From IMG/VR virus record IMGVR_UViG_3300032316_000809, positions 1-57,981 of that record: a stretch of DNA of 57,981 bases; one strand, written 5' to 3'. This document shows positions 1 to 57,981 of the stretch, piece by piece; position 1 is the stretch's first letter; every line of letters begins with the position of its first letter. Under the pieces are notes generated by a model. The model was not told the origin of the DNA, ran no database searches, and saw nothing but the letters and a program-made list of their open reading frames with translations. This DNA comes from a virus. A program made the translations under genes and the position numbers.

Positions 1-212
1 CCCGATGAACCATTCGTTCCTGAAGTTCCACTTGAGCCAGATGTTCCTGAAGAACCTGATGAGCCAGATGTTCCTGAAGTTCCTGAAGAACCTATTAATG
101 TTTCTTTTAAAACTTTGAAAGTTTCAGTTAGACCACTATTATCCATAACAAGATAAACACCCGTGGTGTCTCCTGTATATGTTGGTAACTGACTTATTTT
201 TGTATTTGCCAT
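1..212 (-). CDS. Tail fibre-like protein with collagen-like repeat (partial, 3' end outside window)
   Basis: Seventy residues are visible from an ATG at 212; the gene runs off the left edge of the window. The N-terminus (MANTKISQLPTYTGDTTGVY) is of the type found on phage appendage proteins. From about residue 42 it becomes a strict Gly-X-Y series (GTS, GSS, GTN triplets), which is collagen-like and expected to form a trimeric stalk. It lies 21 bases downstream of the large fibre gene on the same strand with no promoter motif between them, so the two are probably cotranscribed. A fibre or other virion appendage role is inferred from the repeat and context; the receptor-binding end is not visible. 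Confidence 0.7.
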   Translation of the reverse strand, partial: MANTKISQLPTYTGDTTGVYLVMDNSGLTETFKVLKETLIGSSGTSGTSGSSGSSGTSGSSGTSGTNGSS

Positions 213-233
213 TTTATTTTATATTAATTTTTT

Positions 234-3200
234 TTATAGTCCATATTTGGATTTATCTGCATTGAAGTTTTGTAAAACTTGTGCTGAAGTTAATGATGCG
301 TCGTATAAACGTGTTATACCAATTTTTCCATCAAACCATTGAGGATACTCTCCTCCATTGTAACTACCTATATAAAGTGGATTAACTGAGTTTAATACAC
401 TAGCCAAACTATGTGCCGCACTTCCTATACTTACTCCATTTACAAATGTTTGAAGCGTATTAGACGCAACATTAGTAAACACATAAACTAATTGGTACCA
501 CGTACCAATTGTTCCTGTATAATTAGTACTGTTAACAACACCAACACCATTACCTATTTGAGTGTAATATGTGGTGTTGGTTGTTCTAATACTATAACTT
601 ACGTTTGCTGAAAGCCCTCCATTATTGAACTTCCCTAATACAACATCATTACCCAAAACCGATTGGTTAACCCATACTTCCATAGTCCAATCCCCACTTC
701 CTGGTTCTAATAACACATTATCCGCAACACTAACTTGTGATGAGGTTCCATTATATGTGAAGTATGGTGATGTATATGTGATATTGGACATTGTTCCATT
801 TAATCCATTACCAGATAAATCATTAATTGTTGTACCAGTACCAGGGTAACTTGATGGATTACTTGGGTCGTAATATAACCTAAGGTTACTTGTTACAGGC
901 ACAGCAGGTGTTGAAGTTGGTGTCGGAGTAGTGGTTGTTGTATTTGTTGGTGTAGGTGATGGAATATTATCAATTTGAATATTATCATCATTTTCCGCAG
1001 TTGCAACTGAATTATCTTCAAACAGTAAGAAATCACCATCAGGTAAAGTTGGGGTCGGAGTGTTAGTTGTTGTTGGTGTTGAAGTAATAATTGGTGTTTC
1101 AGTTGAGGTATTAGTAGGAGTATTGGTAGGAGTTTCACTTGGAGTGTTAGTAGGAGTTTCGGTCGGAGTTTCACTTGGTGTATTTGTAGGCGTTTCAGTG
1201 TTAGTAGGGGTGTTAGTAGGAGTTGCAGTTTGAGTTGGAGTCTCACTACTTGTTGGTGTAGGTGTTTCTGTGTTAGTTGGAGTTACAGTATTGGTTGGAG
1301 TCTGAGTTGGTGTTTCCGTAGGTGTTGGAGTTAATGTTGGGCATATTCCAAATCCACCAACTTCTAACCCATCATTTAATAAAACAATAATTTGTAAATT
1401 ATTAAAGTATCCTGTTAAGTTTTCTACACTAGGTCCGACGATTGTATCGTAAAATATTGAATTATTGTCAAATAAACTTTGGTCTCCGTAAATTGTAACA
1501 GGAGAATTGAATTGTTCACAAGCCTCTTCTAATGTTATTCCTGAATAAACTATAAAAGAAAATCTATTTGCTGTAGGTGTTGGAGTACTTGTTAATGTTT
1601 CAGTGTTAGTTGGTGTTGGTGAAGGTGTTTGAGTTTCAGTTGCAGTAGGTGTTAGTCCGACAGTTGCGGTTGTAGTTGGTGTTACCGTTTGTGTTGGAGT
1701 TTCTGTTGGAGTTACCGTAGGTGTTTCAGTATTAGTTGGAGTATTAGTTGGGGTCTCAGTGTTAGTTGGTGTTAATGTAGGTGTTTCAGTTGGTGTTACG
1801 GTAGGCGTATTTGTTGGAGTTGGTGTTTCTGTTGCAGTATTTGTTGGAGTTTGAGTTGGGGTTGATGTTGGGCATGGATAGAAAGAAGAAAATAAATCAT
1901 TACATGGTACCATCAAATATCCTAAATCGTTACACGGAACTGAAATATAAAGTAAGTCGTTATTAGGTATAAAGATTCTACAGTTAAGACAGTTAGGGTC
2001 TAATAGGTTATATTTGTTTTTTAATAATAAAAAGTTGTGTCTAATCTGAGATGCGTTTAATGGTTCAGTGTACATTCTAAACGCACTGACATCACCAATC
2101 ATACTACCTCCAAAGTACTCCTCTAATTTAATATGAGTTGTAAGTCCTGAGTATTCTGTATGTGTTAAGTCGTCTGTTGTTAAACATTCAGGGTCTTGTT
2201 GGTAAGTTATCCCACTTAACTCTGTTGGGCATCCCGCAGAGAATGTTAGGTTATCATGAAGTCCTTGAGTACCTCCTCCAACTGAAATATTATATCCAAC
2301 ACCAATTTGTTTTTCTTTTTCTGCATTAACAAGTCTTGGTATAATTTCTTCAAAGTTTTCCGCGACTAAGAATAATTTACCGTTAACATAAAATTTAAGA
2401 GTACCTAATCTGTATTTTTGTTCTTCGGTCCACATGTCATTGAATGTAACCACCTCTGTTGAAGGAGGTACAAATCCTACGTCATGTGTTATAGGAGGTT
2501 CAACTAATGTGACACTCCTATTTTCTAATGTGGCAAAATATACATCCTCAACTAAAAGACCAAGTCCACCCTTCTCATATAAGTCACAAGTATCTAACCA
2601 TTCTTTTCTTTGGAACACGGCATCTATTTGTACCCAATGTTCAACATTAGGATATGTTGTTCCACTACAGTCGTCAAAGATTCCTCTTGTTGAACACCAT
2701 TCAGTTACAGATGTTCCTGTGTGATAAGTTATACCTGTAAGACAAGTACCACTAGATTCACAACCTCCTGTTATTCTATATGTCTTAACACATAGTCTTG
2801 GACTTCCCGTGTCACCACTAAGTCTTAAAGATAATGCATTTGACACACCATCATATAATGGGTCTTTCTCAGCGTACTCGGCATGTGATTCGCAATTACA
2901 AGGACAACCACAATCACAATGAGTGATGGTTCCTCCTGATGGTTGATATACTTGTAGACATTGAGACGATGTATTGGCACTACTGGCACAACCACAAGTG
3001 TGCATACATGTTAACCCTGAAGTCACTCTTGTATATCCTGTATCTTGTTTTGGTTCACCATCGGCGTAATGATAAAATTTGTTTTCGGCTCTCGCCCCCA
3101 TATAGAAAAATGTTCCCTTGTTGTCTGGGTACCTTGCGTTAAGACCAACAGAAGTATCTCCTGTCCATCTATATCTTAACATAAATTCAGCTGTCCATCC

Positions 3201-3830
3201 TAAAGAAACTCTTTGAGGGAACACCTGATAATCGTATCCTGGTAATTTGTAGAATCCTTGGAAGAATCCTCCGTCTAATCTTGCAAAATAACCTACAGGA
3301 CTACCATCTGTCGCATAGGACATATCATAGTTGTAGGAGTCATCGTTCCATAACCTGTTTTCAGAAGTCGTGAAACCCGTGATAGGATGCATTTTCATTC
3401 TCCTATCATATTTGTATCTACTATATGTGTCAGCAGATGTTGTATATAAACCTGTGGTGATTTGAATTGTCTCACCTGACATGTGTTTGACAAGACCATT
3501 ATCAATCCCTGTCAAACCAACATCACATAGGTCGGTAACTATTGGACAAAAATTTGGGTCAGTATCAGTTGGGTTCCAATAGTTCTCTGATACAATAACA
3601 TCATTATCAAATGAACAATCCCCTGTTTGGCAAATCGTTGTTCCCGAACTATTAAAGTCAAACTTAAACGGCATTCTATTCCCATCATTCTCACCTATTA
3701 ATAACGGTGAAAATACTACTTCTTGGTCATAGTCTTTCTCGTCAGATGCGAGACAAATGTCCGTGACTTCGTTGACAGGTTTAATTCCCCATCTTCTAAA
3801 ATTATATTGATTAATATTTTGATATGCCAT
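234..3830 (-). CDS. Large mosaic tail fibre/adhesin with Thr-Pro linkers and LamG-like C-terminus
   Basis: This 1198-residue protein is most likely a host-recognition fibre. Residues 1-650 hold a folded region with two LamG/concanavalin-like stretches. Within it, at about residues 273-313, lies a cluster of nine cysteines. Residues about 653-752 and 831-930 are Thr/Pro/Glu/Asn repeats of the TPTNTPTETPT type, separated by a small folded insert at about 754-830. A third short T/P linker (957-977) leads to a C-terminal domain of about 220 residues ([49 protein letters not shown]), typical of LamG-like carbohydrate-binding jelly rolls. A late-type motif lies 8 bases before the ATG. The linkers are rich in Thr and could be O-glycosylated. 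The family is assigned by pattern, not by search. Confidence 0.75.
1042..1341 (-). repeat. Degenerate Thr/Pro-coding repeat, second block
   Basis: Short degenerate units coding for T-P-(T/S)-(N/E/Q)-T repeat for about 95 codons inside the large fibre gene. The DNA is GTTGGAGTT-like on the plus strand with synonymous drift between units. The block encodes an extended flexible linker. Confidence 0.85.
1571..1875 (-). repeat. Degenerate Thr/Pro-coding repeat, first block
   Basis: The same T-P-rich repeat type as the block at 1042-1341, separated from it by a non-repetitive insert of about 77 codons. It follows a segment with two VPCNDL repeats. Slippage or recombination between the blocks could change linker length. 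Confidence 0.85.
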
Positions 3831-3838
3831 AAACTAAT

Positions 3839-3846
3839 GATAAATA
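3839..3846 (-). promoter_or_regulatory. Late-type promoter motif for the large fibre gene
   Basis: TATTTATC read on the minus strand, 8 bases upstream of the ATG at 3830. It lies back to back with the plus-strand copy at 3860. Confidence 0.55.
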
Positions 3847-3859
3847 CCTTGTGTCGTGG

Positions 3860-3867
3860 TATTTATA
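3860..3867 (+). promoter_or_regulatory. Late-type promoter motif for the 3883 operon
   Basis: TATTTATA preceded by GTGG, 15 bases upstream of the ATG at 3883. This octamer in coding orientation recurs before 15 genes in the window. It is the reverse complement of the T4 late box TATAAATA. A promoter role is inferred from this recurrence. Confidence 0.6.
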
Positions 3868-3882
3868 TGATAAAAAGAACAG

Positions 3883-4710
3883 ATGATTGCCACAGATAAC
3901 GAATTTTATTCATCACCGTATTATTTTCTTTTAAGAGACAAAGGAGATAAATATTCCTTATATTTCTCTGTAGAGGGAACTTTAACCGAAGCACGTAAAA
4001 AAGATGAGGTTATTCACTTTGAAAAAAGTAAGGGTGAGAAGGTAAAAAAACATTTGAAAAAAGTTGCAAACGAGAAAAAAGTTAAGAGTACAAAAACTTT
4101 GAAAGCCGACTTGGAAGAGTTGGTGAATGCGGATGGAGCTATGTCAAACTCTAAAATTCCAATTCTTGACCCTAAATTGCATCCAAAGAAAACTATGGAC
4201 CAGACAGTTCCAGCTGCTCGTATTACAAACGACCCGATTTCTCGTGGATATAGAACATACTTCGGTGAATCAGCTGAGGAAATAGAAGAGATTGATATGT
4301 CAGGTGCGTTTGGATACGAAGAAACTGAAGACATGGATGGTAAAGATACTTTTGAGTACTTGGTTAAAGATATGGGAATGGAACCTGATGATGCTAAAGA
4401 AAGAACAAAACAACAAGGTAAAGACCCTTCGGGCAACAAAGACAAGAAATCAAAATATTATAAAGATAAAAACTTTATCACAAGAGCAACTCTATCTGAA
4501 ATTCAAAAACAAAAAGCAATTAAGATGGTTGAAGACTTATTGACTAAAAAAAATTCTGATAACTCTGAGGTTGGTAAAAAAGTAAATGCCGATACTATTG
4601 AAGAGTTACCACTATTAATTAGAAGAAATTTGAAGTCTTTGTTAAATAAAGTTGAGAAACACGGATTTTCAAAAGAAGATATAATCAAACTTATTAAGAA
4701 AGGTGAATAA
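3883..4710 (+). CDS. Putative virion protein, function unknown
   Basis: A 275-residue Lys/Glu-rich protein I do not recognise. The N-terminal 30 residues (YYFLLRDKGDKYSLYFSVEG) look like a small beta-rich unit. They are followed by a charged helical stretch, a segment GYRTYFGESAEEIEEIDMSG, and a helical C-terminus. It has no signal peptide or membrane segment. It is the first gene of a five-gene run (3883-6616) with a late-type motif upstream, divergent from the fibre gene, so a structural or assembly role late in infection is likely. The next gene overlaps its stop codon by 8 bases. Confidence 0.65.
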   Translation: MIATDNEFYSSPYYFLLRDKGDKYSLYFSVEGTLTEARKKDEVIHFEKSKGEKVKKHLKKVANEKKVKSTKTLKADLEELVNADGAMSNSKIPILDPKLHPKKTMDQTVPAARITNDPISRGYRTYFGESAEEIEEIDMSGAFGYEETEDMDGKDTFEYLVKDMGMEPDDAKERTKQQGKDPSGNKDKKSKYYKDKNFITRATLSEIQKQKAIKMVEDLLTKKNSDNSEVGKKVNADTIEELPLLIRRNLKSLLNKVEKHGFSKEDIIKLIKKGE

Positions 4711-5179
4711 AGATTTATATAACTCGGCCAAAGGGGAGATTGAATTTCCTAAAGACAAACAGGAACATATGAAATTATGTTTCCATAGGGTAAAGGGTGC
4801 CGATGAGAATACTGAAGGTTTTAATAGAAATCAGGAATTACAAAGTAAAAATTTTATAGAATACAAACAATTAAAAAGGATTAAAAACTTTTTTGATAAT
4901 TTTAAAGGAAACCACAATGAGGCTCCATTTATATTAAATGGTGGTGTTGAAATGAAAAATTGGGTTGAGAACGAATTAAGAAAAATGAGGGATTATAATA
5001 AGATGACAAAAACAAACAAGATGAACGCAGGAATGCAGAATCAGTTTTTGAAACCTCACGAAAAGAAAAACTTTAATAACGTAAGACCTTCTCAAGAACA
5101 TACAAGTACTGTTGACAGATATAACGCAGCAGTTACTGAGAGCCTTAAAAGAATAAACGAATTAATTTCAAAATTATAA
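4703..5179 (+). CDS. Putative virion protein, function unknown, GTG start
   Basis: 158 residues, basic and mostly helical. The reading frame opens at a GTG inside the last codons of the upstream gene (GTGAATAA), giving translationally coupled overlap; the first in-frame ATG would be about 22 codons later. I favour GTG because the residues before that ATG continue the charged character and overlapping starts are common here. Visible segments include GGVEMKNWVENELRKMRDYNK and a polar Asn/Gln/Lys-rich middle. It belongs to the late operon 3883-6616. No family is recognised. Confidence 0.6.
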   Translation: MNKDLYNSAKGEIEFPKDKQEHMKLCFHRVKGADENTEGFNRNQELQSKNFIEYKQLKRIKNFFDNFKGNHNEAPFILNGGVEMKNWVENELRKMRDYNKMTKTNKMNAGMQNQFLKPHEKKNFNNVRPSQEHTSTVDRYNAAVTESLKRINELISKL

Positions 5180-5181
5180 TC

Positions 5182-5475
5182 ATGGCTAACGAACTAAGTA
5201 TAGACTTGTCTCAAAATGAACCAAACGCACTTACCGCTTATGCGGACGCAGAAAGAGCTAAGCTAATCCCAAAAAATGACTTTAACGCGGTGGGTAACGA
5301 ATACTCATCTGTAAATAGAGATGCCGTTGCTGACGGTGATTCTATGGGTAGAGGTACTGGAGCTTTCTTGGACGTTTACAACGTAAATGCTGGAACTATT
5401 GATGACGTAGTAGAAAGAAAAAACGAAATCAAAATTAACAGATTTAACTCATCAAAAACATATCCTAATTTCTAA
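5182..5475 (+). CDS. Small putative virion protein, unknown function
   Basis: 97 residues, soluble, with no recognisable domain. The sequence is rich in Asn, Asp and Ala with a Gly-rich centre (DGDSMGRGTGAF). It follows the previous stop by two bases, and its own TAA overlaps the next ATG (TAATG). Spacing and strand place it in the late operon with the two genes before it. Being small and non-basic, it could be a minor capsid or tail component, but nothing in the sequence decides this. Confidence 0.6.
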   Translation: MANELSIDLSQNEPNALTAYADAERAKLIPKNDFNAVGNEYSSVNRDAVADGDSMGRGTGAFLDVYNVNAGTIDDVVERKNEIKINRFNSSKTYPNF

Positions 5476-5969
5476 TGAAGTTAAATCAAGCTCTTAAAGG
5501 TTTAATATGTGAAATCGCATCTATCGATGGCGTCGTTGACTCCATTAAGAAAAGACAGGTGGTGATTATCTATTACGATGGTGATGAGCCAGGTGGTAGA
5601 GGTATTAGACAAATCGAACCTGTTTGCTTGGGAACAAGTAAAGCGGGTAACAAGATTTTAAGAGCTTGGGATGAGGAAGGAGCGTCTCACACCGCATATA
5701 AAGGAGAACAACCACTACCAGGATGGAGAATTTTTAGGTTGGATAAGATATTGTCTATTAAACCAACGGGTGAAGTTTACAATACTCCGAAACCTGGTTA
5801 TAATTTTAATGGAGATAAAAGTATGGTTAGTGTTATAATCAATGCTGATTTTGATAATGATGGAGATATTGACACCGTCGTTACAAACATACCTCAACAA
5901 CCAACCTCACCAGTTACTTCTCCAACAACAACTACACCTACCCCAACACCTACCGAAGAACAAATATAA
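5475..5969 (+). CDS. WYL-like domain protein in a virion operon
   Basis: 164 residues. Residues about 25-95 fit the WYL-type SH3-like beta barrel: VVIIYYDG, then RQIEPVCLG, then KILRAW, and ending GWRIFRLDKILSI. These correspond to the Y, R-x-x-E-P and R-x-F-R-L-D-R-I landmarks of the family. After it come a D-x-D-x-D-G-D-I-D loop (ADFDNDGDID, about residues 126-135), like a calcium-binding dockerin/EF-hand loop, and a Pro/Thr-rich tail. There is no helix-turn-helix, unlike bacterial WYL transcription regulators. The flanking late genes suggest a structural or ligand-sensing role in the virion, which is inference. Confidence 0.65.
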   Translation: MKLNQALKGLICEIASIDGVVDSIKKRQVVIIYYDGDEPGGRGIRQIEPVCLGTSKAGNKILRAWDEEGASHTAYKGEQPLPGWRIFRLDKILSIKPTGEVYNTPKPGYNFNGDKSMVSVIINADFDNDGDIDTVVTNIPQQPTSPVTSPTTTTPTPTPTEEQI

Positions 5970-5992
5970 TATAATATCAAAAGCAAAAACGT

Positions 5993-6616
5993 ATGAGTGA
6001 TTTAATGCAAAAACTGGCAATGTCAAATGTAAGAGAAATTATGAACCAAACTAGTGCTCCAAGAAGAGCTGAAACACCTTCACATATGGTTCAAGAATTT
6101 GATATGCCACAAGCGAAATATAATATACCACAGGAATTCTTACAAGAGCAACCATCAATGGGACAAGGTCAACAACCTTACTTATCTGAGTTACCAAGAG
6201 TGAATACAAAACCTGTGGGTAACCCAACCGTAGATGCAATTAAAAATTCAAAACTTCCTGATGATATCAAGAGGTTAATGATGGAACACCCAATTGCTCA
6301 ACCACAACAACCTGAAGCAACATTATCTAACGACTTAATTGAAAGAGCTTCAAGATTAATGAAAAACGAACCAGGTGGATACATACCTGAATCGGCAAAA
6401 CCAAAAACTCAATCGGCAACACCACAACAAACTTCAAACGTTGGCGGTATTGATTACAAATTAATCCAAAAAATGATTAATGAGGCCGTTAACAAGGCTT
6501 TAAAAGAGAATGGATTAGTTATGGAAAGTTCTGAAAAATCTAACGAAATATTCAGTTTTAAAGTAGGTAAACACGTATTTGAAGGAAAAGTTACCAAAAT
6601 TAAAAAGTTGGCCTAA
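5993..6616 (+). CDS. Putative virion/assembly protein, unknown function
   Basis: 207 residues, rich in Gln and Pro. A disordered N-terminal half leads to helical segments (LPDDIKRLMMEHPI, LIERASRLM, YKLIQKMINEAVNKALKENG) and a short beta C-terminus (FSFKVGKHVFEGKVTKIKKL). It is the last gene of the 3883 operon. The 54 bases after it contain a host-type promoter box, so transcription class changes here. The layout, flexible then helical then small beta unit, suits an assembly factor or linker. No family is recognised. Confidence 0.6.
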   Translation: MSDLMQKLAMSNVREIMNQTSAPRRAETPSHMVQEFDMPQAKYNIPQEFLQEQPSMGQGQQPYLSELPRVNTKPVGNPTVDAIKNSKLPDDIKRLMMEHPIAQPQQPEATLSNDLIERASRLMKNEPGGYIPESAKPKTQSATPQQTSNVGGIDYKLIQKMINEAVNKALKENGLVMESSEKSNEIFSFKVGKHVFEGKVTKIKKLA

Positions 6617-6628
6617 CACCTTTTCTTA

Positions 6629-6653
6629 TTTGACTTATTTTGTTATACTTTTG
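6629..6653 (+). promoter_or_regulatory. Host-type promoter for the glycan gene block
   Basis: The -7 box TACTTTTG (6646-6653) matches the Bacteroidetes TAnnTTTG consensus. A TTTG at 6629-6632 lies upstream but closer than usual, so the -33 element is uncertain. Transcription would start near 6660, about 10 bases before the ATG at 6671. Confidence 0.5.
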
Positions 6654-6670
6654 AGTATATAAAATAACTT

Positions 6671-7885
6671 ATGTCAAAAATTAAAGTACTTGTTGTACCA
6701 TCCGATAGAAGCGGGGTTGGTAAATTTAGGTCAGTCGACCCACACATCTTTTTACAAAATCAATATCCCGACGATTTTCATGTTGATATCGTATACGAAC
6801 CACCGTATGATGATGTAAACTTTTGGACTGATTACCAAATAGTTGCATTCCACAGAAGTATTGGTCCTGATTTCGAAAGAGCTCATCGACTTATCCAAAT
6901 GTTAAACTCTTTAGGGGTTGTAACTATTTGCGATATTGACGATTATTGGATGCCAGGTAAAGAACACCCAATTCATGATATCATTAAAGTTCACAAAATT
7001 AATGAGAAAATTGTTGAAAACTTAAAAGTTGCAAAATACATTACAACTACAACTTCAATTTTTGCAGATGAAATCCGTAAATTAAATAAGAATGTTGTTG
7101 TGTTTCCTAACGCAATTAATCCGAACGAAGCTCAATTTAAACAACCAACATTAGAGTCAGATAGACTTAGAATTGGATGGTTAGGAGGTTCATCTCACTT
7201 ACATGATATTCAACTATTAGACCAAGGTCTTGGTAAAATTACTTCATTGAAAGATAAGTTGCAGTTTGTACTTTGTGGTTTCGATACAAGAGGTACTGTT
7301 ACTGAAATTAACGCTCAAACAGGAGAGCAAACAAAAAGAAATATTCTTCCTCATGAAACCGTTTGGGCTCAATATGAAAAAATATTCACTCAGAATTATG
7401 GAATAGTTTCTGAAGAATATAAAAAACACCTAATGAATTACGACCAACAATCTTACTCTAATGAATTAGATGAAGCATATGTTAGAGTTTGGACTAAACC
7501 TGTAACTTCTTATGCAAAAAACTATTCTAAGTTTGATGTATCATTATCCCCTATTAAAAACACAATGTTTAATAGAATGAAGTCTCAGTTAAAAGTTATT
7601 GAAGCGGGATTTTATAAGAAAGCATTAATTGCATCTGACTTAGGTCCTTATACTATCGATTTAAAACACTGTTTGAAAAATGGTGAGTTTGTTGACGGTA
7701 ATGCGTTATTGGTTAATGAAAATAGAAATCATGCTGATTGGCCGAAATTTATTGAAAAGTTGGTAAAAAACCCTAACTTAGCAAAAGATATGGGTGAAAG
7801 ATTATATGAGACCGTTAAGGATAAATATGATTTAAACATTGTAACAAAAACAAGAGCTGAATTCTATAAATCAATCATAAAATGA
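6671..7885 (+). CDS. GT-B glycosyltransferase (GT4-like)
   Basis: 404 residues with GT-B layout. The N-terminal Rossmann half includes VVTICDIDDYW (about 83-93) and TTTSIFADEIRK (about 126-137). The linker VVVFPNAINP precedes the C-terminal donor-binding half, which begins RIGWLGGSSHLHDI (about 167-180). The region LKVIEAGFYKKALIASDLGPY near residue 315 corresponds to the nucleotide-sugar binding helix. It is predicted to be a cytosolic transferase of unknown sugar. It is the first gene of the long plus-strand block and has a host-type promoter. The next ATG overlaps its stop (ATGA). Confidence 0.8.
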   Translation: MSKIKVLVVPSDRSGVGKFRSVDPHIFLQNQYPDDFHVDIVYEPPYDDVNFWTDYQIVAFHRSIGPDFERAHRLIQMLNSLGVVTICDIDDYWMPGKEHPIHDIIKVHKINEKIVENLKVAKYITTTTSIFADEIRKLNKNVVVFPNAINPNEAQFKQPTLESDRLRIGWLGGSSHLHDIQLLDQGLGKITSLKDKLQFVLCGFDTRGTVTEINAQTGEQTKRNILPHETVWAQYEKIFTQNYGIVSEEYKKHLMNYDQQSYSNELDEAYVRVWTKPVTSYAKNYSKFDVSLSPIKNTMFNRMKSQLKVIEAGFYKKALIASDLGPYTIDLKHCLKNGEFVDGNALLVNENRNHADWPKFIEKLVKNPNLAKDMGERLYETVKDKYDLNIVTKTRAEFYKSIIK

Positions 7886-8583
7886 TAAACATACCTTTAA
7901 CTAAAATTTTATTTTTAGACATCGAAACTGTCGGTATCCAACCTGATTGGACGGCACTTGAAGAACTTAGACCTGAATTGGCATACCAATTTAAAAACTA
8001 CCATGATTGGTTTCAAAAAAGATTCCCTGAAGATGCAGACAAACCTGTTGGTGAAATGTTTGTTAACAGAGCGGCGTTAGTTCCTGAATTTGCAAGAATT
8101 GCTTGTGTTAGTGTTGCCTTTGTTACTGATAAAGGTGAAACTAAAATGCAATCGTTCAGTGACCCTGACGAAAAAAAGTTATTAAAGGATGTTCAAATAT
8201 TACTTAAACGAGTTGGAGAATTAAACTTCTTCTTGTGTGGACACAACGTTAAAGGATTTGACATCCCTATGTTGGCCAAAAGAATGATGATGAATGGTAT
8301 TCTTCCTCCGAAGATATTACCAGGTCATGATACTAAACCATGGGAGATTAAAGCTCTTGATACAAAAGAACTTTGGCAGTACGGTGGTTATGGTTCCATC
8401 GCGTCATTAGAATTGATGTGTGTTTGTTTAGGTGTTGAGTCATCTAAAAACATGGAAGTAACAGGTAACAAAGTTCACGAAGCCTTTTGGGTTAAGAAAG
8501 ACATCGAAGGTATCGTAGAATATTGTGAAAAGGACGTATCGGTTTTAATCGACGTAATTAACAAACTATTAAAATTACAATAA
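7882..8583 (+). CDS. DEDDy 3'-5' exonuclease (PolB-like proofreading family)
   Basis: 233 residues of the RNase H-like DnaQ superfamily. ExoI is FLDIETVG with D13 and E15. ExoII is CGHNVKGFDIPML with D127. ExoIII is EYCEKDVSVL with Y214 and D218, which makes it the DEDDy type. It resembles stand-alone predicted PolB-like exonucleases. Possible roles are trimming single-stranded DNA, proofreading in trans or degrading host DNA. It overlaps the gene before it by four bases and touches the dUTPase start after it (TAATG), so a nucleotide/DNA pair sits inside the glycan block. Confidence 0.85.
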   Translation: MINIPLTKILFLDIETVGIQPDWTALEELRPELAYQFKNYHDWFQKRFPEDADKPVGEMFVNRAALVPEFARIACVSVAFVTDKGETKMQSFSDPDEKKLLKDVQILLKRVGELNFFLCGHNVKGFDIPMLAKRMMMNGILPPKILPGHDTKPWEIKALDTKELWQYGGYGSIASLELMCVCLGVESSKNMEVTGNKVHEAFWVKKDIEGIVEYCEKDVSVLIDVINKLLKLQ

Positions 8584-9194
8584 TGGATAACAAAATTAAC
8601 CCAGATGCTTGGGAACAAATACAAGCTCAATTTGATAAATTAAAACTTGAAGCGGGTGTTGAACCTGAAGAGGAATACATCAAAGAGTTGGAAGAAATGT
8701 TCGGTATGTCGATTGACGAAATGAATCGTGAAACCGAAATCTTAATAAAAACAAGAACTGTAGGTGTTGAGTTGATTCATAAAGACGCCAAATTTCCTGC
8801 GTACGCATACCCATCTGATTCGGGTTTTGATTTATATTCAACTATAGATTATACCCTACCTCCGTTTGGAAGAGCGTTAATCCCAACAGGAATTAAATTA
8901 TCCATCCCTGATGAATATGAAATTCAAGTTAGACCAAAAAGTGGATTGGCTATAAACCAAGGGATTACGGTATTGAACACACCAGGTACTGTGGACTCAG
9001 GTTATAACGGTGAAATCAAAGTAATCGTATTCAATACAAATAACCACGAAACAATTATAACCAAAGGTATGAAAATCGCTCAAGCGGTTTTATGTCCTGT
9101 GATAAACGGCAGATACGTGAACCTAAACCCTGTTGATAAGATTGAAGACAAGGATAGAGGTGATAATGGTTTTGGTAGTACAGGAATAATTTAA
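8583..9194 (+). CDS. dut: dUTPase (dUTP diphosphatase)
   Basis: 203 residues. All five trimeric dUTPase motifs are present: SDSGFDLYS (78-86), RPKSGLA (117-123), LNTPGTVDSGYNGEI (131-145, with the catalytic Asp in VDSGY), GMKIAQAV (162-169) and DRGDNGFGSTG (191-201). It hydrolyses dUTP to dUMP, keeping uracil out of phage DNA and feeding dTMP synthesis. About 60 extra N-terminal residues, acidic and helical (residues 1-58), are not part of the core enzyme, which is usually about 140-150 residues. Their role is unknown. Confidence 0.93.
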   Translation: MDNKINPDAWEQIQAQFDKLKLEAGVEPEEEYIKELEEMFGMSIDEMNRETEILIKTRTVGVELIHKDAKFPAYAYPSDSGFDLYSTIDYTLPPFGRALIPTGIKLSIPDEYEIQVRPKSGLAINQGITVLNTPGTVDSGYNGEIKVIVFNTNNHETIITKGMKIAQAVLCPVINGRYVNLNPVDKIEDKDRGDNGFGSTGII

Positions 9195-9198
9195 TAGA

Positions 9199-10827
9199 AT
9201 GATTACAGTTGCATATTCAACAAGAAAACATAACCCCGAATTTATCGAGTACTTAAAAAAAAGTTCGGGATTTAAAAAACTTGAAGTTATTGAGAAAGTT
9301 AATAACGGGGAGAAGTCCCTTGCTCAAGTTTATAATGAAGTCTTATCCGAATCTAAAACGGATATAGTATTATTTTGTCATGACGACATCTATTTTGAAA
9401 CCAATTCATGGTACAGTAAATTATTGAAACACTTTGAGAAAAGTGATTTTGGTATTATTGGAATGGCTGGTACCACTCAAATGCCAAGTAGTGGTATGTG
9501 GTGGGAAAATAGAAAAAAGATGGTTGGGATTGTTAATCACGAAAGTGACGGAAAGAAATGGGAATCAAAGTATTCTGAGTCTTTTGGAAACTCAATCATG
9601 GAAACAATAGTTGTTGACGGTTTATTTATTGCCGTTGATAAAAGAAAACTTAAAAAGAATTTTAACGAAGAGTTTAAAGGTTTTCACTTCTACGATATCC
9701 CTTTTTGTTTCGAGAATCATATTGAGGGAGTTAAGGTTGGTGTTATCACTAACATTAGAATTACCCACAAATCAATCGGACAAACTAACGAACAATGGGA
9801 AGAGAATAGAAAACTATTTGAAACCAAGTACGCCAAAAATCTACCAGTAAAACTTAACCATGACCCACAAAGAAGAATTAAAGTTTTAATTTCTTCATTG
9901 TTCTTTAGAACATTCACGGGGTCGGAATTATATGTTTATGAACTTGCCAAGAATTTAATCAAACAAAATTGTGACGTAACTATTATGTCCCAAATAGGTG
10001 GACCATTAACCGATATGGCAAAAAGAATTGGTATTAAATGTGTCTCATTTGAAGAAGCTCCTGGTTTTAAACTTGGTGATGGTAAATGGGGGTTCAATAC
10101 TGAAGAAGGATTTAAACCATCAACTGAAAATGTATTATACAGAGTTTCTGAAGTTAACTTCGACATTATTCACATGCAACACAAACCTGTTGCAGAAAGA
10201 ATGATTCAATTTTATCCTGAAATTGATAAAATCTATTCAATACATTCTGAAGTAATTGAATTGGAAGACCCTATCAAACACGAATCAATTAAAAAGTATA
10301 TTGCAATTAGACCTGAGATTAAGGAACATATTGTAGATAAATTTGAAATCCCTGAAGAAATGATTGATGTTATTTATAACCCAATCGACAGTGATAAATT
10401 CAAACCAAAGCCTACAGTTAAGACTGAAAATTCTGTATTGTTTGTTGGAACCATTGATTATTTAAGAAAAGAAACAATTTTAGATTTGATGGAACGAACT
10501 AAAGAAGAAGGTAAAGAACTTTGGTTGGTCGGTGAAGATAAGTCAAATTACTTACAACAAGTGTTATTTGAACCTCACGTTAAGCATTTCCCTCCTACTT
10601 GGTCTGTTGAAAATTTTATATATAGATGTGAGGAAACCGCAGGAATTCAATTAGGAAGAACTACTATCGAAGGATGGATGTGTGGAAAACCAAGTTGGAT
10701 TTATAAAGTAGATTCGGATGGATTCATCTTATCAAAAGAAAGATTTGAACCTCCGACAGACGTAGAGAAATACTTCGCCTCTAACGTTGCAAAACAAATA
10801 AAAGAAGAATACCAAAAAGTACTTTAA
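9199..10827 (+). CDS. Two-domain glycosyltransferase (GT2 StrF-like plus GT4-like)
   Basis: 542 residues with two catalytic modules. Residues 1-215 are a GT-A domain: MITVAYSTRKHNPEFIEYLK, then DIVLFCHDDIYFE with a DD metal motif near residue 58, and FHFYDIPFC near 160. This fits the GT2-like domain also seen in StrF-type proteins. Residues about 225-542 are a GT-B domain: RIKVLISSLFFRTFTGSELY, YRVSEVNFDIIHMQH, DVIYNPIDSDKF, VLFVGTIDYLRKETILDLM and TTIEGWMCGKPSWIYKV. Such fusions can add two sugars in sequence. Start at 9199 follows the dUTPase stop by four bases. Acceptor and donors are unknown. Confidence 0.82.
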   Translation: MITVAYSTRKHNPEFIEYLKKSSGFKKLEVIEKVNNGEKSLAQVYNEVLSESKTDIVLFCHDDIYFETNSWYSKLLKHFEKSDFGIIGMAGTTQMPSSGMWWENRKKMVGIVNHESDGKKWESKYSESFGNSIMETIVVDGLFIAVDKRKLKKNFNEEFKGFHFYDIPFCFENHIEGVKVGVITNIRITHKSIGQTNEQWEENRKLFETKYAKNLPVKLNHDPQRRIKVLISSLFFRTFTGSELYVYELAKNLIKQNCDVTIMSQIGGPLTDMAKRIGIKCVSFEEAPGFKLGDGKWGFNTEEGFKPSTENVLYRVSEVNFDIIHMQHKPVAERMIQFYPEIDKIYSIHSEVIELEDPIKHESIKKYIAIRPEIKEHIVDKFEIPEEMIDVIYNPIDSDKFKPKPTVKTENSVLFVGTIDYLRKETILDLMERTKEEGKELWLVGEDKSNYLQQVLFEPHVKHFPPTWSVENFIYRCEETAGIQLGRTTIEGWMCGKPSWIYKVDSDGFILSKERFEPPTDVEKYFASNVAKQIKEEYQKVL

Positions 10828-11630
10828 TGAATAGAATTATAGATTACGAAAACTTATCGGTTAAAATCCAAGAATGGATAAAATCTTATGTAGAAGACAA
10901 TAACATAACTTATTTAGTTGTTGGAGTTTCAGGTGGAATTGATTCCGCTGTGGTATCTACATTATGTGCTGAGACAGGATTACCAACTATTTTGGTTGGT
11001 ATGCCGATAAACTCAAGTCCTGAAAATACAAGGTTATCAGATTTACAAATTTCACTTTTAACCGCCAAATACTCTAATGTTGAGGGATGTCATATTGATT
11101 TGTCACCAGTGTTTGAATCGTTTAAGTCTCGCAAAGCATTTGATAAAATGTTTACCTCAGAACTTGGATTTGCAAACACAAAATCAAGATTGAGAATGAT
11201 TTCACTTTATCAAATTGCGGCATCAGTTAATGGTATTGTAATTGGAACAGGAAATAAAGTTGAAGATTTTGGTGTTGGTTTCTATACAAAGTATGGTGAC
11301 GGTGGTGTAGATATTTCTCCTATTGCCGACCTATACAAATCAGAGGTTAGAGAATTAGGTAGACTATTAGGAGTACCTCAAGAAATTATTACAGCAGAAC
11401 CTACAGATGGGTTATGGGAAGATAATAGAATTGATGAGACTCAAATTGGAACTTCGTATGACAACCTTGAATGGGTTATGGAATACGGTATTAAAAAATG
11501 GGAAGATGGGTTAGACTTAACCGAAAAAGAAAGTATTGCAATCTCCAAATATGTAGATTTCAACACAAAGAATAAACACAAAATGGTTTCAATACCAGTT
11601 TTTGATTTAAAAGATAACAACATCATATGA
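10827..11630 (+). CDS. nadE: NH3-dependent NAD+ synthetase
   Basis: 267 residues. The PP-loop ATP site SGGIDS is at 35-40. Downstream landmarks are IGTGNKVEDFGVGFYTKYGDGGVDISP, YKSEVRELGRLLGVP and AEPTDGLWEDNRIDETQIG, which are characteristic of NadE. It converts nicotinate adenine dinucleotide to NAD+ with ammonia and ATP. No nitrilase-type glutaminase domain is present, so free ammonia is the expected nitrogen source. Its start overlaps the previous stop (TAATG). The next gene is an NAD-dependent sugar-nucleotide dehydrogenase, so supplying NAD to the glycan pathway is one explanation; replacing NAD consumed by host defence is another. Confidence 0.9.
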   Translation: MNRIIDYENLSVKIQEWIKSYVEDNNITYLVVGVSGGIDSAVVSTLCAETGLPTILVGMPINSSPENTRLSDLQISLLTAKYSNVEGCHIDLSPVFESFKSRKAFDKMFTSELGFANTKSRLRMISLYQIAASVNGIVIGTGNKVEDFGVGFYTKYGDGGVDISPIADLYKSEVRELGRLLGVPQEIITAEPTDGLWEDNRIDETQIGTSYDNLEWVMEYGIKKWEDGLDLTEKESIAISKYVDFNTKNKHKMVSIPVFDLKDNNII

Positions 11631-12787
11631 AGATAGGAGTTATTGGTGCGGGTCGATTAGGTTTGACTTTCGCATTGTTATGTGAAAAAGCAGGATACGA
11701 TGTATTAGTGTCCGATAAAAGAGAAGATTATGTTCAGAATTTGAACCAAGGGGTTTGTGTTACAAATGAACCTATGATTCAAAAAATGTTATTTGAAGTT
11801 TACGATTTTAAAGCAACTACAGACAACATAGAAATTATTAGAGAATGTGATGTTATCTTCACATTTGTTGCAACACCATCAACTGTAGACGGTAATTACG
11901 ATACCTCAAAAGTGTTTGAAGTTGCAAACGATTTCTTTACAGCATCACAACTTGAGATACCAATATACGATAAGAAGTTTATTATTGGATGTACAACTAA
12001 CCCTGGAGATGTAGAACAAATTCAAGACAAGCTTAGAATGTTCAACATCCAAGTGGCATATAATCCTGAGTTTATTGCTCAAGGAGAAATTGTTAAAGGT
12101 CTTGAACAATCCGATATTGTTTTAATTGGCACTGAATATCCTGAATTAGGAAATATGTTAGTTAAGATTTACGAAAAACTTCAGACAACACCTGTAAATG
12201 CTCACATTATGTCCTCAAAGGCCGCTGAAGTAACAAAGATAGGTATTAACTGTTTCTTAACCACTAAAATTAGTTACGCTAATATGATGGGGGATATTTT
12301 AATGAAGGCAGGATTAAACTCCGAGATTGATACTGTGTTAAGTGCCATTGGTGGTGATACTAGAGTTGGTAAAAAATACATGAAATATGGATTTGGATTT
12401 GGTGGACCTTGTCTACCAAGAGACAACCGAGCTTTGGGATATTATGCTAAAAACTTGGGTATGGAGTTAAATCTTCCATTGACAGTTGACGACTTTAATA
12501 AGGAACATGCAACCTTCTTAAAAGACCATTATATCTCATTAAATCCAAATAAAGAAACTCCTTTTGTAATGAACTACGTTACATATAAAAGAGGTACTGA
12601 TATCTTAGAAGAGTCACAACAATTCAAATTGTGTGTTGACCTATTAGATGAAGGGTATTGTGTAAATGTAATTGAAATTGACGAAGTTGCTAAAAATTTA
12701 CAATCATTAAGTGAGTCATACAATGGTAGACTTAAGTTCTATAAACAGGGTACAAAACCTGAAGGATACGTAATTAATTTACAATGA
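11627..12787 (+). CDS. UDP-glucose/GDP-mannose dehydrogenase family protein
   Basis: 386 residues. The N-terminal NAD-binding fold has GAGRLG (7-12). The middle shows FVATPSTVDGNYDTS, then AYNPEFIAQGEIVKG, then the catalytic helix AAEVTKIGIN (K204, N208). The active-site cysteine is C262 in GFGFGGPCLPRDNRAL. These features define four-electron oxidation of a nucleotide-diphosphate sugar to its uronic acid. The C-terminal substrate domain is shorter than in typical enzymes of about 430 residues, so whether the substrate is UDP-glucose, GDP-mannose or a HexNAc derivative cannot be read. Overlaps nadE by four bases. Confidence 0.88.
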   Translation: MKIGVIGAGRLGLTFALLCEKAGYDVLVSDKREDYVQNLNQGVCVTNEPMIQKMLFEVYDFKATTDNIEIIRECDVIFTFVATPSTVDGNYDTSKVFEVANDFFTASQLEIPIYDKKFIIGCTTNPGDVEQIQDKLRMFNIQVAYNPEFIAQGEIVKGLEQSDIVLIGTEYPELGNMLVKIYEKLQTTPVNAHIMSSKAAEVTKIGINCFLTTKISYANMMGDILMKAGLNSEIDTVLSAIGGDTRVGKKYMKYGFGFGGPCLPRDNRALGYYAKNLGMELNLPLTVDDFNKEHATFLKDHYISLNPNKETPFVMNYVTYKRGTDILEESQQFKLCVDLLDEGYCVNVIEIDEVAKNLQSLSESYNGRLKFYKQGTKPEGYVINLQ

Positions 12788-13512
12788 TAAAATTTGTTTG
12801 TTGTTTTTGGAATGCTGAAAAGTATATTAAAAACTGTATTAGAACTTTAAAATCACAAAAAGACACAGAATTTGAAGTTTATCTAATTGATGATATATCG
12901 ACAGATAATACCGTTGAGGTTGTTAAGAAACTAATTGAGGGGGACGACCGATTTAAATTGACGGTAAACACCGAAAAGAAATTTAAACTAAGAAATTTAA
13001 TAGAACTAATATCAACGTTTGATGATGAAGATATTGTTATTGAGATTGACGGTGATGATTTTTTACTTAACAGTGACGTTGTTAGTGATATACGAAACGT
13101 ATATTCAGATAAAAAAGTTTGGTTAACTAACGGTTCGTTTATGTATTCTGACGGTAACCCAGGATTCTCTTCAGAATGTAACCCCGATACCGTAAGAAAA
13201 GACGTATTTAGATTTTCACATCTTAGAACTTGGAAAACTTTCTTATGGAAGTCAATTCCTGAGGACTATCTAAAAGATGATGACGGAACTTATTTTAAAT
13301 CTGCTGCGGACGTTGCTTACACATTCTCATTATTAGAATTGGCAGGTAAGGAAAATTATAGATTTTTACCAAACCTATATTATGTTTATAATGCGAGTTC
13401 CCCATACAACGACCACAAGGTCGGAAGTGCCACAGGTGGAGGTCACCAAGAACAAGAAAGATGTTCAAACATAATAAGAAATAAAACCAAATTAAAAAAA
13501 CTAATTAGATGA
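12784..13512 (+). CDS. GT2-family glycosyltransferase
   Basis: 242 residues, GT-A fold. The N-terminus FVCCFWNAEKYIKNCIRTLKSQ is followed by the nucleotide-binding strand VYLIDDISTDNT (about 33-44) and the metal-binding DGDDFLL (about 90-96). Near residue 155 is a DDDGTYFKSAADVAYTF stretch that could carry the catalytic base. It is predicted to be an inverting transferase using a nucleotide sugar. Starts inside the stop of the dehydrogenase gene and overlaps the next gene by four bases. Confidence 0.85.
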   Translation: MIKFVCCFWNAEKYIKNCIRTLKSQKDTEFEVYLIDDISTDNTVEVVKKLIEGDDRFKLTVNTEKKFKLRNLIELISTFDDEDIVIEIDGDDFLLNSDVVSDIRNVYSDKKVWLTNGSFMYSDGNPGFSSECNPDTVRKDVFRFSHLRTWKTFLWKSIPEDYLKDDDGTYFKSAADVAYTFSLLELAGKENYRFLPNLYYVYNASSPYNDHKVGSATGGGHQEQERCSNIIRNKTKLKKLIR

Positions 13513-14318
13513 GTAACTTAATATCTTGTAATCTTATGGGTGGATTGGGGAACCAAATGTTTCAAGCAGCACACGCATTAGCTCACGCAATGAAATTGAA
13601 CAGAGAGGCGGTGTTTGTACCGCGTTCATGGACTCCAATGCAAGGAAGACAAACAGACAACTACCTTAATAATATTTTTAGAAATATGAAGTTTGTCGAT
13701 AATATTGACGGATTCGAAAAAGTTAGTGAAGGTCCATGGGAATACATTGACGTTTACGCTAAAGACCATGACACCGTATTTGACGGATACTTCCAAAGTA
13801 GTAAAAACTTTTTTGGGTACCATGATGAGATTAGAAGAATATTCTCTCCTACTGAAGAATTTGTTACAGAAATGTATGAAAAACATCCTGAATTAAAACA
13901 AGATAACACTCTATCTATTCACATACGTAGAGGGGATTGTTTTATGAACCCTGACATTCATCCAATTGCAAATGAAGTATACTTTGAAAGAGCATTGAAA
14001 GAAATTGGTGAGTATACTCACGTTTTTGTTTTTAGTGATGATAAGGATTGGGCTAAAGAAAATCTTAAATTTGAGAATGTAACTTACGTTGATGATGAGG
14101 ACTATAAAGAGATGTGGTTAATGTCTTTATGTAAAAATCACATCATGGTTAACTCTACCTTCTCATGGTGGGGAACGTTCTTAAATCCTAATGAAAATAA
14201 AAAAATAGTTGCTCCCTCAATGTGGTTTGGACCAAGAGGACCAAGAAACTATGAAGATATCTATGAGTCTAATTGGACCGTATTAGAAGTAAAATATGAA
14301 GACGGATGGTTAAGTTAA
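13509..14318 (+). CDS. GT11 family glycosyltransferase (alpha-1,2-fucosyltransferase-like)
   Basis: 269 residues. GT11 motifs are in order: GGLGNQMFQAAHALA (11-25), the donor-binding HIRRGD (138-143) and NSTFSWWGTFLNP (215-227). Family members transfer L-fucose from GDP-L-fucose to a galactose 2-hydroxyl. No GDP-fucose synthase (Fcl) is visible here, but a GDP-mannose 3,5-epimerase at 23601 could provide GDP-L-galactose, a close analogue. The donor is therefore open: host GDP-fucose or phage GDP-L-galactose. Overlaps its neighbours on both sides. Confidence 0.88.
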   Translation: MSNLISCNLMGGLGNQMFQAAHALAHAMKLNREAVFVPRSWTPMQGRQTDNYLNNIFRNMKFVDNIDGFEKVSEGPWEYIDVYAKDHDTVFDGYFQSSKNFFGYHDEIRRIFSPTEEFVTEMYEKHPELKQDNTLSIHIRRGDCFMNPDIHPIANEVYFERALKEIGEYTHVFVFSDDKDWAKENLKFENVTYVDDEDYKEMWLMSLCKNHIMVNSTFSWWGTFLNPNENKKIVAPSMWFGPRGPRNYEDIYESNWTVLEVKYEDGWLS

Positions 14319-15124
14319 ACATGCTTTCGAGAAATTTTTCTCACGATAAAGGCTCGACAGCCAATAAACCACCAGTACATATTGAGTGGTGTTTTAATAG
14401 TTATGAAAACCCTATTTCAGTTTATTTGGACAATGATTTGTTTAAAGGAATTGAAGACCATAAAACTGATGGTGGTAACAAAAAGAAGTTTCTTTGGGTT
14501 ATCGAATCAAGAAAATTTGATGGTGGTGCGGTCGACAATATTAAAAAACATTTGGATGAAGTTCTTGAAACCTTTGAACAAATATGGACTCACAATGATG
14601 AACTACTCCAACTAAGTCCTAAATTTAAATGGACTCCAGCTTATGGGGTTTACATTAAAGACTTTGCAATACATCCAAAAACTAAAATGGCTTCGATGAT
14701 TACATCAAATAAAAGATGGACTCGTCAACATGAAATTAGACACGATTTTGCAATGGCTAATAAAGATAAGATTGATGTTTTTGGTAGAGGAATTCAAGAA
14801 ATACCAAACAAAGAAATTGGGTTGGTTGATTACCGTTTTTCATTCTGTGTCGAAAACGATACATATGACACTTATTTTACTGAAAAAATATTAGATTGTT
14901 TTGCAACAGGTACCATACCAATTTATATGGGGACACCAAAAGTTGCGGAATATTTTAACCCCGATGGTATTATATTTTTTGATGGAAACTTTGACGTATC
15001 GACTTTAACTGAAGAGTTGTATAACTCCAAAATAGAGGCGATTAAAGATAATTATGATAGAGTACAAAAATACAGTGTTCTTGATGATTGGATTTTTGAA
15101 AACCACTTAAAAGATTATGTCTAA
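14306..15124 (+). CDS. GT10 family glycosyltransferase (alpha-1,3/4-fucosyltransferase-like)
   Basis: 272 residues. The C-terminal half contains the GT10 signature: YRFSFCVENDTYDTYFTEK (176-194), then LDCFATGTIPIYMG and YFNPDGIIFFD. The N-terminal half carries FLWVIESRKF and YGVYIKDFAIHPKTKMASMI. Family enzymes use GDP-L-fucose to make Lewis-type branches. The ATG at 14306 overlaps the previous gene by 13 bases; an alternative ATG at 14321 sits just after that gene's stop. I keep 14306 because its first residues (VKLNMLSRNF) form a good first beta strand. It pairs with the GT11 gene before it. Confidence 0.82.
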   Translation: MVKLNMLSRNFSHDKGSTANKPPVHIEWCFNSYENPISVYLDNDLFKGIEDHKTDGGNKKKFLWVIESRKFDGGAVDNIKKHLDEVLETFEQIWTHNDELLQLSPKFKWTPAYGVYIKDFAIHPKTKMASMITSNKRWTRQHEIRHDFAMANKDKIDVFGRGIQEIPNKEIGLVDYRFSFCVENDTYDTYFTEKILDCFATGTIPIYMGTPKVAEYFNPDGIIFFDGNFDVSTLTEELYNSKIEAIKDNYDRVQKYSVLDDWIFENHLKDYV

Positions 15125-15824
15125 AATTTGTTTAATAAGACAACCAGCGGGTATTGGAGATATTTTTTTTACCCAAAAAATAGCCAAAGACTATATCTCT
15201 AAAGGGTATACTGTAATATGGCCCGTAATTGAACAGTTTGAATTCATCAAAGATTACGTTAAAGTTGATGGTTTAATTTTTGTAAATGAGAACGCCGACT
15301 TCCCACATAGAAATTTTTACCAAGAAGGTTATATAAAACCAACAATGATTAGTGAACATGATGTTTATTTACCGATACAACATTTTGATAGAAGTTTTCC
15401 TAATATTTCAGTAATGCAGGCAAAATACAAAATGATGGACATGGATTCATCAGATTGGTTAGAGTATTTTGATTTTCACAGAAACTTAGAAAGAGAACAA
15501 AAACTTATCGACCATTACGGAGTACAAGATAAAGAATTTGTTTTTGTTAACAGAATGTTTGGTTCACCTCCTCATTCAAAACCATGTCCCCATATGGGTG
15601 AGTTTGAAAACTCAGTTGAAATGGAATATTTGGGATGGGATAACTTGTTTGATTGGATTGGACTACTTCTAAAAGCAAAACACATTTACACCGTAGAGAC
15701 ATCAATTCTCTACATAATTTCAAAACTTGGTCTAAAGAATGTGACTGTTTATTCAAGACACCCTTCACCAAGTTTTCACCAAGTCGAACATATTTTCGAC
15801 AAGGATTTAACTTATATATTATGA
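15117..15824 (+). CDS. Glycosyltransferase-like protein (GT9/heptosyltransferase-like)
   Basis: 235 residues. The start ICLIRQPAGIGDIFFTQKIA (4-23) resembles the Gly-rich acceptor loop of GT9-type enzymes (xGxxGDxxxT). Near residue 190 is KHIYTVETSILYIISKLGL, the position of the T-x-x-x-H-x-A-A-L-like donor helix, though the His is absent. It is shorter than the roughly 330 residues of heptosyltransferases, so it is a compact or divergent member. It sits among other glycan genes, overlapping both neighbours. Confidence 0.6.
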   Translation: MSKICLIRQPAGIGDIFFTQKIAKDYISKGYTVIWPVIEQFEFIKDYVKVDGLIFVNENADFPHRNFYQEGYIKPTMISEHDVYLPIQHFDRSFPNISVMQAKYKMMDMDSSDWLEYFDFHRNLEREQKLIDHYGVQDKEFVFVNRMFGSPPHSKPCPHMGEFENSVEMEYLGWDNLFDWIGLLLKAKHIYTVETSILYIISKLGLKNVTVYSRHPSPSFHQVEHIFDKDLTYIL

Positions 15825-16204
15825 TACATGTACCAGTAAGTGTTGGGGAATTAATTGATAAATTATCAATCCTACACGTTAAACAAACAAAAATAACTAA
15901 CGAAGAAAAATTAGAATATGTTAATAAAGAATTTGAACTTCTTTATAACATGTCATCAGGATATTTTGAAAAACCTGAAATTGAATCTTTATACCATCAA
16001 TTAGTTGAAACCAACGGTAAACTTTGGGATATTGAAGATAAATTAAGAGTTTTAGAATTTGAAAAAAAATGGGAGGGTGAGTTTGTAGAGTTGGCTAGAA
16101 AAGTTTATTTCACAAATGACACAAGATTCGAATTAAAAAACGAAATAAATAAATTCACTGACTCTGAAATTAGAGAAGTGAAAGAATATGTAAAATATAA
16201 ATAA
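15821..16204 (+). CDS. DUF6165-like small protein of glycan clusters
   Basis: 127 residues from the ATG at 15821, which overlaps the previous stop (ATGA); the frame remains open further upstream but overlaps that gene wholly. The beginning VPVSVGELIDKLSILHVKQTKI and the two long helices that follow match the small all-helical DUF6165 type that I recall next to glycosyltransferases in bacteria and phages. There are no catalytic motifs. A regulatory or scaffolding role in the glycan pathway is only inferred from context. Confidence 0.65.
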   Translation: MIHVPVSVGELIDKLSILHVKQTKITNEEKLEYVNKEFELLYNMSSGYFEKPEIESLYHQLVETNGKLWDIEDKLRVLEFEKKWEGEFVELARKVYFTNDTRFELKNEINKFTDSEIREVKEYVKYK

Positions 16205-16205
16205 T

Positions 16206-16877
16206 ATGATAGAGAATATAAAAGAAGCGTTAAAAAATTATTTTGAAGACGAAAGTTTGATTAACCCTGAAGGAACTCCTGGTTCTGAAACAGGTTACCC
16301 TGAGAGGGACGTAAATTGGATGAAAGAAAATTTAATTCCAAAAATTGAAAACTTAATAGATAAAAATGTTAATAAGAATTGTTTAGACGTTGGATGTGCT
16401 CAAGGATATTTCACCAGAGTTTTAAGTGAAACTTTTGATAAGACTTATGGAATCGATTTATCTAATAATAGAATTAATTATGCAAAACAATATGAGACTG
16501 AAAATTTAAAATTTATTCAATCGGACTTAACTGAAAGTTTTGCAAATAAGTTTCCAATCAAATTTGATTTCATGTTTACAAATGCAGTCCTTCCTCACAT
16601 CCCTTTAGAATTCAAATCAGATGTTTTTAAAAATTTAGCGGAAGTTGCAAATCCAGGATGCATCTTTGTAATGTATGACGGAATGTTAAATGACAATAAT
16701 AAACACAAACATGACGGAAATGAACAAGCGAATTTTGAAAATTGGAGTGGTAAAGAAATAATTAGAGTTGTTTTTATAAGTGAAAATTGGATTCGTGAAA
16801 ATGCAACAGATTGGGAAATTGTTCAAATTACTAACGTTGGTCACGCGACTGAAGAAATAATTTTAAAAAGAAAATAA
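16206..16877 (+). CDS. Class I SAM-dependent methyltransferase
   Basis: 223 residues. Motif I is CLDVGCAQGYFTRVL (59-73) and is followed by TYGIDLSNNRINYAK, which holds the acidic ribose-binding residue. Motif IV is DFMFTNAVLPHIP and motif V is NLAEVANPGCIFVMYDGML. The overall length fits a small-molecule or sugar methyltransferase. It lies between a DUF6165-like gene and an FkbM-type methyltransferase, so methylation of the phage glycan is the simplest role. Confidence 0.82.
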   Translation: MIENIKEALKNYFEDESLINPEGTPGSETGYPERDVNWMKENLIPKIENLIDKNVNKNCLDVGCAQGYFTRVLSETFDKTYGIDLSNNRINYAKQYETENLKFIQSDLTESFANKFPIKFDFMFTNAVLPHIPLEFKSDVFKNLAEVANPGCIFVMYDGMLNDNNKHKHDGNEQANFENWSGKEIIRVVFISENWIRENATDWEIVQITNVGHATEEIILKRK

Positions 16878-16878
16878 C

Positions 16879-17532
16879 ATGAGTTTATTTGGAGCGTTTT
16901 GGGATAAAGACCCCAATCCAGTTGGAACTGAAAATTTTGGAAACAATAAAGGGTTGTTCCATAATTTAGATTGGACACCTAAAGGTGTTTTACATATTGG
17001 TGCGTGGGACGCTTGGGAGGCAAAACAATACGCACATTATTGCGGAGATAATTCTATTTTTTTGGAAGCGAACCCAAATTCATACCAAAGATTTAAAAGT
17101 GAGATTGAACAGTTTGACCAAAAAATATACAACTTAGCTGCTTGGAATGTGGACGACTTGGACATGAATCTATACTGTCCACCACATAATCAAGACTCAA
17201 GTTCTTTAATCGAACAGAGAGGGGATGTGATTAAAACCAGAACAATTACAATCAAAACTTTATTTGAAAGAGAAGGTCTTGAGTTTGGCAACTACGATTT
17301 ATTAAATATTGATACTGAAGGTGCTGAATTACAAGTACTTGAAGGTATTGGTGAAGGAATTAAAAATTTCACTTATATCATTATTGAAGTGTCGGATTTA
17401 GGTTCGGACTTTGATAAACAAGTAAATGAGTTTATCTCATCTAAAGGATTTGTCCACGTTAAAGATAGTACAAGTCATATGAGCTCTGTTACTGGTAAGA
17501 TGTTCTGTGATAAATTGTATAAAAAAATATAA
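16879..17532 (+). CDS. FkbM-type methyltransferase
   Basis: 217 residues. The SAM site is GVLHIGAWDAWEAKQYA (about 36-52) with acidic loop FLEANPNSYQRF. The family hallmark LLNIDTEGAELQVLEGI lies at about 140-156. FkbM-family enzymes O-methylate sugars and polyketides and are common in polysaccharide loci. Its TAA overlaps the next ATG (TAATG). Together with the gene before it, the phage encodes two separate methylation steps. Confidence 0.87.
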   Translation: MSLFGAFWDKDPNPVGTENFGNNKGLFHNLDWTPKGVLHIGAWDAWEAKQYAHYCGDNSIFLEANPNSYQRFKSEIEQFDQKIYNLAAWNVDDLDMNLYCPPHNQDSSSLIEQRGDVIKTRTITIKTLFEREGLEFGNYDLLNIDTEGAELQVLEGIGEGIKNFTYIIIEVSDLGSDFDKQVNEFISSKGFVHVKDSTSHMSSVTGKMFCDKLYKKI

Positions 17533-18362
17533 TGAAGAAGTCAGTAATCTTAACATCAAGAAACGATAACTATGGAGGTAATCTACACAAGAGAACAACC
17601 ATGGCATTAAAATCGTTAATTGAGAATCACGATGAGGTTATATTTGTTGATTGGAAAACAGTTAATGGTGAAGGAGTAATTTCTAACATCAAACATGATT
17701 TACCAAAAACAGGTAAATTAAAATATATACAGGTACCAAAAGAGTTTTTAAAAGAAAAATATCCTCACATTTCAGACTATACTATAATAGAATCTATCGG
17801 TAGAAATATCGGTATTAGACATGCAACAAATGATTATATAATATCAACCAACATTGATATTGTAACCACCCCTCTCGATGATTCAATCTTAAAAGAAAAC
17901 GTATTTTATACGGTACCAAGAAGAGATGTTGATGAATCCTTCCATTTGTCATTCAATGACTATGAAAGTTTATACAAGTCTTTATGGGATAATCGTGATG
18001 GTTACAGAGCCAAAGAAAGATTTGAAACGGATAATGATAAGTGGTCACTAATAAATTGTTGTGGCGATTACCAGATTGGACACAAAAATGTTTGGTATCA
18101 AATGAAAGGGTTTGAAGAATCTGTTTTATTTGGTTGTGGTATTGACACAAACGTAATGAAGAAAGCGTCCATGTATTCTAATATTCAAGTGTTAGACCAT
18201 TATGTTTTTCATTTGAATCACGGTAAAATTGGTAACAGAGATGAAGACGAATCTGTCCCGCCAATGTCCGACCAAAATGAAATCATACGAGATTTTATAG
18301 AAACAACCAATTCAGAGAATTGGGGTATGTATAACGAAGATTTACCAATAGAAATTATATGA
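17532..18362 (+). CDS. GT-A glycosyltransferase (GT2-like)
   Basis: 276 residues. The N-terminus SVILTSRNDNYGGNLHKRTTMALKSL leads to VIFVDWKTVNGEG. The metal motif region is ATNDYIISTNIDIVTTPLD (near residue 100, N-x-D in place of D-x-D). Near the end, DYQIGHKNVWYQMKGFEES and DHYVFHLNHGKIGNR give the catalytic and Mn-binding His region of this group. It probably transfers a sugar to a glycan or protein acceptor. Overlaps the acyltransferase gene by four bases. Confidence 0.75.
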   Translation: MKKSVILTSRNDNYGGNLHKRTTMALKSLIENHDEVIFVDWKTVNGEGVISNIKHDLPKTGKLKYIQVPKEFLKEKYPHISDYTIIESIGRNIGIRHATNDYIISTNIDIVTTPLDDSILKENVFYTVPRRDVDESFHLSFNDYESLYKSLWDNRDGYRAKERFETDNDKWSLINCCGDYQIGHKNVWYQMKGFEESVLFGCGIDTNVMKKASMYSNIQVLDHYVFHLNHGKIGNRDEDESVPPMSDQNEIIRDFIETTNSENWGMYNEDLPIEII

Positions 18363-18997
18363 GTGAACCAAAATCAATTTTAATTGTTGGAGGCGCAGCT
18401 GGTGCCAAAATTGCAACAAATATTTTTAAATTAACACATCCACATCACGTAATTTATTATGTTGAGTGTTTTGCTGATGAAATACAAATTAATAGATTAT
18501 ACTCCACAGTTGAAAAATCTTTAGAGTACATCAATAAGTCTAACGTAGATTATTTTATTGCAACAGGGGATAACCTTATGAGAAAAAAACATTACGACCA
18601 AATTAAGTCGTACACAAAGAAAGAACCGATAAACTGTATTCATCCGACTGCGGTTGTTGAATCCAAAAGATTTGGACATGGTAATTTGGTTTGTCCTAAC
18701 GCGGTTGTTCACATCGACTCTCATATTGGAGATTGTACGATTATTAATACGGGTTCTATTGTAGAACACGATTGCCACGTTGGGGATTATTCACAAATAT
18801 CACCAAATACAACTCTATGTGGTTATGTTCATGTTGGAGAAAATTGTTTTATTAGTGCAGGAAGTACTATAATTCCTAAAGTAAGTGTTGGAGACAACTC
18901 TATTGTTGCAGCAGGGTCTGTTGTTATTGACGATGTACCACCAAATGTAATGGTTGCAGGTATACCATCAAAAGTTAAAAAAGTTTATAAATTATGA
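18359..18997 (+). CDS. NeuD/PglD-like sugar O- or N-acyltransferase
   Basis: 212 residues. An N-terminal Rossmann-like part (SILIVGGAAGAKIATNIF) binds the sugar nucleotide in this family. From about residue 95 the hexapeptide left-handed beta-helix begins: INCIHPTAVVESKRFGHG, then VEHDCHVGDYSQISPN with catalytic-type His, and AGSTIIPKVSVGDNSIVAAG. It transfers an acetyl or similar group from acyl-CoA. The adjacent aminotransferase (overlap four bases) suggests N-acylation of an amino sugar made by that enzyme. Confidence 0.87.
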   Translation: MSEPKSILIVGGAAGAKIATNIFKLTHPHHVIYYVECFADEIQINRLYSTVEKSLEYINKSNVDYFIATGDNLMRKKHYDQIKSYTKKEPINCIHPTAVVESKRFGHGNLVCPNAVVHIDSHIGDCTIINTGSIVEHDCHVGDYSQISPNTTLCGYVHVGENCFISAGSTIIPKVSVGDNSIVAAGSVVIDDVPPNVMVAGIPSKVKKVYKL

Positions 18998-20157
18998 AAA
19001 AATTAAGCATTCCAATTTTTAGACTGAAATTTGATTTCAAATCTAAATTTAAGTTTTTAAAAGGTTCATGGGACATTTTGTCTTCAGATAGACCATTAGG
19101 AGAATCAAAATACGTAAAAGAATTTGAAGATAAATTTGCAAAAATGGGTGATGCAAAATATGCGTTGGCTTGTTCAAATGGTACTACAGCGATTGAGTTG
19201 GCATTAAAATCCCTTGGAGTATATAACAAAAAAGTTTTAATACCTTCTAACACATTCTTTGCAACCAGTGTTGCGGTTACAAACGCTGGAGGTATTATTG
19301 AATTATTAGATATGGAACCACAATCGTTTTCAATTTGTTTGAAAGATTTAGAATCTAAAATAACTTCAGAAACAGGTGCGGTTATTATTGTTCATATTGG
19401 TGGTATCATTTCACACGATATTATTAAGATTGTTGAATTATGTAAAAAACATAATGTTCCATTAGTTGAAGACGCCGCTCATGCGCATTTTTCATTAAAA
19501 GGAACACATAGAGCTGGGGTTATTGGTGATATAGGTACTTTTTCATTTTTTCCAACAAAAGTTATGACAACAGGTGAAGGAGGTATGATTACCACAAATA
19601 ACAAAGAACTTTATGATAAAATGAAATCATTAAAGAACTTTGGTAGACATCTTGAAGATGGTGGTGTTATTGTTAGTCCAACAGGAAACAACTTTAAAAT
19701 CAATGAATTCACGGGATTATTAGGTAGTATTGAATGTGATAGGGTTTATTCGAGGATTCAAACAAGAACTGAGCTATTAGAAAGATACCGAAAAAATTTA
19801 GAAAAAACCAAATACAAAGTTATTAAACAAAAAGGTAACGGTGTTTGTGCAAACTATAAAGCAATTGTTATCACCCCTATGGACGGAGCTTGGTTAAAAA
19901 AATATTGTAAAGAAAATGGTATTTCATTAACGGGAGAAGTATATCGAATCCCTGTTCATCAACAACCTTTATATAAAGAACAATTTTCCTCTGTAAATTT
20001 GCCAAATACTGATTATTATTCTAAACATCACGTATGCCCTCCTCTATATCCTGAGTTATCAATAAAAGAGGTCGATTACATTTGTGATGTTTTAAAACAA
20101 GCTTTAATTGATTATGAAGAACAGAGTAGCAAAACTAACTCAGATAAGAAAGATTGA
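18994..20157 (+). CDS. DegT/DnrJ/EryC1/StrS-family PLP aminotransferase
   Basis: 387 residues. Substrate/PLP motifs: CSNGTTAIELALKSLGV (60-76), LIPSNTFFATSVAVTNAGG, VEDAAHAH with D160 pairing to the PLP ring nitrogen, and SFFPTKVMTTGEGGM with the Schiff-base lysine K189. GRHLEDGGV and NFKINEFTGLLG follow as expected. It transaminates a keto-sugar, or a keto-cyclitol, using glutamate or glutamine. Its last 44 bases overlap the MDR dehydrogenase gene and the NeuD-like gene overlaps its start, so the three probably act in one pathway. Confidence 0.88.
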   Translation: MKKLSIPIFRLKFDFKSKFKFLKGSWDILSSDRPLGESKYVKEFEDKFAKMGDAKYALACSNGTTAIELALKSLGVYNKKVLIPSNTFFATSVAVTNAGGIIELLDMEPQSFSICLKDLESKITSETGAVIIVHIGGIISHDIIKIVELCKKHNVPLVEDAAHAHFSLKGTHRAGVIGDIGTFSFFPTKVMTTGEGGMITTNNKELYDKMKSLKNFGRHLEDGGVIVSPTGNNFKINEFTGLLGSIECDRVYSRIQTRTELLERYRKNLEKTKYKVIKQKGNGVCANYKAIVITPMDGAWLKKYCKENGISLTGEVYRIPVHQQPLYKEQFSSVNLPNTDYYSKHHVCPPLYPELSIKEVDYICDVLKQALIDYEEQSSKTNSDKKD

Positions 20158-21142
20158 GATTTTTGAGGAAGAAATTCCAAAATTAAAAGAAGGTCAAATA
20201 CTTGTCGCAATGAAATCTGTTGGAATCTGTGGTTCCGACATGCATTACTTTAAAGAAGGAGGTTTAGGCTCCTTTAAAAATCCTCTCCCAATGTATATGG
20301 GGCACGAACCTGCAGGGGTCATAGTTGACGCCAACGGGTCTAAAAAATTCAAAGATGGTGATAGAGTCGCAGTTGAACCTGGAATGCCTTGTATCACATC
20401 TTATTGGTCTTTAAGAGGTAAACATAACTTATGTGATAAGGGAACTTTCATGGGAGCAAATTCTCAAGGAGCGTTTGCGGATTATGTTGTGGTTGAAGAA
20501 CTGCAATTGGCAAAGATACCCGACTCAATGTCATTCAACTTGGCGAGTTTACTTGAACCGCTTGGAGTTTGTCTTCACACCGCAAATTTAATTGAACCAA
20601 AATTTACCGAATCTGCAACCATTTTTGGAGCAGGTCCTATTGGTTTATGTATGTTTTCTATTTTAAAGAAAGCAGGCGTTAAAGATATTTTTATGATTGA
20701 TAAATTACCTTACAGAGCTAAGTTCGCTAAAGACTTTGGAGCAACCCAATCATTTTTACTTGCAGACGATTACGCAAAGAAAATTAAAGAATTAACAGGA
20801 GGTATGGGAACTACCATGGCGATTGACACAGGAGGTACGACAGAATCAATTGATGGTTGTATTAACGTAGCTGCGGTTAATGGTAAAGTTGCGTTAATTG
20901 GAATTCCTGAAGCGGATTTTGTAACATACAATCCTCACAGAATGAGAACCAAAGAATTAACAATTAAAAACGTAAGAAGGTCAAATCAAACTTTAGATGA
21001 CTGTGTTAAAAATTACACAGGAGATGACGATATCGAAGGAATTATTTCTCATGAATTTGATTTCAACGATATTCAACAAGCTTTTGATACTGTTGCCGAT
21101 TATAAAGACCAAATCTTAAAATGTATTATAAAAAATAATTAA
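20114..21142 (+). CDS. Zinc-dependent medium-chain dehydrogenase (sorbitol dehydrogenase-like)
   Basis: 342 residues from ATG at 20114 (a TTG two codons earlier is less likely). Catalytic zinc ligands are visible in VGICGSDMHYF (Cys) and MGHEPAGV (His, Glu), and LLEPLGVCLHTA completes the site. The NAD(P) fold is ATIFGAGPIGLCMF. The structural-zinc loop is degenerate: PCITSYWSLRGKHNLC keeps only the outer two cysteines of the usual four, as in animal sorbitol dehydrogenases that lack this zinc. It could oxidise a polyol, or reduce or oxidise a sugar intermediate, before or after the aminotransferase it overlaps. Confidence 0.87.
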   Translation: MKNRVAKLTQIRKIEIFEEEIPKLKEGQILVAMKSVGICGSDMHYFKEGGLGSFKNPLPMYMGHEPAGVIVDANGSKKFKDGDRVAVEPGMPCITSYWSLRGKHNLCDKGTFMGANSQGAFADYVVVEELQLAKIPDSMSFNLASLLEPLGVCLHTANLIEPKFTESATIFGAGPIGLCMFSILKKAGVKDIFMIDKLPYRAKFAKDFGATQSFLLADDYAKKIKELTGGMGTTMAIDTGGTTESIDGCINVAAVNGKVALIGIPEADFVTYNPHRMRTKELTIKNVRRSNQTLDDCVKNYTGDDDIEGIISHEFDFNDIQQAFDTVADYKDQILKCIIKNN

Positions 21143-21143
21143 T

Positions 21144-21752
21144 ATGAAATTAAATTTAGATTATACAGGTGATAGTAGATGGGAACAAATGTCCGACATA
21201 CATAAGACATCATTACCAATGCCTAACTTATTTGTTAGTTTACTTTACCAATACCAAGACAAAATCCCAAACTTAAACGAAATAAATTTTGCAATTGAAA
21301 CGGGAACTCATGACGCAAGAACTTCAATATTCTTGGCCGAACATTTTGATGTTACATTCACAGTAGAATTATTTCCTGACCGTAATCCTTATGATGGAAA
21401 AAGTTATAGAGAGTCATATCAAAAACTTTCTGAACAATACGGTAACCTTACTTTCTTGGAAGGTAATTCAGGAGATGTATTAAAATCTGTATTAGAAGAA
21501 TTACCTGATGAAAGATTCTTTATCCTATTGGACGCTCACAGTATGTTAGATGGCCCATTAAAAGAAGAATTAAGTGCTATTAAGGGAGCGAGTAACCGTA
21601 ACGACCACGTTATATTAATTGATGACTGTAGAGACTTGGGACAAGGTAATTTCCCAACACTACAAGAATTTAAAGACGCTCTTTATAGTATCAATCCAAA
21701 CTATACAATCATAAACACAGAACAAGGAAACCACATTTATTTAGTTTATTAA
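21144..21752 (+). CDS. Methyltransferase-like Rossmann protein
   Basis: 202 residues. FAIETGTHDARTSIFLAEHFDVTFTVEL (about 49-76) fits the SAM-binding loop and second strand of class I methyltransferases, with a T-G-T-x-D/x-A rather than the G-x-G-x-G pattern. FFILLDAHSMLDGPLKEEL (near 130) and HVILIDDCRDLGQGNFP (near 150) resemble the CmcI-like group, with Asp residues that may bind metal. It is a small protein without an obvious substrate domain, embedded in the glycan block; activity as a sugar methyltransferase is possible but not shown. Confidence 0.6.
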   Translation: MKLNLDYTGDSRWEQMSDIHKTSLPMPNLFVSLLYQYQDKIPNLNEINFAIETGTHDARTSIFLAEHFDVTFTVELFPDRNPYDGKSYRESYQKLSEQYGNLTFLEGNSGDVLKSVLEELPDERFFILLDAHSMLDGPLKEELSAIKGASNRNDHVILIDDCRDLGQGNFPTLQEFKDALYSINPNYTIINTEQGNHIYLVY

Positions 21753-21753
21753 T

Positions 21754-22689
21754 ATGAAAAAATATATAATTACAACTACGATTAACGAACCAACCGAAGC
21801 AACAATAAAATTTTGTGAGATTGCGGATAAAAAAGATTTTACATTTGTAATTGTTGGAGATACAAAAACTCCTCACCAATCATACGTTGATTTAACTGAA
21901 AAATATAACAACGTAATTTACCTTAACCCTGAAGCTCAAGACAGATTATATCCTGAGTTATCTGAGGTTATTGGATGGAAAACAATCCAAAGAAGAAATG
22001 TTGGATTAGTATACGCTTACCAAAGCGGCGCAGAAATTATTGCGACAGTTGATGATGATAACATTCCATATGATTCCTGGGGTGACAACATATTACTGGG
22101 TCAAGAGATTGAAGTTGATGAATATGAAAACACTTCATGCCCGTACTTCGATGCAATATCAACTACAGAACATAACGACTTGTGGCATAGAGGATTTCCA
22201 ATCGAATACCTTCAAGTAAAAAATAACATTGAATACAAAGGTAAGACAAAAATTACCCCAATGATTCAAGCAGAATTTTGGGACGGTGACCCAGACATCG
22301 ACGCAATTTGTCGATTAAGTAAAAAACCAATCGTAAAATTTAACTCATTTGAACCTTTCACAACAAAACAACTTACACCATTTAACTCGCAAAATACATT
22401 CATACACAGAGATGTTCTTAAACATTACTCTGTCTTTCCTTATACAGGTAGAATGGATGACATTTGGGGGTCCTATGTCTTACAACATTATTTTCCGAAC
22501 TCTGTTATATTTGCAAAAGCATCGGTATATCAAGCAAGAAACCCTCAAGACTTGGTTAGAAACTTGGAGAATGAAGTAATTGGATATAGAGGTACATTAA
22601 ACTTATTAGAAAATTTATCGGATTACAGAAATATCCTACCTGAAAAGGCAGTTGAGTATTTCGACATCTACCAAAAATATTTCAATTAA
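21754..22689 (+). CDS. Glycosyltransferase of the STELLO/DUF288 or RGP-like type
   Basis: 311 residues. YIITTTINEPTEATIKF (4-20), FVIVGDTKTP (31-40), a QDRLYPELSEVIGWKTIQRRNVGLVYAYQSGA stretch and the metal site TVDDDNIP (98-105) recall STELLO-type and reversibly glycosylated polypeptide-like proteins. In the C-terminal part, RMDDIWGSYVLQHYF is a good catalytic region. RGP relatives act as UDP-arabinopyranose mutases, so a mutase rather than a transferase is a live alternative. Its TAA overlaps the next ATG. Confidence 0.72.
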   Translation: MKKYIITTTINEPTEATIKFCEIADKKDFTFVIVGDTKTPHQSYVDLTEKYNNVIYLNPEAQDRLYPELSEVIGWKTIQRRNVGLVYAYQSGAEIIATVDDDNIPYDSWGDNILLGQEIEVDEYENTSCPYFDAISTTEHNDLWHRGFPIEYLQVKNNIEYKGKTKITPMIQAEFWDGDPDIDAICRLSKKPIVKFNSFEPFTTKQLTPFNSQNTFIHRDVLKHYSVFPYTGRMDDIWGSYVLQHYFPNSVIFAKASVYQARNPQDLVRNLENEVIGYRGTLNLLENLSDYRNILPEKAVEYFDIYQKYFN

Positions 22690-23591
22690 TGAAAACAGTT
22701 GCGGTTTGTATTTCAGGGCAGTTTAGAAGTTTTGACAAATGCCTCCCTTCAATTTTTAAGAATTTGATTTTAACTAACTCAAACTATGAGTTAAAGTTTT
22801 TCACATCCTTTGCAAAAGAAGAAGACAAACCTATTAACATACCAACAGAATTTTTTAAAATATCATCAGTAATTAAAATCGAGGAGGACTCAGTTCTCCC
22901 CGATTTAAGTTACCAAAAATCAAAATACAAATATCAAGATTATAATCTTGACACTGAAAACGACCCAAAGTTAATTTACTACCAATTAAAACAATTCCAA
23001 TCCGTATTCAATATGGTTAAGGAATATGAAAAAGATAATAACATGACATTTGATTATGTTATGAGGTTAAGACCTGATTTGGAGTTTAAAAGTATTTTTA
23101 ATTGGGAGTTACTTGAGGACTCTATAATAACCCCATCTGAGGACCACTTTCGAGGATATAATGATAGGTTTGCAATTGGACCTCGAAATTTAATGGAGGT
23201 ATATATGAGCCGATTAAATTATTGGATGTCTGAAAATGATGACATTAATTTTACAACTCAAAATGAAGTTAACTTAAAAAATCATTTAGATAACCACAAT
23301 ATATCGGTTAATAAAATACCAATTAGTTTACAGTACATCAGATATAACGATTTTTCAAAAACTAAATTAAAAATCACATCCATAACAACTGATGAAGCAC
23401 ATTTTAAAAATGTAACTAATGAGGACTTACCAATAAAACTTAGAATATGTTGTGGTAAAGGAGTTGTGTATTCTAATAAACTTAATTTACCACCTAATTT
23501 AGGTTGGTATGTTTCAAGCCCAAATAAATGTGATAATAAGAAAGTTATTTTTCAAGGAAATGACTTATACTTAGAATATAAAATGAATTAA
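22689..23591 (+). CDS. Putative glycosyltransferase (GT-A-like, ISGQFR type)
   Basis: 300 residues. The opening AVCISGQFRSFDKCLPSIFKN, then DYVMRLRPDLEF (about residues 119-130) and YNDRFAIGPRNLMEVY (about 155-170), are typical of a group of uncharacterised transferase-like proteins in capsule loci. The RPDL aspartate corresponds to the metal-binding position. It has an unusually Lys- and Asn-rich composition. The end is followed by a nine-base gap before the epimerase gene. Confidence 0.62.
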   Translation: MKTVAVCISGQFRSFDKCLPSIFKNLILTNSNYELKFFTSFAKEEDKPINIPTEFFKISSVIKIEEDSVLPDLSYQKSKYKYQDYNLDTENDPKLIYYQLKQFQSVFNMVKEYEKDNNMTFDYVMRLRPDLEFKSIFNWELLEDSIITPSEDHFRGYNDRFAIGPRNLMEVYMSRLNYWMSENDDINFTTQNEVNLKNHLDNHNISVNKIPISLQYIRYNDFSKTKLKITSITTDEAHFKNVTNEDLPIKLRICCGKGVVYSNKLNLPPNLGWYVSSPNKCDNKKVIFQGNDLYLEYKMN

Positions 23592-23600
23592 AATTAAACA

Positions 23601-24695
23601 ATGAAAAAAATAGTAGTATTAGGTGGAGGAGGTTTCATAGGTGGACACCTTGCCAAAAGATTAAAAGAAGAAGGAAATCATGTACGAGTATGTGATATCA
23701 AGAAACATGAATACTTCTTTCAAGACGAGTTCTGTCATGAATTTATTTTAGGAGACCTAACAGACCCTAAAGTTGTAGAACTTGTTATTGAAGAAGGAGT
23801 TGATGAAGTTTACCAACTTGCTGCCGATATGGGTGGAGCATTGTACATTTTCACAGGTGAGAACGATGCTAATGTTATGTATAACTCAGCAACTATAAAC
23901 CTTAACGTTGTTCACGAATGTGTTAAGAAGAAAGTTAAGAAAGTATTCTATTCATCATCAGCATGTATGTATCCTGAACACAATCAATTAGACCCTGAAA
24001 ATCCAAACTGTGAAGAGTCGTCAGCATACCCTGCTAACCCTGATTCTGAATACGGATGGGAAAAATTATTTTCAGAAAGATTGTACTTAGCGTTCAACAG
24101 AAATTATGGTTTAGATGTTAGAGTCGCAAGATTCCACAATATTTTTGGGCCACAAGGTACTTGGACAGGTGGTAGAGAAAAATCACCAGCAGCAATGTGT
24201 AGAAAAGCCGCTGAAGCTAAAGACGGAGACGTTATTGAAGTTTGGGGTAGCGGAATGCAAACTCGTTCATTCTTATACGTTGACGAATGTGTTGAAGCGG
24301 TATTGAGATTAATGGAGAGTGACTTTGTTGGTCCTGTTAATATTGGTAGTGAAGAAATGGTTACAATTAATCAATTGGCGGGAATGGCAATCGCAATCTC
24401 AGATAAAGATATAGAAATCAAAAATATCGAAGGTCAAAAATTTATTGATAAATATGGTTTCAAATGCCCATTAGGTGTTCAAGGAAGAAATTCAGATAAC
24501 AAACTTTATAGAGAAAAAGTTGGTTGGGAAGTTAGTGAACCTCTATCTATTGGGTTAAAAAAGACGTATAATTGGATTAAGTCACAAGTTGACGAGAAAG
24601 AAAAAAATACTCCATGGATTTACGAAAGTCCTGACAATGGTAAAACAGTCTACAGAAGAGAACCACAAAGTTCCGATAGACATAAAATTAAATAA
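23601..24695 (+). CDS. GDP-mannose 3,5-epimerase-like SDR enzyme
   Basis: 364 residues, extended short-chain dehydrogenase fold: GGGGFIGGHLAKRL (8-21). The catalytic residues of plant GDP-mannose 3,5-epimerase as I remember them (Arabidopsis C145, Y174, K178, K217) fit here as C122 in SSSACMYPE, Y151 and K155 in YGWEKL, and K194 in GGREKSPAA. The intervals (29, 4, 39) are identical. RFHNIFGPQGTWTGG and QTRSFLYVDECVEAVLRL also match that family closely. Expected reaction: GDP-D-mannose to GDP-L-galactose (and GDP-L-gulose). This is more specific than generic epimerase. It is preceded by A-rich AATTAAACA with no Shine-Dalgarno. Confidence 0.85.
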   Translation: MKKIVVLGGGGFIGGHLAKRLKEEGNHVRVCDIKKHEYFFQDEFCHEFILGDLTDPKVVELVIEEGVDEVYQLAADMGGALYIFTGENDANVMYNSATINLNVVHECVKKKVKKVFYSSSACMYPEHNQLDPENPNCEESSAYPANPDSEYGWEKLFSERLYLAFNRNYGLDVRVARFHNIFGPQGTWTGGREKSPAAMCRKAAEAKDGDVIEVWGSGMQTRSFLYVDECVEAVLRLMESDFVGPVNIGSEEMVTINQLAGMAIAISDKDIEIKNIEGQKFIDKYGFKCPLGVQGRNSDNKLYREKVGWEVSEPLSIGLKKTYNWIKSQVDEKEKNTPWIYESPDNGKTVYRREPQSSDRHKIK

Positions 24696-24701
24696 CATAT
24701 A

Positions 24702-25436
24702 ATGGCAAGAGGCACCAAAGCAAGACCAGCACCAACTCCAACAGGAGAAGGAGTGGTAAGAAGAACGAAAAAAGAATTAATTTGTTCAATCGTTTCTAAA
24801 AAGACTAAAGAAAAATTTTTATCAGATAGTCAACGGGAATATTACAATAAACTAACAACAAATCAAATCACAATATGTTCGGGTCCTGCAGGAGTTGGTA
24901 AGAGTTACATCGCAATGAAAGCGGCGGTAGACTTATTAGTGGACCCAACTACTCCTTATGAAAAAATTATTATTGTAAGACCAGCAGTTGAAGCAGAAGA
25001 AAAGTTAGGAAGTTTACCTGGAGGTGTTGAAGAAAAATTAGACCCTTACATCTTCCCGTCATATTACTTATTGAATAAAATTATAGGTAAAGAGTCGAGA
25101 GAAAAATTAAAAGAAATTGAGGCAATTGAAGTATTCGCATTAGCTTATATGAGAGGTATGAATATTGACAACTCAATATTAATTTTTGAGGAAGCTCAAA
25201 ATTCAACACCAAGTCAAATGAAACTTCTCTTAACAAGAATTGGGTTTAACTCTAAATTTTTCATATCAGGAGATTTAGAGCAATTTGACAGACACAAAGA
25301 TAAAACACAAACAGGTTTGTGGGACTCACTACAAAAGTTTCAAAAAATGGATGATATTGGGGTATTTGAATTTAACCCTGAAGATATTGTTAGAAATCCT
25401 TTAATTTCAAAAATTTTAAAAAGATACGAAGAATGA
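24702..25436 (+). CDS. phoH: PhoH-like ATPase
   Basis: 244 residues. Walker A is GPAGVGKS (61-68), Walker B ILIFEEAQN (159-167), and sensor region KFFISGDLEQFD follows; VRPAVEAEEKLGSLPGG lies between. This is the PhoH/RecD-like P-loop family that is common in marine myoviruses. An N-terminal basic, Pro-rich stretch of about 40 residues is extra. The cellular role is uncertain; RNA or DNA unwinding coupled to phosphate stress or nucleic-acid turnover has been proposed. Overlaps the next gene by four bases. Confidence 0.9.
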   Translation: MARGTKARPAPTPTGEGVVRRTKKELICSIVSKKTKEKFLSDSQREYYNKLTTNQITICSGPAGVGKSYIAMKAAVDLLVDPTTPYEKIIIVRPAVEAEEKLGSLPGGVEEKLDPYIFPSYYLLNKIIGKESREKLKEIEAIEVFALAYMRGMNIDNSILIFEEAQNSTPSQMKLLLTRIGFNSKFFISGDLEQFDRHKDKTQTGLWDSLQKFQKMDDIGVFEFNPEDIVRNPLISKILKRYEE

Positions 25437-26023
25437 GAATAGGAATTGAGTTAAATGGGGTACTTCGAGACACTCTCAAAAAAATTCAACAAGAATATGA
25501 GAAATGGTATATTGAAAACACACTTAACGAAGATGAAGAGTTTGAATATGAAGTAATTAGTGATTTAACAAGTTTAAATATTTCAGACCATCTTAAATTT
25601 AAAGATAAAGATGAATTGTATGATTTTTTATATAAAGAACATACTATGGAAATTTTTGGTCACGCAGGTTCAGTTGAAATTTCAGGGATGATGGACCTCA
25701 ACGAATTTTATTTAGACATGAGAGATAATCACGATATTTTAATTGTCTCAGATGAAATAGGAAAATCAAAACCAGCTTCCTTGTTTTTTATTTCTAAGTT
25801 TGGGTGTTTAGTCGAATCGGTAAGATTTTATAGTGAAAGTACAATTAATTCACTATGGGATTCAGTAGACATTTTACTTACCGCGAATCCTAAACTATTA
25901 TTAAATCATCCTGAAAATAAAACGGTCATTAAATTTGACACGGTTTATAATTCAGATATAAAAACCGAACACTCGATATCGAGTATCAAGGAGTTCAAAA
26001 CAAAAATAGACGAAATAGTATGA
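25433..26023 (+). CDS. Degenerate HAD-like protein
   Basis: 196 residues. The start MRIGIELNGVLRDT sits where HAD phosphatases carry D-x-D-x-(T/V), but the nucleophile position is Glu6 and the general acid position Asn8. Later segments fit the fold: DILIVSDEIGKSKPASLFFISKFG (motif II/III region) and DSVDILLTANPKLL (motif IV region). It may be a non-catalytic or altered nucleotidase. It overlaps phoH and the next gene by four bases each, so the three are translated together. Confidence 0.55.
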   Translation: MRIGIELNGVLRDTLKKIQQEYEKWYIENTLNEDEEFEYEVISDLTSLNISDHLKFKDKDELYDFLYKEHTMEIFGHAGSVEISGMMDLNEFYLDMRDNHDILIVSDEIGKSKPASLFFISKFGCLVESVRFYSESTINSLWDSVDILLTANPKLLLNHPENKTVIKFDTVYNSDIKTEHSISSIKEFKTKIDEIV

Positions 26024-26301
26024 TAAATGTATTAGGCGAAAATTATTACATTGATTTAGATGTAATTGAAAAATACCTTGATATGTCGGATGACACTTCA
26101 ACAGAACCTGCATCAGGTACAACTGAAATGAAAATTAACATCATTAAATTTGAAATGATTAAGATGTTATTAGAGACAGTATTAACCGAACAAGACATTG
26201 TTGATGAAAAATTAGGAATGAAAAGTAGCGCTAATACGAGTATTCCATTTAGAATCGCATTCAACAGTTTATTAAACAAAAAATTAATCAATCATTATTA
26301 A
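26020..26301 (+). CDS. Small conserved-looking protein, unknown function
   Basis: 93 residues, acidic at the N-terminus and helical after residue 35 (MKINIIKFEMIKMLLETVLTEQ, then FRIAFNSLLNKKLINHY). It has no cysteines, signal peptide or catalytic motif. It is coupled to the HAD-like gene by a four-base overlap and followed by a glycosyltransferase after one base. Probably a small helical adaptor; nothing in the sequence identifies its partner. Confidence 0.6.
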   Translation: MINVLGENYYIDLDVIEKYLDMSDDTSTEPASGTTEMKINIIKFEMIKMLLETVLTEQDIVDEKLGMKSSANTSIPFRIAFNSLLNKKLINHY

Positions 26302-26302
26302 T

Positions 26303-27355
26303 ATGGAAAACGAGCTACACTCAAAAGTAAAACAATCCATTCAGACATTGAGGGACAAACAAGCTAGAATTTACTTCTTAGTACAAGATACTAAAGGAAA
26401 TGCGAAGGCTTCTGTTAGACTCATTTATCAAATGGCAAAAACACTAAAAGACAATGGGTTTAACCCAATCATTCTTCACGAAAAAGCAGACTACTCAGGA
26501 GTGGTTGCTTGGTTAAGCGAAGAGTATATGGAATTACCTCACAAGGCAATCGAAGGTCAAAATTTAGAAATTTCACCTGAAGATTTCTTGGTAATACCTG
26601 AAGTTTTTGGTTATATTATGGACCAAGTAAAACAATTACCATGTGCAAAAATAGTATTGACACAACAGTACGCTCACATGTTGGAGACATTACAGCCAGG
26701 TCAATCATGGAATCAATTTGGATTCATGAAATGTATTACAACCTCAAACAAACAAAAAGAATATATCGAAAGAGTGATGAGACAAGCGTCTTTTGACATC
26801 CTTGAACCTTACATTACCGATACATTCAAACCTAAAACAACTCCGTCAATGCCAATCATTGGTATTCACACTAAAGAGCAGAGTGATGCTATTAACATCA
26901 TCAAAACTTTTTATTTAAAATTCCCACAGTACAGATGGTTTACCTTTAGAGATTTAAGAGGACTATCAGAGAAAGAATTTGCAAACTCTGTAAGTGACTG
27001 TTTCCTTACAGCTTGGATTGACGACCATAGTGGATTTGGAACATTCCCATTAGAGTCTATGAAAAGTAACGTACCAGTAATTGGTAAAGTTCCTAACTTG
27101 GCACCTGATTGGATGACTGAAGAAAATGGTATATGGATTACCGACAAAACATTATTTGCAGACGTAATCGCTGACTTTGTACAAAATTGGTTGGAGGACA
27201 ATATTAATCCAGCAATTTATGAAGAAATGAAAAAGACTGTGGACCAATTTTCAGATAAACACAAATTCGAATCAACAGTAGTTACTTTATTTAGTGGTTA
27301 CTTGAATTCAAGAGCTGATTCATTCGAACAACAAATTTCAAAAACAGAAGAATAA
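26303..27355 (+). CDS. GT-B glycosyltransferase-like protein
   Basis: 350 residues. The N-terminal half has RIYFLVQDTKGNAKASVRLIYQMAKTL and a LVIPEVFGYIMDQVKQLPCAK acceptor-domain pattern. The C-terminal half shows PIIGIHTKEQSDAINIIK and the donor-binding GFGTFPLESMKSNVPVIGKVPNLAPDWM (near residue 245), which is the E-x7-E-like helix of GT4 enzymes. There is no signal peptide. It is followed immediately by a GT2 gene, so the pair may act on the same acceptor. Confidence 0.75.
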   Translation: MENELHSKVKQSIQTLRDKQARIYFLVQDTKGNAKASVRLIYQMAKTLKDNGFNPIILHEKADYSGVVAWLSEEYMELPHKAIEGQNLEISPEDFLVIPEVFGYIMDQVKQLPCAKIVLTQQYAHMLETLQPGQSWNQFGFMKCITTSNKQKEYIERVMRQASFDILEPYITDTFKPKTTPSMPIIGIHTKEQSDAINIIKTFYLKFPQYRWFTFRDLRGLSEKEFANSVSDCFLTAWIDDHSGFGTFPLESMKSNVPVIGKVPNLAPDWMTEENGIWITDKTLFADVIADFVQNWLEDNINPAIYEEMKKTVDQFSDKHKFESTVVTLFSGYLNSRADSFEQQISKTEE

Positions 27356-27356
27356 T

Positions 27357-28163
27357 ATGAGCAACAAATTATCACTATCAGTTATACTACCAATTAAATC
27401 ATCAAAAACAAAAGATTTTGAAGATTATTTTGAAAAGGCAATAACATCTCTTAAAAATCAAAAAATTGAATTTGAGGAATTAGTTATTGTTCACACCAAC
27501 GAAGAATCATTAGTTACTATTTTAAATAATTATGATTTTGGAAATCTTACAGTAACTAAATTACCGTGGGATAAAACACCTAATTATGCGGAACAAGTAA
27601 ATTACGGGATTAAAAACGCAAAAGGAACTTGGATTTCACTTTTTGAATTTGATGATGAATATGCATCAATTTGGTTTAAAAATGTTGAGACGTATATTGG
27701 TGCGTACCCTGAAATTCAAATGTTTTTACCTGTAGTAGTTGAAACAGATGAGAAAGGAGTCTTTGCGGGTTTTACTAATGAAGCAACATTTGCGGCTAAT
27801 TTCACACAAGAAATGGGTTTCTTAACTAACGAAACATTACAAGATTATCAAAACTTCCAAACCGCAGGTTCTGTGTTTAAAAAAGAAATTGTTGAGGATT
27901 TTGGTGGATTTAAACCGTCTATCAAATTAACCTTCATATATGAATTTTTATTAAGACTTACATATAATTCAGTTCAAATTATGACTATCCCAAGACTTGG
28001 TTACAAACACGTTAACCTTAGAGAGGGTTCAATTTTTTGGAATTACAAACACGGTGAGGACAAAATGATTGAAGACGAAGTTAAATTTTGGATTCAAACC
28101 GCAAAAAAAGAATATTTCTTCACTGACGATAGAGTCATAAAGTATCAAAATGAAAATGCATAA
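27357..28163 (+). CDS. GT2-family glycosyltransferase
   Basis: 268 residues. LSLSVILPIKSSKTKDFEDYFEKAITSL is the first GT-A strand and helix, EELVIVHTNEES the second. TWISLFEFDDEYASIWF (near residue 85-101) holds the D-D metal-binding site. AGSVFKKEIVEDFGGF and ITL-type segments after residue 170 fit the catalytic half. It is the last of the glycan genes, touching the late sigma factor gene (the ATG at 28164 follows its stop directly). Confidence 0.8.
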   Translation: MSNKLSLSVILPIKSSKTKDFEDYFEKAITSLKNQKIEFEELVIVHTNEESLVTILNNYDFGNLTVTKLPWDKTPNYAEQVNYGIKNAKGTWISLFEFDDEYASIWFKNVETYIGAYPEIQMFLPVVVETDEKGVFAGFTNEATFAANFTQEMGFLTNETLQDYQNFQTAGSVFKKEIVEDFGGFKPSIKLTFIYEFLLRLTYNSVQIMTIPRLGYKHVNLREGSIFWNYKHGEDKMIEDEVKFWIQTAKKEYFFTDDRVIKYQNENA

Positions 28164-28910
28164 ATGCAAGAAACTCTATCTGCAACGACAGAAGATGTTT
28201 TATCTAAAAAAAGAGGAAGAAAGGCTGTTAATTTAAATTATTTCGATGTAAGAGAGGAAGAGGCGGTTAGAAACTTTTTAATCGCCGAAACGTCATACGA
28301 AAAAAATAAAATATATAATGAATTTTTAAGAGGACCTCTTGATAAGATGATTTCATCTATCATACGTCGATATAAATTATATCGTAAGGATATGGATTTT
28401 ATAGAAATTCATACCGATACGCATTCGTTTTTAATGACGAAGGTTGACAAGTTCAAACCAGACAAGAATAAGAAAGCTTATTCTTATTTTGGTACTATTT
28501 GTAAAAATTACTTAATGGGTCAAATCATTAAGGACCAAAAAGAGACAAATAGAAAAATATCGTATGAGGACATTTCTTCTAGTTTAGAGGAAAGACCTGA
28601 TATGAGTTATAGAATTGATGATGATATTGTGGAAACTGATATTATTATTACCGAATATTTGAAAGAATTAAAAGAATTTATCGATAATGAGAATTTAAAC
28701 GATAATGAAAAAAAATTAGGTTACGCACTTATTGATTTATTTGACAACTATGAAAGTATATTCTCAGGGGCTGATAATAACAAATTTAATAAAAATGTTA
28801 TTCTGTTGTCACTTAGAGAAATGACTAATTTAAGTACTAAAGAAATTAGAAGTTCAATTAAAAGATTTAAAAAATTATACACAGTTATTCAAATCAAAAT
28901 GAAAAACTAA
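28164..28910 (+). CDS. Late-transcription sigma factor (T4 gp55-like)
   Basis: 248 residues, helical and charged. DVREEEAVRNFLIAETSYEKNKIYNEFL, then a FLMTKVDKFKPDKNKKAYSYFGTICKNYLMGQIIKD segment (about 96-130), corresponds to the conserved sigma-2-like core seen in gp55 homologues of T4-like phages: KxxKAxSYFGTIxKNYL. The C-terminal part (NVILLSLREMTNLSTKEIRSSIKRFKKLY) looks like a small helix-turn-helix. It should direct host RNA polymerase to late promoters. The first candidate late motif downstream starts nine bases after its stop. Partner proteins gp33 and gp45 are not in view. Confidence 0.78.
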   Translation: MQETLSATTEDVLSKKRGRKAVNLNYFDVREEEAVRNFLIAETSYEKNKIYNEFLRGPLDKMISSIIRRYKLYRKDMDFIEIHTDTHSFLMTKVDKFKPDKNKKAYSYFGTICKNYLMGQIIKDQKETNRKISYEDISSSLEERPDMSYRIDDDIVETDIIITEYLKELKEFIDNENLNDNEKKLGYALIDLFDNYESIFSGADNNKFNKNVILLSLREMTNLSTKEIRSSIKRFKKLYTVIQIKMKN

Positions 28911-28918
28911 TAAAAAAG

Positions 28919-28926
28919 TATTTATA
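28919..28926 (+). promoter_or_regulatory. Late-type promoter motif for the baseplate operon
   Basis: TATTTATA three bases before the ATG at 28930. If it acts like a -10 element the transcript would begin at or just inside the start codon, so the mRNA would be leaderless. Confidence 0.55.
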
Positions 28927-28929
28927 GGT

Positions 28930-29295
28930 ATGCCAAGACCACAGAGAAAAGAGATAAATTTTACTAAAGATTCAATACTGTCTTTAATGCAAGAGATTTA
29001 CAATGAACTTGTAGAGCAAAGACAGACTGCAATTAGAATACAAAATAAAATGTTAGCAATGTTGAAAGACCCTGCTGACATGACGACTATTGGTCCTGTA
29101 ATTGAGAAACAACAAAAAATTGTGAATGACTGTGTTGAGAAGAAAATTAGTTTATCAAAACTACAATCAGGTATTTGGGAAAAAACTAATAATAATACTG
29201 AATCATTCTCACTTGCAGATTTAGATGATGACTTAATACAGAATCTTATAGAAAAAGATGTTTCCGATGATATGGAGGCATATAAAATGAAATAA
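28930..29295 (+). CDS. Small helical virion/assembly protein, unknown
   Basis: 121 residues, mostly one long helix (ILSLMQEIYNELVEQRQTAIRIQNKML, and IEKQQKIVNDCVEKKISLSKL) likely to form a coiled coil, with an acidic C-terminus. It is the first gene behind a late-type motif and precedes the large virion gene by three bases, so a baseplate or tail assembly role is likely. No family recognised. Confidence 0.6.
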   Translation: MPRPQRKEINFTKDSILSLMQEIYNELVEQRQTAIRIQNKMLAMLKDPADMTTIGPVIEKQQKIVNDCVEKKISLSKLQSGIWEKTNNNTESFSLADLDDDLIQNLIEKDVSDDMEAYKMK

Positions 29296-29298
29296 GAT

Positions 29299-31389
29299 AT
29301 GCAATCATTAGATATACAATCATCGGCGAATTCCATCCAAAGTAAGATTAAATCGTATAAGACTTATAATAATGTTTCTCAAAGTGCAAGAGAATTAAAG
29401 TCCAGTGCTGGTAATAGTGCATCTAAAGCAACTTCTCAAATAACTTCACAGTTAGATAAAGTTAAAGACTATCAAAAACGTTATTTAAAAAATCCTCCAA
29501 ATTCAATGGACCAATTATTAGGGTTCTTAGGGGAAACTCAAGGTAATGGGTCAGCAACTTCTCGTTATCTTAGAAAAGTAATGTTACAAGCCGCAGCAAA
29601 AATAGAACCAAAACTTGCGGCAATTGTTAAATCAGAAACTATTAAAGCTTTAGGATGTTCTATTGAACAAACCTATAAAGGTGTTTCAGCCGCAGATTTG
29701 GCTAATCAACCATTACCTTTATTACCACAAGCACAGGGTATATACATACCAATTAGTTCTATTGATATTTTTACAAATTTAAAAACTGAACCTGAAACTC
29801 CTTTTGGTAAAATTTTTTACGAAAAACTACAACCGTCGGCAGACACCATCTTTAAACCTTATGGTGGATACGAGTCGTTTCCAATGAACAAACAATTGTA
29901 TCAGTTAACAGAGTCAAACAATACTGATAGGTCTTTTAGCCAAATTAATGGTAAGAATTATTTAGGTGAATCAGGACAAAACTTATTTGACCTTCAATAC
30001 TCAAAAACAAATAGTTTTGGTGTAACTGGTGACTACTATAGAGTAATTTTAATTGATAGAGAAGATGGTTCAGGTAACCTTTCAAATAATGTTGGAGAAT
30101 TTATCAATGATTATTATAGTACTATTAAATTAGTAGACACTGTAGATATTGGTGCCAATATTGTTAACATTTTATCAGGAGCAATTAGTTTTAAAGCCCA
30201 AGTCGGAATTGGTCAACTTAACGAACAAAGTAAATTTGATTTATTAGTTCAAAGAATATTAGGATTGTGTTTCGACTCAAGAAGAGAAATTGACGTTAGT
30301 GGTGTTGCAAAAGTCGCAGAACTTGATGGTGTTGACGATAGTTTTTTTGAATTAACTGAGATTGATTTAAGAAACATTGAGGTTGCAGTCTCAAACATCC
30401 AAAACGGTGTGATGGAATTTGAGGATTGTGATAACGTTAAGTTACCTGTAGACGCCGACTCATTAATTGAACAATTGGTCGATTTAAGAGATAATCTTTC
30501 AGGTCAAACAATTAGTGACCAAGTCGCGGCATTAGAAGCCATTATTGATTCTATTTCACAAAATCCTGATTGGAGTGTTGCAATTCCAAACAATTTTAAC
30601 GTAGCTGTTGCAATAGACACTAACGTTATTAAGAAAATTCCATTAGCTGTTGCATCAAGTGTTCTAACCCCAAAAGTTTTGTTACCGTTGTACACTTTAT
30701 TATCAGTAGTACAATCAGGAGCCACTTATACATATAATCAAGCAGTAACAAGTGCAAACACCGCAACATCAAATGTTAATACCGCAATTGGAAATGCTGG
30801 TTCTGATATCGGAGCTTCCGCAAGTAATGTCGTAACAAACGGAACAGAATTCTTAAAAACATTTAAAACATTTTCAGTTCAAGTTATTTCGAGAATTAAC
30901 GCTGAATTTTTAGAAGTGTTGTTTGAAATTTTGAAAAGGGATATTATTAATTTAATATCTAGTATTATTCAAGATGCGGTTAAATCTAGAATCGCAAAAA
31001 AATATGCAATGATTCTAAGATTAATTCAAATAGCATTAGTGGTCTCACAATTGATAAGTGATTACAGAAAATGTAAAAGTTTATTAGACAATATTTTATT
31101 ATTACTTAATTTAGTTGGTCAAAGTTTGGGTCTTAAAAGAGAAATACCTTTAGGATTATTAGCATTGTCAGGTTTATTACCAGGAATTTCTCCTGAAAAA
31201 ATGACTGTTGGTGCAATTGAAGCTCTTCAGGCTTTAGGGATTCCGACGGGAGGATTACCTGATGGTTCTCCAAACCTTATGTTACAATTTAATATGGCAT
31301 CAAATAGAGGAATTTCAACTAACATTGCCGAAGACGGTAAAATAGAAGGTATTGGATTGGGAGGCCCTGTAACAGGTAAATTTATATAA
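29299..31389 (+). CDS. Large virion protein, probably baseplate or tail
   Basis: 696 residues. Residues 1-60 are Ser/Lys/Gln-rich and helical; 130-380 appear globular (YYRVILIDREDGSGN, GISFKAQVGIG-like segments). Residues about 470-520 are Ala/Thr/Asn-rich. Residues about 540-640 are strongly hydrophobic helices (IIQDAVKSRIAKKYAMILRL, LLDNILLLLNLVGQ) that could span a membrane or pack in the particle. The end is Gly-rich (GIGLGGPVTGKF). Position next to the baseplate spike gene supports a baseplate or injected-protein role, which is inference. Confidence 0.6.
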   Translation: MQSLDIQSSANSIQSKIKSYKTYNNVSQSARELKSSAGNSASKATSQITSQLDKVKDYQKRYLKNPPNSMDQLLGFLGETQGNGSATSRYLRKVMLQAAAKIEPKLAAIVKSETIKALGCSIEQTYKGVSAADLANQPLPLLPQAQGIYIPISSIDIFTNLKTEPETPFGKIFYEKLQPSADTIFKPYGGYESFPMNKQLYQLTESNNTDRSFSQINGKNYLGESGQNLFDLQYSKTNSFGVTGDYYRVILIDREDGSGNLSNNVGEFINDYYSTIKLVDTVDIGANIVNILSGAISFKAQVGIGQLNEQSKFDLLVQRILGLCFDSRREIDVSGVAKVAELDGVDDSFFELTEIDLRNIEVAVSNIQNGVMEFEDCDNVKLPVDADSLIEQLVDLRDNLSGQTISDQVAALEAIIDSISQNPDWSVAIPNNFNVAVAIDTNVIKKIPLAVASSVLTPKVLLPLYTLLSVVQSGATYTYNQAVTSANTATSNVNTAIGNAGSDIGASASNVVTNGTEFLKTFKTFSVQVISRINAEFLEVLFEILKRDIINLISSIIQDAVKSRIAKKYAMILRLIQIALVVSQLISDYRKCKSLLDNILLLLNLVGQSLGLKREIPLGLLALSGLLPGISPEKMTVGAIEALQALGIPTGGLPDGSPNLMLQFNMASNRGISTNIAEDGKIEGIGLGGPVTGKFI

Positions 31390-31390
31390 T

Positions 31391-31603
31391 ATGAAAAACG
31401 AAGAATTTCAAAATATTGTTGCCGAACAAAAAAATCTAAAAGACTTACCTAACACCAAGTTAGTTGAGTTTATGGACTTATTATCCTCAGATTTTGAGAC
31501 AACAAAACAATCAATAATCAACTCAACAATTTATTTAGATAAAATTGAAGAGTTATATAATAACGTATTAAACACGTATCAAGAAAGAAACAATGGAAAA
31601 TAA
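31391..31603 (+). CDS. Small helical protein in the baseplate operon
   Basis: 70 residues, acidic and almost wholly helical (LVEFMDLLSSDFETTKQSI, LDKIEELYNNVLNTYQERN). It lies one base after the large virion gene and overlaps the spike gene by 11 bases, so translation is coupled. Small helical proteins at this position in T4-like phages are often baseplate assembly chaperones or hub components; that is analogy only. Confidence 0.6.
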   Translation: MKNEEFQNIVAEQKNLKDLPNTKLVEFMDLLSSDFETTKQSIINSTIYLDKIEELYNNVLNTYQERNNGK

Positions 31604-33128
31604 TTCAATATTTTTTCAATGTCAGGTTTTAAATATCGAAGACCCGATGATGCTAGGAAGAATCAGAGGAGTTAGATTAATAGATAACTATGACGATATT
31701 CTAAAGAGTATCTCAGACCCGCCATGGAATGAAGAGAAAGATATTTGGACTTCAAGAGACCCATTTGTTTTTAATCCGTTGTTACCTTATTTTGTTTATT
31801 CAGTACCAAAAGTAGATGAACTAATACAAGTATTGTACACGAATAAAGATTTCAGGTATCAAAACCAATATTACGTTCAAAATACATTTTCAACGCCAAC
31901 CGCAACGTTTAAAGAATATTATTACGGTGGTAATAAATTCACAGGAACGGGTATGCAAATTCAAAACCCAAAACCTTTAAAGAATCAAGACGGTTCATTT
32001 ACAGATAGAGGAATTCACGCTGGAGTATTTCCACAACCAGGGGACAATGCCATATTAGGTAGAGGTAGTGCAGACCTTGTTGTTAAACAAGATGAAGTTT
32101 TATTAAGAGCGGGTAAATTTAAAGGACAGTATTTAAAACCTAATGAAATCCCTGTAGGTAATCCTCAAAGGTCTTTCTTACAATTAACTAAGTTTCAAAC
32201 AACAAAACAATCTTTAGAACCTAAGGTTTATTTTGAGTTAAAGGAAGATGTCTTACTAACCAAATATCTTATTGAATGGGTTGTGACAAATCCCGAAAAC
32301 ACTCAAGGGAAATTTTCAGGAGCAGTTTATTTGTACCAACTTAAACCTGACTCATCGACAAACTCTAAGAATTTAACAGTTACAAGTGACATATCTGAAA
32401 ACCTTAAAAAATTAGTGGCAACTGAAAATTTTTCATTATTAAATCTTAATGAGGTTATTAGATTTATTAATGGATTTATTAAAACATGTAATAGTACAAA
32501 CGTTACAGTCACTGGGACTCAATTATTTCCTGACAATAATAATAGTACTAAATTTCCAATATTTTATAGGCCAAATAGTTTAATGTATTCTAAACTTGAC
32601 CCTTCAACTAATTCAGGTAGTGGTGCAAGTAATACTGAAGTTAAAAATATTGCCGACATATATCGTGGAATTAAACTTAACGCAGCGTTAAAAGGTGGTT
32701 ATGGTTTAATTTACGCCAAGGATAAAGTCGGAATACCTAAAACTCCTGTTAAGAAAGTTGTACCTCAATCAAAATATATTAACTCGGAATCAACATATGG
32801 AGCATTAGGTAGTGATAAATTATTCTTACTATCACATAACTCTCAGATTCCTGGTAAACAAAAAATTAATTTTGACGACACCCTTTATGGTATTTCATCT
32901 GAAAAATTTGCGGATGATATTGTCCCAAACACATCAAGTTTGGTTAGAGGTGAGGAGTTATTGGAATTAATTGAAATGATTGTTAGGTTCCTTGTAACAC
33001 ACACTCACGCGTATCCTGGACTACCTCCTGTACCTAAAACTCAGGACGGTTCATCTACCAGTAAAATACTAACAGAACTAAATAACGCGGTTAACAAAAT
33101 CCTTAATAGTAATATTCGACTTAATTGA
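31593..33128 (+). CDS. Baseplate spike/hub protein (gp5-like OB-fold)
   Basis: 511 residues. The N-terminal segment (FQCQVLNIEDPMMLGRIRG) has the G-R-(V/I)-(R/K) pattern of gp5/VgrG-type OB folds, followed by PYFVYSVPKVDELIQVLY. Then HAGVFPQPGDNAILGRGSADLVVKQDEVLLRAGKF (about 140-180) resembles the beta-helix onset of spike proteins. Near the C-terminus, ELIEMIVRFLVTHTHAYPGLPPVP is the typical end of such proteins in marine myoviruses. No lysozyme domain is evident, unlike T4 gp5. It probably forms the trimeric puncturing device. Confidence 0.72.
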   Translation: MENNSIFFQCQVLNIEDPMMLGRIRGVRLIDNYDDILKSISDPPWNEEKDIWTSRDPFVFNPLLPYFVYSVPKVDELIQVLYTNKDFRYQNQYYVQNTFSTPTATFKEYYYGGNKFTGTGMQIQNPKPLKNQDGSFTDRGIHAGVFPQPGDNAILGRGSADLVVKQDEVLLRAGKFKGQYLKPNEIPVGNPQRSFLQLTKFQTTKQSLEPKVYFELKEDVLLTKYLIEWVVTNPENTQGKFSGAVYLYQLKPDSSTNSKNLTVTSDISENLKKLVATENFSLLNLNEVIRFINGFIKTCNSTNVTVTGTQLFPDNNNSTKFPIFYRPNSLMYSKLDPSTNSGSGASNTEVKNIADIYRGIKLNAALKGGYGLIYAKDKVGIPKTPVKKVVPQSKYINSESTYGALGSDKLFLLSHNSQIPGKQKINFDDTLYGISSEKFADDIVPNTSSLVRGEELLELIEMIVRFLVTHTHAYPGLPPVPKTQDGSSTSKILTELNNAVNKILNSNIRLN

Positions 33129-33136
33129 TATTTATA
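33129..33136 (+). promoter_or_regulatory. Late-type promoter motif before 33149
   Basis: TATTTATA starting at the last base of the spike gene stop region, 12 bases upstream of the ATG at 33149. Confidence 0.55.
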
Positions 33137-33148
33137 ATAAAAAGATAA

Positions 33149-34648
33149 ATGTCAATTTTAAGGTCTTACATAGATAAAAATAATACCATCGTATCAAACT
33201 CTTATGTTAATACAGGAAGAAACCCTGTTATTGAGTTGAACTTTGGTGCTTCGGATTTGGTCGTACCTAACTTCGGATACTCAAGATTACTATTCAACTT
33301 AGATTTATCTTTGTTAGAACAGAACATCGCCTCAGGTACTATCTCAACAGGATGTACGACAGGAATGACCCACACATTAAAGATGACCAACACGTCTTCT
33401 TTTGATAATGAATTACTTAATACGGTAATGTCCAATCAAAGAAGAAGAGCAACGTCATTTGATTTAATTCTATTTAGAATACCTAGTGTATCAGGTGATA
33501 CAGGAAACCCTCAAGAATGGGATGAAGGTGTTGGATACGATTATAGTGATTTCAATTTAGCAAAGAACAGTGCCCAAGGAGGGATGTCTCCATTAACATA
33601 TGTTGATAGTAGAGCATTCTCAACAAGACCGTCAAACTGGTATCAAACTACCACAATCAATGATTGGTCTGAACCAGGTGTTTACAGTAATACCAATAAC
33701 GGTACCGTAAACTATTCAGGTCTTACAATTGTTGCAAGACAACATTTTGAGTTAGGTAATGAAGACGTTGATATGGATATGTCCGATGAGGTTAATGGTA
33801 TCTTAAACGGGTCCATTACAGGTGTTACTGGTTGGGGACTTGCGTACCTTCCTCAAATTGAAAATATCACAGGTCTTACTGATAGTTACAGTGTCGCATT
33901 CTTTTCAAGACATACTCAAACTTTCTACCAACCTTATTTGTTAACAAACTACAACGACTTAATTCAAGACGATAGAAATCAATTTTTAAAGAGTCAAACT
34001 AACAAATTGTATTTATACATTTATCAGAATGGAGATTTTGTAAATTTAGATAACAATCCAACAGTTAGGATTGAGGACCGAAACGGTGACGCAGTTACTG
34101 GTATGGGGGCATTAACTACTTGTTTAAGAACAAAAGGAGTTTATGAAGTTATCGTACCTAATGGTTTTACAGGGGCCACTCCATGTCAATACTACGATGT
34201 ATGGTCAGGTCTAACAATTAATGGACAATCAATTCAAAATGTGACTAATCAATTTGTACTTCAAGAATACAATGCGGGAATTCAGATTGGAACTTTATCT
34301 AAAGAACCTCAGAAATTTGGATTTGATTTCTACGGTATATTACAAAATGAACAAATTTTAAATTCGGACATTAGAAAAGTTGGAGTCACTATTAAGAAGG
34401 CTTACACAGGTCAACAAATGTTATTAGATGTTTCATCATTCTATAGAGTATATGTTAAAGAAGGGACTACTGAGGTACAAGTACAAGATTGGACTCCAAT
34501 TAATAGAACACCTAATGAATATTACTTTATGTTCGACATGAGAGATAAATTACCTAACCAATATTATGTTGACATCCAAGTTAACACTTCAGGTGAAAAA
34601 GACACCTATAAAAAACAATTAACGTTTAATATCGTAAATAAAAAATAA
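33149..34648 (+). CDS. Virion structural protein
   Basis: 499 residues, rich in Asn, Thr, Gly and Tyr, with beta-strand character throughout (PVIELNFG, SRLLFNLDLSLL, FDLILFRI). There is a Trp-rich middle (RPSNWYQTTTINDWSEPG), repeated hydrophilic loops and a beta-rich C-terminal domain (SSFYRVYVKEGTTEVQVQDW, NQYYVDIQVNTSG). It has its own late motif and sits between spike and a cysteine-module protein. Tail, neck or fibre-attachment roles are all possible. Its TAA overlaps the next ATG. Confidence 0.65.
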   Translation: MSILRSYIDKNNTIVSNSYVNTGRNPVIELNFGASDLVVPNFGYSRLLFNLDLSLLEQNIASGTISTGCTTGMTHTLKMTNTSSFDNELLNTVMSNQRRRATSFDLILFRIPSVSGDTGNPQEWDEGVGYDYSDFNLAKNSAQGGMSPLTYVDSRAFSTRPSNWYQTTTINDWSEPGVYSNTNNGTVNYSGLTIVARQHFELGNEDVDMDMSDEVNGILNGSITGVTGWGLAYLPQIENITGLTDSYSVAFFSRHTQTFYQPYLLTNYNDLIQDDRNQFLKSQTNKLYLYIYQNGDFVNLDNNPTVRIEDRNGDAVTGMGALTTCLRTKGVYEVIVPNGFTGATPCQYYDVWSGLTINGQSIQNVTNQFVLQEYNAGIQIGTLSKEPQKFGFDFYGILQNEQILNSDIRKVGVTIKKAYTGQQMLLDVSSFYRVYVKEGTTEVQVQDWTPINRTPNEYYFMFDMRDKLPNQYYVDIQVNTSGEKDTYKKQLTFNIVNKK

Positions 34649-35106
34649 TGAATAGAATAGTAAAATTAACCGAAAGTGATTTAAACCGTCTTGTAAAAAA
34701 AGTTCTTAATGAACAAGAGCAAACAAATTATATGTTTTTTAGTAACTTAGAACAAATAAAAAGACAATGTGAAATGATGTTGGAAATGGACCCCAACCAA
34801 ATTGATGAAATAATTCAAAATGGACATGACTGGGCGGATGACCACATATCTGAGGCAAAAACTAACATCGACCAAGTATTTGATTTCTTTAAAAATAAAA
34901 TGTCGGAGGAAGAGACTGATTATGAAGATATGAATGAGGGTAAGAAAAAAACAGGAACTCCTCTTTGTGCGAGAGGTAAGTCGGCAGCTAAATCAAAATT
35001 TAAAGTCTACCCAAGTGCATATGCTAACGGATATGCTGTTCAAGTTTGTAAAGGAAAAATTAAAGGACTGGACGGTAAAAAACAATGTTCAGGAGCATAT
35101 TGTTAA
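34648..35106 (+). CDS. Virion-associated protein with leader motif and Cys-containing C-terminal module
   Basis: 152 residues. The N-terminus RIVKLTESDLNRLVKKVLNE is a leader-like amphipathic helix ending in L-N-E, which fits a T4-type prohead protease site ((I/L)-x-E). An acidic helical middle follows. The C-terminal 50 residues (LCARGKSAAKSKFKVYPSAY, then YAVQVCKGKIKGLDGKKQC) form a compact basic module with four cysteines that I recall embedded in many marine phage proteins. It is the last gene of the baseplate operon, followed by a strong terminator. Confidence 0.65.
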   Translation: MNRIVKLTESDLNRLVKKVLNEQEQTNYMFFSNLEQIKRQCEMMLEMDPNQIDEIIQNGHDWADDHISEAKTNIDQVFDFFKNKMSEEETDYEDMNEGKKKTGTPLCARGKSAAKSKFKVYPSAYANGYAVQVCKGKIKGLDGKKQCSGAYC

Positions 35107-35112
35107 AAACAT

Positions 35113-35140
35113 AAAAGAGAAGATTACTTCTCTTTTTTTT
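35113..35140 (+). terminator. Rho-independent terminator after the baseplate operon
   Basis: AAAAGAGAAG, loop ATTA, CTTCTCTTTT and then a run of T. It lies 6 bases after the stop of the cysteine-module gene and ends the plus-strand late operon. Confidence 0.85.
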
Positions 35141-35146
35141 ATTCTA

Positions 35147-35179
35147 TTGTTTCTGATTTAAAAAAAAGTGTTATATTTG
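35147..35179 (+). promoter_or_regulatory. Host-type promoter for 35205
   Basis: The -7 box TATATTTG (35172-35179) matches TAnnTTTG. A TTG/TTTC stretch about 20 bases upstream may be the -33 element. The leader before the ATG at 35205 would be about 18 bases. Confidence 0.6.
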
Positions 35180-35204
35180 TCAAGTTAAACACATCAAAGA
35201 CAAA

Positions 35205-35624
35205 ATGATAAAATTCTTCAAACATGTATTCAAAAGATTGGGGTTACGTATCTACATTCGATATCAAAGAATGTTCAGTCGTAATCGGTCAACTTACACT
35301 AACAACGAAATAAAATCTTCAGCGATTTTTAGAAAATTAGTTAACCATCCTGGTTCTACATTTTTAATTGCTCCTTTGTCACTTAAGAGATACATTAAAA
35401 ATGAAAAGTTAGGTATTTTTATTTTATTGTCAGATTTAAGATTAAATATTACCAATCATATCTACAACTATGATATTGATATCAACGAAGACTTATCAAA
35501 AAGATTACAATCTATGTTTGATAATAAAGTTGAATCAGTAAGACAAGAACTTGAAACTGAAATGCAAAGTCAGATTCAACACTCACTACTCAAAATATTA
35601 GATAAACTAGATAAATTAGATTAA
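35205..35624 (+). CDS. Small protein with own early-type promoter, unknown function
   Basis: 139 residues with a strongly basic N-terminus (FKHVFKRLGLRIYIRYQRMF), a middle containing SAIFRKLVNHPGSTFLIAPLSLKRYI and an acidic coiled-coil C-terminus. It has its own host-type promoter between two terminators, so it is a single-gene transcription unit. This layout is usual for early host-takeover or accessory genes. Its stop codon overlaps that of the opposing gene by four bases. Confidence 0.6.
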   Translation: MIKFFKHVFKRLGLRIYIRYQRMFSRNRSTYTNNEIKSSAIFRKLVNHPGSTFLIAPLSLKRYIKNEKLGIFILLSDLRLNITNHIYNYDIDINEDLSKRLQSMFDNKVESVRQELETEMQSQIQHSLLKILDKLDKLD

Positions 35625-36304
35625 TTAAAGTTCTCTCTGAGAACTTTTTTTATTAGGTCTCGTATCCCCTCGTTTTTCGGTTTGTATGAAACCATTTTAG
35701 GTTTGTTTCCTGTACCTGATTTTGAATGTGTTTTTTCGGCCTTTCTTTTTTGTTGACACGCAGACCTTTTTTGAGAATCTGTCATTTTACTTGCAACACC
35801 AGCGGCTCGACATTTAGGATATCCTTTATCACTTGCTTCAGGTCTACCACACGGAGGATGACCTCCACCTTCTTTTTTACGGCAAATATTAACCCATGGT
35901 CCTTTTGGTTGTTTAGACCCTTTAGGTTTTTTCTTAGTACCAAACCAAACCGCTAAATCTTCATTTAAAAATGATTCTTTAAGTGGTTCTCCACTTATTG
36001 TAGGATTAATTGCAGAACCTTCCTCGTCATTTTGACCTGTATAAAATTTTTTAAGATATGTATCAATACGAGATAACTTATCTGTTCTATCTTCAATCTT
36101 TTTTCTCATTTCAGGAGTTTCTTTAAAATCGCCATCAGCCTCTTCATATGCTAATTCAGCGTTATCGTATTTGTAAACAGGAATATTAAAAGGTCCAAGT
36201 TGGTCTTTAGTCCAATCTTGAGGCGCAAGTACTATAGGGACTTTGTAATGACCAGCACTTCCTGACCCTGTGGCTTCGTTAATTTGTTTTCTATTACTTC
36301 TCAT
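35621..36304 (-). CDS. Virion-associated protein with Cys/His-rich module
   Basis: 227 residues. Residues about 130-190 contain GPWVNICRKKEGGGHPPCGR, then GYPKCRAAGVASKM and SACQQKRKAEKTH. This short basic Cys module recurs in marine phage and viral proteins (I recall it as DUF5872-like, unverified). The protein ends IRDLIKKVLRENFN, which echoes the N-terminal leader VKKVLNE of the gene at 34648. The N-terminal half is polar. A late motif lies 7 bases before its ATG. Confidence 0.65.
   Translation of the reverse strand: MRSNRKQINEATGSGSAGHYKVPIVLAPQDWTKDQLGPFNIPVYKYDNAELAYEEADGDFKETPEMRKKIEDRTDKLSRIDTYLKKFYTGQNDEEGSAINPTISGEPLKESFLNEDLAVWFGTKKKPKGSKQPKGPWVNICRKKEGGGHPPCGRPEASDKGYPKCRAAGVASKMTDSQKRSACQQKRKAEKTHSKSGTGNKPKMVSYKPKNEGIRDLIKKVLRENFN
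35628..35648 (+). terminator. Terminator for 35205, inside the 3' end of the opposing gene
   Basis: AAAGTTCTC, loop TCT, GAGAACTTT followed by T's. The hairpin overlaps the last codons of the minus-strand gene 35621-36304. Confidence 0.8.
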
Positions 36305-36311
36305 ATCTTAC

Positions 36312-36319
36312 TATAAATA
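36312..36319 (-). promoter_or_regulatory. Late-type promoter motif for 36304
   Basis: TATTTATA on the minus strand, 7 bases upstream of the ATG at 36304 and just after the terminator at 36332-36358. Confidence 0.55.
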
Positions 36320-36331
36320 CCACTGAACATA

Positions 36332-36358
36332 AAAAAAGGGTCTCACGGGACCCTTTTT
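36332..36358 (-). terminator. Terminator after the zinc-ribbon gene
   Basis: Stem GGGTC/GACCC flanked by A and T runs, 4 bases downstream of the stop of the minus gene 36362-37135. The T run is present in both directions. Confidence 0.8.
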
Positions 36359-36361
36359 CAA

Positions 36362-37135
36362 TTATAACTTATTTCCACAAGACGGACAGAACTTAAAGTT
36401 TGTTTTTGTCTTGGTTCCACATTCGGTACAATATTGTCTAATGTCTTCTGTGGTTTTGTTTTTTGTGCTTAATGGTAGGATTTTAAACGCAATTTCATGA
36501 CAAGTATTGTACTTAAAGTCTTGATATGAATTAGTGAAACTTTGTTTAGATGTATCACCCTTTTCAACTCTACCTGTTTCAATTGATTTTTTAGAACGCA
36601 CAACATTCATATCAACTGAACTTGTAAAAGTTGTGGTTGATGCATTATATGTTGATGTTGTGGTTGAATATCCTACACCCCCTGTAGTACTAATAGTTGT
36701 TCCATAATACGGATATGGAGTGTTAGTACTAGGTCCTCCATAAACAGTTTGACTATTCAAATGTAAGAAGTTATTTCTAACAGGTTCTTGTTCATCGTAG
36801 AACTCAATTCTAACGTCACCGTTTAAATCGATTGCAGACCTGTTTTCAGACGTGTTGTTAACTTCATAGGTACTGAACTCAAACTTGTTATTAGAGTCAA
36901 GGAAACGTTCTAAAAACACTCTCTGACCTGGTCTTAATACAACTCCACTTGTGGAAATGTATTCACCATTCAATTTAATTTTAACTAAAACCGATTTTTG
37001 TTTTGGATTATGGATTTCGAATTCGAAATTGTCTTTATCATTTAAAAAGACTGTGTGGCCATTATAGACCTTAAGACGTGACTTTTTCTTTGTAATGTGC
37101 GCAGTCGGTTTGCCCACTTGTGTTGCGTAATTCAT
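36362..37135 (-). CDS. Beta-rich virion protein with C-terminal zinc ribbon
   Basis: 257 residues. The N-terminal domain (YNGHTVFLNDKDNFEFEIHN, VLVKIKLNGEYIS, VVLRPGQRVFLERFLD) is a beta sandwich of a kind I recall in many large phage and viral virion proteins. A Gly/Thr/Tyr-rich linker follows at about 140-175. The C-terminus is a short zinc ribbon: YCTECGTKTKTNFKFCPSCG (C-x2-C and C-x2-C). There is no late motif directly upstream, so its promoter is not identified. A decoration protein or protein/nucleic-acid binding role is possible. Confidence 0.65.
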   Translation of the reverse strand: MNYATQVGKPTAHITKKKSRLKVYNGHTVFLNDKDNFEFEIHNPKQKSVLVKIKLNGEYISTSGVVLRPGQRVFLERFLDSNNKFEFSTYEVNNTSENRSAIDLNGDVRIEFYDEQEPVRNNFLHLNSQTVYGGPSTNTPYPYYGTTISTTGGVGYSTTTSTYNASTTTFTSSVDMNVVRSKKSIETGRVEKGDTSKQSFTNSYQDFKYNTCHEIAFKILPLSTKNKTTEDIRQYCTECGTKTKTNFKFCPSCGNKL

Positions 37136-37309
37136 GTTTTTAAATTTTACAATAGTTTAATGACTACGTTACCAATACCTTTGTGTCCGTGAATACTCAA
37201 CAGCTTGTTATGGCTGGGGACTGATAACTTAAAATCTAATAATAAATATAGTAAAAATTTTTTTGATGAAAATAAAAAATGTCTTATCTTTGTACAAAAT
37301 ACAAGTACT
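37136..37309. other. Intergenic region between divergent genes
   Basis: 174 bases between the zinc-ribbon gene (minus) and the lipoprotein gene (plus). A second TAnnTTTG match, TACCTTTG, occurs near 37176 on the plus strand. No RNA gene or repeat was recognised apart from the lipoprotein promoter at 37262-37292. Confidence 0.5.
37262..37292 (+). promoter_or_regulatory. Host-type promoter of the lipoprotein gene
   Basis: TTTG at 37262-37265, 19-base spacer, TATCTTTG at 37285-37292: the classical Bacteroidetes -33/-7 arrangement. Transcription would begin near 37299, about 11 bases before the ATG. Confidence 0.8.
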
Positions 37310-37522
37310 ATGACCAAAACAATATATCTTATTGGAATAATTTTTTTAATTTGTTCTTGTTCATCAACAAGAAATGGTGTTGTAAAAATGCCAAAACAAC
37401 CTTACGTAAAATGGTATTCTAAAAAATCTTTGAAAAAATATTCTAAAGAATTTAATAATAGAGATTGGACAAAAAGAGATACTGTATTTGTACCCGTACT
37501 AGATACTACAGTGTTTAAATAA
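37310..37522 (+). CDS. Small lipoprotein, candidate superinfection-exclusion factor
   Basis: 70 residues from the ATG at 37310; the frame stays open upstream but only this start fits a secretion signal and the promoter. MTKTIYLIGIIFLICSCSS is a type II signal peptide with lipobox ICSC, typical of Bacteroidetes lipoproteins. The mature part of about 50 residues is basic and aromatic (KQPYVKWYSKKSLKKYSKEF), then acidic (DTVFVPVLDTTVF). A phage lipoprotein with its own host-type promoter, alone between late genes, suggests a role at the host envelope such as blocking a second infection. That role is inferred. Confidence 0.7.
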   Translation: MTKTIYLIGIIFLICSCSSTRNGVVKMPKQPYVKWYSKKSLKKYSKEFNNRDWTKRDTVFVPVLDTTVFK

Positions 37523-39112
37523 TTATTGAGTAATGAGTTTTAAAACTGCTCCTTGTGTGCCCTTTACTTGGTCCCCATTCTCATCCTGAGCATAAGAAGG
37601 TAGATAAAAATAGTTTTGCTCAGCGTCAATTGGAACCGCCCAATAGTTTTTTCTCATAAATTTTGATTTGTTCTTTGAGTAATTAAAATTCATAAGGGGG
37701 AATCTTAATTTAAACTCAAATCCTGCTGGTACAGGGAAATAGTTATACTCAAATCCTGGTGGTACAGAGGATTGTTTTAACTCATTTTTAATTGGGTTGT
37801 TGATGAATTTTATAGAATATGGTCTTTTAGATATATTTTTAAAATCTACAACGTAGGAATCACCCTCTTCTCTTTGTCCCAAAATTTGGAAAATATTAGG
37901 TAATTCAAAAACGTTAGTATTATTCTTACCTTTAACAAAATCAAAACCTTGTGTTTGTGCAAAATTTAAGTATTGTTTTAGTAGTGCAGCCTGTTCTGCA
38001 GCGGATTTAGCATCCGCATCTTTTTTCTTTTGTACTTTGGCAATTTCGTCGGCAGCAATTTCGTCCTGTATTGCTTTCATTTCTGCATTTGAGGCTTCTA
38101 CCGACATTTTTATTGGTACTCCACATCCATCTAAAACCATTAAAGCCCATGGTCCTTTATCGCCTTTTTTCGCCCCTGTTGCAACACAAGGTGATGGAAA
38201 ATTGGTATTAGGAAATAGTTGTTTATTTTGTTTGTCATTTATGTAAATTTCAGGTATTGAAGCATGGCACTCCTTGGCCAAACAAGAATACCATAATACC
38301 AATTGTTTTTTCTTCTCAAATTCAGGACTATTAACTATTTGATTAACCATTTCAGGAGTGACTTGGACAATTGCTCTTCTATTACATTCCGCACCTTTAC
38401 ACCCTGCATTATTTAAATTAGCAGTTCCTACTTTTATTTTATTTAAATAAACATCAAAAACCGCCTCATCACAAAAGTGACCTCCTCTACATGGTATTTT
38501 ACTATTTTCTTCATTTATATAAACAAATTGTATTTTCAAACCAACTAAACATTCCGTTGTTACTTCTCCAGCAGCGACCACAGAAAAACGAATAAATTGT
38601 TCCGCCTGATATTTTGGGTCATTTGGATTCAATCCCTTTGGTGTTTTCCCTATTTGAGTTTTAAACTGTGGGATTTTTGGCATAGAAGGCAACTGTCCTT
38701 TTTGAACTAACCCATTAAAAAAATCTGTTAATATTCTTGTAATTGTTTGTCCTCTTAAATTTGCAAGTTCTCCTGTTCCTAAACTTTTCTTATTTTCTTT
38801 ATCGTAATTTGTTGGTTGAGATTCCCCTGTGGTTAATTGAATTTCCATAGGGATTCCTTTATACTGTTTTAGATAATCAGCTATTTGAGTTAGGACATTT
38901 GTTATCTGTGTTTTTTGACTAGGGCTTAATGCATTTTCAGAATGATATCCACTGGCAAAAGTTTGGCTTGGTAACTCAAATGTTTTTGGGGCAATAGTTT
39001 GAGTTTTTTTAATTTGTTCTTTTAACAAATACTGATTCTTCGTTGCACTCTCGTGCATCATTAATATTCTTTTGACTTCTTCCGTCTCTATATTCCAATT
39101 CTGTTTAATCAT
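37523..39112 (-). CDS. Large virion protein with leader motif
   Basis: 529 residues from the ATG at 39112; a GTG five codons earlier lies inside the late motif and is not used. The N-terminus IETEEVKRILMMHESATKN and YLLKEQ is leader-like with a possible protease site. Near residues 85-130 MEIQLTTGESQPTNYDKENKK and SLGTGELANLRGQTITRIL resemble an OmpA-like peptidoglycan-binding unit, weakly. Cysteine pairs (RGGHFCDEAVF, GCKGAECNRRAI) and an Ala/Lys coiled coil (about 355-390) follow. The C-terminus is beta-rich. Its stop abuts that of the lipoprotein gene. Confidence 0.65.
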   Translation of the reverse strand: MIKQNWNIETEEVKRILMMHESATKNQYLLKEQIKKTQTIAPKTFELPSQTFASGYHSENALSPSQKTQITNVLTQIADYLKQYKGIPMEIQLTTGESQPTNYDKENKKSLGTGELANLRGQTITRILTDFFNGLVQKGQLPSMPKIPQFKTQIGKTPKGLNPNDPKYQAEQFIRFSVVAAGEVTTECLVGLKIQFVYINEENSKIPCRGGHFCDEAVFDVYLNKIKVGTANLNNAGCKGAECNRRAIVQVTPEMVNQIVNSPEFEKKKQLVLWYSCLAKECHASIPEIYINDKQNKQLFPNTNFPSPCVATGAKKGDKGPWALMVLDGCGVPIKMSVEASNAEMKAIQDEIAADEIAKVQKKKDADAKSAAEQAALLKQYLNFAQTQGFDFVKGKNNTNVFELPNIFQILGQREEGDSYVVDFKNISKRPYSIKFINNPIKNELKQSSVPPGFEYNYFPVPAGFEFKLRFPLMNFNYSKNKSKFMRKNYWAVPIDAEQNYFYLPSYAQDENGDQVKGTQGAVLKLITQ

Positions 39113-39115
39113 ATT

Positions 39116-39123
39116 AATAAATA
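39116..39123 (-). promoter_or_regulatory. Late-type promoter motif for 39112
   Basis: TATTTATT, three bases before the ATG. It follows the terminator of the capsid gene. Confidence 0.5.
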
Positions 39124-39134
39124 TCACGTAATAA

Positions 39135-39163
39135 AAAAAGGGTCCCCATTGGGAACCCTTTTA
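39135..39163 (-). terminator. Terminator after the major capsid gene
   Basis: GGGTCCCC, loop ATT, GGGAACCC with flanking A and T runs, 20 bases downstream of the capsid stop codon. Strong transcription of the capsid gene would be stopped here. Confidence 0.82.
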
Positions 39164-39182
39164 GTAATATATAAGATAATGA

Positions 39183-40976
39183 TTATCTTAATTCTCTCAA
39201 GTCAAATGTTCTTACACCATCAACTGTGATTCTACCGTAGAAACGGTTGTTCACCATTTTCTTAGCGTATCTAGTCATGATACCTTTGATTGGAGTGAAG
39301 TTGAATGGATTGTACATTGTTGGAGTTAATTGTAGAGGTACGTACGGTGCGTAGATGTAACCTGTGTCTAACAAAGATGTTCCTTTGTGACCCATTAACA
39401 CTTGGTTAGCTGGGAAGTAAGGGTCTCTGTACACTTGGTAACGACCTGCTAAAGTACCAACTCTTTCAATACCCATGTTGTACTGGTCTTGCTCAGGAGC
39501 TGCGTTTGATACGTGGAAATATTCTAAATCATCAAAGATTGCAGAAATTTCAGAAGAAACAACAATCCAGTTAGCTCCACCTCTTAATGTAGATTTGTGG
39601 ATTTGAGCAGAAATTTGGTTAATCGCTGTGATTAACGTTTGGTTCCAGTCTTTTTGAGTGTAAGGTACTGCACTACCGCCCAGTCTCTTCCATCCATTGT
39701 AATCCCAACGTAAGTTCCATGCTGCACCTTTACGTAAATCTCTTAAGATTTCACGGTCGATTTCAGCCGCAACTTGCTCAGATAATAAAGCTGTTAATTC
39801 AGCTTCAGCATCGATGTTGTGGAAAGCCGCAACGTCTTGTGCCATTTCTGGAGACCATTGTGCTCTTAATTTTCTTTCAGTTACAGAAACTGTTACAGAC
39901 ATAAGGTCAAAAGAAACCTCACCAATTTTATCTTCAAATTCTAAGTTCTTATAGATTCTATAAGTTGCCCTGAATGCTTGAGAGTTAGATTCGATTGTTG
40001 ACGCAAATGTTGAACCTGTGTAACCGTCCATTGAACCACCACAAGTGATACATACTGGTACTTGTAAATCAACTTCTAAGTAGATTTTTCCTTCAGCATC
40101 ACATACGTTGTCGTATTGACCACCGTCAGTTTTACTGTTAGGGAATACCAACGTATCGTTGTTGTTACCGTACTGTACAATACCTTTACCATATCTTTGA
40201 GTTACAACTCTGAATAAATAAGGGTTAGTTGTGTTAGCAGAAGTTGTTGTGTTTCCAGAAGCACCATAGATAGTCAAATCAGATAAGAAAGCCTCATTAT
40301 CCATTGGTTGACCATCAGGACCGATTAATTTACCTGCTCCCGCAGTTGCAAAACCTGACATAACTATTAATACTTTTCTGTAATCAGAAAGAGTATATGC
40401 AGAAGGAACTAATTGGTCAGCTAACCATGAAACTGTTGTTACGTTTGCAGTGATAGCTGAATATTGCCCTTTAGAATAGTCAAATAAACCTGGTGGGTCT
40501 AAAGCTGGTTCGTTACCTTCGTAGAATCTATCGTAAAGGTCTTTAGTGTTGTTGTAGTCATAACCACTGTTCGGAGTTTGACCCGCAGCTTGGTTTGGAG
40601 AACCGTAAGGTGCGTAGTGCTCAGAAGTACCTGGTTGGTAAGCCTGAATGTTAGGTACGAAGTAGAATAATTTACCGATTGGTAAGTTCATAGCTTGTAC
40701 TGAAACGATGTCGTTCGCTAATAATTTAGAGAATACACGTCTAACAATAGGGAAAACCACTGTTTCAAATGCTCCTGTATCAGAAGTAGATGATGCTTCG
40801 TTAATTAAATACGATGCTTGGTTTTCATATAATTGTGCAACGTTTTCTCTCATGTGACCTTTAAGACCCTCTAAGAATCCTAATTTGTCCCATTTGTTGA
40901 TTGTGTCTTCTTTAATAACTTTAAGGTGTTTTAACCCGATGTTACCAACAAGACCTGATTCTAATAATGCTCCCAT
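39183..40976 (-). CDS. Major capsid protein (T4 gp23-like)
   Basis: 597 residues, HK97-fold family of T4-like phages. The N-terminal region (GLKGHMRENVAQLYENQASY) ends in LINE/ASSTSD at E60, which fits prohead-protease cleavage, as gp23 is cleaved after residue 65. FETVVFPIVRRVFSKLLAND, VSVQAMNLPIGKLFYFVPN, VTVSVTERKLRAQWSPEMAQ and AEIDREILRDLRKGA are family landmarks. A central Gly/Asn/Thr-rich segment (about 230-320) contains two cysteines. It follows the scaffold gene in the usual T4-like order. Confidence 0.93.
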   Translation of the reverse strand: MGALLESGLVGNIGLKHLKVIKEDTINKWDKLGFLEGLKGHMRENVAQLYENQASYLINEASSTSDTGAFETVVFPIVRRVFSKLLANDIVSVQAMNLPIGKLFYFVPNIQAYQPGTSEHYAPYGSPNQAAGQTPNSGYDYNNTKDLYDRFYEGNEPALDPPGLFDYSKGQYSAITANVTTVSWLADQLVPSAYTLSDYRKVLIVMSGFATAGAGKLIGPDGQPMDNEAFLSDLTIYGASGNTTTSANTTNPYLFRVVTQRYGKGIVQYGNNNDTLVFPNSKTDGGQYDNVCDAEGKIYLEVDLQVPVCITCGGSMDGYTGSTFASTIESNSQAFRATYRIYKNLEFEDKIGEVSFDLMSVTVSVTERKLRAQWSPEMAQDVAAFHNIDAEAELTALLSEQVAAEIDREILRDLRKGAAWNLRWDYNGWKRLGGSAVPYTQKDWNQTLITAINQISAQIHKSTLRGGANWIVVSSEISAIFDDLEYFHVSNAAPEQDQYNMGIERVGTLAGRYQVYRDPYFPANQVLMGHKGTSLLDTGYIYAPYVPLQLTPTMYNPFNFTPIKGIMTRYAKKMVNNRFYGRITVDGVRTFDLRELR

Positions 40977-41012
40977 TTTAAAATGTATTTTGTTTTTTTA
41001 TTAATTTATTTA

Positions 41013-42584
41013 TTACCCTAATTTACTCATCAAATCTTTCATTCTCATGAATTGAGGATTCTCGTAAGTTTTTGATTCAATTAGTGTAGTTGAAGAACCT
41101 GTTGAAACTTGTTTGTTTAATTTTGTTCCAACTGACTCATTCATTGTTTTTGTGTCAGTTTTAGATAATTCACCTTTAATTGACTGATAAAGATTTTTAG
41201 ATTCTCTTAAAGTTTCAACATCGTCAAATCTTCTTAAGATATTTATTTTTTCTTTTTTAGTAGTCGAATGTTCAGTGAACAATCTAGTTGCATATGCTAA
41301 GTTTGAGTTGAAGATAGCAACTTCGTTAAGCTTTTCTCTGAAAATATTTAACGCTTTTCTGTATTCTTCATTCTTTTCTCTCAACATGTTAACCTCTTCT
41401 TTAGTAGATTCAACTTTTACTCCGTTATTACCGTAAACATAATTTCTGTTGTTAGTAATACCTTTTCTTAATCCTCTACCTTCTTTAGAACCAAATCCAT
41501 AAGTTCTAGCAGCTTCTTTAGTTTCTTCCTTTTCGAAAGCTTTTCTTTTTAAAGTGTCACCTTTTTTAGTAGTGTAATCTTCTTTACCTTTCATGGTTCT
41601 AGATTTATCACCCTTGTTCATTCCGTAATCACCTTCTTTTGTTTCTGCCTTAACAACTTTGGAACTTCCTTCCATATTTTCGCCTTTCTTGTATTCGAAT
41701 TTTGGTTTACCAGTACCAACTGATTTTGGTCCTTCTTTCTTCTTATCATCGAATCCGCCTTTAGCTTTATCTTTATAAGTGAATTTTGGTCCAGACCCAA
41801 TTCCAACACCTTTAGGTTTAATTGTTGATTTCGCCTCTCTAACAGCTCTTCTTTGGTTGTAAGATTCGTCCAAATCGTCTTCTTCTTCCATCATGTCGTC
41901 ATCGTCTTCTTGTTCCATCATGTCATCATCATCTGATTCCATCATGTCGTCATCGTCTTCTTGTTCCATCATGTCGTCATCGTCTTCTTCGAATTCAATT
42001 TCGTACATAACTTCTTCATCTTGGTCTACTTCGATATCTGAAGCGTCACCGTCTTTACTAAAAATAGCGTTAATCACATCTTCTGTGTCAACATCCATTT
42101 CGTCGATTTCATCTATATTCATAGTTTCATCCATTGTGTCTTCTTCAGATTCACCAAGCTTAACTAAATACTCTTCATCAGTATCACTATCTGTTAAGTG
42201 AATATCGTTACCATCTTTTTTAACGATGATTCCGTCTTCTTCACCCATAGCTTTGAATACCTTAAGAATTTCTTCGTCAGATGCGTCAGTTAAATCTATT
42301 GGACTTTCTTCGTCAGAATCCATGTCCATGTCAAAATCCATGTCCATTTCATCTTCGTTATCAGTATCCATGTCAACATCAAACTCTTCTGAGTCATCGT
42401 CTTCCATATCTACATCTAAATCAACCTCATCTTCGTCTTGCTCTGATAGAGATTCTTTTACTAATTGATTGATTTCTTCCTTCATAGTTGAAGCAAGTAT
42501 TCCTTTTGCATTTTCGGCAATAGCCTCTTCAACGTTTTTCATTTGAATGAGTGCCTCCTGTACTAATGATTTATTTTCTTGCAT
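41013..42584 (-). CDS. Prohead core scaffold protein (gp22-like) with acidic repeats
   Basis: 523 residues. Residues 1-50 are helical, then Asp/Glu/Met-rich sequences dominate to about residue 235, including four near-identical units EQEDDDDMM. A Lys/Gly-rich middle (GFGSKEGRGLRKGITNNRNY) separates these from a C-terminal helical core (YRKALNIFREKLNEVAIFNS, NLAYATRLFTEHS). The last 40 residues include TKTMNESVGTKLNKQ. It has the acidity, coiled-coil C-terminus and position (between protease and capsid genes) of T4-like scaffolds. Prohead protease sites would clear it during maturation. Confidence 0.8.
   Translation of the reverse strand: MQENKSLVQEALIQMKNVEEAIAENAKGILASTMKEEINQLVKESLSEQDEDEVDLDVDMEDDDSEEFDVDMDTDNEDEMDMDFDMDMDSDEESPIDLTDASDEEILKVFKAMGEEDGIIVKKDGNDIHLTDSDTDEEYLVKLGESEEDTMDETMNIDEIDEMDVDTEDVINAIFSKDGDASDIEVDQDEEVMYEIEFEEDDDDMMEQEDDDDMMESDDDDMMEQEDDDDMMEEEDDLDESYNQRRAVREAKSTIKPKGVGIGSGPKFTYKDKAKGGFDDKKKEGPKSVGTGKPKFEYKKGENMEGSSKVVKAETKEGDYGMNKGDKSRTMKGKEDYTTKKGDTLKRKAFEKEETKEAARTYGFGSKEGRGLRKGITNNRNYVYGNNGVKVESTKEEVNMLREKNEEYRKALNIFREKLNEVAIFNSNLAYATRLFTEHSTTKKEKINILRRFDDVETLRESKNLYQSIKGELSKTDTKTMNESVGTKLNKQVSTGSSTTLIESKTYENPQFMRMKDLMSKLG
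41887..41995 (-). repeat. 27-bp acidic-coding tandem repeats in the scaffold gene
   Basis: Four close copies of a unit encoding (D)DDDMMEQE-type sequence, with DNA TCCATCATGTCGTCATCGTC on the plus strand. Low-complexity acidic repeat typical of scaffold proteins. Confidence 0.85.
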
Positions 42585-42606
42585 GAAAAAATTGGTTATT
42601 TTAACT

Positions 42607-42614
42607 AATAAATA
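42607..42614 (-). promoter_or_regulatory. Late-type promoter motif for the scaffold gene
   Basis: TATTTATT, 22 bases upstream of the ATG at 42584. This leader is longer than most others. Confidence 0.5.
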
Positions 42615-42642
42615 GTGTCAAAATGAAAAAAAATCATTTTGG

Positions 42643-42966
42643 TTATACCGTTACGTAAAGTTTATTTGAAAATTGTATGTTTTGTAACACAGGATTTGTT
42701 AAAGATTCAAACCATGTATTAAAGGAATCAAAACTATTTGCCCATACAAAATATTGATTTGCAACACCATTAACTTTAATTGACCCCTGATAACATTCAG
42801 TTGTTTCTGAATCTAGTTGTACTATATTAACTGTAGGTAATAATTGGATTGATATAATCTCTATCCCTGTTCCTTCACAATACGCCAAACATGTTGACCA
42901 TGAAGATGCGTTAATTATTCTTTGTTCTTGGGTTGACCCAGTACCTAAGCTTGCTTGAAAGTTCAT
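42643..42966 (-). CDS. Small virion protein, unknown
   Basis: 107 residues from the ATG at 42966. A longer frame exists upstream but runs through the terminator hairpin and the late motif, so it is not coding. The protein has Cys residues (TCLAYCEGTG, TECYQG), beta-strand character (GIEIISIQLLPTVNIVQLD) and no charge bias. Its place between the scaffold gene and the protease group with its own late motif suggests a minor capsid or decoration protein. Confidence 0.6.
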   Translation of the reverse strand: MNFQASLGTGSTQEQRIINASSWSTCLAYCEGTGIEIISIQLLPTVNIVQLDSETTECYQGSIKVNGVANQYFVWANSFDSFNTWFESLTNPVLQNIQFSNKLYVTV

Positions 42967-42978
42967 ATTATTTTTATT

Positions 42979-42986
42979 TATAAATA
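42979..42986 (-). promoter_or_regulatory. Late-type promoter motif for 42966
   Basis: TATTTATA, 12 bases before the ATG, directly after the terminator at 43001-43024. Confidence 0.6.
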
Positions 42987-43000
42987 TCTCCCAAACAAAA

Positions 43001-43024
43001 AAAGTGGTCATATAGACCACTTTT
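43001..43024 (-). terminator. Bidirectional-looking terminator
   Basis: AAAGTGGTC, loop about ATATA, GACCACTTT with flanking A/T runs, 23 bases downstream of the stop at 43047. It separates the protease operon from the small gene 42966. Confidence 0.8.
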
Positions 43025-43046
43025 ATTAAATTGTTTCTTAAATCAA

Positions 43047-43256
43047 TTATTCAATTACTTCATCAATTTTACTTTCTGAAACTGATGTGATTCTCCAATC
43101 ATGGGTGAACCCTTCGTATTTCTTAGTAACTTTTGATTCAACGTCTGTCACTGAGTAACCTTTAACTAATTTTTCTTCTCTAATTTTTTTGATTTTACCT
43201 GTGTTCTCATCAGGTAAATCGTACTGAATTTTCGCTACAAAATATTTTTCTTCCAT
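43047..43256 (-). CDS. DUF4494-like small protein
   Basis: 69 residues: KYFVAKIQYDLPDENTGKIKKIREEKLVKGYSVTDVESKVTK. The two-strand start, a basic turn and (S/Y)-x-x-(E/D)-(A/V)-E helix resemble DUF4494 proteins of Bacteroidetes and their phages. It follows the protease gene by six bases, so it should be cotranscribed with it. Function is unknown; the small alpha/beta fold could be a scaffold or decoration factor. Confidence 0.55.
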   Translation of the reverse strand: MEEKYFVAKIQYDLPDENTGKIKKIREEKLVKGYSVTDVESKVTKKYEGFTHDWRITSVSESKIDEVIE

Positions 43257-43262
43257 GTTTTA

Positions 43263-43979
43263 TTATTTTCCTAAATAATCGTTTAATTTTTTCATTAAGT
43301 CAACCGACTTCTCAACATATCCATTAGTTTGGTTGTGTTTTTTTTCTTCTTCTAAGTTTTCCTCATATTTTGTTCTATCTTCAGGGTTTGAAAATAAATA
43401 AGCCCCAGGTGTTGATGGTGATGATACTAAGTCAAAACAAATCAATTCAAAGTCATCTTGTACTTCATTTCTTTCACCAACTTTTTTAAGTGAACCAACC
43501 CCTCTTGAAGAAACCCCCATAGTAACCCCTTGTCTCATTAAGTTTGCCGCTTGGTCTCCTTTAGTAGATACAATACCTCTTTCGTGAAATCCTGGTGAAG
43601 TTAATAATTTTAACTTACCCATTAAGATATTTCCTTCCCACCAAATTTCTGTAATTAAATGGGCAACTCTATCTAAGTCAATTAAAGAAGATTCAGGGTG
43701 ATTAAGCTCTGAAGTTGACAATCCTTTATCAATTGCCTTTTTATAATTTTCGGCTTCTCTTTTAAGAATTCTTTCAGGATAAGTTCTACCGTTTCTATTT
43801 GGGGTGTCGTATTTTTGTAAAACAGCATAAAATTCAAATGGATTTCTATAGTCCATATCTTTAGCTTCTCTCAACATTTTTTCATTACGAGAATCTTTAG
43901 GTGATACCCAACCCGCGTCAGCCTCGACTAAGATACCGTGACCTAATTCGCTTGCCTCTAATATTCTTAAATTTTTCAT
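43263..43979 (-). CDS. Prohead core protease (T4 gp21-like, S78-type)
   Basis: 238 residues. DTPNRNGRTYPERIL (58-72), ELNHPES with catalytic H94, TMGVSSRGVGS with Ser157/158 and FELICFDLVSSPSTPGA with D183 form the serine-protease signature of the herpesvirus-assemblin-like clan. It processes scaffold and capsid proteins inside the prohead at (I/L)-x-E sites. It carries a late motif and is cotranscribed with the DUF4494-like gene. The C-terminus is a charged helix. Confidence 0.88.
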   Translation of the reverse strand: MKNLRILEASELGHGILVEADAGWVSPKDSRNEKMLREAKDMDYRNPFEFYAVLQKYDTPNRNGRTYPERILKREAENYKKAIDKGLSTSELNHPESSLIDLDRVAHLITEIWWEGNILMGKLKLLTSPGFHERGIVSTKGDQAANLMRQGVTMGVSSRGVGSLKKVGERNEVQDDFELICFDLVSSPSTPGAYLFSNPEDRTKYEENLEEEKKHNQTNGYVEKSVDLMKKLNDYLGK

Positions 43980-43991
43980 CTAATCTTTTAA

Positions 43992-43999
43992 AATAAATA
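43992..43999 (-). promoter_or_regulatory. Late-type promoter motif for the protease gene
   Basis: TATTTATT in GGTATATTTATTTT, 12 bases upstream of the ATG at 43979. Confidence 0.55.
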
Positions 44000-44015
44000 T
44001 ACCGTTCTCGATAGT

Positions 44016-44456
44016 TTATTGGTCATCTGTCTTTTTTGAGGTTGAAAATTCGAAGTATTTGTTTTGTTGAATGTTATTTCTGAATATAGATTTGACTATA
44101 GTTTTAATGGAATCTTTGATTTCCGCGGACTTAAAATCCATTTCAGAGTTGGTGTATAAATTAATTTCTAAGTTAAAAAAAGATTTCTTACCGTGAGAAA
44201 TTCCACTCGTTCGTAGGTCTAAATCTACGATACTTTTTTCCTGAAATAATTTTTGGTTTATTGATTCGAATACCGAATGTTTAATTTCTCTACCTAAGTT
44301 AGAGACAACTCTATTCCAATTATCGTATTCTTGTTTTGGGGTCACCCATGATTGTATGTTTATGTAGACTGATTTTAGGTTTTTTGAATCGACAGTTCCG
44401 TAGACTGACTTAATTGGATTGTATAAATTTAACTTTACACTTTTTCCTTTTTTCAT
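44016..44456 (-). CDS. Putative virion/assembly protein, unknown
   Basis: 146 residues with a basic N-terminus (KKGKSVKLNLYNPIKSVYG) and alternating strand/helix pattern (VYINIQSWVTPKQEYDNWNR, FFNLEINLYTNSEMDF). No family or catalytic motif is recognised. It lies between the protease and bS21 genes, divergent from the latter, with no late motif in coding orientation directly upstream. A capsid assembly role is only a guess from position. Confidence 0.55.
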   Translation of the reverse strand: MKKGKSVKLNLYNPIKSVYGTVDSKNLKSVYINIQSWVTPKQEYDNWNRVVSNLGREIKHSVFESINQKLFQEKSIVDLDLRTSGISHGKKSFFNLEINLYTNSEMDFKSAEIKDSIKTIVKSIFRNNIQQNKYFEFSTSKKTDDQ

Positions 44457-44501
44457 TAATGTTCATGATTATGTATGTTTATTTTCTATAAAAGAATAGA
44501 G

Positions 44502-44509
44502 TATTTATA
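44502..44509 (+). promoter_or_regulatory. Late-type promoter motif for bS21
   Basis: TATTTATA on the plus strand, 29 bases before the ATG at 44539. This is one of the few plus-strand copies within the minus-strand late region. Confidence 0.55.
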
Positions 44510-44538
44510 CTTAATAGTCAAAAAATTTTTAAACCATT

Positions 44539-44730
44539 ATGATAATCATAAACATTAAGAGCGGGGACAATATAGAGAGAGCCCTAAAAACATTAAAATC
44601 TAAAGTAATTAAGACTAAACAAAATCAAAAATTAAACGAGAAAAAACAATATACAAAAAAATCTGTACTCAAAAGAACACAGATTTTAAAAGCTAAGTAT
44701 ATTCAGAAAAAGAAAGACCTATTAGATTGA
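44539..44730 (+). CDS. rpsU: Ribosomal protein bS21 homologue (Bacteroidetes type)
   Basis: 63 residues. IINIKSGDNIERALKTLKSK is the S21 signature (x-V-x-x-x-E-x-I-(E/D)-x-A-L-(R/K)-x-(F/L)-K). Next comes KKQYTKKSVLKRTQILKAKY, as in Bacteroidetes S21 (Y-T-(K/R)-x-S-x-x-(R/K)-R). A tyrosine is at position 54, which I recall as the residue by which Flavobacterium bS21 helps mask the anti-Shine-Dalgarno of 16S rRNA. It lies alone on the plus strand among minus-strand late genes and its stop overlaps the neighbour by nine bases. It probably enters host ribosomes during late infection. Confidence 0.85.
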   Translation: MIIINIKSGDNIERALKTLKSKVIKTKQNQKLNEKKQYTKKSVLKRTQILKAKYIQKKKDLLD

Positions 44731-45420
44731 TTCCTCAAGATTTTTTAATCTTAAAAAATTCATTTGGTCAAATTTTTCATCTTTTAATTGGTTGATAGTT
44801 TCAGAAATTCTTGTTTTAATATCAGATTCCTTCTCATTTTCTAATATTGTTTGAAGTTTAGTGATAGCACTTTCACGAATAGTCTCAAATTTAGTTTCAA
44901 GAGTTTTCGTATCTTCAGACACAATTTGAATAAATTCTTTTTTAGAATTTTCATCTAAAGTATCAAGGTAATTTCTCAAAGTTTGGTTTGCAATATTCAC
45001 CATAGATTTAATAGGAATATTGATAGATTCTTTAACTGTTTCAGTTTTTAAAGTAAGTATTGAAATGATATTTTTCTTAGCATTTATTCTTTCCTTTAAA
45101 TCTGTTTTTTGAGTGTAAACCAATGTATCGATATCGGTATAACTATTTTTAACTGATTCAGAAATTGTTTTTGGTAATTTAATGGTTGGCAAAACTCTTT
45201 GTAATAACGATATCCCTTCTTCTAAAAACTCTTTCGCATCATGTTCATTTAACCCTTGAGGTTTACTCAATTGGTCATATAAAGCATACGCTTTTGACAT
45301 AGATTTATTACTCAACACGTTGTGTTTGAATTCTCTCAATGTCTTCTTGAAGTCCTTTTCATCTTTGTAGGATTCTAGTAGATTGTTCTCAATTAGGGAT
45401 TTAATGTTACCAAAGGTCAT
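44722..45420 (-). CDS. Putative assembly protein with leader motif
   Basis: 232 residues from ATG at 45420; a TTG five codons earlier overlaps the late-motif leader and is less likely. The protein is helical and charged (FGNIKSLIENNLLESYKDE at the start, then KTIVKS-like and KLQTILENEKESDIKTR helices). N-LLE fits a prohead-protease site. It sits directly downstream of portal, at the position of T4 core proteins gp67/gp68. A prohead core component is therefore a reasonable guess. Confidence 0.6.
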   Translation of the reverse strand: MTFGNIKSLIENNLLESYKDEKDFKKTLREFKHNVLSNKSMSKAYALYDQLSKPQGLNEHDAKEFLEEGISLLQRVLPTIKLPKTISESVKNSYTDIDTLVYTQKTDLKERINAKKNIISILTLKTETVKESINIPIKSMVNIANQTLRNYLDTLDENSKKEFIQIVSEDTKTLETKFETIRESAITKLQTILENEKESDIKTRISETINQLKDEKFDQMNFLRLKNLEESI

Positions 45421-45434
45421 TTTGCTCGTTTTCA

Positions 45435-45442
45435 AATAAATA
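45435..45442 (-). promoter_or_regulatory. Late-type promoter motif for 45420
   Basis: TATTTATT, 14 bases before the ATG. It overlaps the 3' end of the portal gene. Confidence 0.5.
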
Positions 45443-47302
45443 TTACGTATTTAATAACTTATCCAATTCTTTTGAAATTTCTCCTAAAGATTGTTGTGCC
45501 TGACCCAAATTTATCATTTGAGCTCCCTCGATTAGGTTATTTTCAAGTAAAATATTCATGTCTTTTTTCTTAGACTCAGGAGCTAATTCTGGTTCACCTG
45601 TTGGTGGTGGTGGAGCCTCTCCTGCTGGTGGTGCTTCAGCCCCTAAGTCAGGCGCTGGTTCAGCTCCTCCTCCAAATGATGGTGGTGCTCCTAACTCTTC
45701 AGTTCCTCCTGGTGTGGTTGCGGCCCCTGCTGCAGGTGTTGCGCCTGTAGCACTTCCGTATAATTTGTCTATGTTATCAAATAATCCTGTTTTAGTAATA
45801 ACTGTTGCAGTTGCTTTAAGCTCTTCACCAACAGCTCTTTCAACTCTTTGTTGTTGTAAATCTAAACGAACTTCTTCGTCAGACCATCCAAAGATATGTT
45901 TCTTAGCCCATGTAGATGATGTTGCTTGAATACCATTTCCTGGGTCAGATACTAAATCTTTATACAATAACACTTTTTCTTTCCAAACATCAATCTTCAA
46001 TAAATCTGCTTGAGTTGATGGGTTTGTAAGACCTATAGTAAAGTTTGAAAGTTCGTCTTCAAATCCTAATAAGAATAGGTGAACAATCGCAACTTTATTT
46101 AACTCAGCCAACATACTCTTTTGAATTCTGTTGATTGTACGAGCAAATCTAATGTCTTGTAATGCCAAATTCTTACCATCACCAACAACTTCTTCAAATC
46201 CTAAGAATGCCTTAGGTACACGAAGTGCTGTTAATAATTTCTTTTGGATATATTCGATATCCGCAATCTCCGATAAGTTTGTTGCTCCAGGTAATGTTGT
46301 AATTGGGTCTGGCGCTGCAGGGTCTCTAACAGGGATAAAGTAATCTTGGTCAACCGCCATTTGGTTAAACCTCATATCTACGTTACCTGTCTTATTATCT
46401 ACAATTTGTTCTCTTTTGAATTTGTTAGCCACACGTTGTACATATGCCTCAACATCATCATCGTTCATATTACCTACGAAAACTTTAAACATCCTTCTTT
46501 CAGGTGCTCTTGATGTACGATAAATTAACATCGCATCTTCTGATAGTAATAATTGTTTCCAAATTCTTCTTGCTTTTTCTAACATAGAAGTACCATAAGG
46601 AAGTTTTCTATCGTCACCTAATAATCTAAAGTGAGCAATCTCCCATGATTGGAATTCCATGTTTTTATTCTTCCAAGTAAAATGAAGTGCTTTTTTGTCC
46701 TTATCTAATTCTTTTGTAATGTCTGTTGAAATTTTTCCACTCGCACCTACCTCATGTCTTTCAATTTCAATTGTTGGTAATTGTTGTACACCAACCACTC
46801 CCTTCTCAGGGTCTAATTTTAAGTAAACAAAGTTATCACCGTACTTACAAGTGTTTCTTGTCCACATTGGTAAGTTGGTGTTAATGTCTAAGTTGTTGTT
46901 AAATAAATCGGCTAATACACCTTTGATTCTTTTTGATTCAGAATATATTTGTAAAATAAATCCATCTTCATTAGTTGTTGTTGATTCCTCAGCGTAGATA
47001 TCTAACGCTGCTGAAATCTCAGGAGTATACTCCATTGACTCATAGTCATACTGAGCAGATAACCTTGATGGTTCATAATAAATCGCTTGTGAGTAAAGAT
47101 TGTTTTCAACCTTAGCCCATTGATTTGTTAAATAAAAAGTTTGTTGCGCCTGTAGTTTCTCTTTCTCGTACTCTTCTCTACTTTTGGTACGCAAAAGTTC
47201 CTTCTTATCAAACTTGAAAGTTGGATAATCCTGTTGTAAGAGTGAGTTCGGTCCAAATGTTTGCGACAGTCTTTGCCAAACCGTCATATTCTGTTCTGCC
47301 AT
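45443..47302 (-). CDS. Portal protein (T4 gp20-like)
   Basis: 619 residues. VENNLYSQAIYYEPSRLSAQ (about 60-80), DYESMEYTPEISAALDIYAEES, MWTRNTCKYGDNFVYLKLD and FRLLGDDRKLPYGTSMLEKARRIWKQL are gp20 landmarks. The clip and stem region follows, with KKLLTALRVPKAFLGFEE. The C-terminal 120 residues are Gly/Ala/Pro-rich with low complexity (GAAPAAGAATTPGG-type), longer than in T4. It forms the dodecameric vertex for DNA entry and nucleates prohead assembly. Its own late motif lies 28 bases upstream. Confidence 0.9.
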   Translation of the reverse strand: MAEQNMTVWQRLSQTFGPNSLLQQDYPTFKFDKKELLRTKSREEYEKEKLQAQQTFYLTNQWAKVENNLYSQAIYYEPSRLSAQYDYESMEYTPEISAALDIYAEESTTTNEDGFILQIYSESKRIKGVLADLFNNNLDINTNLPMWTRNTCKYGDNFVYLKLDPEKGVVGVQQLPTIEIERHEVGASGKISTDITKELDKDKKALHFTWKNKNMEFQSWEIAHFRLLGDDRKLPYGTSMLEKARRIWKQLLLSEDAMLIYRTSRAPERRMFKVFVGNMNDDDVEAYVQRVANKFKREQIVDNKTGNVDMRFNQMAVDQDYFIPVRDPAAPDPITTLPGATNLSEIADIEYIQKKLLTALRVPKAFLGFEEVVGDGKNLALQDIRFARTINRIQKSMLAELNKVAIVHLFLLGFEDELSNFTIGLTNPSTQADLLKIDVWKEKVLLYKDLVSDPGNGIQATSSTWAKKHIFGWSDEEVRLDLQQQRVERAVGEELKATATVITKTGLFDNIDKLYGSATGATPAAGAATTPGGTEELGAPPSFGGGAEPAPDLGAEAPPAGEAPPPPTGEPELAPESKKKDMNILLENNLIEGAQMINLGQAQQSLGEISKELDKLLNT

Positions 47303-47330
47303 AATGTAAATTTACTTATTACCTTGATAA

Positions 47331-47338
47331 TATAAATA
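47331..47338 (-). promoter_or_regulatory. Late-type promoter motif for the portal gene
   Basis: TATTTATA, 28 bases upstream of the ATG at 47302, five bases from the stop of the terminase gene. Confidence 0.55.
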
Positions 47339-47342
47339 GTTA

Positions 47343-49100
47343 TTACGCACCAAATAACCACCCATATTTTTGGTAATCGGCTCGGGTCGGACCTTGATTT
47401 ATGGGGTTCTGTCTACCCATTTGTGGAACCATTGGGTTGAAATAATCCGAAGTATTTTTATTCTCACTAATTGCTGTAGACCAAGAATTTAACATCGCTT
47501 TTGTATGGTTCACAACTTTCTCTAATGATTGAAAAGATTTCTCCGCAACATATATTGCCATAGAAATACTCATGATACAGTCATCGTGATGATTTTTTTG
47601 ATGGTCAGGTCTACCGTTAATGTAAACAAACGTATTCATCTCGTTATAAAGTCTACTTGAATAAATTCTAAACTTATGTCTCATACATTCTTCAAACGAT
47701 GCAATAATTTGAACCCTTTTACTGTTAAAGTTAATACCTGGTATCTTCTCATTCATCTTAGGGTCAAACTTCCATTTGTTTGTGATATCAACGTTATCTA
47801 CATACATTCCTGCTTGATAACCCATCTCTTGCATTTTTCTAGCGGTTGCAACCCCCATACCTCCCGTTAAATCGACTACACAGTATGCATTGTACATTGT
47901 ACCCCATTTGTAGGCAATCTCCGCCAGGATGTCAGGAGGTACCTTACCGACGTATTCTAACACTTGTTCCCTTGTATCAAAATCAATAATTTGAACACAC
48001 GAGAAATCCTCGGAGTCTCCTCTTGATACGTCGACACCCATAACGTACTTATGTCCGTTAACAGGTTCTTTCCAAATCCAAAGTCCTCCACCCATCATTT
48101 TTGCAATTGGGTCTTTAACTTGGTTTTTAGATATGTCTAACATCATCTCAGAATCAAATACATTATCCCCTGAACCCAAGAAGTTACATTCCAACTCCTG
48201 AGCTACTTTACGTCTATCGTATTTTAATTTTTTAACCATCCCTTCGAACCAAGACGAACATGGTTTGTACCCTTGTTCAATATAATCTGTAACTACTGAG
48301 TGGTCTCTTTCATATGGATTTTCCATAGATAGGTCAACAACAACATCATCAATATTGTATTCTTCTCTATTCAAAAGGAAATGAACCAAATCATTGGTCT
48401 TAACCATATATAGGTCTTTTGTATATCGTGGGTCACGATGCCAAAACATTTCAGTGACCTTGAAATCGTTCATGCCTCTCAATGATTGGTCATAGATTTC
48501 ATAGTAAATTGCGTCGTATCCGTTTGGAGTTGAAACTACAATTACCTTACCCCCTGTAGATAGGGACGCCATACAGGCAGCCCAAAAATCTCCGTCAGCC
48601 TCTATATAGGCCGCCTCATCAAATATTAGGATGGTAGGAGTATAACCCCTCAGTGCATCTCGTGATGTTGCAACGGCTTTAACTTCACAACCATTTGTTA
48701 ATTTAAAATGTCTTTGAGCGTTTTTCTCTGCAGAAAAGGTAACGCCAACCCATGAAGGCCATTGTTCTGTAAATCCTCTAATTTTATTTGCCATCTCCAC
48801 CGCAGTGTCTAACTTGTTGGCAATAACTAATATTTTTTCAGGTTTAGTTTTTTTGGCAAAAACTATTCGTTTTGAGGCCCAAGCAGCGGTAACTGTTGAA
48901 ACCCCTGCCTGTCTGTATTTCAAGGCAACGTTTTCATTGTAGTTATCGTAATCTTCGATTAGCGTTACTTGGTCGGGGAATAAGTCTAACGGAACGTATT
49001 TGGATACGGTGTTATCGTAGGTCTGTAAATAAGTACGAAGTGCGTAAGGAGTATTCCTCATACACTTCGTTACTTCTATAATTAATTGTTCTCTATTCAC
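47343..49100 (-). CDS. Terminase large subunit (T4 gp17-like)
   Basis: 585 residues. Walker A is KYRQAGVST (61-69), the Q-motif-like region precedes it, and Walker B is ILIFDEAAYIEA (157-168). VSTPNGYDAIYYEI is the coupling motif. The nuclease half starts HKYVMGVDVSRGDSEDFSCV (near residue 350), with VVDLTGGMGVA and the later Asp/His region NHHDDCIMSIS giving the RNase H-like metal site. It cuts and pumps DNA into the prohead. The start is GTG at 49100, 10 bases after the upstream stop; the next ATG is 13 codons in. Confidence 0.92.
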   Translation of the reverse strand: MNREQLIIEVTKCMRNTPYALRTYLQTYDNTVSKYVPLDLFPDQVTLIEDYDNYNENVALKYRQAGVSTVTAAWASKRIVFAKKTKPEKILVIANKLDTAVEMANKIRGFTEQWPSWVGVTFSAEKNAQRHFKLTNGCEVKAVATSRDALRGYTPTILIFDEAAYIEADGDFWAACMASLSTGGKVIVVSTPNGYDAIYYEIYDQSLRGMNDFKVTEMFWHRDPRYTKDLYMVKTNDLVHFLLNREEYNIDDVVVDLSMENPYERDHSVVTDYIEQGYKPCSSWFEGMVKKLKYDRRKVAQELECNFLGSGDNVFDSEMMLDISKNQVKDPIAKMMGGGLWIWKEPVNGHKYVMGVDVSRGDSEDFSCVQIIDFDTREQVLEYVGKVPPDILAEIAYKWGTMYNAYCVVDLTGGMGVATARKMQEMGYQAGMYVDNVDITNKWKFDPKMNEKIPGINFNSKRVQIIASFEECMRHKFRIYSSRLYNEMNTFVYINGRPDHQKNHHDDCIMSISMAIYVAEKSFQSLEKVVNHTKAMLNSWSTAISENKNTSDYFNPMVPQMGRQNPINQGPTRADYQKYGWLFGA

Positions 49101-49110
49101 AAGAGTTAGG

Positions 49111-50430
49111 TTATTTAGGTCTCGAAATACCTAAACTACCCAAGAAATCGTCTAAACCATCGTCATCATCATTATCGTCACCACCACCATAGTTGTCCAA
49201 GTCCGAACTTTCTTCTTCTTGATAATCTTCAAAGTCACTTTTTAATTGTTGTGCTTCTCTCATTATCTCCTTGAATCTTGCGGTTGCTTTTTTAACTTTT
49301 GATTCGTCTTCTGATATAGCTTGTCCAATAACTTCTAAAAATTCTTGAGCTGGTATTTGGTACAGTAAAGTATGAAACCAGTTTATCAAACCCTTATTTG
49401 ATTCTTCGTACATTTCATCAGGTAATGCCAACCTAATTTTTTCTACAATTTCAGGGCCTATTCTAAGTTGCATTGGTTCGTTAGATAAAACATCTACTTG
49501 CCCTTGAACTTTTTGACGTAATGAAGGGTCTTTAGGTAAACCGTGTCTTCCTTTAGCCTCTTCAAGACCTTTTATAATTTCGTGACATAAGATTGGGAAT
49601 ATCATACCTTCAGCAACAATCTTTGTGTCTGGTTTTTCTTCTCCTTCTTCACCTTCTTCTCCATCCTCATCATCATTATTTTTCAATTCAACTTTACCAG
49701 CAACACCTTGTCCTGTTTGACTCATCATTTCAATCATCTGTTCCATACTAAAATATAGGAAGTCGTTGATTGCCATGATACCCAAATAGTCTCTGTATAG
49801 AGATGGGTCGATTTCATCTAATCTTGCTTTAATGTCAGGTTTTTGAAAAAGGTAATGTCCTTTCTTCGCAGCTCCTTGAATAATGGCGTTGATGATATTT
49901 CTTTTGTGTTTTTCTAACTCAAGGATTTCTTCATCCGTTAAGTCTTCAACATCAAACGATGGGATTTCAGGAGCTTCGTTTTCATCCTCTTCATCCTCTT
50001 CTTCATCTTCAGGTTTCATTCTAAAATTACCTGTGTTGATAGGTTGTCTATTAAGTAATGCCTCAATTTCATACCAATCCGCAGGTACTTCAGTTTCTTC
50101 TAAAGCAGCTTCTTTGGCAAGTTCTTCTAATTCTTCTCTATGTTGACCCTCAATTCTCATAATTGATGGTAATTTTCTCATCATCTCTTGGTATATCATA
50201 CCTTGAGTTTGTTGAGAACTTAAATTGTCAATACCTGTAACTTGACTTAGTTTTTCTGCAACTTTTTGAAAACGATTACTAACTAACCTTTGTACATCCT
50301 CAGGTCCTTTTTTCATGGCAGGATTTTGAGCATATAAATTTTCAGGACTAGCCAATTTTCTTTCTAAATTTGGGTCCATTCTTTCGGGTCTATTCCCGTA
50401 ATCTAATTGTTCTTTAACTCTCTTTGCCAT
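49111..50430 (-). CDS. Virion or packaging-associated protein, unknown
   Basis: 439 residues. Helical, with Glu/Asp-rich low-complexity runs at about 140-160 (PEDEEEDEEDENEAPEIPSF), 245-265 and 415-430. Helical core segments include MIYQEMMRKLPSIMRIEGQH and LINWFHTLLYQIPAQEFLEV. It ends GSLGISRPK. It is cotranscribed with the terminase gene that follows and with the genes upstream, with no late motif of its own. The acidic-helical character would suit a scaffold- or packaging-linked role; no family is recognised. Confidence 0.6.
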   Translation of the reverse strand: MAKRVKEQLDYGNRPERMDPNLERKLASPENLYAQNPAMKKGPEDVQRLVSNRFQKVAEKLSQVTGIDNLSSQQTQGMIYQEMMRKLPSIMRIEGQHREELEELAKEAALEETEVPADWYEIEALLNRQPINTGNFRMKPEDEEEDEEDENEAPEIPSFDVEDLTDEEILELEKHKRNIINAIIQGAAKKGHYLFQKPDIKARLDEIDPSLYRDYLGIMAINDFLYFSMEQMIEMMSQTGQGVAGKVELKNNDDEDGEEGEEGEEKPDTKIVAEGMIFPILCHEIIKGLEEAKGRHGLPKDPSLRQKVQGQVDVLSNEPMQLRIGPEIVEKIRLALPDEMYEESNKGLINWFHTLLYQIPAQEFLEVIGQAISEDESKVKKATARFKEIMREAQQLKSDFEDYQEEESSDLDNYGGGDDNDDDDGLDDFLGSLGISRPK

Positions 50431-50431
50431 T

Positions 50432-51370
50432 TTAATTTTGTAGTAGGTTTAATATTACGTCAATAACTTTATCTTTTGTTTCTTCTGCAGAAGGTCCTTT
50501 AGCCTTTGGTGCAGGTTGTTCACCTGGGTTAGGATTCTTTCCTGGGTGTGCAGGTCTTTGTGGTTTTGTACCAGGTTTTGTACCAGGTTTCGTTGTTGGT
50601 TTTGTAGGTGCTACAGATGGACTATTTTCATTTGTCTCTTTCTTAGCCTTTGGTGCAGGTTGTTCACCTGGGTTAGGATTCTTTCCTGGGTGTGCAGGTC
50701 TTTGTGGTTTTGTACCTGGCTTTGTGTCAGGTTTTGTTTTTGGTTTTGACGGTGCAACAGATGGACTGTTCTCAGTCAAGTATTTCACCAAATCACCTTT
50801 AGTAATTCTTGGTGGTAAATTTTTTTCTACGATTTTCATGATTTGATTTTCAATAAACAAAGATACAGGATTTTTTCCTTCTGCCAATTGTTTTTTTACT
50901 TCTCTTACACATCTTTCCCATTTTCTAGATTTCTTAGGCCCTACTTGAGAATGGCAAATTGCCCATGGATTTGGTTCATCTTTCTTTTTCTTAGATTCAC
51001 CCATTTCTTTTCTATTGTTATCACTATCATCATCCATTCCATCAGGTGCCATATCATCAGCCATGTGTGGAGTTTCTTGACCTGTAGCGGTTTGCATTGC
51101 ATCGGCACCAAGAGCATCATTATTTTCTAAATCGTCTTGTTCTGCTGTCACCATAACTTCTTTGGTGTTTGGGTCTTGGGTAATACTCATATCACCAACT
51201 TTACCACCTTTAGGTCCTACCTTATAAGTCTTTTTTGAGGGTATTTCAGTTACTTGCTCACCAACTAATCTTGTGTGCAGTATATTGATTTGAGACTCAT
51301 CTAATTTTGAAACCGTTTTAGATGATAATCCTTTTTCAATAAGTTCTAATGCTTTTTTATTAATTTTCAT
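50432..51370 (-). CDS. Virion-associated protein with Cys module and duplicated Pro/Lys repeat
   Basis: 312 residues. The N-terminus LELIEKGLSSKTVSKLDE and an acidic middle lead to NPWAICHSQVGPKKSRKWER and CVREVKKQLAEGK (about 133-165), a Cys-Trp module I recall recurring in marine T4-like phage proteins. Then IKGDLVKYLTENSPSVAP-type leaders begin two 48-residue repeats rich in Pro, Lys and Gly (KPGTKPQRPAHPGKNPNPGE). Overlaps the upstream gene by 11 bases. Function unknown; probably in the virion or its scaffold. Confidence 0.62.
   Translation of the reverse strand: MKINKKALELIEKGLSSKTVSKLDESQINILHTRLVGEQVTEIPSKKTYKVGPKGGKVGDMSITQDPNTKEVMVTAEQDDLENNDALGADAMQTATGQETPHMADDMAPDGMDDDSDNNRKEMGESKKKKDEPNPWAICHSQVGPKKSRKWERCVREVKKQLAEGKNPVSLFIENQIMKIVEKNLPPRITKGDLVKYLTENSPSVAPSKPKTKPDTKPGTKPQRPAHPGKNPNPGEQPAPKAKKETNENSPSVAPTKPTTKPGTKPGTKPQRPAHPGKNPNPGEQPAPKAKGPSAEETKDKVIDVILNLLQN
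50501..50788 (-). repeat. 144-bp tandem duplication
   Basis: Two adjacent copies of about 144 bases. Copies begin with AGCCTTTGGTGCAGG at 50501 and 50645. The first 65 bases are almost identical and the rest shows drift. Each encodes a 48-residue Pro/Lys/Gly-rich unit. Confidence 0.85.
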
Positions 51371-51755
51371 AAATTACTTTCTTTTCAAATTCTAAAATCA
51401 AATCCTTTTCATAGAGTTTGTCTTTTATTTCTTGTTCAGTCATTCCAAATCTAAAAACTAAACGTTTCTGTCCGTTCTCTTCATCGGTTTCCCAGGCTAA
51501 CGCAACAACATCGTCAATTGCGTCTATCATACAAAAAAAATCGGAGTTCTGAATCAATTCCAATTTTATATCAGTATTTCTCAGAACTCCTACTTTTTTA
51601 ATATATTTTAATTCAGGTGGAGTCGGGTAACCATTCGATGGTTTACTTTCCCAAGACTCTCCCCACACATCTAGACTGTCAGAGAATATGAATTCGTAAA
51701 GATTGTCTCCCTTGTAGTTGGGTCCTAAACCGTTTACGTATATCAATTTACTCAT
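51360..51755 (-). CDS. Conserved-looking T4-like phage protein, unknown
   Basis: 131 residues. YEFIFSDSLDVWGESWESKP (about 20-39) and SDFFCMIDAIDDVVALAWET (about 71-90) resemble a family I recall from T4-like phages (W-G-E-x-W-x-x-K-P). It is acidic, single-domain and alpha/beta. It overlaps the gene downstream by 11 bases and starts next to the stop upstream. Its role is not known. Confidence 0.6.
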   Translation of the reverse strand: MSKLIYVNGLGPNYKGDNLYEFIFSDSLDVWGESWESKPSNGYPTPPELKYIKKVGVLRNTDIKLELIQNSDFFCMIDAIDDVVALAWETDEENGQKRLVFRFGMTEQEIKDKLYEKDLILEFEKKVIYEN

Positions 51756-51756
51756 A

Positions 51757-53007
51757 TTACAATATTTGTCCTTCAGGTGTTATTCTAATTTGTTTACCTC
51801 TGTTTTCAAACACTAAGTTTTTCTTGTTTGTCACTCCAACAATCTTAGCTAAAGAATTTTCAGTTAAGAATTTTTGTGAAGCCAATTCTTGTTCAATAGT
51901 TTCAGTTAATTTAACAACTTCTTTCATTTGTTTTCTAACCTCAGCAATCTTACTTAATTTTTTCTTAGCATTTCTTTCTCTACTTTCAATAATTTCTTTT
52001 TTAGAAATCTCAAAATATTTTGAAATTACTTTATCTACTTTAGATTCACCAAAGATACTATCAATAATTGCTCCGTTTCCGTAGTCCATATCTCCTTCTT
52101 CCATATCTTCATTTTCGTAATAACCACCTTCTTCCATTTCACCTTCCATTGGAATGTCCATGTCAGCTTGAATATCTTCAACTTCACTATCATCAGTCAA
52201 GTCTTCTCCGTCCATGTCGTCACCACCTAAGTCTTCTTCTTGACCTTCAAGTTTGTCCATGATATCATCTCTATCTTCTTCACTTAATGAATTTAAGTCT
52301 AAAGATGAAATAACCATATTAATAACATATTTGATATCTTCAGAAGTCATTCCTTCTTCAGTATCTAATGTTCTTATCTTTTGAGTTAACTTACCTGTTA
52401 ATTTTTGGATTGTTTTAAACGTTACTTGTTCGTCATCTCCTCCGTCCATTTCCATGTCTACGTCTGCATCCATTTCCATGTCACCTTCAGGTCCCATCTC
52501 TTCAGAGTCCATACTAAAATCCATTTCTTCACCTCCTACAGGAGACGCTGGTAATTCAGGAGCTGGTACTGGTGGTGGAGCCATTGGTGGTACCGCCGCC
52601 TCTACAGGAGCCGCAACTTCTTTAGGTTTTGGAGTTTTTAACGTAAATCTTTTTTGTTCTCCAAACATTGAAGTACCTTCTTCATTTTCGTTAATTCTAT
52701 TTAACTCACCCGCGACTAAGTTTAATCTTTTTAAAGCTTGAGAATATGAAGAATAGTATTTTCTATTTTTCATTGGCTCAATGTAATCAGTCTCAGATTC
52801 TGAGATAGCTTTCTTAATGATATAACCTTGTCTCTCTTTTACGATTTCATAGTTGTTACCATCAGATAAAGTTTTATTAAACTCAGTTTTTGATGTTTCA
52901 TTTATAGTAGTTGGAATTGTCTCGTTAAAACGAGCAATTTCCATAATTCTTCTTAATTTATCTTGGCCTTGAAGTTTTTCGCTACCAATTGGTTTTAAAT
53001 CTCCCAT
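51757..53007 (-). CDS. Putative virion protein with acidic Met/Asp-rich centre
   Basis: 416 residues. The start SEKLQGQDKLRRIMEIARFN (8-27) is leader-like. Residues about 120-150 are Pro/Ala-rich, and 150-190 and 260-320 are Asp/Glu/Met/Gly-rich (MDMEMD-type). Between these is a helical unit (TFKTIQKLTGKLTQKIRTLD, SEDIKYVINMVISSLDLN). The C-terminus is helical with KKLSKIAEVRKQMKEVVKL. The composition resembles scaffold or core proteins, but the gene lies far from the scaffold, next to terminase-linked genes. Cotranscribed from the promoter before 53779. Confidence 0.6.
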   Translation of the reverse strand: MGDLKPIGSEKLQGQDKLRRIMEIARFNETIPTTINETSKTEFNKTLSDGNNYEIVKERQGYIIKKAISESETDYIEPMKNRKYYSSYSQALKRLNLVAGELNRINENEEGTSMFGEQKRFTLKTPKPKEVAAPVEAAVPPMAPPPVPAPELPASPVGGEEMDFSMDSEEMGPEGDMEMDADVDMEMDGGDDEQVTFKTIQKLTGKLTQKIRTLDTEEGMTSEDIKYVINMVISSLDLNSLSEEDRDDIMDKLEGQEEDLGGDDMDGEDLTDDSEVEDIQADMDIPMEGEMEEGGYYENEDMEEGDMDYGNGAIIDSIFGESKVDKVISKYFEISKKEIIESRERNAKKKLSKIAEVRKQMKEVVKLTETIEQELASQKFLTENSLAKIVGVTNKKNLVFENRGKQIRITPEGQIL

Positions 53008-53026
53008 ATTATGATTTATTTTTTTT

Positions 53027-53779
53027 TTAATTATTTAATCCTTGAAAACCTCCTAATGAGATTGCGTTTAGTTGTACAATAGACTCATCACCATCTTCAC
53101 TTGTCATTACCGAATATGGAACAGTTGACCCCGAAGGTGCTGTTCCCCCACTAAAACTACCTAACATTCCAATAGTATATTCATACTGTTGATTTACTTC
53201 AATCACAAACCCTAAAGTAACACTTGGAGTTGGTGTTGATGTTGGAGTTGATGCTGGTGTTCCTGTTGGAGTTGGTGTTACAGATGCGGTGCCTGTTGGC
53301 GAAGCAGTAATACTTGGTGTTGGAGTTCTTGTCGCGGTGTTAGTAGGTGTTGGAGTTCTTGTCGATGTATTAGTTGGCGTAGGTGTGTTAGTCCCTGTTG
53401 CCGTATTAGTAGGTGTTTGAGTTGTTGTTGGTGTATTTGTTGGGGTCTTAGTTTGAGTTGGGGTTGGTGTTACAGATGCTGTACCTGTTTGTGTTTGAGT
53501 TGGGGTGTTTGTTGGGGTTGTTGTTGGAGTTGTTGTAACAGATGCAGTTGGAGTTGGTGTAACGTCTCCAGAACATTCAAAACATGTATTCCATGGACCA
53601 TTGTAGATAGTAGCAACCGCAGCTAATGGGGTATCAATACCTGGGCCAACCGTATAACAACTATTTCCTCCATTAATTATAAGGTCATATATTTTACCCT
53701 CAATTAAATCATCTTCTGACTTAATGTATAACTGTGTAGAAGAACTACAAGATGATGCTATGTAATAATTAAATGCCAT
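53027..53779 (-). CDS. Fibre-like protein with Thr/Pro repeat
   Basis: 250 residues. The N-terminal 70 residues ([20 protein letters not shown], and [14 protein letters not shown]) form a small Cys-containing domain. Residues about 73-185 are Thr/Pro repeats of the same type as in the large fibre at 234-3830. The C-terminal 60 residues ([20 protein letters not shown]) form a compact Gly/Ser-rich domain. No start alternatives. The late motif lies 15 bases upstream. Likely a short fibre or head/tail appendage and a second possible glycosylation target. Confidence 0.65.
53220..53565 (-). repeat. Thr/Pro-coding repeat in the small fibre gene
   Basis: About 110 codons of degenerate T-P-T-(N/Q/G)-T units, similar in DNA and protein to the blocks at 1042-1341 and 1571-1875 but on a separate gene 50 kb away. 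Confidence 0.85.
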
Positions 53780-53794
53780 TTAAGTTTTTTTCTT

Positions 53795-53802
53795 TATAAA
53801 TA
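53795..53802 (-). promoter_or_regulatory. Late-type promoter motif for the 53779 operon
   Basis: TATTTATA, 15 bases before the ATG. No other late motif lies before the five following genes down to terminase, so it may drive all of them. Confidence 0.55.
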
Positions 53803-53834
53803 TACGATTGTTTACATTTATTAAGGAATAGTTA

Positions 53835-54566
53835 TTAGTCTTCTAACTTTCTTTCAACTGAAAGACCTTTATCTATCACATTATTTGCGGTGTCGAATAG
53901 TTTTTGAATATGTCCTGACCTACGTAAAAATTTAAAAACTAAATTCTCATATGACAGTTCTCCATCTTTTTCAAGACCAGATTTTCTATAATCTTTCAAT
54001 TTGTCTTTAATAGAATCCAAAGTTTTTGTTTCATCAGATTCAAGGCCTTTATCAATTTTTTCGACCCAACAATCAATTTTATTTTTAAGGACTTCTTTAT
54101 CTACTTCCGCTTTAAATTTTTTAGGTTTGGTTACCCATTCATTATTCATAACAGAATATACCCCCGAAGCATAATGAGATTCCTCAAGGTCTTGGGCGTA
54201 TAATTCAACATCATATCCGTAAATTTTAATATTGTGTTTGTCGTTAAAAACTTGTTTTTTTAAATTGAATAATTCCTTATATAATTCAGAGTCGTCTTCG
54301 TATTGTTTTAAATCTACAATAATATGTAAATCAAAATCTGAAAACTCGGACCAATTGAAATTGGCTAACGAACCTGTTAGTACTACGTCGTCAACAAAAA
54401 CCTCATCTCCCAAATACTCAATAAACTCATCCGCAATGCGTTCAAGAGCTTTCCTAACTTTAGGAACCATAGTTGCCTTGTTAGGGTCTTCAGGATTTTC
54501 CCAAATTTTAGGATTCAAAGTTTTCTTAATTGAAAAACTATTAAGTATCTGTTGGAACTTATTCAT
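53835..54566 (-). CDS. MNT/pol-beta-type nucleotidyltransferase-like protein
   Basis: 243 residues. VVLTGSLANFNWSEFSDFDL (about 61-80) has the G-S and D-x-D (D77, D79) of the family, and YDVELYAQD (about 133-141) provides the third acidic residue. The rest is helical (KLKDYRKSGLEKDGELSYEN). Such enzymes move a nucleotide to protein, RNA or an antibiotic; in phages they are common and uncharacterised. Late motif 4 bases before its ATG, overlapping the end of the KTSC gene. Preceded by KTSC and a small helical gene on the same strand. Confidence 0.72.
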   Translation of the reverse strand: MNKFQQILNSFSIKKTLNPKIWENPEDPNKATMVPKVRKALERIADEFIEYLGDEVFVDDVVLTGSLANFNWSEFSDFDLHIIVDLKQYEDDSELYKELFNLKKQVFNDKHNIKIYGYDVELYAQDLEESHYASGVYSVMNNEWVTKPKKFKAEVDKEVLKNKIDCWVEKIDKGLESDETKTLDSIKDKLKDYRKSGLEKDGELSYENLVFKFLRRSGHIQKLFDTANNVIDKGLSVERKLED

Positions 54567-54570
54567 CCTT

Positions 54571-54578
54571 TATAAATA
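54571..54578 (-). promoter_or_regulatory. Late-type promoter motif for the nucleotidyltransferase gene
   Basis: TATTTATA four bases before the ATG at 54566, directly after the stop of the KTSC gene. Confidence 0.5.
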
Positions 54579-54821
54579 CTACAGTTTCTTGTACTTATAC
54601 TTTTTTGAGATATCTGTGGTAAAATACTTCCCTTGGGATGGAGCAGTTCTAAATGCCGTGTAGGATTGATGAGGTACTGACTCGTACTCATATCTATGTC
54701 CGTTATTAAACTCAACGACTAATGATTTGGTTTCAGTGTCGTATTCTGTTTTCTTAATGTTTGACGATTTGATTTCATTAATAATCTTCGTCCCCTTGAT
54801 TTCCTCTTTCGTTATTGCCAT
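54579..54821 (-). CDS. KTSC-domain protein
   Basis: 80 residues. SSNIKKTEYDTETKSLVVEF (about 19-38) then GHRYEYESVPHQSYTAFRTA and SQGKYFTTDIS match the KTSC fold, a small beta-alpha domain found at lysyl-tRNA synthetase C-termini and as stand-alone phage proteins. Its substrate is unknown; nucleic-acid binding is suspected. It overlaps the preceding small helical gene by 44 bases. Confidence 0.8.
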   Translation of the reverse strand: MAITKEEIKGTKIINEIKSSNIKKTEYDTETKSLVVEFNNGHRYEYESVPHQSYTAFRTAPSQGKYFTTDISKKYKYKKL

Positions 54822-55110
54822 GGCTTAATGGTGTTATTTCGTCTATTTTAGCTAATATTGGAGTAATGTATTCATTTAAATCATCCACTTCTATTTCAAA
54901 ACCATAATCTTTAATTTGTCTAAATAAAGCATTTTTTTTGTTGATGAACTTTTCACGTAAACTCATCATCTTAACTGTAGGTTGCATAAACCTGCTTAAT
55001 TGTTCTTGACTAAATCCCATCTCCTGAAGATGTTGTCTTAGTTCAAGGTAATTGTCAAGTAATTCTCTCAGAGTAACACTGCTTTCTAAAAATTTTTCAA
55101 ACGGTTTCAT
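54778..55110 (-). CDS. Small helical protein, unknown
   Basis: 110 residues from ATG at 55110. A longer frame upstream would read through the late motif, so this start is chosen. The protein is largely helical (FEKFLESSVTLRELLDNYLE, then FINKKNALFRQIKDYGFEIE) with an acidic end (NNERGNQGDEDY). Its 3' end overlaps the KTSC gene by 44 bases, an unusually long overlap for this genome outside the DegT/MDR pair. No family recognised. Confidence 0.58.
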   Translation of the reverse strand: MKPFEKFLESSVTLRELLDNYLELRQHLQEMGFSQEQLSRFMQPTVKMMSLREKFINKKNALFRQIKDYGFEIEVDDLNEYITPILAKIDEITPLSHGNNERGNQGDEDY

Positions 55111-55113
55111 ACT

Positions 55114-55121
55114 TATAAATA
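55114..55121 (-). promoter_or_regulatory. Late-type promoter motif for 55110
   Basis: TATTTATA, three bases before the ATG. It is shared space with the divergent gene at 55142. Confidence 0.5.
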
Positions 55122-55141
55122 TAGATACAAAATTAAATTTA

Positions 55142-55738
55142 ATGCCAACAATTTCTATTTTATTAAAACAAAACAATGAAAGAGCGATATGTTCTTTCTC
55201 GTGTGTTAATGTGGTTCTTCCTAATATGAATATTGTTGGGGAAGGTTACATGGGGGTTACTCAATCTTTTTTTACTTCAGAAAACACAGACTTACTCCAT
55301 AATTACATTAAAGAAAACAATACAATAAATGGATTTGAATCGTTATATCCAAATTTTAGACAATATGGTTTTTTATTTGATGATAGATATGAATTTTATC
55401 ATGGTGAAAAGTGTTTAAACAATTACGGACATTACGGTAATAATAATTTATTGGTAATAGGTAATAGAGTTAATAATAAAGATAACCTTTTAAAACTTTT
55501 TAATGATTTAAACGATTCTGAAGGTTCAGTTAACAATAGAATTATTGAATCCCTTAGTAAAAATAAAATAATTGGGTTTGATAGTAGTTGTACTCCTTAC
55601 GGTGTGAGTTCTTCTTCAATCTCTTTTAGGAAATATAATAACAAAGGAGATAACATTTATTACGAATACTACCTTGGTACCGACATAGACCCAATAGATT
55701 ACTTATGTGATAAATTAAAAACCCTCACCGTTGAGTGA
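55142..55738 (+). CDS. Orphan plus-strand protein, unknown function
   Basis: 198 residues from the ATG at 55142; a longer frame upstream overlaps the divergent gene and is not favoured. It is Asn/Ser/Tyr-rich with a cysteine-bearing start (ISILLKQNNERAICSFSCVN) and a central FLFDDRYEFYHGEKCLNNYG. No signal peptide. It stands alone between minus-strand genes, ends in a terminator and has no clear promoter motif upstream, so it may be a late acquisition. No family recognised. Confidence 0.6.
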   Translation: MPTISILLKQNNERAICSFSCVNVVLPNMNIVGEGYMGVTQSFFTSENTDLLHNYIKENNTINGFESLYPNFRQYGFLFDDRYEFYHGEKCLNNYGHYGNNNLLVIGNRVNNKDNLLKLFNDLNDSEGSVNNRIIESLSKNKIIGFDSSCTPYGVSSSSISFRKYNNKGDNIYYEYYLGTDIDPIDYLCDKLKTLTVE

Positions 55739-55745
55739 GGGTTTG
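55718..55745 (+). terminator. Terminator overlapping the end of 55142
   Basis: AAAACCCTCAC, loop about CGTT(GA), GTGAGGGTTT followed by T-rich DNA. It spans the gene's stop codon and, as a symmetric stem, can serve the converging minus gene too. Confidence 0.82.
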
Positions 55746-55748
55746 GTT

Positions 55749-56129
55749 TTACTTTTTCAAGTTTTTGATTTGGTCTCTAAGTTCAATCGATTTTTCAAAC
55801 TCTTGGTTTTCAATCGACTTCTTTAATTCCAATTCAAGTTTCTCAATAGACTTTTGATTTTTTTCAAAGGTTTTGATTTGGTCTCTAAGTTTAACCGCAG
55901 ATTCAAAATCTTCATTCTCAATTGCTTTGTCAAGTTGAGACTTTAAAGATTGTAATCCACCTGTTTCTTTAGGTGAGTCTCCTCCTCTATAATAAGTTGT
56001 AACTTTTATCGTACCGTCATCAGATACTCTACTTTGTGATTTCCATTCCCCTTGGGTTAAATCAAAATGAGAGAACATTTCATCGAATGCTCTAAAGATG
56101 TCATTGTAGTTTCTTCTGTTTCCAAACAT
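55749..56129 (-). CDS. Two-UVR-motif protein, candidate ClpC adaptor
   Basis: 126 residues. After an N-terminal 55-residue part (YNDIFRAFDEMFSHFDLTQ, then WKSQSRVSDDGTIKVTTYY) come two UVR motifs: LKSQLDKAIENEDFESAVKL-RD at about 64-86 and a second LELELKKSIENQEFEKSIEL-RD at about 98-120. UVR helical hairpins occur in UvrB, UvrC, ClpC and the ClpC activator McsA. No zinc-binding cysteines are present, unlike McsA. It lies back to back with the clpC-like gene, so an adaptor role is suggested by motif plus neighbourhood, not shown. Confidence 0.7.
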   Translation of the reverse strand: MFGNRRNYNDIFRAFDEMFSHFDLTQGEWKSQSRVSDDGTIKVTTYYRGGDSPKETGGLQSLKSQLDKAIENEDFESAVKLRDQIKTFEKNQKSIEKLELELKKSIENQEFEKSIELRDQIKNLKK

Positions 56130-56302
56130 AATTTTGTTTTTTTAATTCAATTTTATTTATTACCTTTGTGGTATTCAAATAATATACCAACTGAATCTTT
56201 ATGTCAAGATGTCAGGTAAAATAATTATAACCTGACAATTTGTCAAAACATTTGGAGAAGTCCAATATTTGATATTACTTTGTAAAATAAATATAGAAAC
56301 AT
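56130..56302. other. Regulatory region between divergent UVR and clpC-like genes
   Basis: 173 bases with no gene. It holds two perfect inverted repeats: TGGTAT at 56169-56174 with ATACCA at 56184-56189, and GTCAGGT at 56211-56217 with ACCTGAC at 56230-56236. It also has two host-type -7 boxes on the plus strand (TACCTTTG at 56161-56168 and TTACTTTG at 56275-56282). The repeats could be operators or leader hairpins. Confidence 0.6.
56251..56282 (+). promoter_or_regulatory. Host-type promoter of the clpC-like gene
   Basis: TTTG at 56251-56254, 20-base spacer, TTACTTTG at 56275-56282 (one mismatch to TAnnTTTG). The start of transcription would fall near 56290, about 13 bases before the ATG. Confidence 0.6.
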
Positions 56303-57981
56303 ATGAACGACTTAATGGACGACGACGACAAAATGATGAGTAAGAAACAAAAGCAATCCGACAGCGGTACTCCCGTTTTGGATAACTTTAGTCGAGACTT
56401 GAATAAACTTGCGGAAGAAGGTAAATTGGACCCTGTGATTGGACGAGACAGAGAGATTCTACGAATTGCACAGATTTTATCACGTAGAAAAAAGAACAAC
56501 CCTATCATTCTTGGAGAACCTGGTTGTGGTAAGACCGCAATTGTCGAAGGATTAGCAATGAAAATTGTTAATGGAGATTGTCCAAGAAACTTGGTCGATA
56601 AAAGATTAGTTAACCTTGATTTGACTTCAGTTGTTGCTGGTACAAAATACCGTGGACAGTTTGAAGAAAGAATGAAGGTAATTATCGAAGAACTTACCGC
56701 AAACCCACAAATCATTGTGTTTATCGATGAGGTACATACCTTGGTTGGCTCAGGTAACTCTTCAGGTTCAATGGATGGTTCTAACATCTTCAAACCAGCG
56801 TTGTCTCGTGGTGAGATTCAAATTATCGGAGCAACAACTCTTGATGAGTTCCGTAAGAACATCGAGAAGGATGGGGCATTGGAACGTAGATTCCAAAAGG
56901 TGGTTGTTGATGCGTCAACTGTTGACGAGACAATCCAAATCCTTAAAAATGTTCGTGATAAGTATGAGTCTTATCACAAGGTGACTTATAGTGATGAGGT
57001 AATCGAAGCTTGTGTTAAATTGGCTGACCGTTACATTACAGACCGTGAGTTCCCTGATAAAGCATTTGATATCTTGGATGAGGTTGGAGCTCGTATGCAG
57101 ACCGAACTTAAAGTTCCTGAGTCAATCGAAACTTTAAAGAAGGCTGCTGCTGACATCAGACAACAAAAGATTGACGTGGTTAAAAAACAAAACTACGAAC
57201 AAGCTGCTCAGTTGAGAGACAAGGAGAAAAAAGTGTTGGATAAATTAGAAGCTGAAAAACGTAAGTTTGAGGAGTCTATGTCACAGAACAAACAGACTAT
57301 CCTATTGGATAACGTTTATGATGTGGTATCCAACATGGTTAAAATCCCTGTTAGTAAAATGAGTGTTGACGACACTAAATCTTTATTGAACTTGGACAAA
57401 GAGTTAATCGGTAAAGTGATTGGTCAGGACTCTGCGGTTGTTAAGATTGCAAAGTCTATCAAGAGAAACCGTTTGGGTATTAAGGACCCAAACCGTCCGA
57501 TTGGTTCATTTGTATTCTTAGGTTCAACAGGTGTAGGTAAAACTCACTTGGCAAAACAGTTGGCGAAAGAAATGTTTGGTACCGAAGATTCACTTATCCG
57601 TGTGGATATGTCAGAGTACCAAGAGAAACACAGTGTATCTAAATTAGTTGGAGCTCCTCCAGGTTATGTTGGATACGAAGAAGGCGGTTTATTAACTGAA
57701 AAAGTTAAGAACAAACCATATTCAGTTATCTTATTTGACGAGGTGGAGAAAGCTCACAAAGATGTGTTTACCATCTTACTTCAAATCTTGGATGACGGTC
57801 ACGTTACAGATAGTTTAGGTAGAAAGATTAATTTCAAGAATACCTTAATCATCTTAACTTCAAACTTAGGTGTGAAGAAGCTACAAGACTTTGGTACAGG
57901 TATCGGTTTCTCTAACAGCCCTTACGCTAACGAGGAAGCAAAAAAAGAAGTGTTAATGAAAGAGATGAAGAAATTCTTCTC
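56303..57981 (+). CDS. clpC: ClpC-type AAA+ protein unfoldase (partial, 3' end outside window)
   Basis: 559 codons visible from the ATG at 56303; the frame is open to the edge. D1 has Walker A GEPGCGKT (71-78), pore loop KYRG (115-118) and Walker B FIDEVH (140-145). A short middle domain includes a UVR-like KKQNYEQAAQLRDKEKKVLDKL segment (about 294-315), as in ClpC. D2 has GSTGVGKT (407-414), pore loop GYVG and ILFDEVEKAH. GIGF (533-536) gives the I-G-F tripeptide that docks to ClpP, absent in ClpB. The usual N-terminal Clp repeat domain (about 150 residues) is missing: only 40 residues precede D1. It could feed host ClpP with phage-chosen substrates. Confidence 0.9.
   Translation, partial: MNDLMDDDDKMMSKKQKQSDSGTPVLDNFSRDLNKLAEEGKLDPVIGRDREILRIAQILSRRKKNNPIILGEPGCGKTAIVEGLAMKIVNGDCPRNLVDKRLVNLDLTSVVAGTKYRGQFEERMKVIIEELTANPQIIVFIDEVHTLVGSGNSSGSMDGSNIFKPALSRGEIQIIGATTLDEFRKNIEKDGALERRFQKVVVDASTVDETIQILKNVRDKYESYHKVTYSDEVIEACVKLADRYITDREFPDKAFDILDEVGARMQTELKVPESIETLKKAAADIRQQKIDVVKKQNYEQAAQLRDKEKKVLDKLEAEKRKFEESMSQNKQTILLDNVYDVVSNMVKIPVSKMSVDDTKSLLNLDKELIGKVIGQDSAVVKIAKSIKRNRLGIKDPNRPIGSFVFLGSTGVGKTHLAKQLAKEMFGTEDSLIRVDMSEYQEKHSVSKLVGAPPGYVGYEEGGLLTEKVKNKPYSVILFDEVEKAHKDVFTILLQILDDGHVTDSLGRKINFKNTLIILTSNLGVKKLQDFGTGIGFSNSPYANEEAKKEVLMKEMKKFF

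Follow-up and report, generated by a model that had tools for sequence, protein, structure and literature searches.

Why would a phage carry its own copy of bS21 in Bacteroidetes? Nowhere has a hidden anti-Shine-Dalgarno (anti-SD) sequence been studied better than on the ribosomes of these bacteria, where bS21 is both the lid and the regulated product. The locus that raises this question lies in the virus record IMGVR_UViG_3300032316_000809, which was analysed over its full 57,981 bases (the window), and consists of a 63-codon open reading frame at 44539..44730 (+). A phage bS21 that keeps the lid, and whose gene is without the regulatory SD, is a clean tool for two questions: do phages use masked ribosomes, and do they seize the bS21 circuit?

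Judged by its sequence, this reading frame is a true bS21, in agreement with an earlier note that had matched it to the Bacteroidetes protein from the letters alone. Its translation (MIIINIKSGDNIERALKTLKSKVIKTKQNQKLNEKKQYTKKSVLKRTQILKAKYIQKKKDLLD) contains no internal stops over 63 residues, passes the gathering cut-off of Pfam Ribosomal_S21 (PF01165; 35.4 bits, cut-off 27) and is aligned by phmmer to Flavobacterium johnsoniae bS21 (7jil_z, 7JIL) over residues 1-62 without a gap (E=1.4e-11). The NCBIfam equivalog cut-off is missed by about 3 bits (26 versus 28.95), a narrow miss that marks the window protein as a divergent bS21. The predicted structure, for which 21 rows were used, consists of one helix at 12-38 and another at 41-62 (mean pLDDT 84.6). 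Searching folds with this model gave no significant E-value and modest Z scores (at most 4.8), the few matching PDB chains being ribosome chains with weak scores, as expected of a helix pair ordered on the ribosome. Selection across the phage gene is purifying (pN/pS 0.19), and in a maximum-likelihood tree, built on only 64 columns and with many forks lacking resolution, the phage proteins form a single clade (100/97) nested among Bacteroidia-type proteins.

Codon 54 (TAT, 44698..44700, +) encodes the tyrosine on which the masking argument turns. The earlier note had given this residue a part in hiding the 16S 3' end: the alignment check indeed sets Y54 on Y54 of the F. johnsoniae protein, and the role in masking is experimental, given that Y54 stacks on A1534 and that Y54A or loss of bS21 unmasks the anti-SD and raises rpsU translation (PMC9976891). 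Position 54 is Tyr in 69 and His in 11 of the 80 nearest viral-contig relatives; in 103 cellular bS21 sequences taken from 118 sampled genomes it is Tyr or His in 30, namely the Bacteroidia-type proteins (a label inferred from sequence), and Arg in the remaining 73. When 28 distinct phage proteins are compared with 62 host sequences position by position, Tyr54 is found in 26 and 60 of them, respectively. The presence of Tyr54 in the window protein is more than chance: all 80 phage relatives have Tyr or His there, and the gene has the low pN/pS given above. His54 occurs in two host sequences (L222, L224), whose leaders have a TGAGA alternative SD, and in the 11 phage loci (for example L046 and L063).

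The surroundings of Tyr54 are host-like as well. In the 28-versus-62 comparison, residues 42-56 are largely as in hosts (S42, R46 and A52 common to all, Q56 to nearly all), and the phage proteins have S42, R46, K51, A52, I55 and Q56 in common with them. The segment of codons 18-33 (44590..44637, +) is phage-specific: at ten positions the overlap with host residues is below 5%, most of these ten being invariant among the 28 phage proteins, and residues 17-32 are the most constrained part of the phage protein (pN/pS 0.063; 0.021 in hosts). Constraint in phages and hosts alike, to differing sequences, is the pattern that functional divergence leaves. The residues named as divergent by Chen et al., R21, F23, 'Asp25' (residue 24 by 7jil_z numbering) and T28, are located by them where mRNA would bind (Chen et al., 2022; PMC9723584).

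Two readings meet at this point. The phage protein may simply be a supply that offsets a shortage as host rpsU expression drops, working like host bS21 and differing from it by neutral drift after capture; this agrees with the host-like Tyr54 end and with the tendency of phages towards exchangeable ribosomal proteins, of which bS21 is the commonest (PMC6375957, PMC9976891), but drift would not give a segment that is consistently non-host and strongly conserved among phages, and we hold this account to be doubtful. Alternatively, as Chen et al. proposed, segment 18-33 could act near the mRNA site to make specialised ribosomes that prefer late phage messages over host ones. The fixed, highly constrained non-host segment, the KVIKTKQ-type motif that related phage bS21s have in common and the predicted proximity to mRNA (PMC9723584) all speak for this proposal, which we nevertheless regard as possible at best, for a reason that comes from the leaders (see below). 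The earlier note had left open whether the phage favours its own messages or keeps ribosomes in the masked state. The host-like character of the entire end with Tyr54 favours the second option; the first is conceivable through segment 18-33, and that this segment biases initiation towards phage messages is a guess.

The leader, too, sets the phage gene apart from the host gene. The 29 nucleotides ahead of the start codon (44510..44538, +) have no extended SD, and their longest complementarity to the 16S tail is 3 nt, a maximum on which pairing of the leader with the tail was rejected. SD is likewise absent from 80/80 bS21 leaders of the phage relatives, where complementarity reaches 4 nt at most (11 with GGAG). 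In contrast, a strong SD precedes rpsU in all 80 Flavobacteriaceae-type host loci fetched, either as an exact match of at least 7 nt around GGAGGTG (66/80) or as the GAAAGGGGGTG variant (14/80); a broader Bacteroidia-type set of 26 comprises 18 genes with SD, two with the TGAGA alternative, which would suit hosts having a UCUCA anti-SD, and six with neither. An extended SD precedes rpsU in F. johnsoniae and many of its relatives; bS21 autoregulation works there through the exposure of the anti-SD on ribosomes that have no bS21 (PMC9976891). Given an SD in the host gene and none in the phage gene, we infer that phage bS21 is probably outside the host feedback loop, its missing SD freeing it from autoregulation.

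This contrast needs to be read against the general style of the leaders. The description of phage genes in the earlier note, SD-less with A-rich leaders, holds for the window as a whole: an SD core 4-mer occurs at -20..-4 in 3 of 54 genes (5.8 expected from random in-gene positions, sd 2.3), and A makes up a fraction of 0.50 at positions -30..-1, compared with 0.38 (sd 0.012) in in-gene sequence. However, presumed hosts have the same style (PMC6847099), so that absence of an SD from phage bS21 need not be a special adaptation and leaders do not set phage messages apart; the special point is that the host copy of bS21 has an SD. It is also the difficulty for specialised ribosomes, which would find no clear feature by which to separate phage from host messages. 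Among about two dozen distinct, more distant viral-contig bS21s, only the type of LR756501, a 735-kb phage, has a real SD; another contig copy (L313), host-like and with an alternative SD, is probably host DNA. In LR756501 (L163, 8001-8201) and in L277 the host-like AAAGGAGG precedes the start codon, unlike in all others of the group. Separately, some Bacteroidia-type genomes (L267, L235; G096, G111) have, besides an SD-bearing copy, a second chromosomal bS21 that is without SD and adjoins a sigma-70-type gene; the neighbour gene in L274 has a Pfam sigma-70 match.

The position of the gene is conserved as well. It lies between two conserved hypothetical genes on the - strand, a divergent one at 44016..44456 and a convergent one at 44722..45435 that overlaps the bS21 stop; they are found in 79/80 and 80/80 related loci, respectively, and the prohead (head maturation) protease in 76/80, counts in which some loci end too soon; in every case these genes and bS21 are on opposite strands. 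In the window this protease (43263..43979, -; phrog_207, 4e-43), the major head protein (MCP; 39183..40976, -; phrog_138, 4e-66), the portal protein (45443..47302, -; phrog_213, 5e-63) and the large terminase (TerL; 47343..49100, -; phrog_2, 2e-38) make up a head and packaging cluster. One could imagine from this place that the protein is no longer ribosomal: a basic, RNA-binding remnant put to a different use, for example in packaging or as a virion component, in line with the missed NCBIfam cut-off and with the possible packaging of bS21 into virions raised by Chen et al. (PMC9723584). This we consider highly improbable, since the match is gapless over the full length and the ribosome-binding end is host-like with Tyr54 retained.

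The best named cultured relatives of the window TerL include Flavobacterium phage 'immuto', a distant kin at 28% identity. Megablast of the right part of the window against named phages gave no match, tRNA genes are absent from the window and neither a spacer nor another host link was found for this phage; a Bacteroidetes host would fit the bS21 type, the SD-less A-rich leaders and the distant TerL kinship to immuto. Other genes of the window encode PhoH, dUTPase, FkbM and other methyltransferases, a DegT aminotransferase, NAD synthase and many sugar enzymes. A long + strand run at 9199-24695, with sugar-nucleotide, glycosyltransferase (families 2, 10 and 11), methyltransferase and aminotransferase genes and the NAD synthase, looks like a set for surface-polysaccharide remodelling.

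How the gene is transcribed can be partly read from its flanks. A promoter-like element, TATTTATA (44502..44509, +), ends 29 nt ahead of the bS21 start codon and belongs to an enriched motif: TATTTAT stands upstream of 13/58 genes in the window (0.84 expected) and of 25/69 genes in a 317-kb relative (1.4 expected), and, among 22 distinct bS21 leaders of more distant phages, 10 have it no more than 60 nt ahead of the gene, versus 2% of background 60-mers. TATTTAT is a likely phage promoter element. It ends 4-5 nt before ATG in 15/44 cases, so that some messages could be near-leaderless if the motif is -10-like. Further upstream examples are seen at 3883, 28930, 36304 (-) and 54566 (-) in the window, and also in G001 (L270-L273). 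On the other strand, a consensus scan found a sigma-70-like candidate promoter for the divergent gene, TTGACT-17-TATTCT (44493..44521, -), whose -35 is the conserved GTCAAAA block; the match is within chance expectation for the region, and both boxes are conserved in relatives. We rejected the conserved TCAAAA-TTTTT block as a regulatory element of bS21, the simpler account being the -35 of the divergent gene (TTGAC) with TATTCT 17 nt on. Also rejected was GTCAAAA...AGATATTT as a general phage promoter: it occurs once per contig in four of the eight contigs searched and is absent from the window.

The bS21 coding sequence itself contains a predicted intrinsic terminator for minus-strand transcripts (44658..44687, -; one found versus 0.1 in shuffles). 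Of the synonymous recodings of the window gene, 99.9% give a weaker terminator, and the same comparison yields 0.05 or below in 13 of 15 tested lineages, while the stem varies from ATCTGT/ACAGAT to TCGGTTCT/AGAACCGA with pairing preserved. Such a terminator would stop transcripts arriving from the TerL-portal side. It also calls for some care with expression data: bS21 is expressed late in the phages of Chen et al., whose methods do not state strand-specific RNA mapping (PMC9723584), so that the opposite strand could account for some of the signal they ascribe to bS21. Unstranded RNA-seq would assign the terminated transcript to bS21. This is a caution and not a refutation.

Late expression bears on a harsher role, in which phage bS21, once in ribosomes, poisons or slows host translation. 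Escherichia coli ribosomes with pelagiphage bS21 make about 5% of the normal protein in vitro (PMC6375957), but there the protein of a SAR11 phage sits in E. coli ribosomes, and a poison made late, alongside structural genes (PMC9723584), would hurt the phage's own late proteins. Shut-off of this kind seems improbable to us, although the inhibition also counts against a purely helpful role.

On balance, we think it rather probable that a late-made phage bS21 replaces or tops up the host protein with masking kept and with its gene outside the host feedback loop, a reading with which the rivals partly overlap. A functional phage bS21 would take the place of bS21 in 30S subunits of a Bacteroidetes host, probably late in infection; pelagiphage bS21 does enter E. 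coli ribosomes (PMC6375957). Because its C-terminal half and Tyr54 are host-like, ribosomes equipped with the phage protein should go on holding the 16S 3' tail within the bS18/bS6 pocket and remain SD-blind, which would suit the SD-less, A-rich phage messages. The bS21 message, having no SD, should itself be translatable by ordinary masked ribosomes and would not need the minority of ribosomes without bS21 by which host rpsU is read; phage bS21 would thereby stand outside the host loop, and vacant 30S subunits filled with it should repress host rpsU as well. Homology, Tyr54, purifying selection, the host-like C-terminal half, nesting in the tree and the conserved place in the head/packaging cluster support this reading, together with the SD in 80/80 fetched host rpsU and 20/26 of the broader set versus 0/80 phage leaders. 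The SD kept in the sister LR756501-type phage bS21 and the missed NCBIfam equivalog cut-off count against it, and the six of 26 Bacteroidia-type rpsU genes without SD mean that an SD-based loop may be missing from the actual host. More speculatively, and in our view rather unlikely in full, the phage would have captured a Bacteroidia bS21, dropped the SD and kept Tyr54 so as to drive the host circuit from outside: filling bS21-less ribosomes, switching off host rpsU along with the rest of SD-dependent initiation, and keeping every ribosome locked, masked and blind to SD, with a segment peculiar to the phage at the mRNA channel.

Similar proteins are known from several systems. Phage bS21 resembles the F. 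johnsoniae protein (McNutt et al., 2023; PMC9976891) in Tyr54 and in its C-terminal half, which contacts the 16S 3' tail; residues 18-33 differ and the strong SD of the autoregulated rpsU is missing from the phage gene. The bS21 of pelagiphage HTVC008M (Mizuno et al., 2019; PMC6375957) is likewise phage-encoded and enters E. coli ribosomes, but with a SAR11 host the Bacteroidia-type tail-masking context is not expected. Closer still, the bS21 of LR756501, an uncultured phage, is sister to the window clade in the tree (99/94) and also has Tyr54, and differs by the AAAGGAGG before its start codon. The closest parallel is the set of bS21-encoding Bacteroidetes phages described by Chen et al. (clades a-e; PMC9723584), from which we found no difference in kind: (i), the order of TerL, portal, prohead protease and MCP is the same, and bS21, flanked by two hypothetical genes, runs on the other strand; (ii), Tyr54 is found in 54 of their 61 phages, the others having a different aromatic residue, and divergence falls at residues 21-28; (iii), GC is low and PhoH and sugar genes are present. 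Chen et al. proposed that phage bS21 joins the ribosome with masking retained, as a ribosome takeover, and the main idea, a phage bS21 with Tyr54 and masking kept, is therefore already published (Chen et al., 2022; PMC9723584). The absent SD, the TATTTATA element and the in-gene terminator are not described in its main text; together with the fixed non-host segment 18-33 they are what our reading of the DNA would add, and of these the contrast between phage and host leaders is the sharp, testable one.

Follow-up and report, generated by a model that had tools for sequence, protein, structure and literature searches.

The stretch of viral DNA analysed here, hereafter the window, is 57,981 nt long (IMG/VR record IMGVR_UViG_3300032316_000809) and ends within a plus-strand open reading frame (56303-57979) that encodes 559 amino acids of a ClpC-like unfoldase and is still open at the window end. 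A small gene for a protein with UVR motifs lies in front of it in divergent orientation, and the stretch between the two carries paired half-sites and a promoter-like site (Table 1). Portal and terminase are present as well, in line with the original prediction that this is a T4-like phage. Elsewhere in the window, positions 53027-53779 of the minus strand encode a protein with long Thr-Pro repeat runs.

Table 1. Coordinates of the genes, protein motifs and intergenic sites at the clpC end of the window.
Feature	Position	Strand	Details
Divergent partner gene	55749..56129	-	126 aa, two UVR motifs; Pfam, profile
Half-site pair 1, TGTCA-N3-TGTCA	56202..56214	n/a	
Half-site pair 2, palindrome TGACA-N3-TGTCA	56233..56245	n/a	31 bp from pair 1
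Bacteroidota-type promoter-like site TTTG-N20-TTACTTTG	56251..56282	+	one mismatch to consensus
clpC-like unfoldase gene without N-domain	56303..57981	+	559 residues visible out of about 670
Walker A, module 1	56513..56536	+	GEPGCGKT, residues 71-78
Walker B, module 1	56720..56740	+	FIDEVHT, residues 140-146
Y298, equivalent of S. aureus ClpC F436, middle-domain tip	57194..57196	+	
R305, at the place of S. aureus ClpC R443	57215..57217	+	invariant in 28 aligned rows
Walker A, module 2	57521..57544	+	GSTGVGKT, residues 407-414
Walker B, module 2	57731..57757	+	LFDEVEKAH, residues 477-485
IGF tripeptide, ClpP-docking loop (by sequence)	57902..57910	+	residues 534-536, I534-G535-F536

Pfam matches AAA, AAA_lid_9 and AAA_2 in the window protein, and both AAA+ modules have intact Walker motifs, as is expected of a ClpC; throughout the aligned viral family, these motifs are conserved along with the pore loops and the sensor residues. 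Where the original prediction described both modules as visible, there are indeed two, the second of which is cut by the window end, and the D2-small domain is seen only in relatives such as L002. This nearest viral relative is a whole protein of 670 aa that is 99.5% identical to the window protein over 559 residues, and its locus shares 96% DNA identity with the window across 6.8 kb. The middle domain had been called short and ClpC-like, and it does span 101 residues between fixed columns, the length seen in ClpC rows (the ClpB row has 163 and the ClpA row 47), with a Pfam UVR motif scoring slightly below the cut-off (19.6 versus 21.5). At its tip, the column of Y298 holds a Tyr in 77 and a Phe in three of the 80 viral relatives. 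The IGF tripeptide, too, lies exactly where it had been reported. Since [ILV]GF is kept in 79 of the 80 relatives, and the comparison of clpC between the window and L004 gives a dN of 0.08 and a dS of 1.8 (near saturation), this reading frame is not a product of chance.

By tree and by fold, the window protein is of the ClpC type. Among solved structures it matches ClpC best, that of B. subtilis with 643 bits and that of S. aureus with 638, ahead of the best ClpB (576 bits). The L002 protein was modelled with AlphaFold (pLDDT 73, pTM 0.61); the 11 best PDB matches to this model are all chains of ClpC, most of them taken from complexes with ClpP. The NCBIfam models rank ClpB at the top (708 bits, with a cut-off of 1232), followed by ClpA, both far below their cut-offs and with no ClpC model among the hits; however, the ClpB cut-off fits a whole protein of 853 positions, and is thus unfit for judging one that is cut and lacks the N-domain. 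The closest phage family is PHROG 4871, ‘ATP-dependent protease’. In a careful tree of 32 rows (12 viral, 12 bacterial and 8 others, with long rows removed, two of the five huge-phage rows retained, and no ClpA or ClpE/ClpL-like proteins), window-type proteins and Bacteroidota ClpC group together (100/100), against Firmicutes ClpC and ClpB. Within that group the window-type proteins are themselves a clade (100/100, stem 0.82), which is sister to the sampled Bacteroidota ClpC (97/94) and does not lie inside it. A quick tree of 74 rows, with 34 of the 80 viral and 25 of the 80 bacterial rows chosen by hand, is made unsure by several long branches; it likewise unites the 34 window-type rows in one clade (support 100), outside of a group of ClpB, ClpA, Firmicutes ClpC and related proteins (95), and gives no resolution of the join with, and the order among, Bacteroidota ClpC. 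Among the comparison rows, annotation was present only for clpA and clpB of Acinetobacter, and L179-L183, L187 and L188, phage-collection records that resemble bacterial contigs, were named by host and identity. The original prediction had named a firm placement with ClpB as the outcome that would speak against it, and a structure model as a check; the tree and the model, as given above, both came out on the side of ClpC. The tree, the length of the middle domain and the docking loop all rule out an identity as ClpB or ClpA, the window protein showing neither the long middle domain, nor the absent docking loop, nor the grouping of a ClpB.

The bacterial proteins most like it, 80 hits that are 57-64% identical, comprise, going by their titles, 77 from Bacteroidota, two from an ‘uncultured bacterium’ (L112 and L120) and one from Sphingomonadales (L170). 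At least 596 stretches of the viral collection encode some kind of relative, the best 80 of which are 70-99% identical. As such, the supposition that few T4-like phages carry such a protein fails for uncultivated phages, with at least 80 contigs in that range. Among the best 60 of 162 records in the phage collection, a selection that may omit near relatives of the window, uncultured huge phages come out on top with 60% identity, and named isolates reach at most 53%.

What the phage protein lacks is the N-domain, the part of ClpC that recruits adaptors and substrates and helps to hold ClpC off. Alignment to B. subtilis ClpC begins at residue 15 of the window protein and residue 152 of ClpC, and the conserved lead-in of module 1 begins near residue 23, which leaves about 22 residues in place of the N-domain; the original prediction was thus right on its absence, and too generous in allotting about 40 polar residues to its replacement. 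In the 80 bacterial relatives, 158-235 residues precede the matching part. No Clp_N domain was found in any of 42 viral records of the window clpC family, which also rules out an N-domain supplied by a separate gene in these records. The control search matched 9 of 14 genomes and missed B. subtilis, whose ClpC has a Clp_N domain, so this search by itself is imperfect; the reading frames agree with the absence. The ClpC of Sextaecvirus SpP retains Clp_N. Five ClpC-like relatives from huge phages (648 to 707 aa) were also compared: four have at most 39 residues before module 1, and the fifth has 151. These four (L174, L175, L176 and L178) also hold ClpP-family matches in their records (3, 2, 1 and 3), the fifth holding none. 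Two of the huge phages, LR756502 and LR745206, nest inside Bacteroidota ClpC and apart from the window clade in both trees, which points to a second capture of ClpC with the same loss of the N-domain.

The docking tripeptide reads IGF in 50, VGF in 28 and LGF in one of the 80 viral rows, the remaining row (L024) being cut off at that place. Of 15 comparison rows, seven are without [ILVM]GF, namely three ClpB, as had been expected for loops of this type, two ClpE/ClpL-like proteins, one huge phage and Staphylococcus ClpC. Since this last row, taken as ClpC, has AGF, the [IVL]GF pattern is not absolute. VGF is the commoner host form, occurring in 63 of 80 Bacteroidota ClpC. Record-level tests for ClpP (PF00574) covered 72 of the 80 viral loci, many of them in short records, and gave a match in 20 (19 of 42 and 1 of 30). 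Where the record extends at least 32 kb downstream of clpC, this rises to 17 out of 22. All 20 phage ClpP genes lie on the same strand as clpC and 11.7-29.7 kb downstream, and are thus not adjacent to it; in L002, ClpP is encoded about 26 kb downstream. The window ends before that region, and from L002 we infer that its phage, too, would have a ClpP of its own.

These phage ClpP proteins have an intact Ser-His-Asp triad (20 of 20) and cluster with one ClpP of a huge phage in a single clade (100/100), which is nested among ClpP from Bacteroidota and huge phages (92/87); from this tree, three of 48 rows were dropped, being short and distant (L193), interrupted (L210) or the same hit as L205 (L211). 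Positions 48, 62 and 189 in E. coli numbering, which we take to be the docking pocket, are Met, His and Val in 19 of the 20 phage copies, and Leu, Tyr and Leu in 19 Bacteroidota rows (18 distinct), save for one Val at 189. The ClpP in the record of L016 (L229), located at the usual distance, keeps Tyr62 and an unchanged pocket, though the ClpC of its phage has IGF. All 17 testable records with ClpP carry IGF, and all five without it carry VGF. This split follows the tree, and it may therefore reflect a single event.

The protein encoded divergently from clpC has been modelled at low confidence (pLDDT 67) as an N-terminal helix, a beta hairpin and two UVR hairpins. In both hairpins an aromatic residue and an Arg are spaced seven residues apart (F75/R82 and F111/R118), as are Y298 and R305 of ClpC, and all 42 rows compared show this arrangement in each of the two hairpins. 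A profile search found the protein at the same divergent place in 41 of the 80 viral loci, in addition to the window, and its gene is under purifying selection between the window and L014 (dN 0.03, dS 0.25). In 20 other loci this place is taken by a small heat-shock protein, four of four proteins tested scoring above the cut-off of Pfam HSP20. The two never occur together (0 of 80), and 19 loci have neither, or 17 when two contigs that start at clpC are set aside; a partner is thus not always needed. Among 27 family records, Hsp20 is present in six, all with loci that lack the UVR gene, and the UVR gene in 18 of the other 21. On the clpC tree, from which the truncated labelled loci L012, L015, L024, L057, L068 and L072 and the unlabelled L030 and L032 are omitted, starred branches force at least six label changes for UVR and four for Hsp20, which indicates that the partner has been exchanged repeatedly.

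As to what the UVR protein is, the best NCBIfam match is McsA, at 46 bits far below the cut-off of 210, with further matches to C-terminal or UVR regions of UvrB and UvrC, in which such hairpins also occur. In the PDB, too, McsA comes first (E 0.0035). Searching with the fold of the model gave nothing significant, the best match having an E of 0.39 and McsA chains appearing at ranks 5, 9 and 11 (E 0.95 to 1.7), and the phage collection holds no match to the protein. In a Staphylococcus (S. aureus) contig, the UVR profile picks out a protein about 1 kb before clpC that, judged by operon order, is presumably McsA. McsA has a zinc-binding Cys domain; the window protein is without cysteine and therefore without such a domain, so that it has neither the score nor the N-terminal Cys domain of an McsA. 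The McsB kinase was searched for in 15 phage records and in the controls, with no match in either. A 20-sequence profile search also gave a weak match between the N-terminal part of the UVR protein and Hsp20 (E 0.0008).

Between the two genes, the pairs listed in Table 1 are the only TGACA/TGTCA pairs with 8-bp phasing in the window. Scanning 160 nt before clpC, we found such pairs in 38 of 41 UVR loci, 15 of 20 Hsp20 loci (53 of the 61 partner loci) and none of the 17 with neither partner, and never half-sites at phases 5-7 or 9-11. After merging near-copies at 90% DNA identity these counts become 26 of 26, 14 of 19 and 0 of 17 clusters. Outside clpC and this upstream stretch, 599 kb of the 61 partner loci hold a single phased pair. 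Where one pair follows another, the distance is 30 or 31 bp in 20 of 27 cases. The palindrome TGACANNNTGTCA occurs in 18 of 23 whole records (of 72), with 29 sites against two for the backwards control. By coordinates, 23 of the 29 precede clpC, in 17 records, and in a 321-kb record the one before clpC is the sole copy. Of the remaining six, one falls within clpP of G029 and five belong to G038; clpP of L089 contains another copy. In G038, four copies sit among ORFs away from clpC (L239, 3818-4991) and the fifth at 27070, and the exact palindrome is absent from its clpC promoter. A site for a host regulator was considered and rejected, as the palindrome is no more frequent than the backwards control in 13 Bacteroidota genomes (28 matches versus 31), and none lies within 230 nt of the clpC of 80 bacteria. 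We describe the phased half-sites as an operator-like element. The host-type promoter proposed earlier is weakly supported: a sigma-70 scan gave one 9-of-12 site on the right strand, and four sites on both strands where 2.0 are expected, and the Bacteroidota-type site of the window, judged against TAnnTTTG, which we assume to be the consensus, has one mismatch. Within 100 nt of the clpC start, exact sites of the latter type occur in 9 of 78 relatives (0.6 in shuffles), and sites with at most one mismatch in 37 of 78 (7.0 in shuffles).

Taken together, a ClpC without N-domain that usually comes with a ClpP of its own and a small partner protein suggests that the virus probably runs a private machine for protein destruction. 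The reading we favour, and hold to be somewhat probable, is that the phage owns a ClpCP protease whose unfoldase is the product of the window clpC, and whose partner protein provides the targeting or gating otherwise left to the N-domain. The phage ClpC would assemble with and dock, through its IGF loop, on the phage ClpP, for which it may have a preference, and the product of the divergent gene, with UVR hairpins here and as an Hsp20 in sister phages, would take over the role of the N-domain. Sharing one regulatory stretch, the two genes may well be co-regulated. Substrates could stem from the host or from the phage itself, at takeover or while virions are being assembled. On the opposite side we count that ClpP is not encoded beside clpC and is missing from five of the 22 testable records, that 17 loci have no partner, that 5 of 20 Hsp20 loci are without 8-bp pairs, and that the ClpP pocket in the record of L016 forms an exception; we also count the UVR hairpins of UvrB and UvrC, the low confidence of the UVR model and the weak scores of its fold search, and the top rank of ClpB among the NCBIfam models.

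How would such gating work? Engineered S. aureus ClpC without its N-domain binds ClpP and forms head-to-head ring dimers through its middle domains, and does not carry out proteolysis of the tested substrates until F436 is mutated (PMC12583610, PMC5699869). This make-up is also that of the phage ClpC, with its Y298 and Arg, and the UVR protein has the same tip residues; based on this likeness we propose that the UVR hairpins copy the tip of the middle domain and compete for it, which would break the head-to-head contact and release active hexamers. Plastid ClpC traps UVR-domain proteins, and its adaptor ClpF has a UVR domain (PMC8889267). An Hsp20 in the same slot would perhaps deliver unfolded clients rather than act as a gate. 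The full version of this model, in which a ClpC without N-domain is latched by middle-domain contacts, docked on its own ClpP and unlatched by a tip-mimicking UVR protein, with repeated replacements by Hsp20 and a dedicated operator present once or twice in most family records that have it, is put forward tentatively, as a possibility that we would not expect to hold in every part.

The original prediction considered it simplest that the phage redirects the ClpP peptidase of its host. As the simplest reading this no longer stands, since 17 of the 22 testable relatives, including the 99.5% relative of the window, encode a ClpP, and all 17 have IGF; the five without one could still use that of the host, and their VGF is the form that prevails in Bacteroidota ClpC. 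The latter correspondence, however, loses weight if the split in tripeptides arose from a single event, and we consider such hijacking unlikely. Even less probable, in our estimate, is that the protein needs no ClpP at all and, partnered by the Hsp20 or UVR protein, serves as a disaggregase or a chaperone for assembly. The 20 loci with Hsp20 in the partner slot and the five testable records that lack ClpP would be in keeping with this, and Hsp20 is a core gene of cyanophages and a suggested helper of capsid maturation (PMC3037559). Yet the docking tripeptide is kept in 79 of 79 readable rows, those without a ClpP found included, and co-occurrence with ClpP in most testable records speaks against it as well.

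A third possibility concerns only the partner: the UVR protein could be a DNA-repair helper akin to UvrB or UvrC that lies beside clpC by chance. Its NCBIfam matches to those proteins allow for this, but McsA outranks them there, albeit far below its cut-off, and is the best match in the PDB, and the same profile finds the presumed McsA near clpC of S. aureus. Moreover, Hsp20 occupies the same slot in other loci, and the intergenic element tracks the presence of a partner. We hold this to be the most improbable of the alternatives.

The phage-owned ClpCP protease that we favour has several known counterparts. With the ClpC of B. subtilis, S. aureus and Bacteroidota, the phage protein has in common the two AAA+ modules, the middle-domain length, the tip aromatic and Arg, and the docking loop, whereas it differs in lacking the N-domain and in having a divergent partner gene. 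Compared to bacterial ClpCP, 17 of 22 testable relatives pair their ClpC with a phage ClpP, with pocket positions 48, 62 and 189 altered in 19 of 20. The UVR domain is shared with McsA and plastid ClpF, from which the window partner differs by its two UVR hairpins and its lack of cysteine. The engineered S. aureus ClpC without N-domain (PMC12583610) has the same set of domains, with Phe for the Tyr of the phage at the tip; the phage form is natural, and comes with candidate partner genes.

SPO1 Gp53 is likewise a small, adaptor-like phage protein that controls ClpCP, the role proposed for the phage partner; it is an adaptor of host ClpCP that binds host ClpC mostly via the N-domain, with help from the linker (PMC6873191). 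Unlike SPO1, window-type phages bring the motor themselves and, in most testable relatives, the peptidase too. Jumbo phages also encode Clp proteins, with seven in Atu_ph07 (PMC6102473) and, in an overview, ClpP, ClpS, ClpA and ClpX (PMC7824862); across these accounts, phage ClpA, ClpB, ClpX, ClpP or ClpS are named, and their passages on Clp genes mention neither a ClpC that lacks the N-domain, nor a partner slot, nor an operator. In titles and the beginnings of abstracts, the open-access literature likewise gave no phage ClpC without N-domain, no such partner slot and no such element, and no paper joining phage, Hsp20, ClpP, ClpC and jumbo. While phage-encoded Clp proteins and a phage adaptor of ClpCP are thus already in print, new here are the divergent partner slot and the operator-like element in front of a phage clpC without N-domain.

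These findings suggest that the proteolysis accompanying phage takeover need not make use of host ClpP. A phage lineage that is without the N-domain, mostly has its own ClpP with a changed pocket, and swaps partners, constitutes a natural experiment on the gating of AAA+ proteases, and equally on the co-evolution of docking loop and pocket, and the phage ClpC, ClpP and partner form a small, testable set of three proteins.
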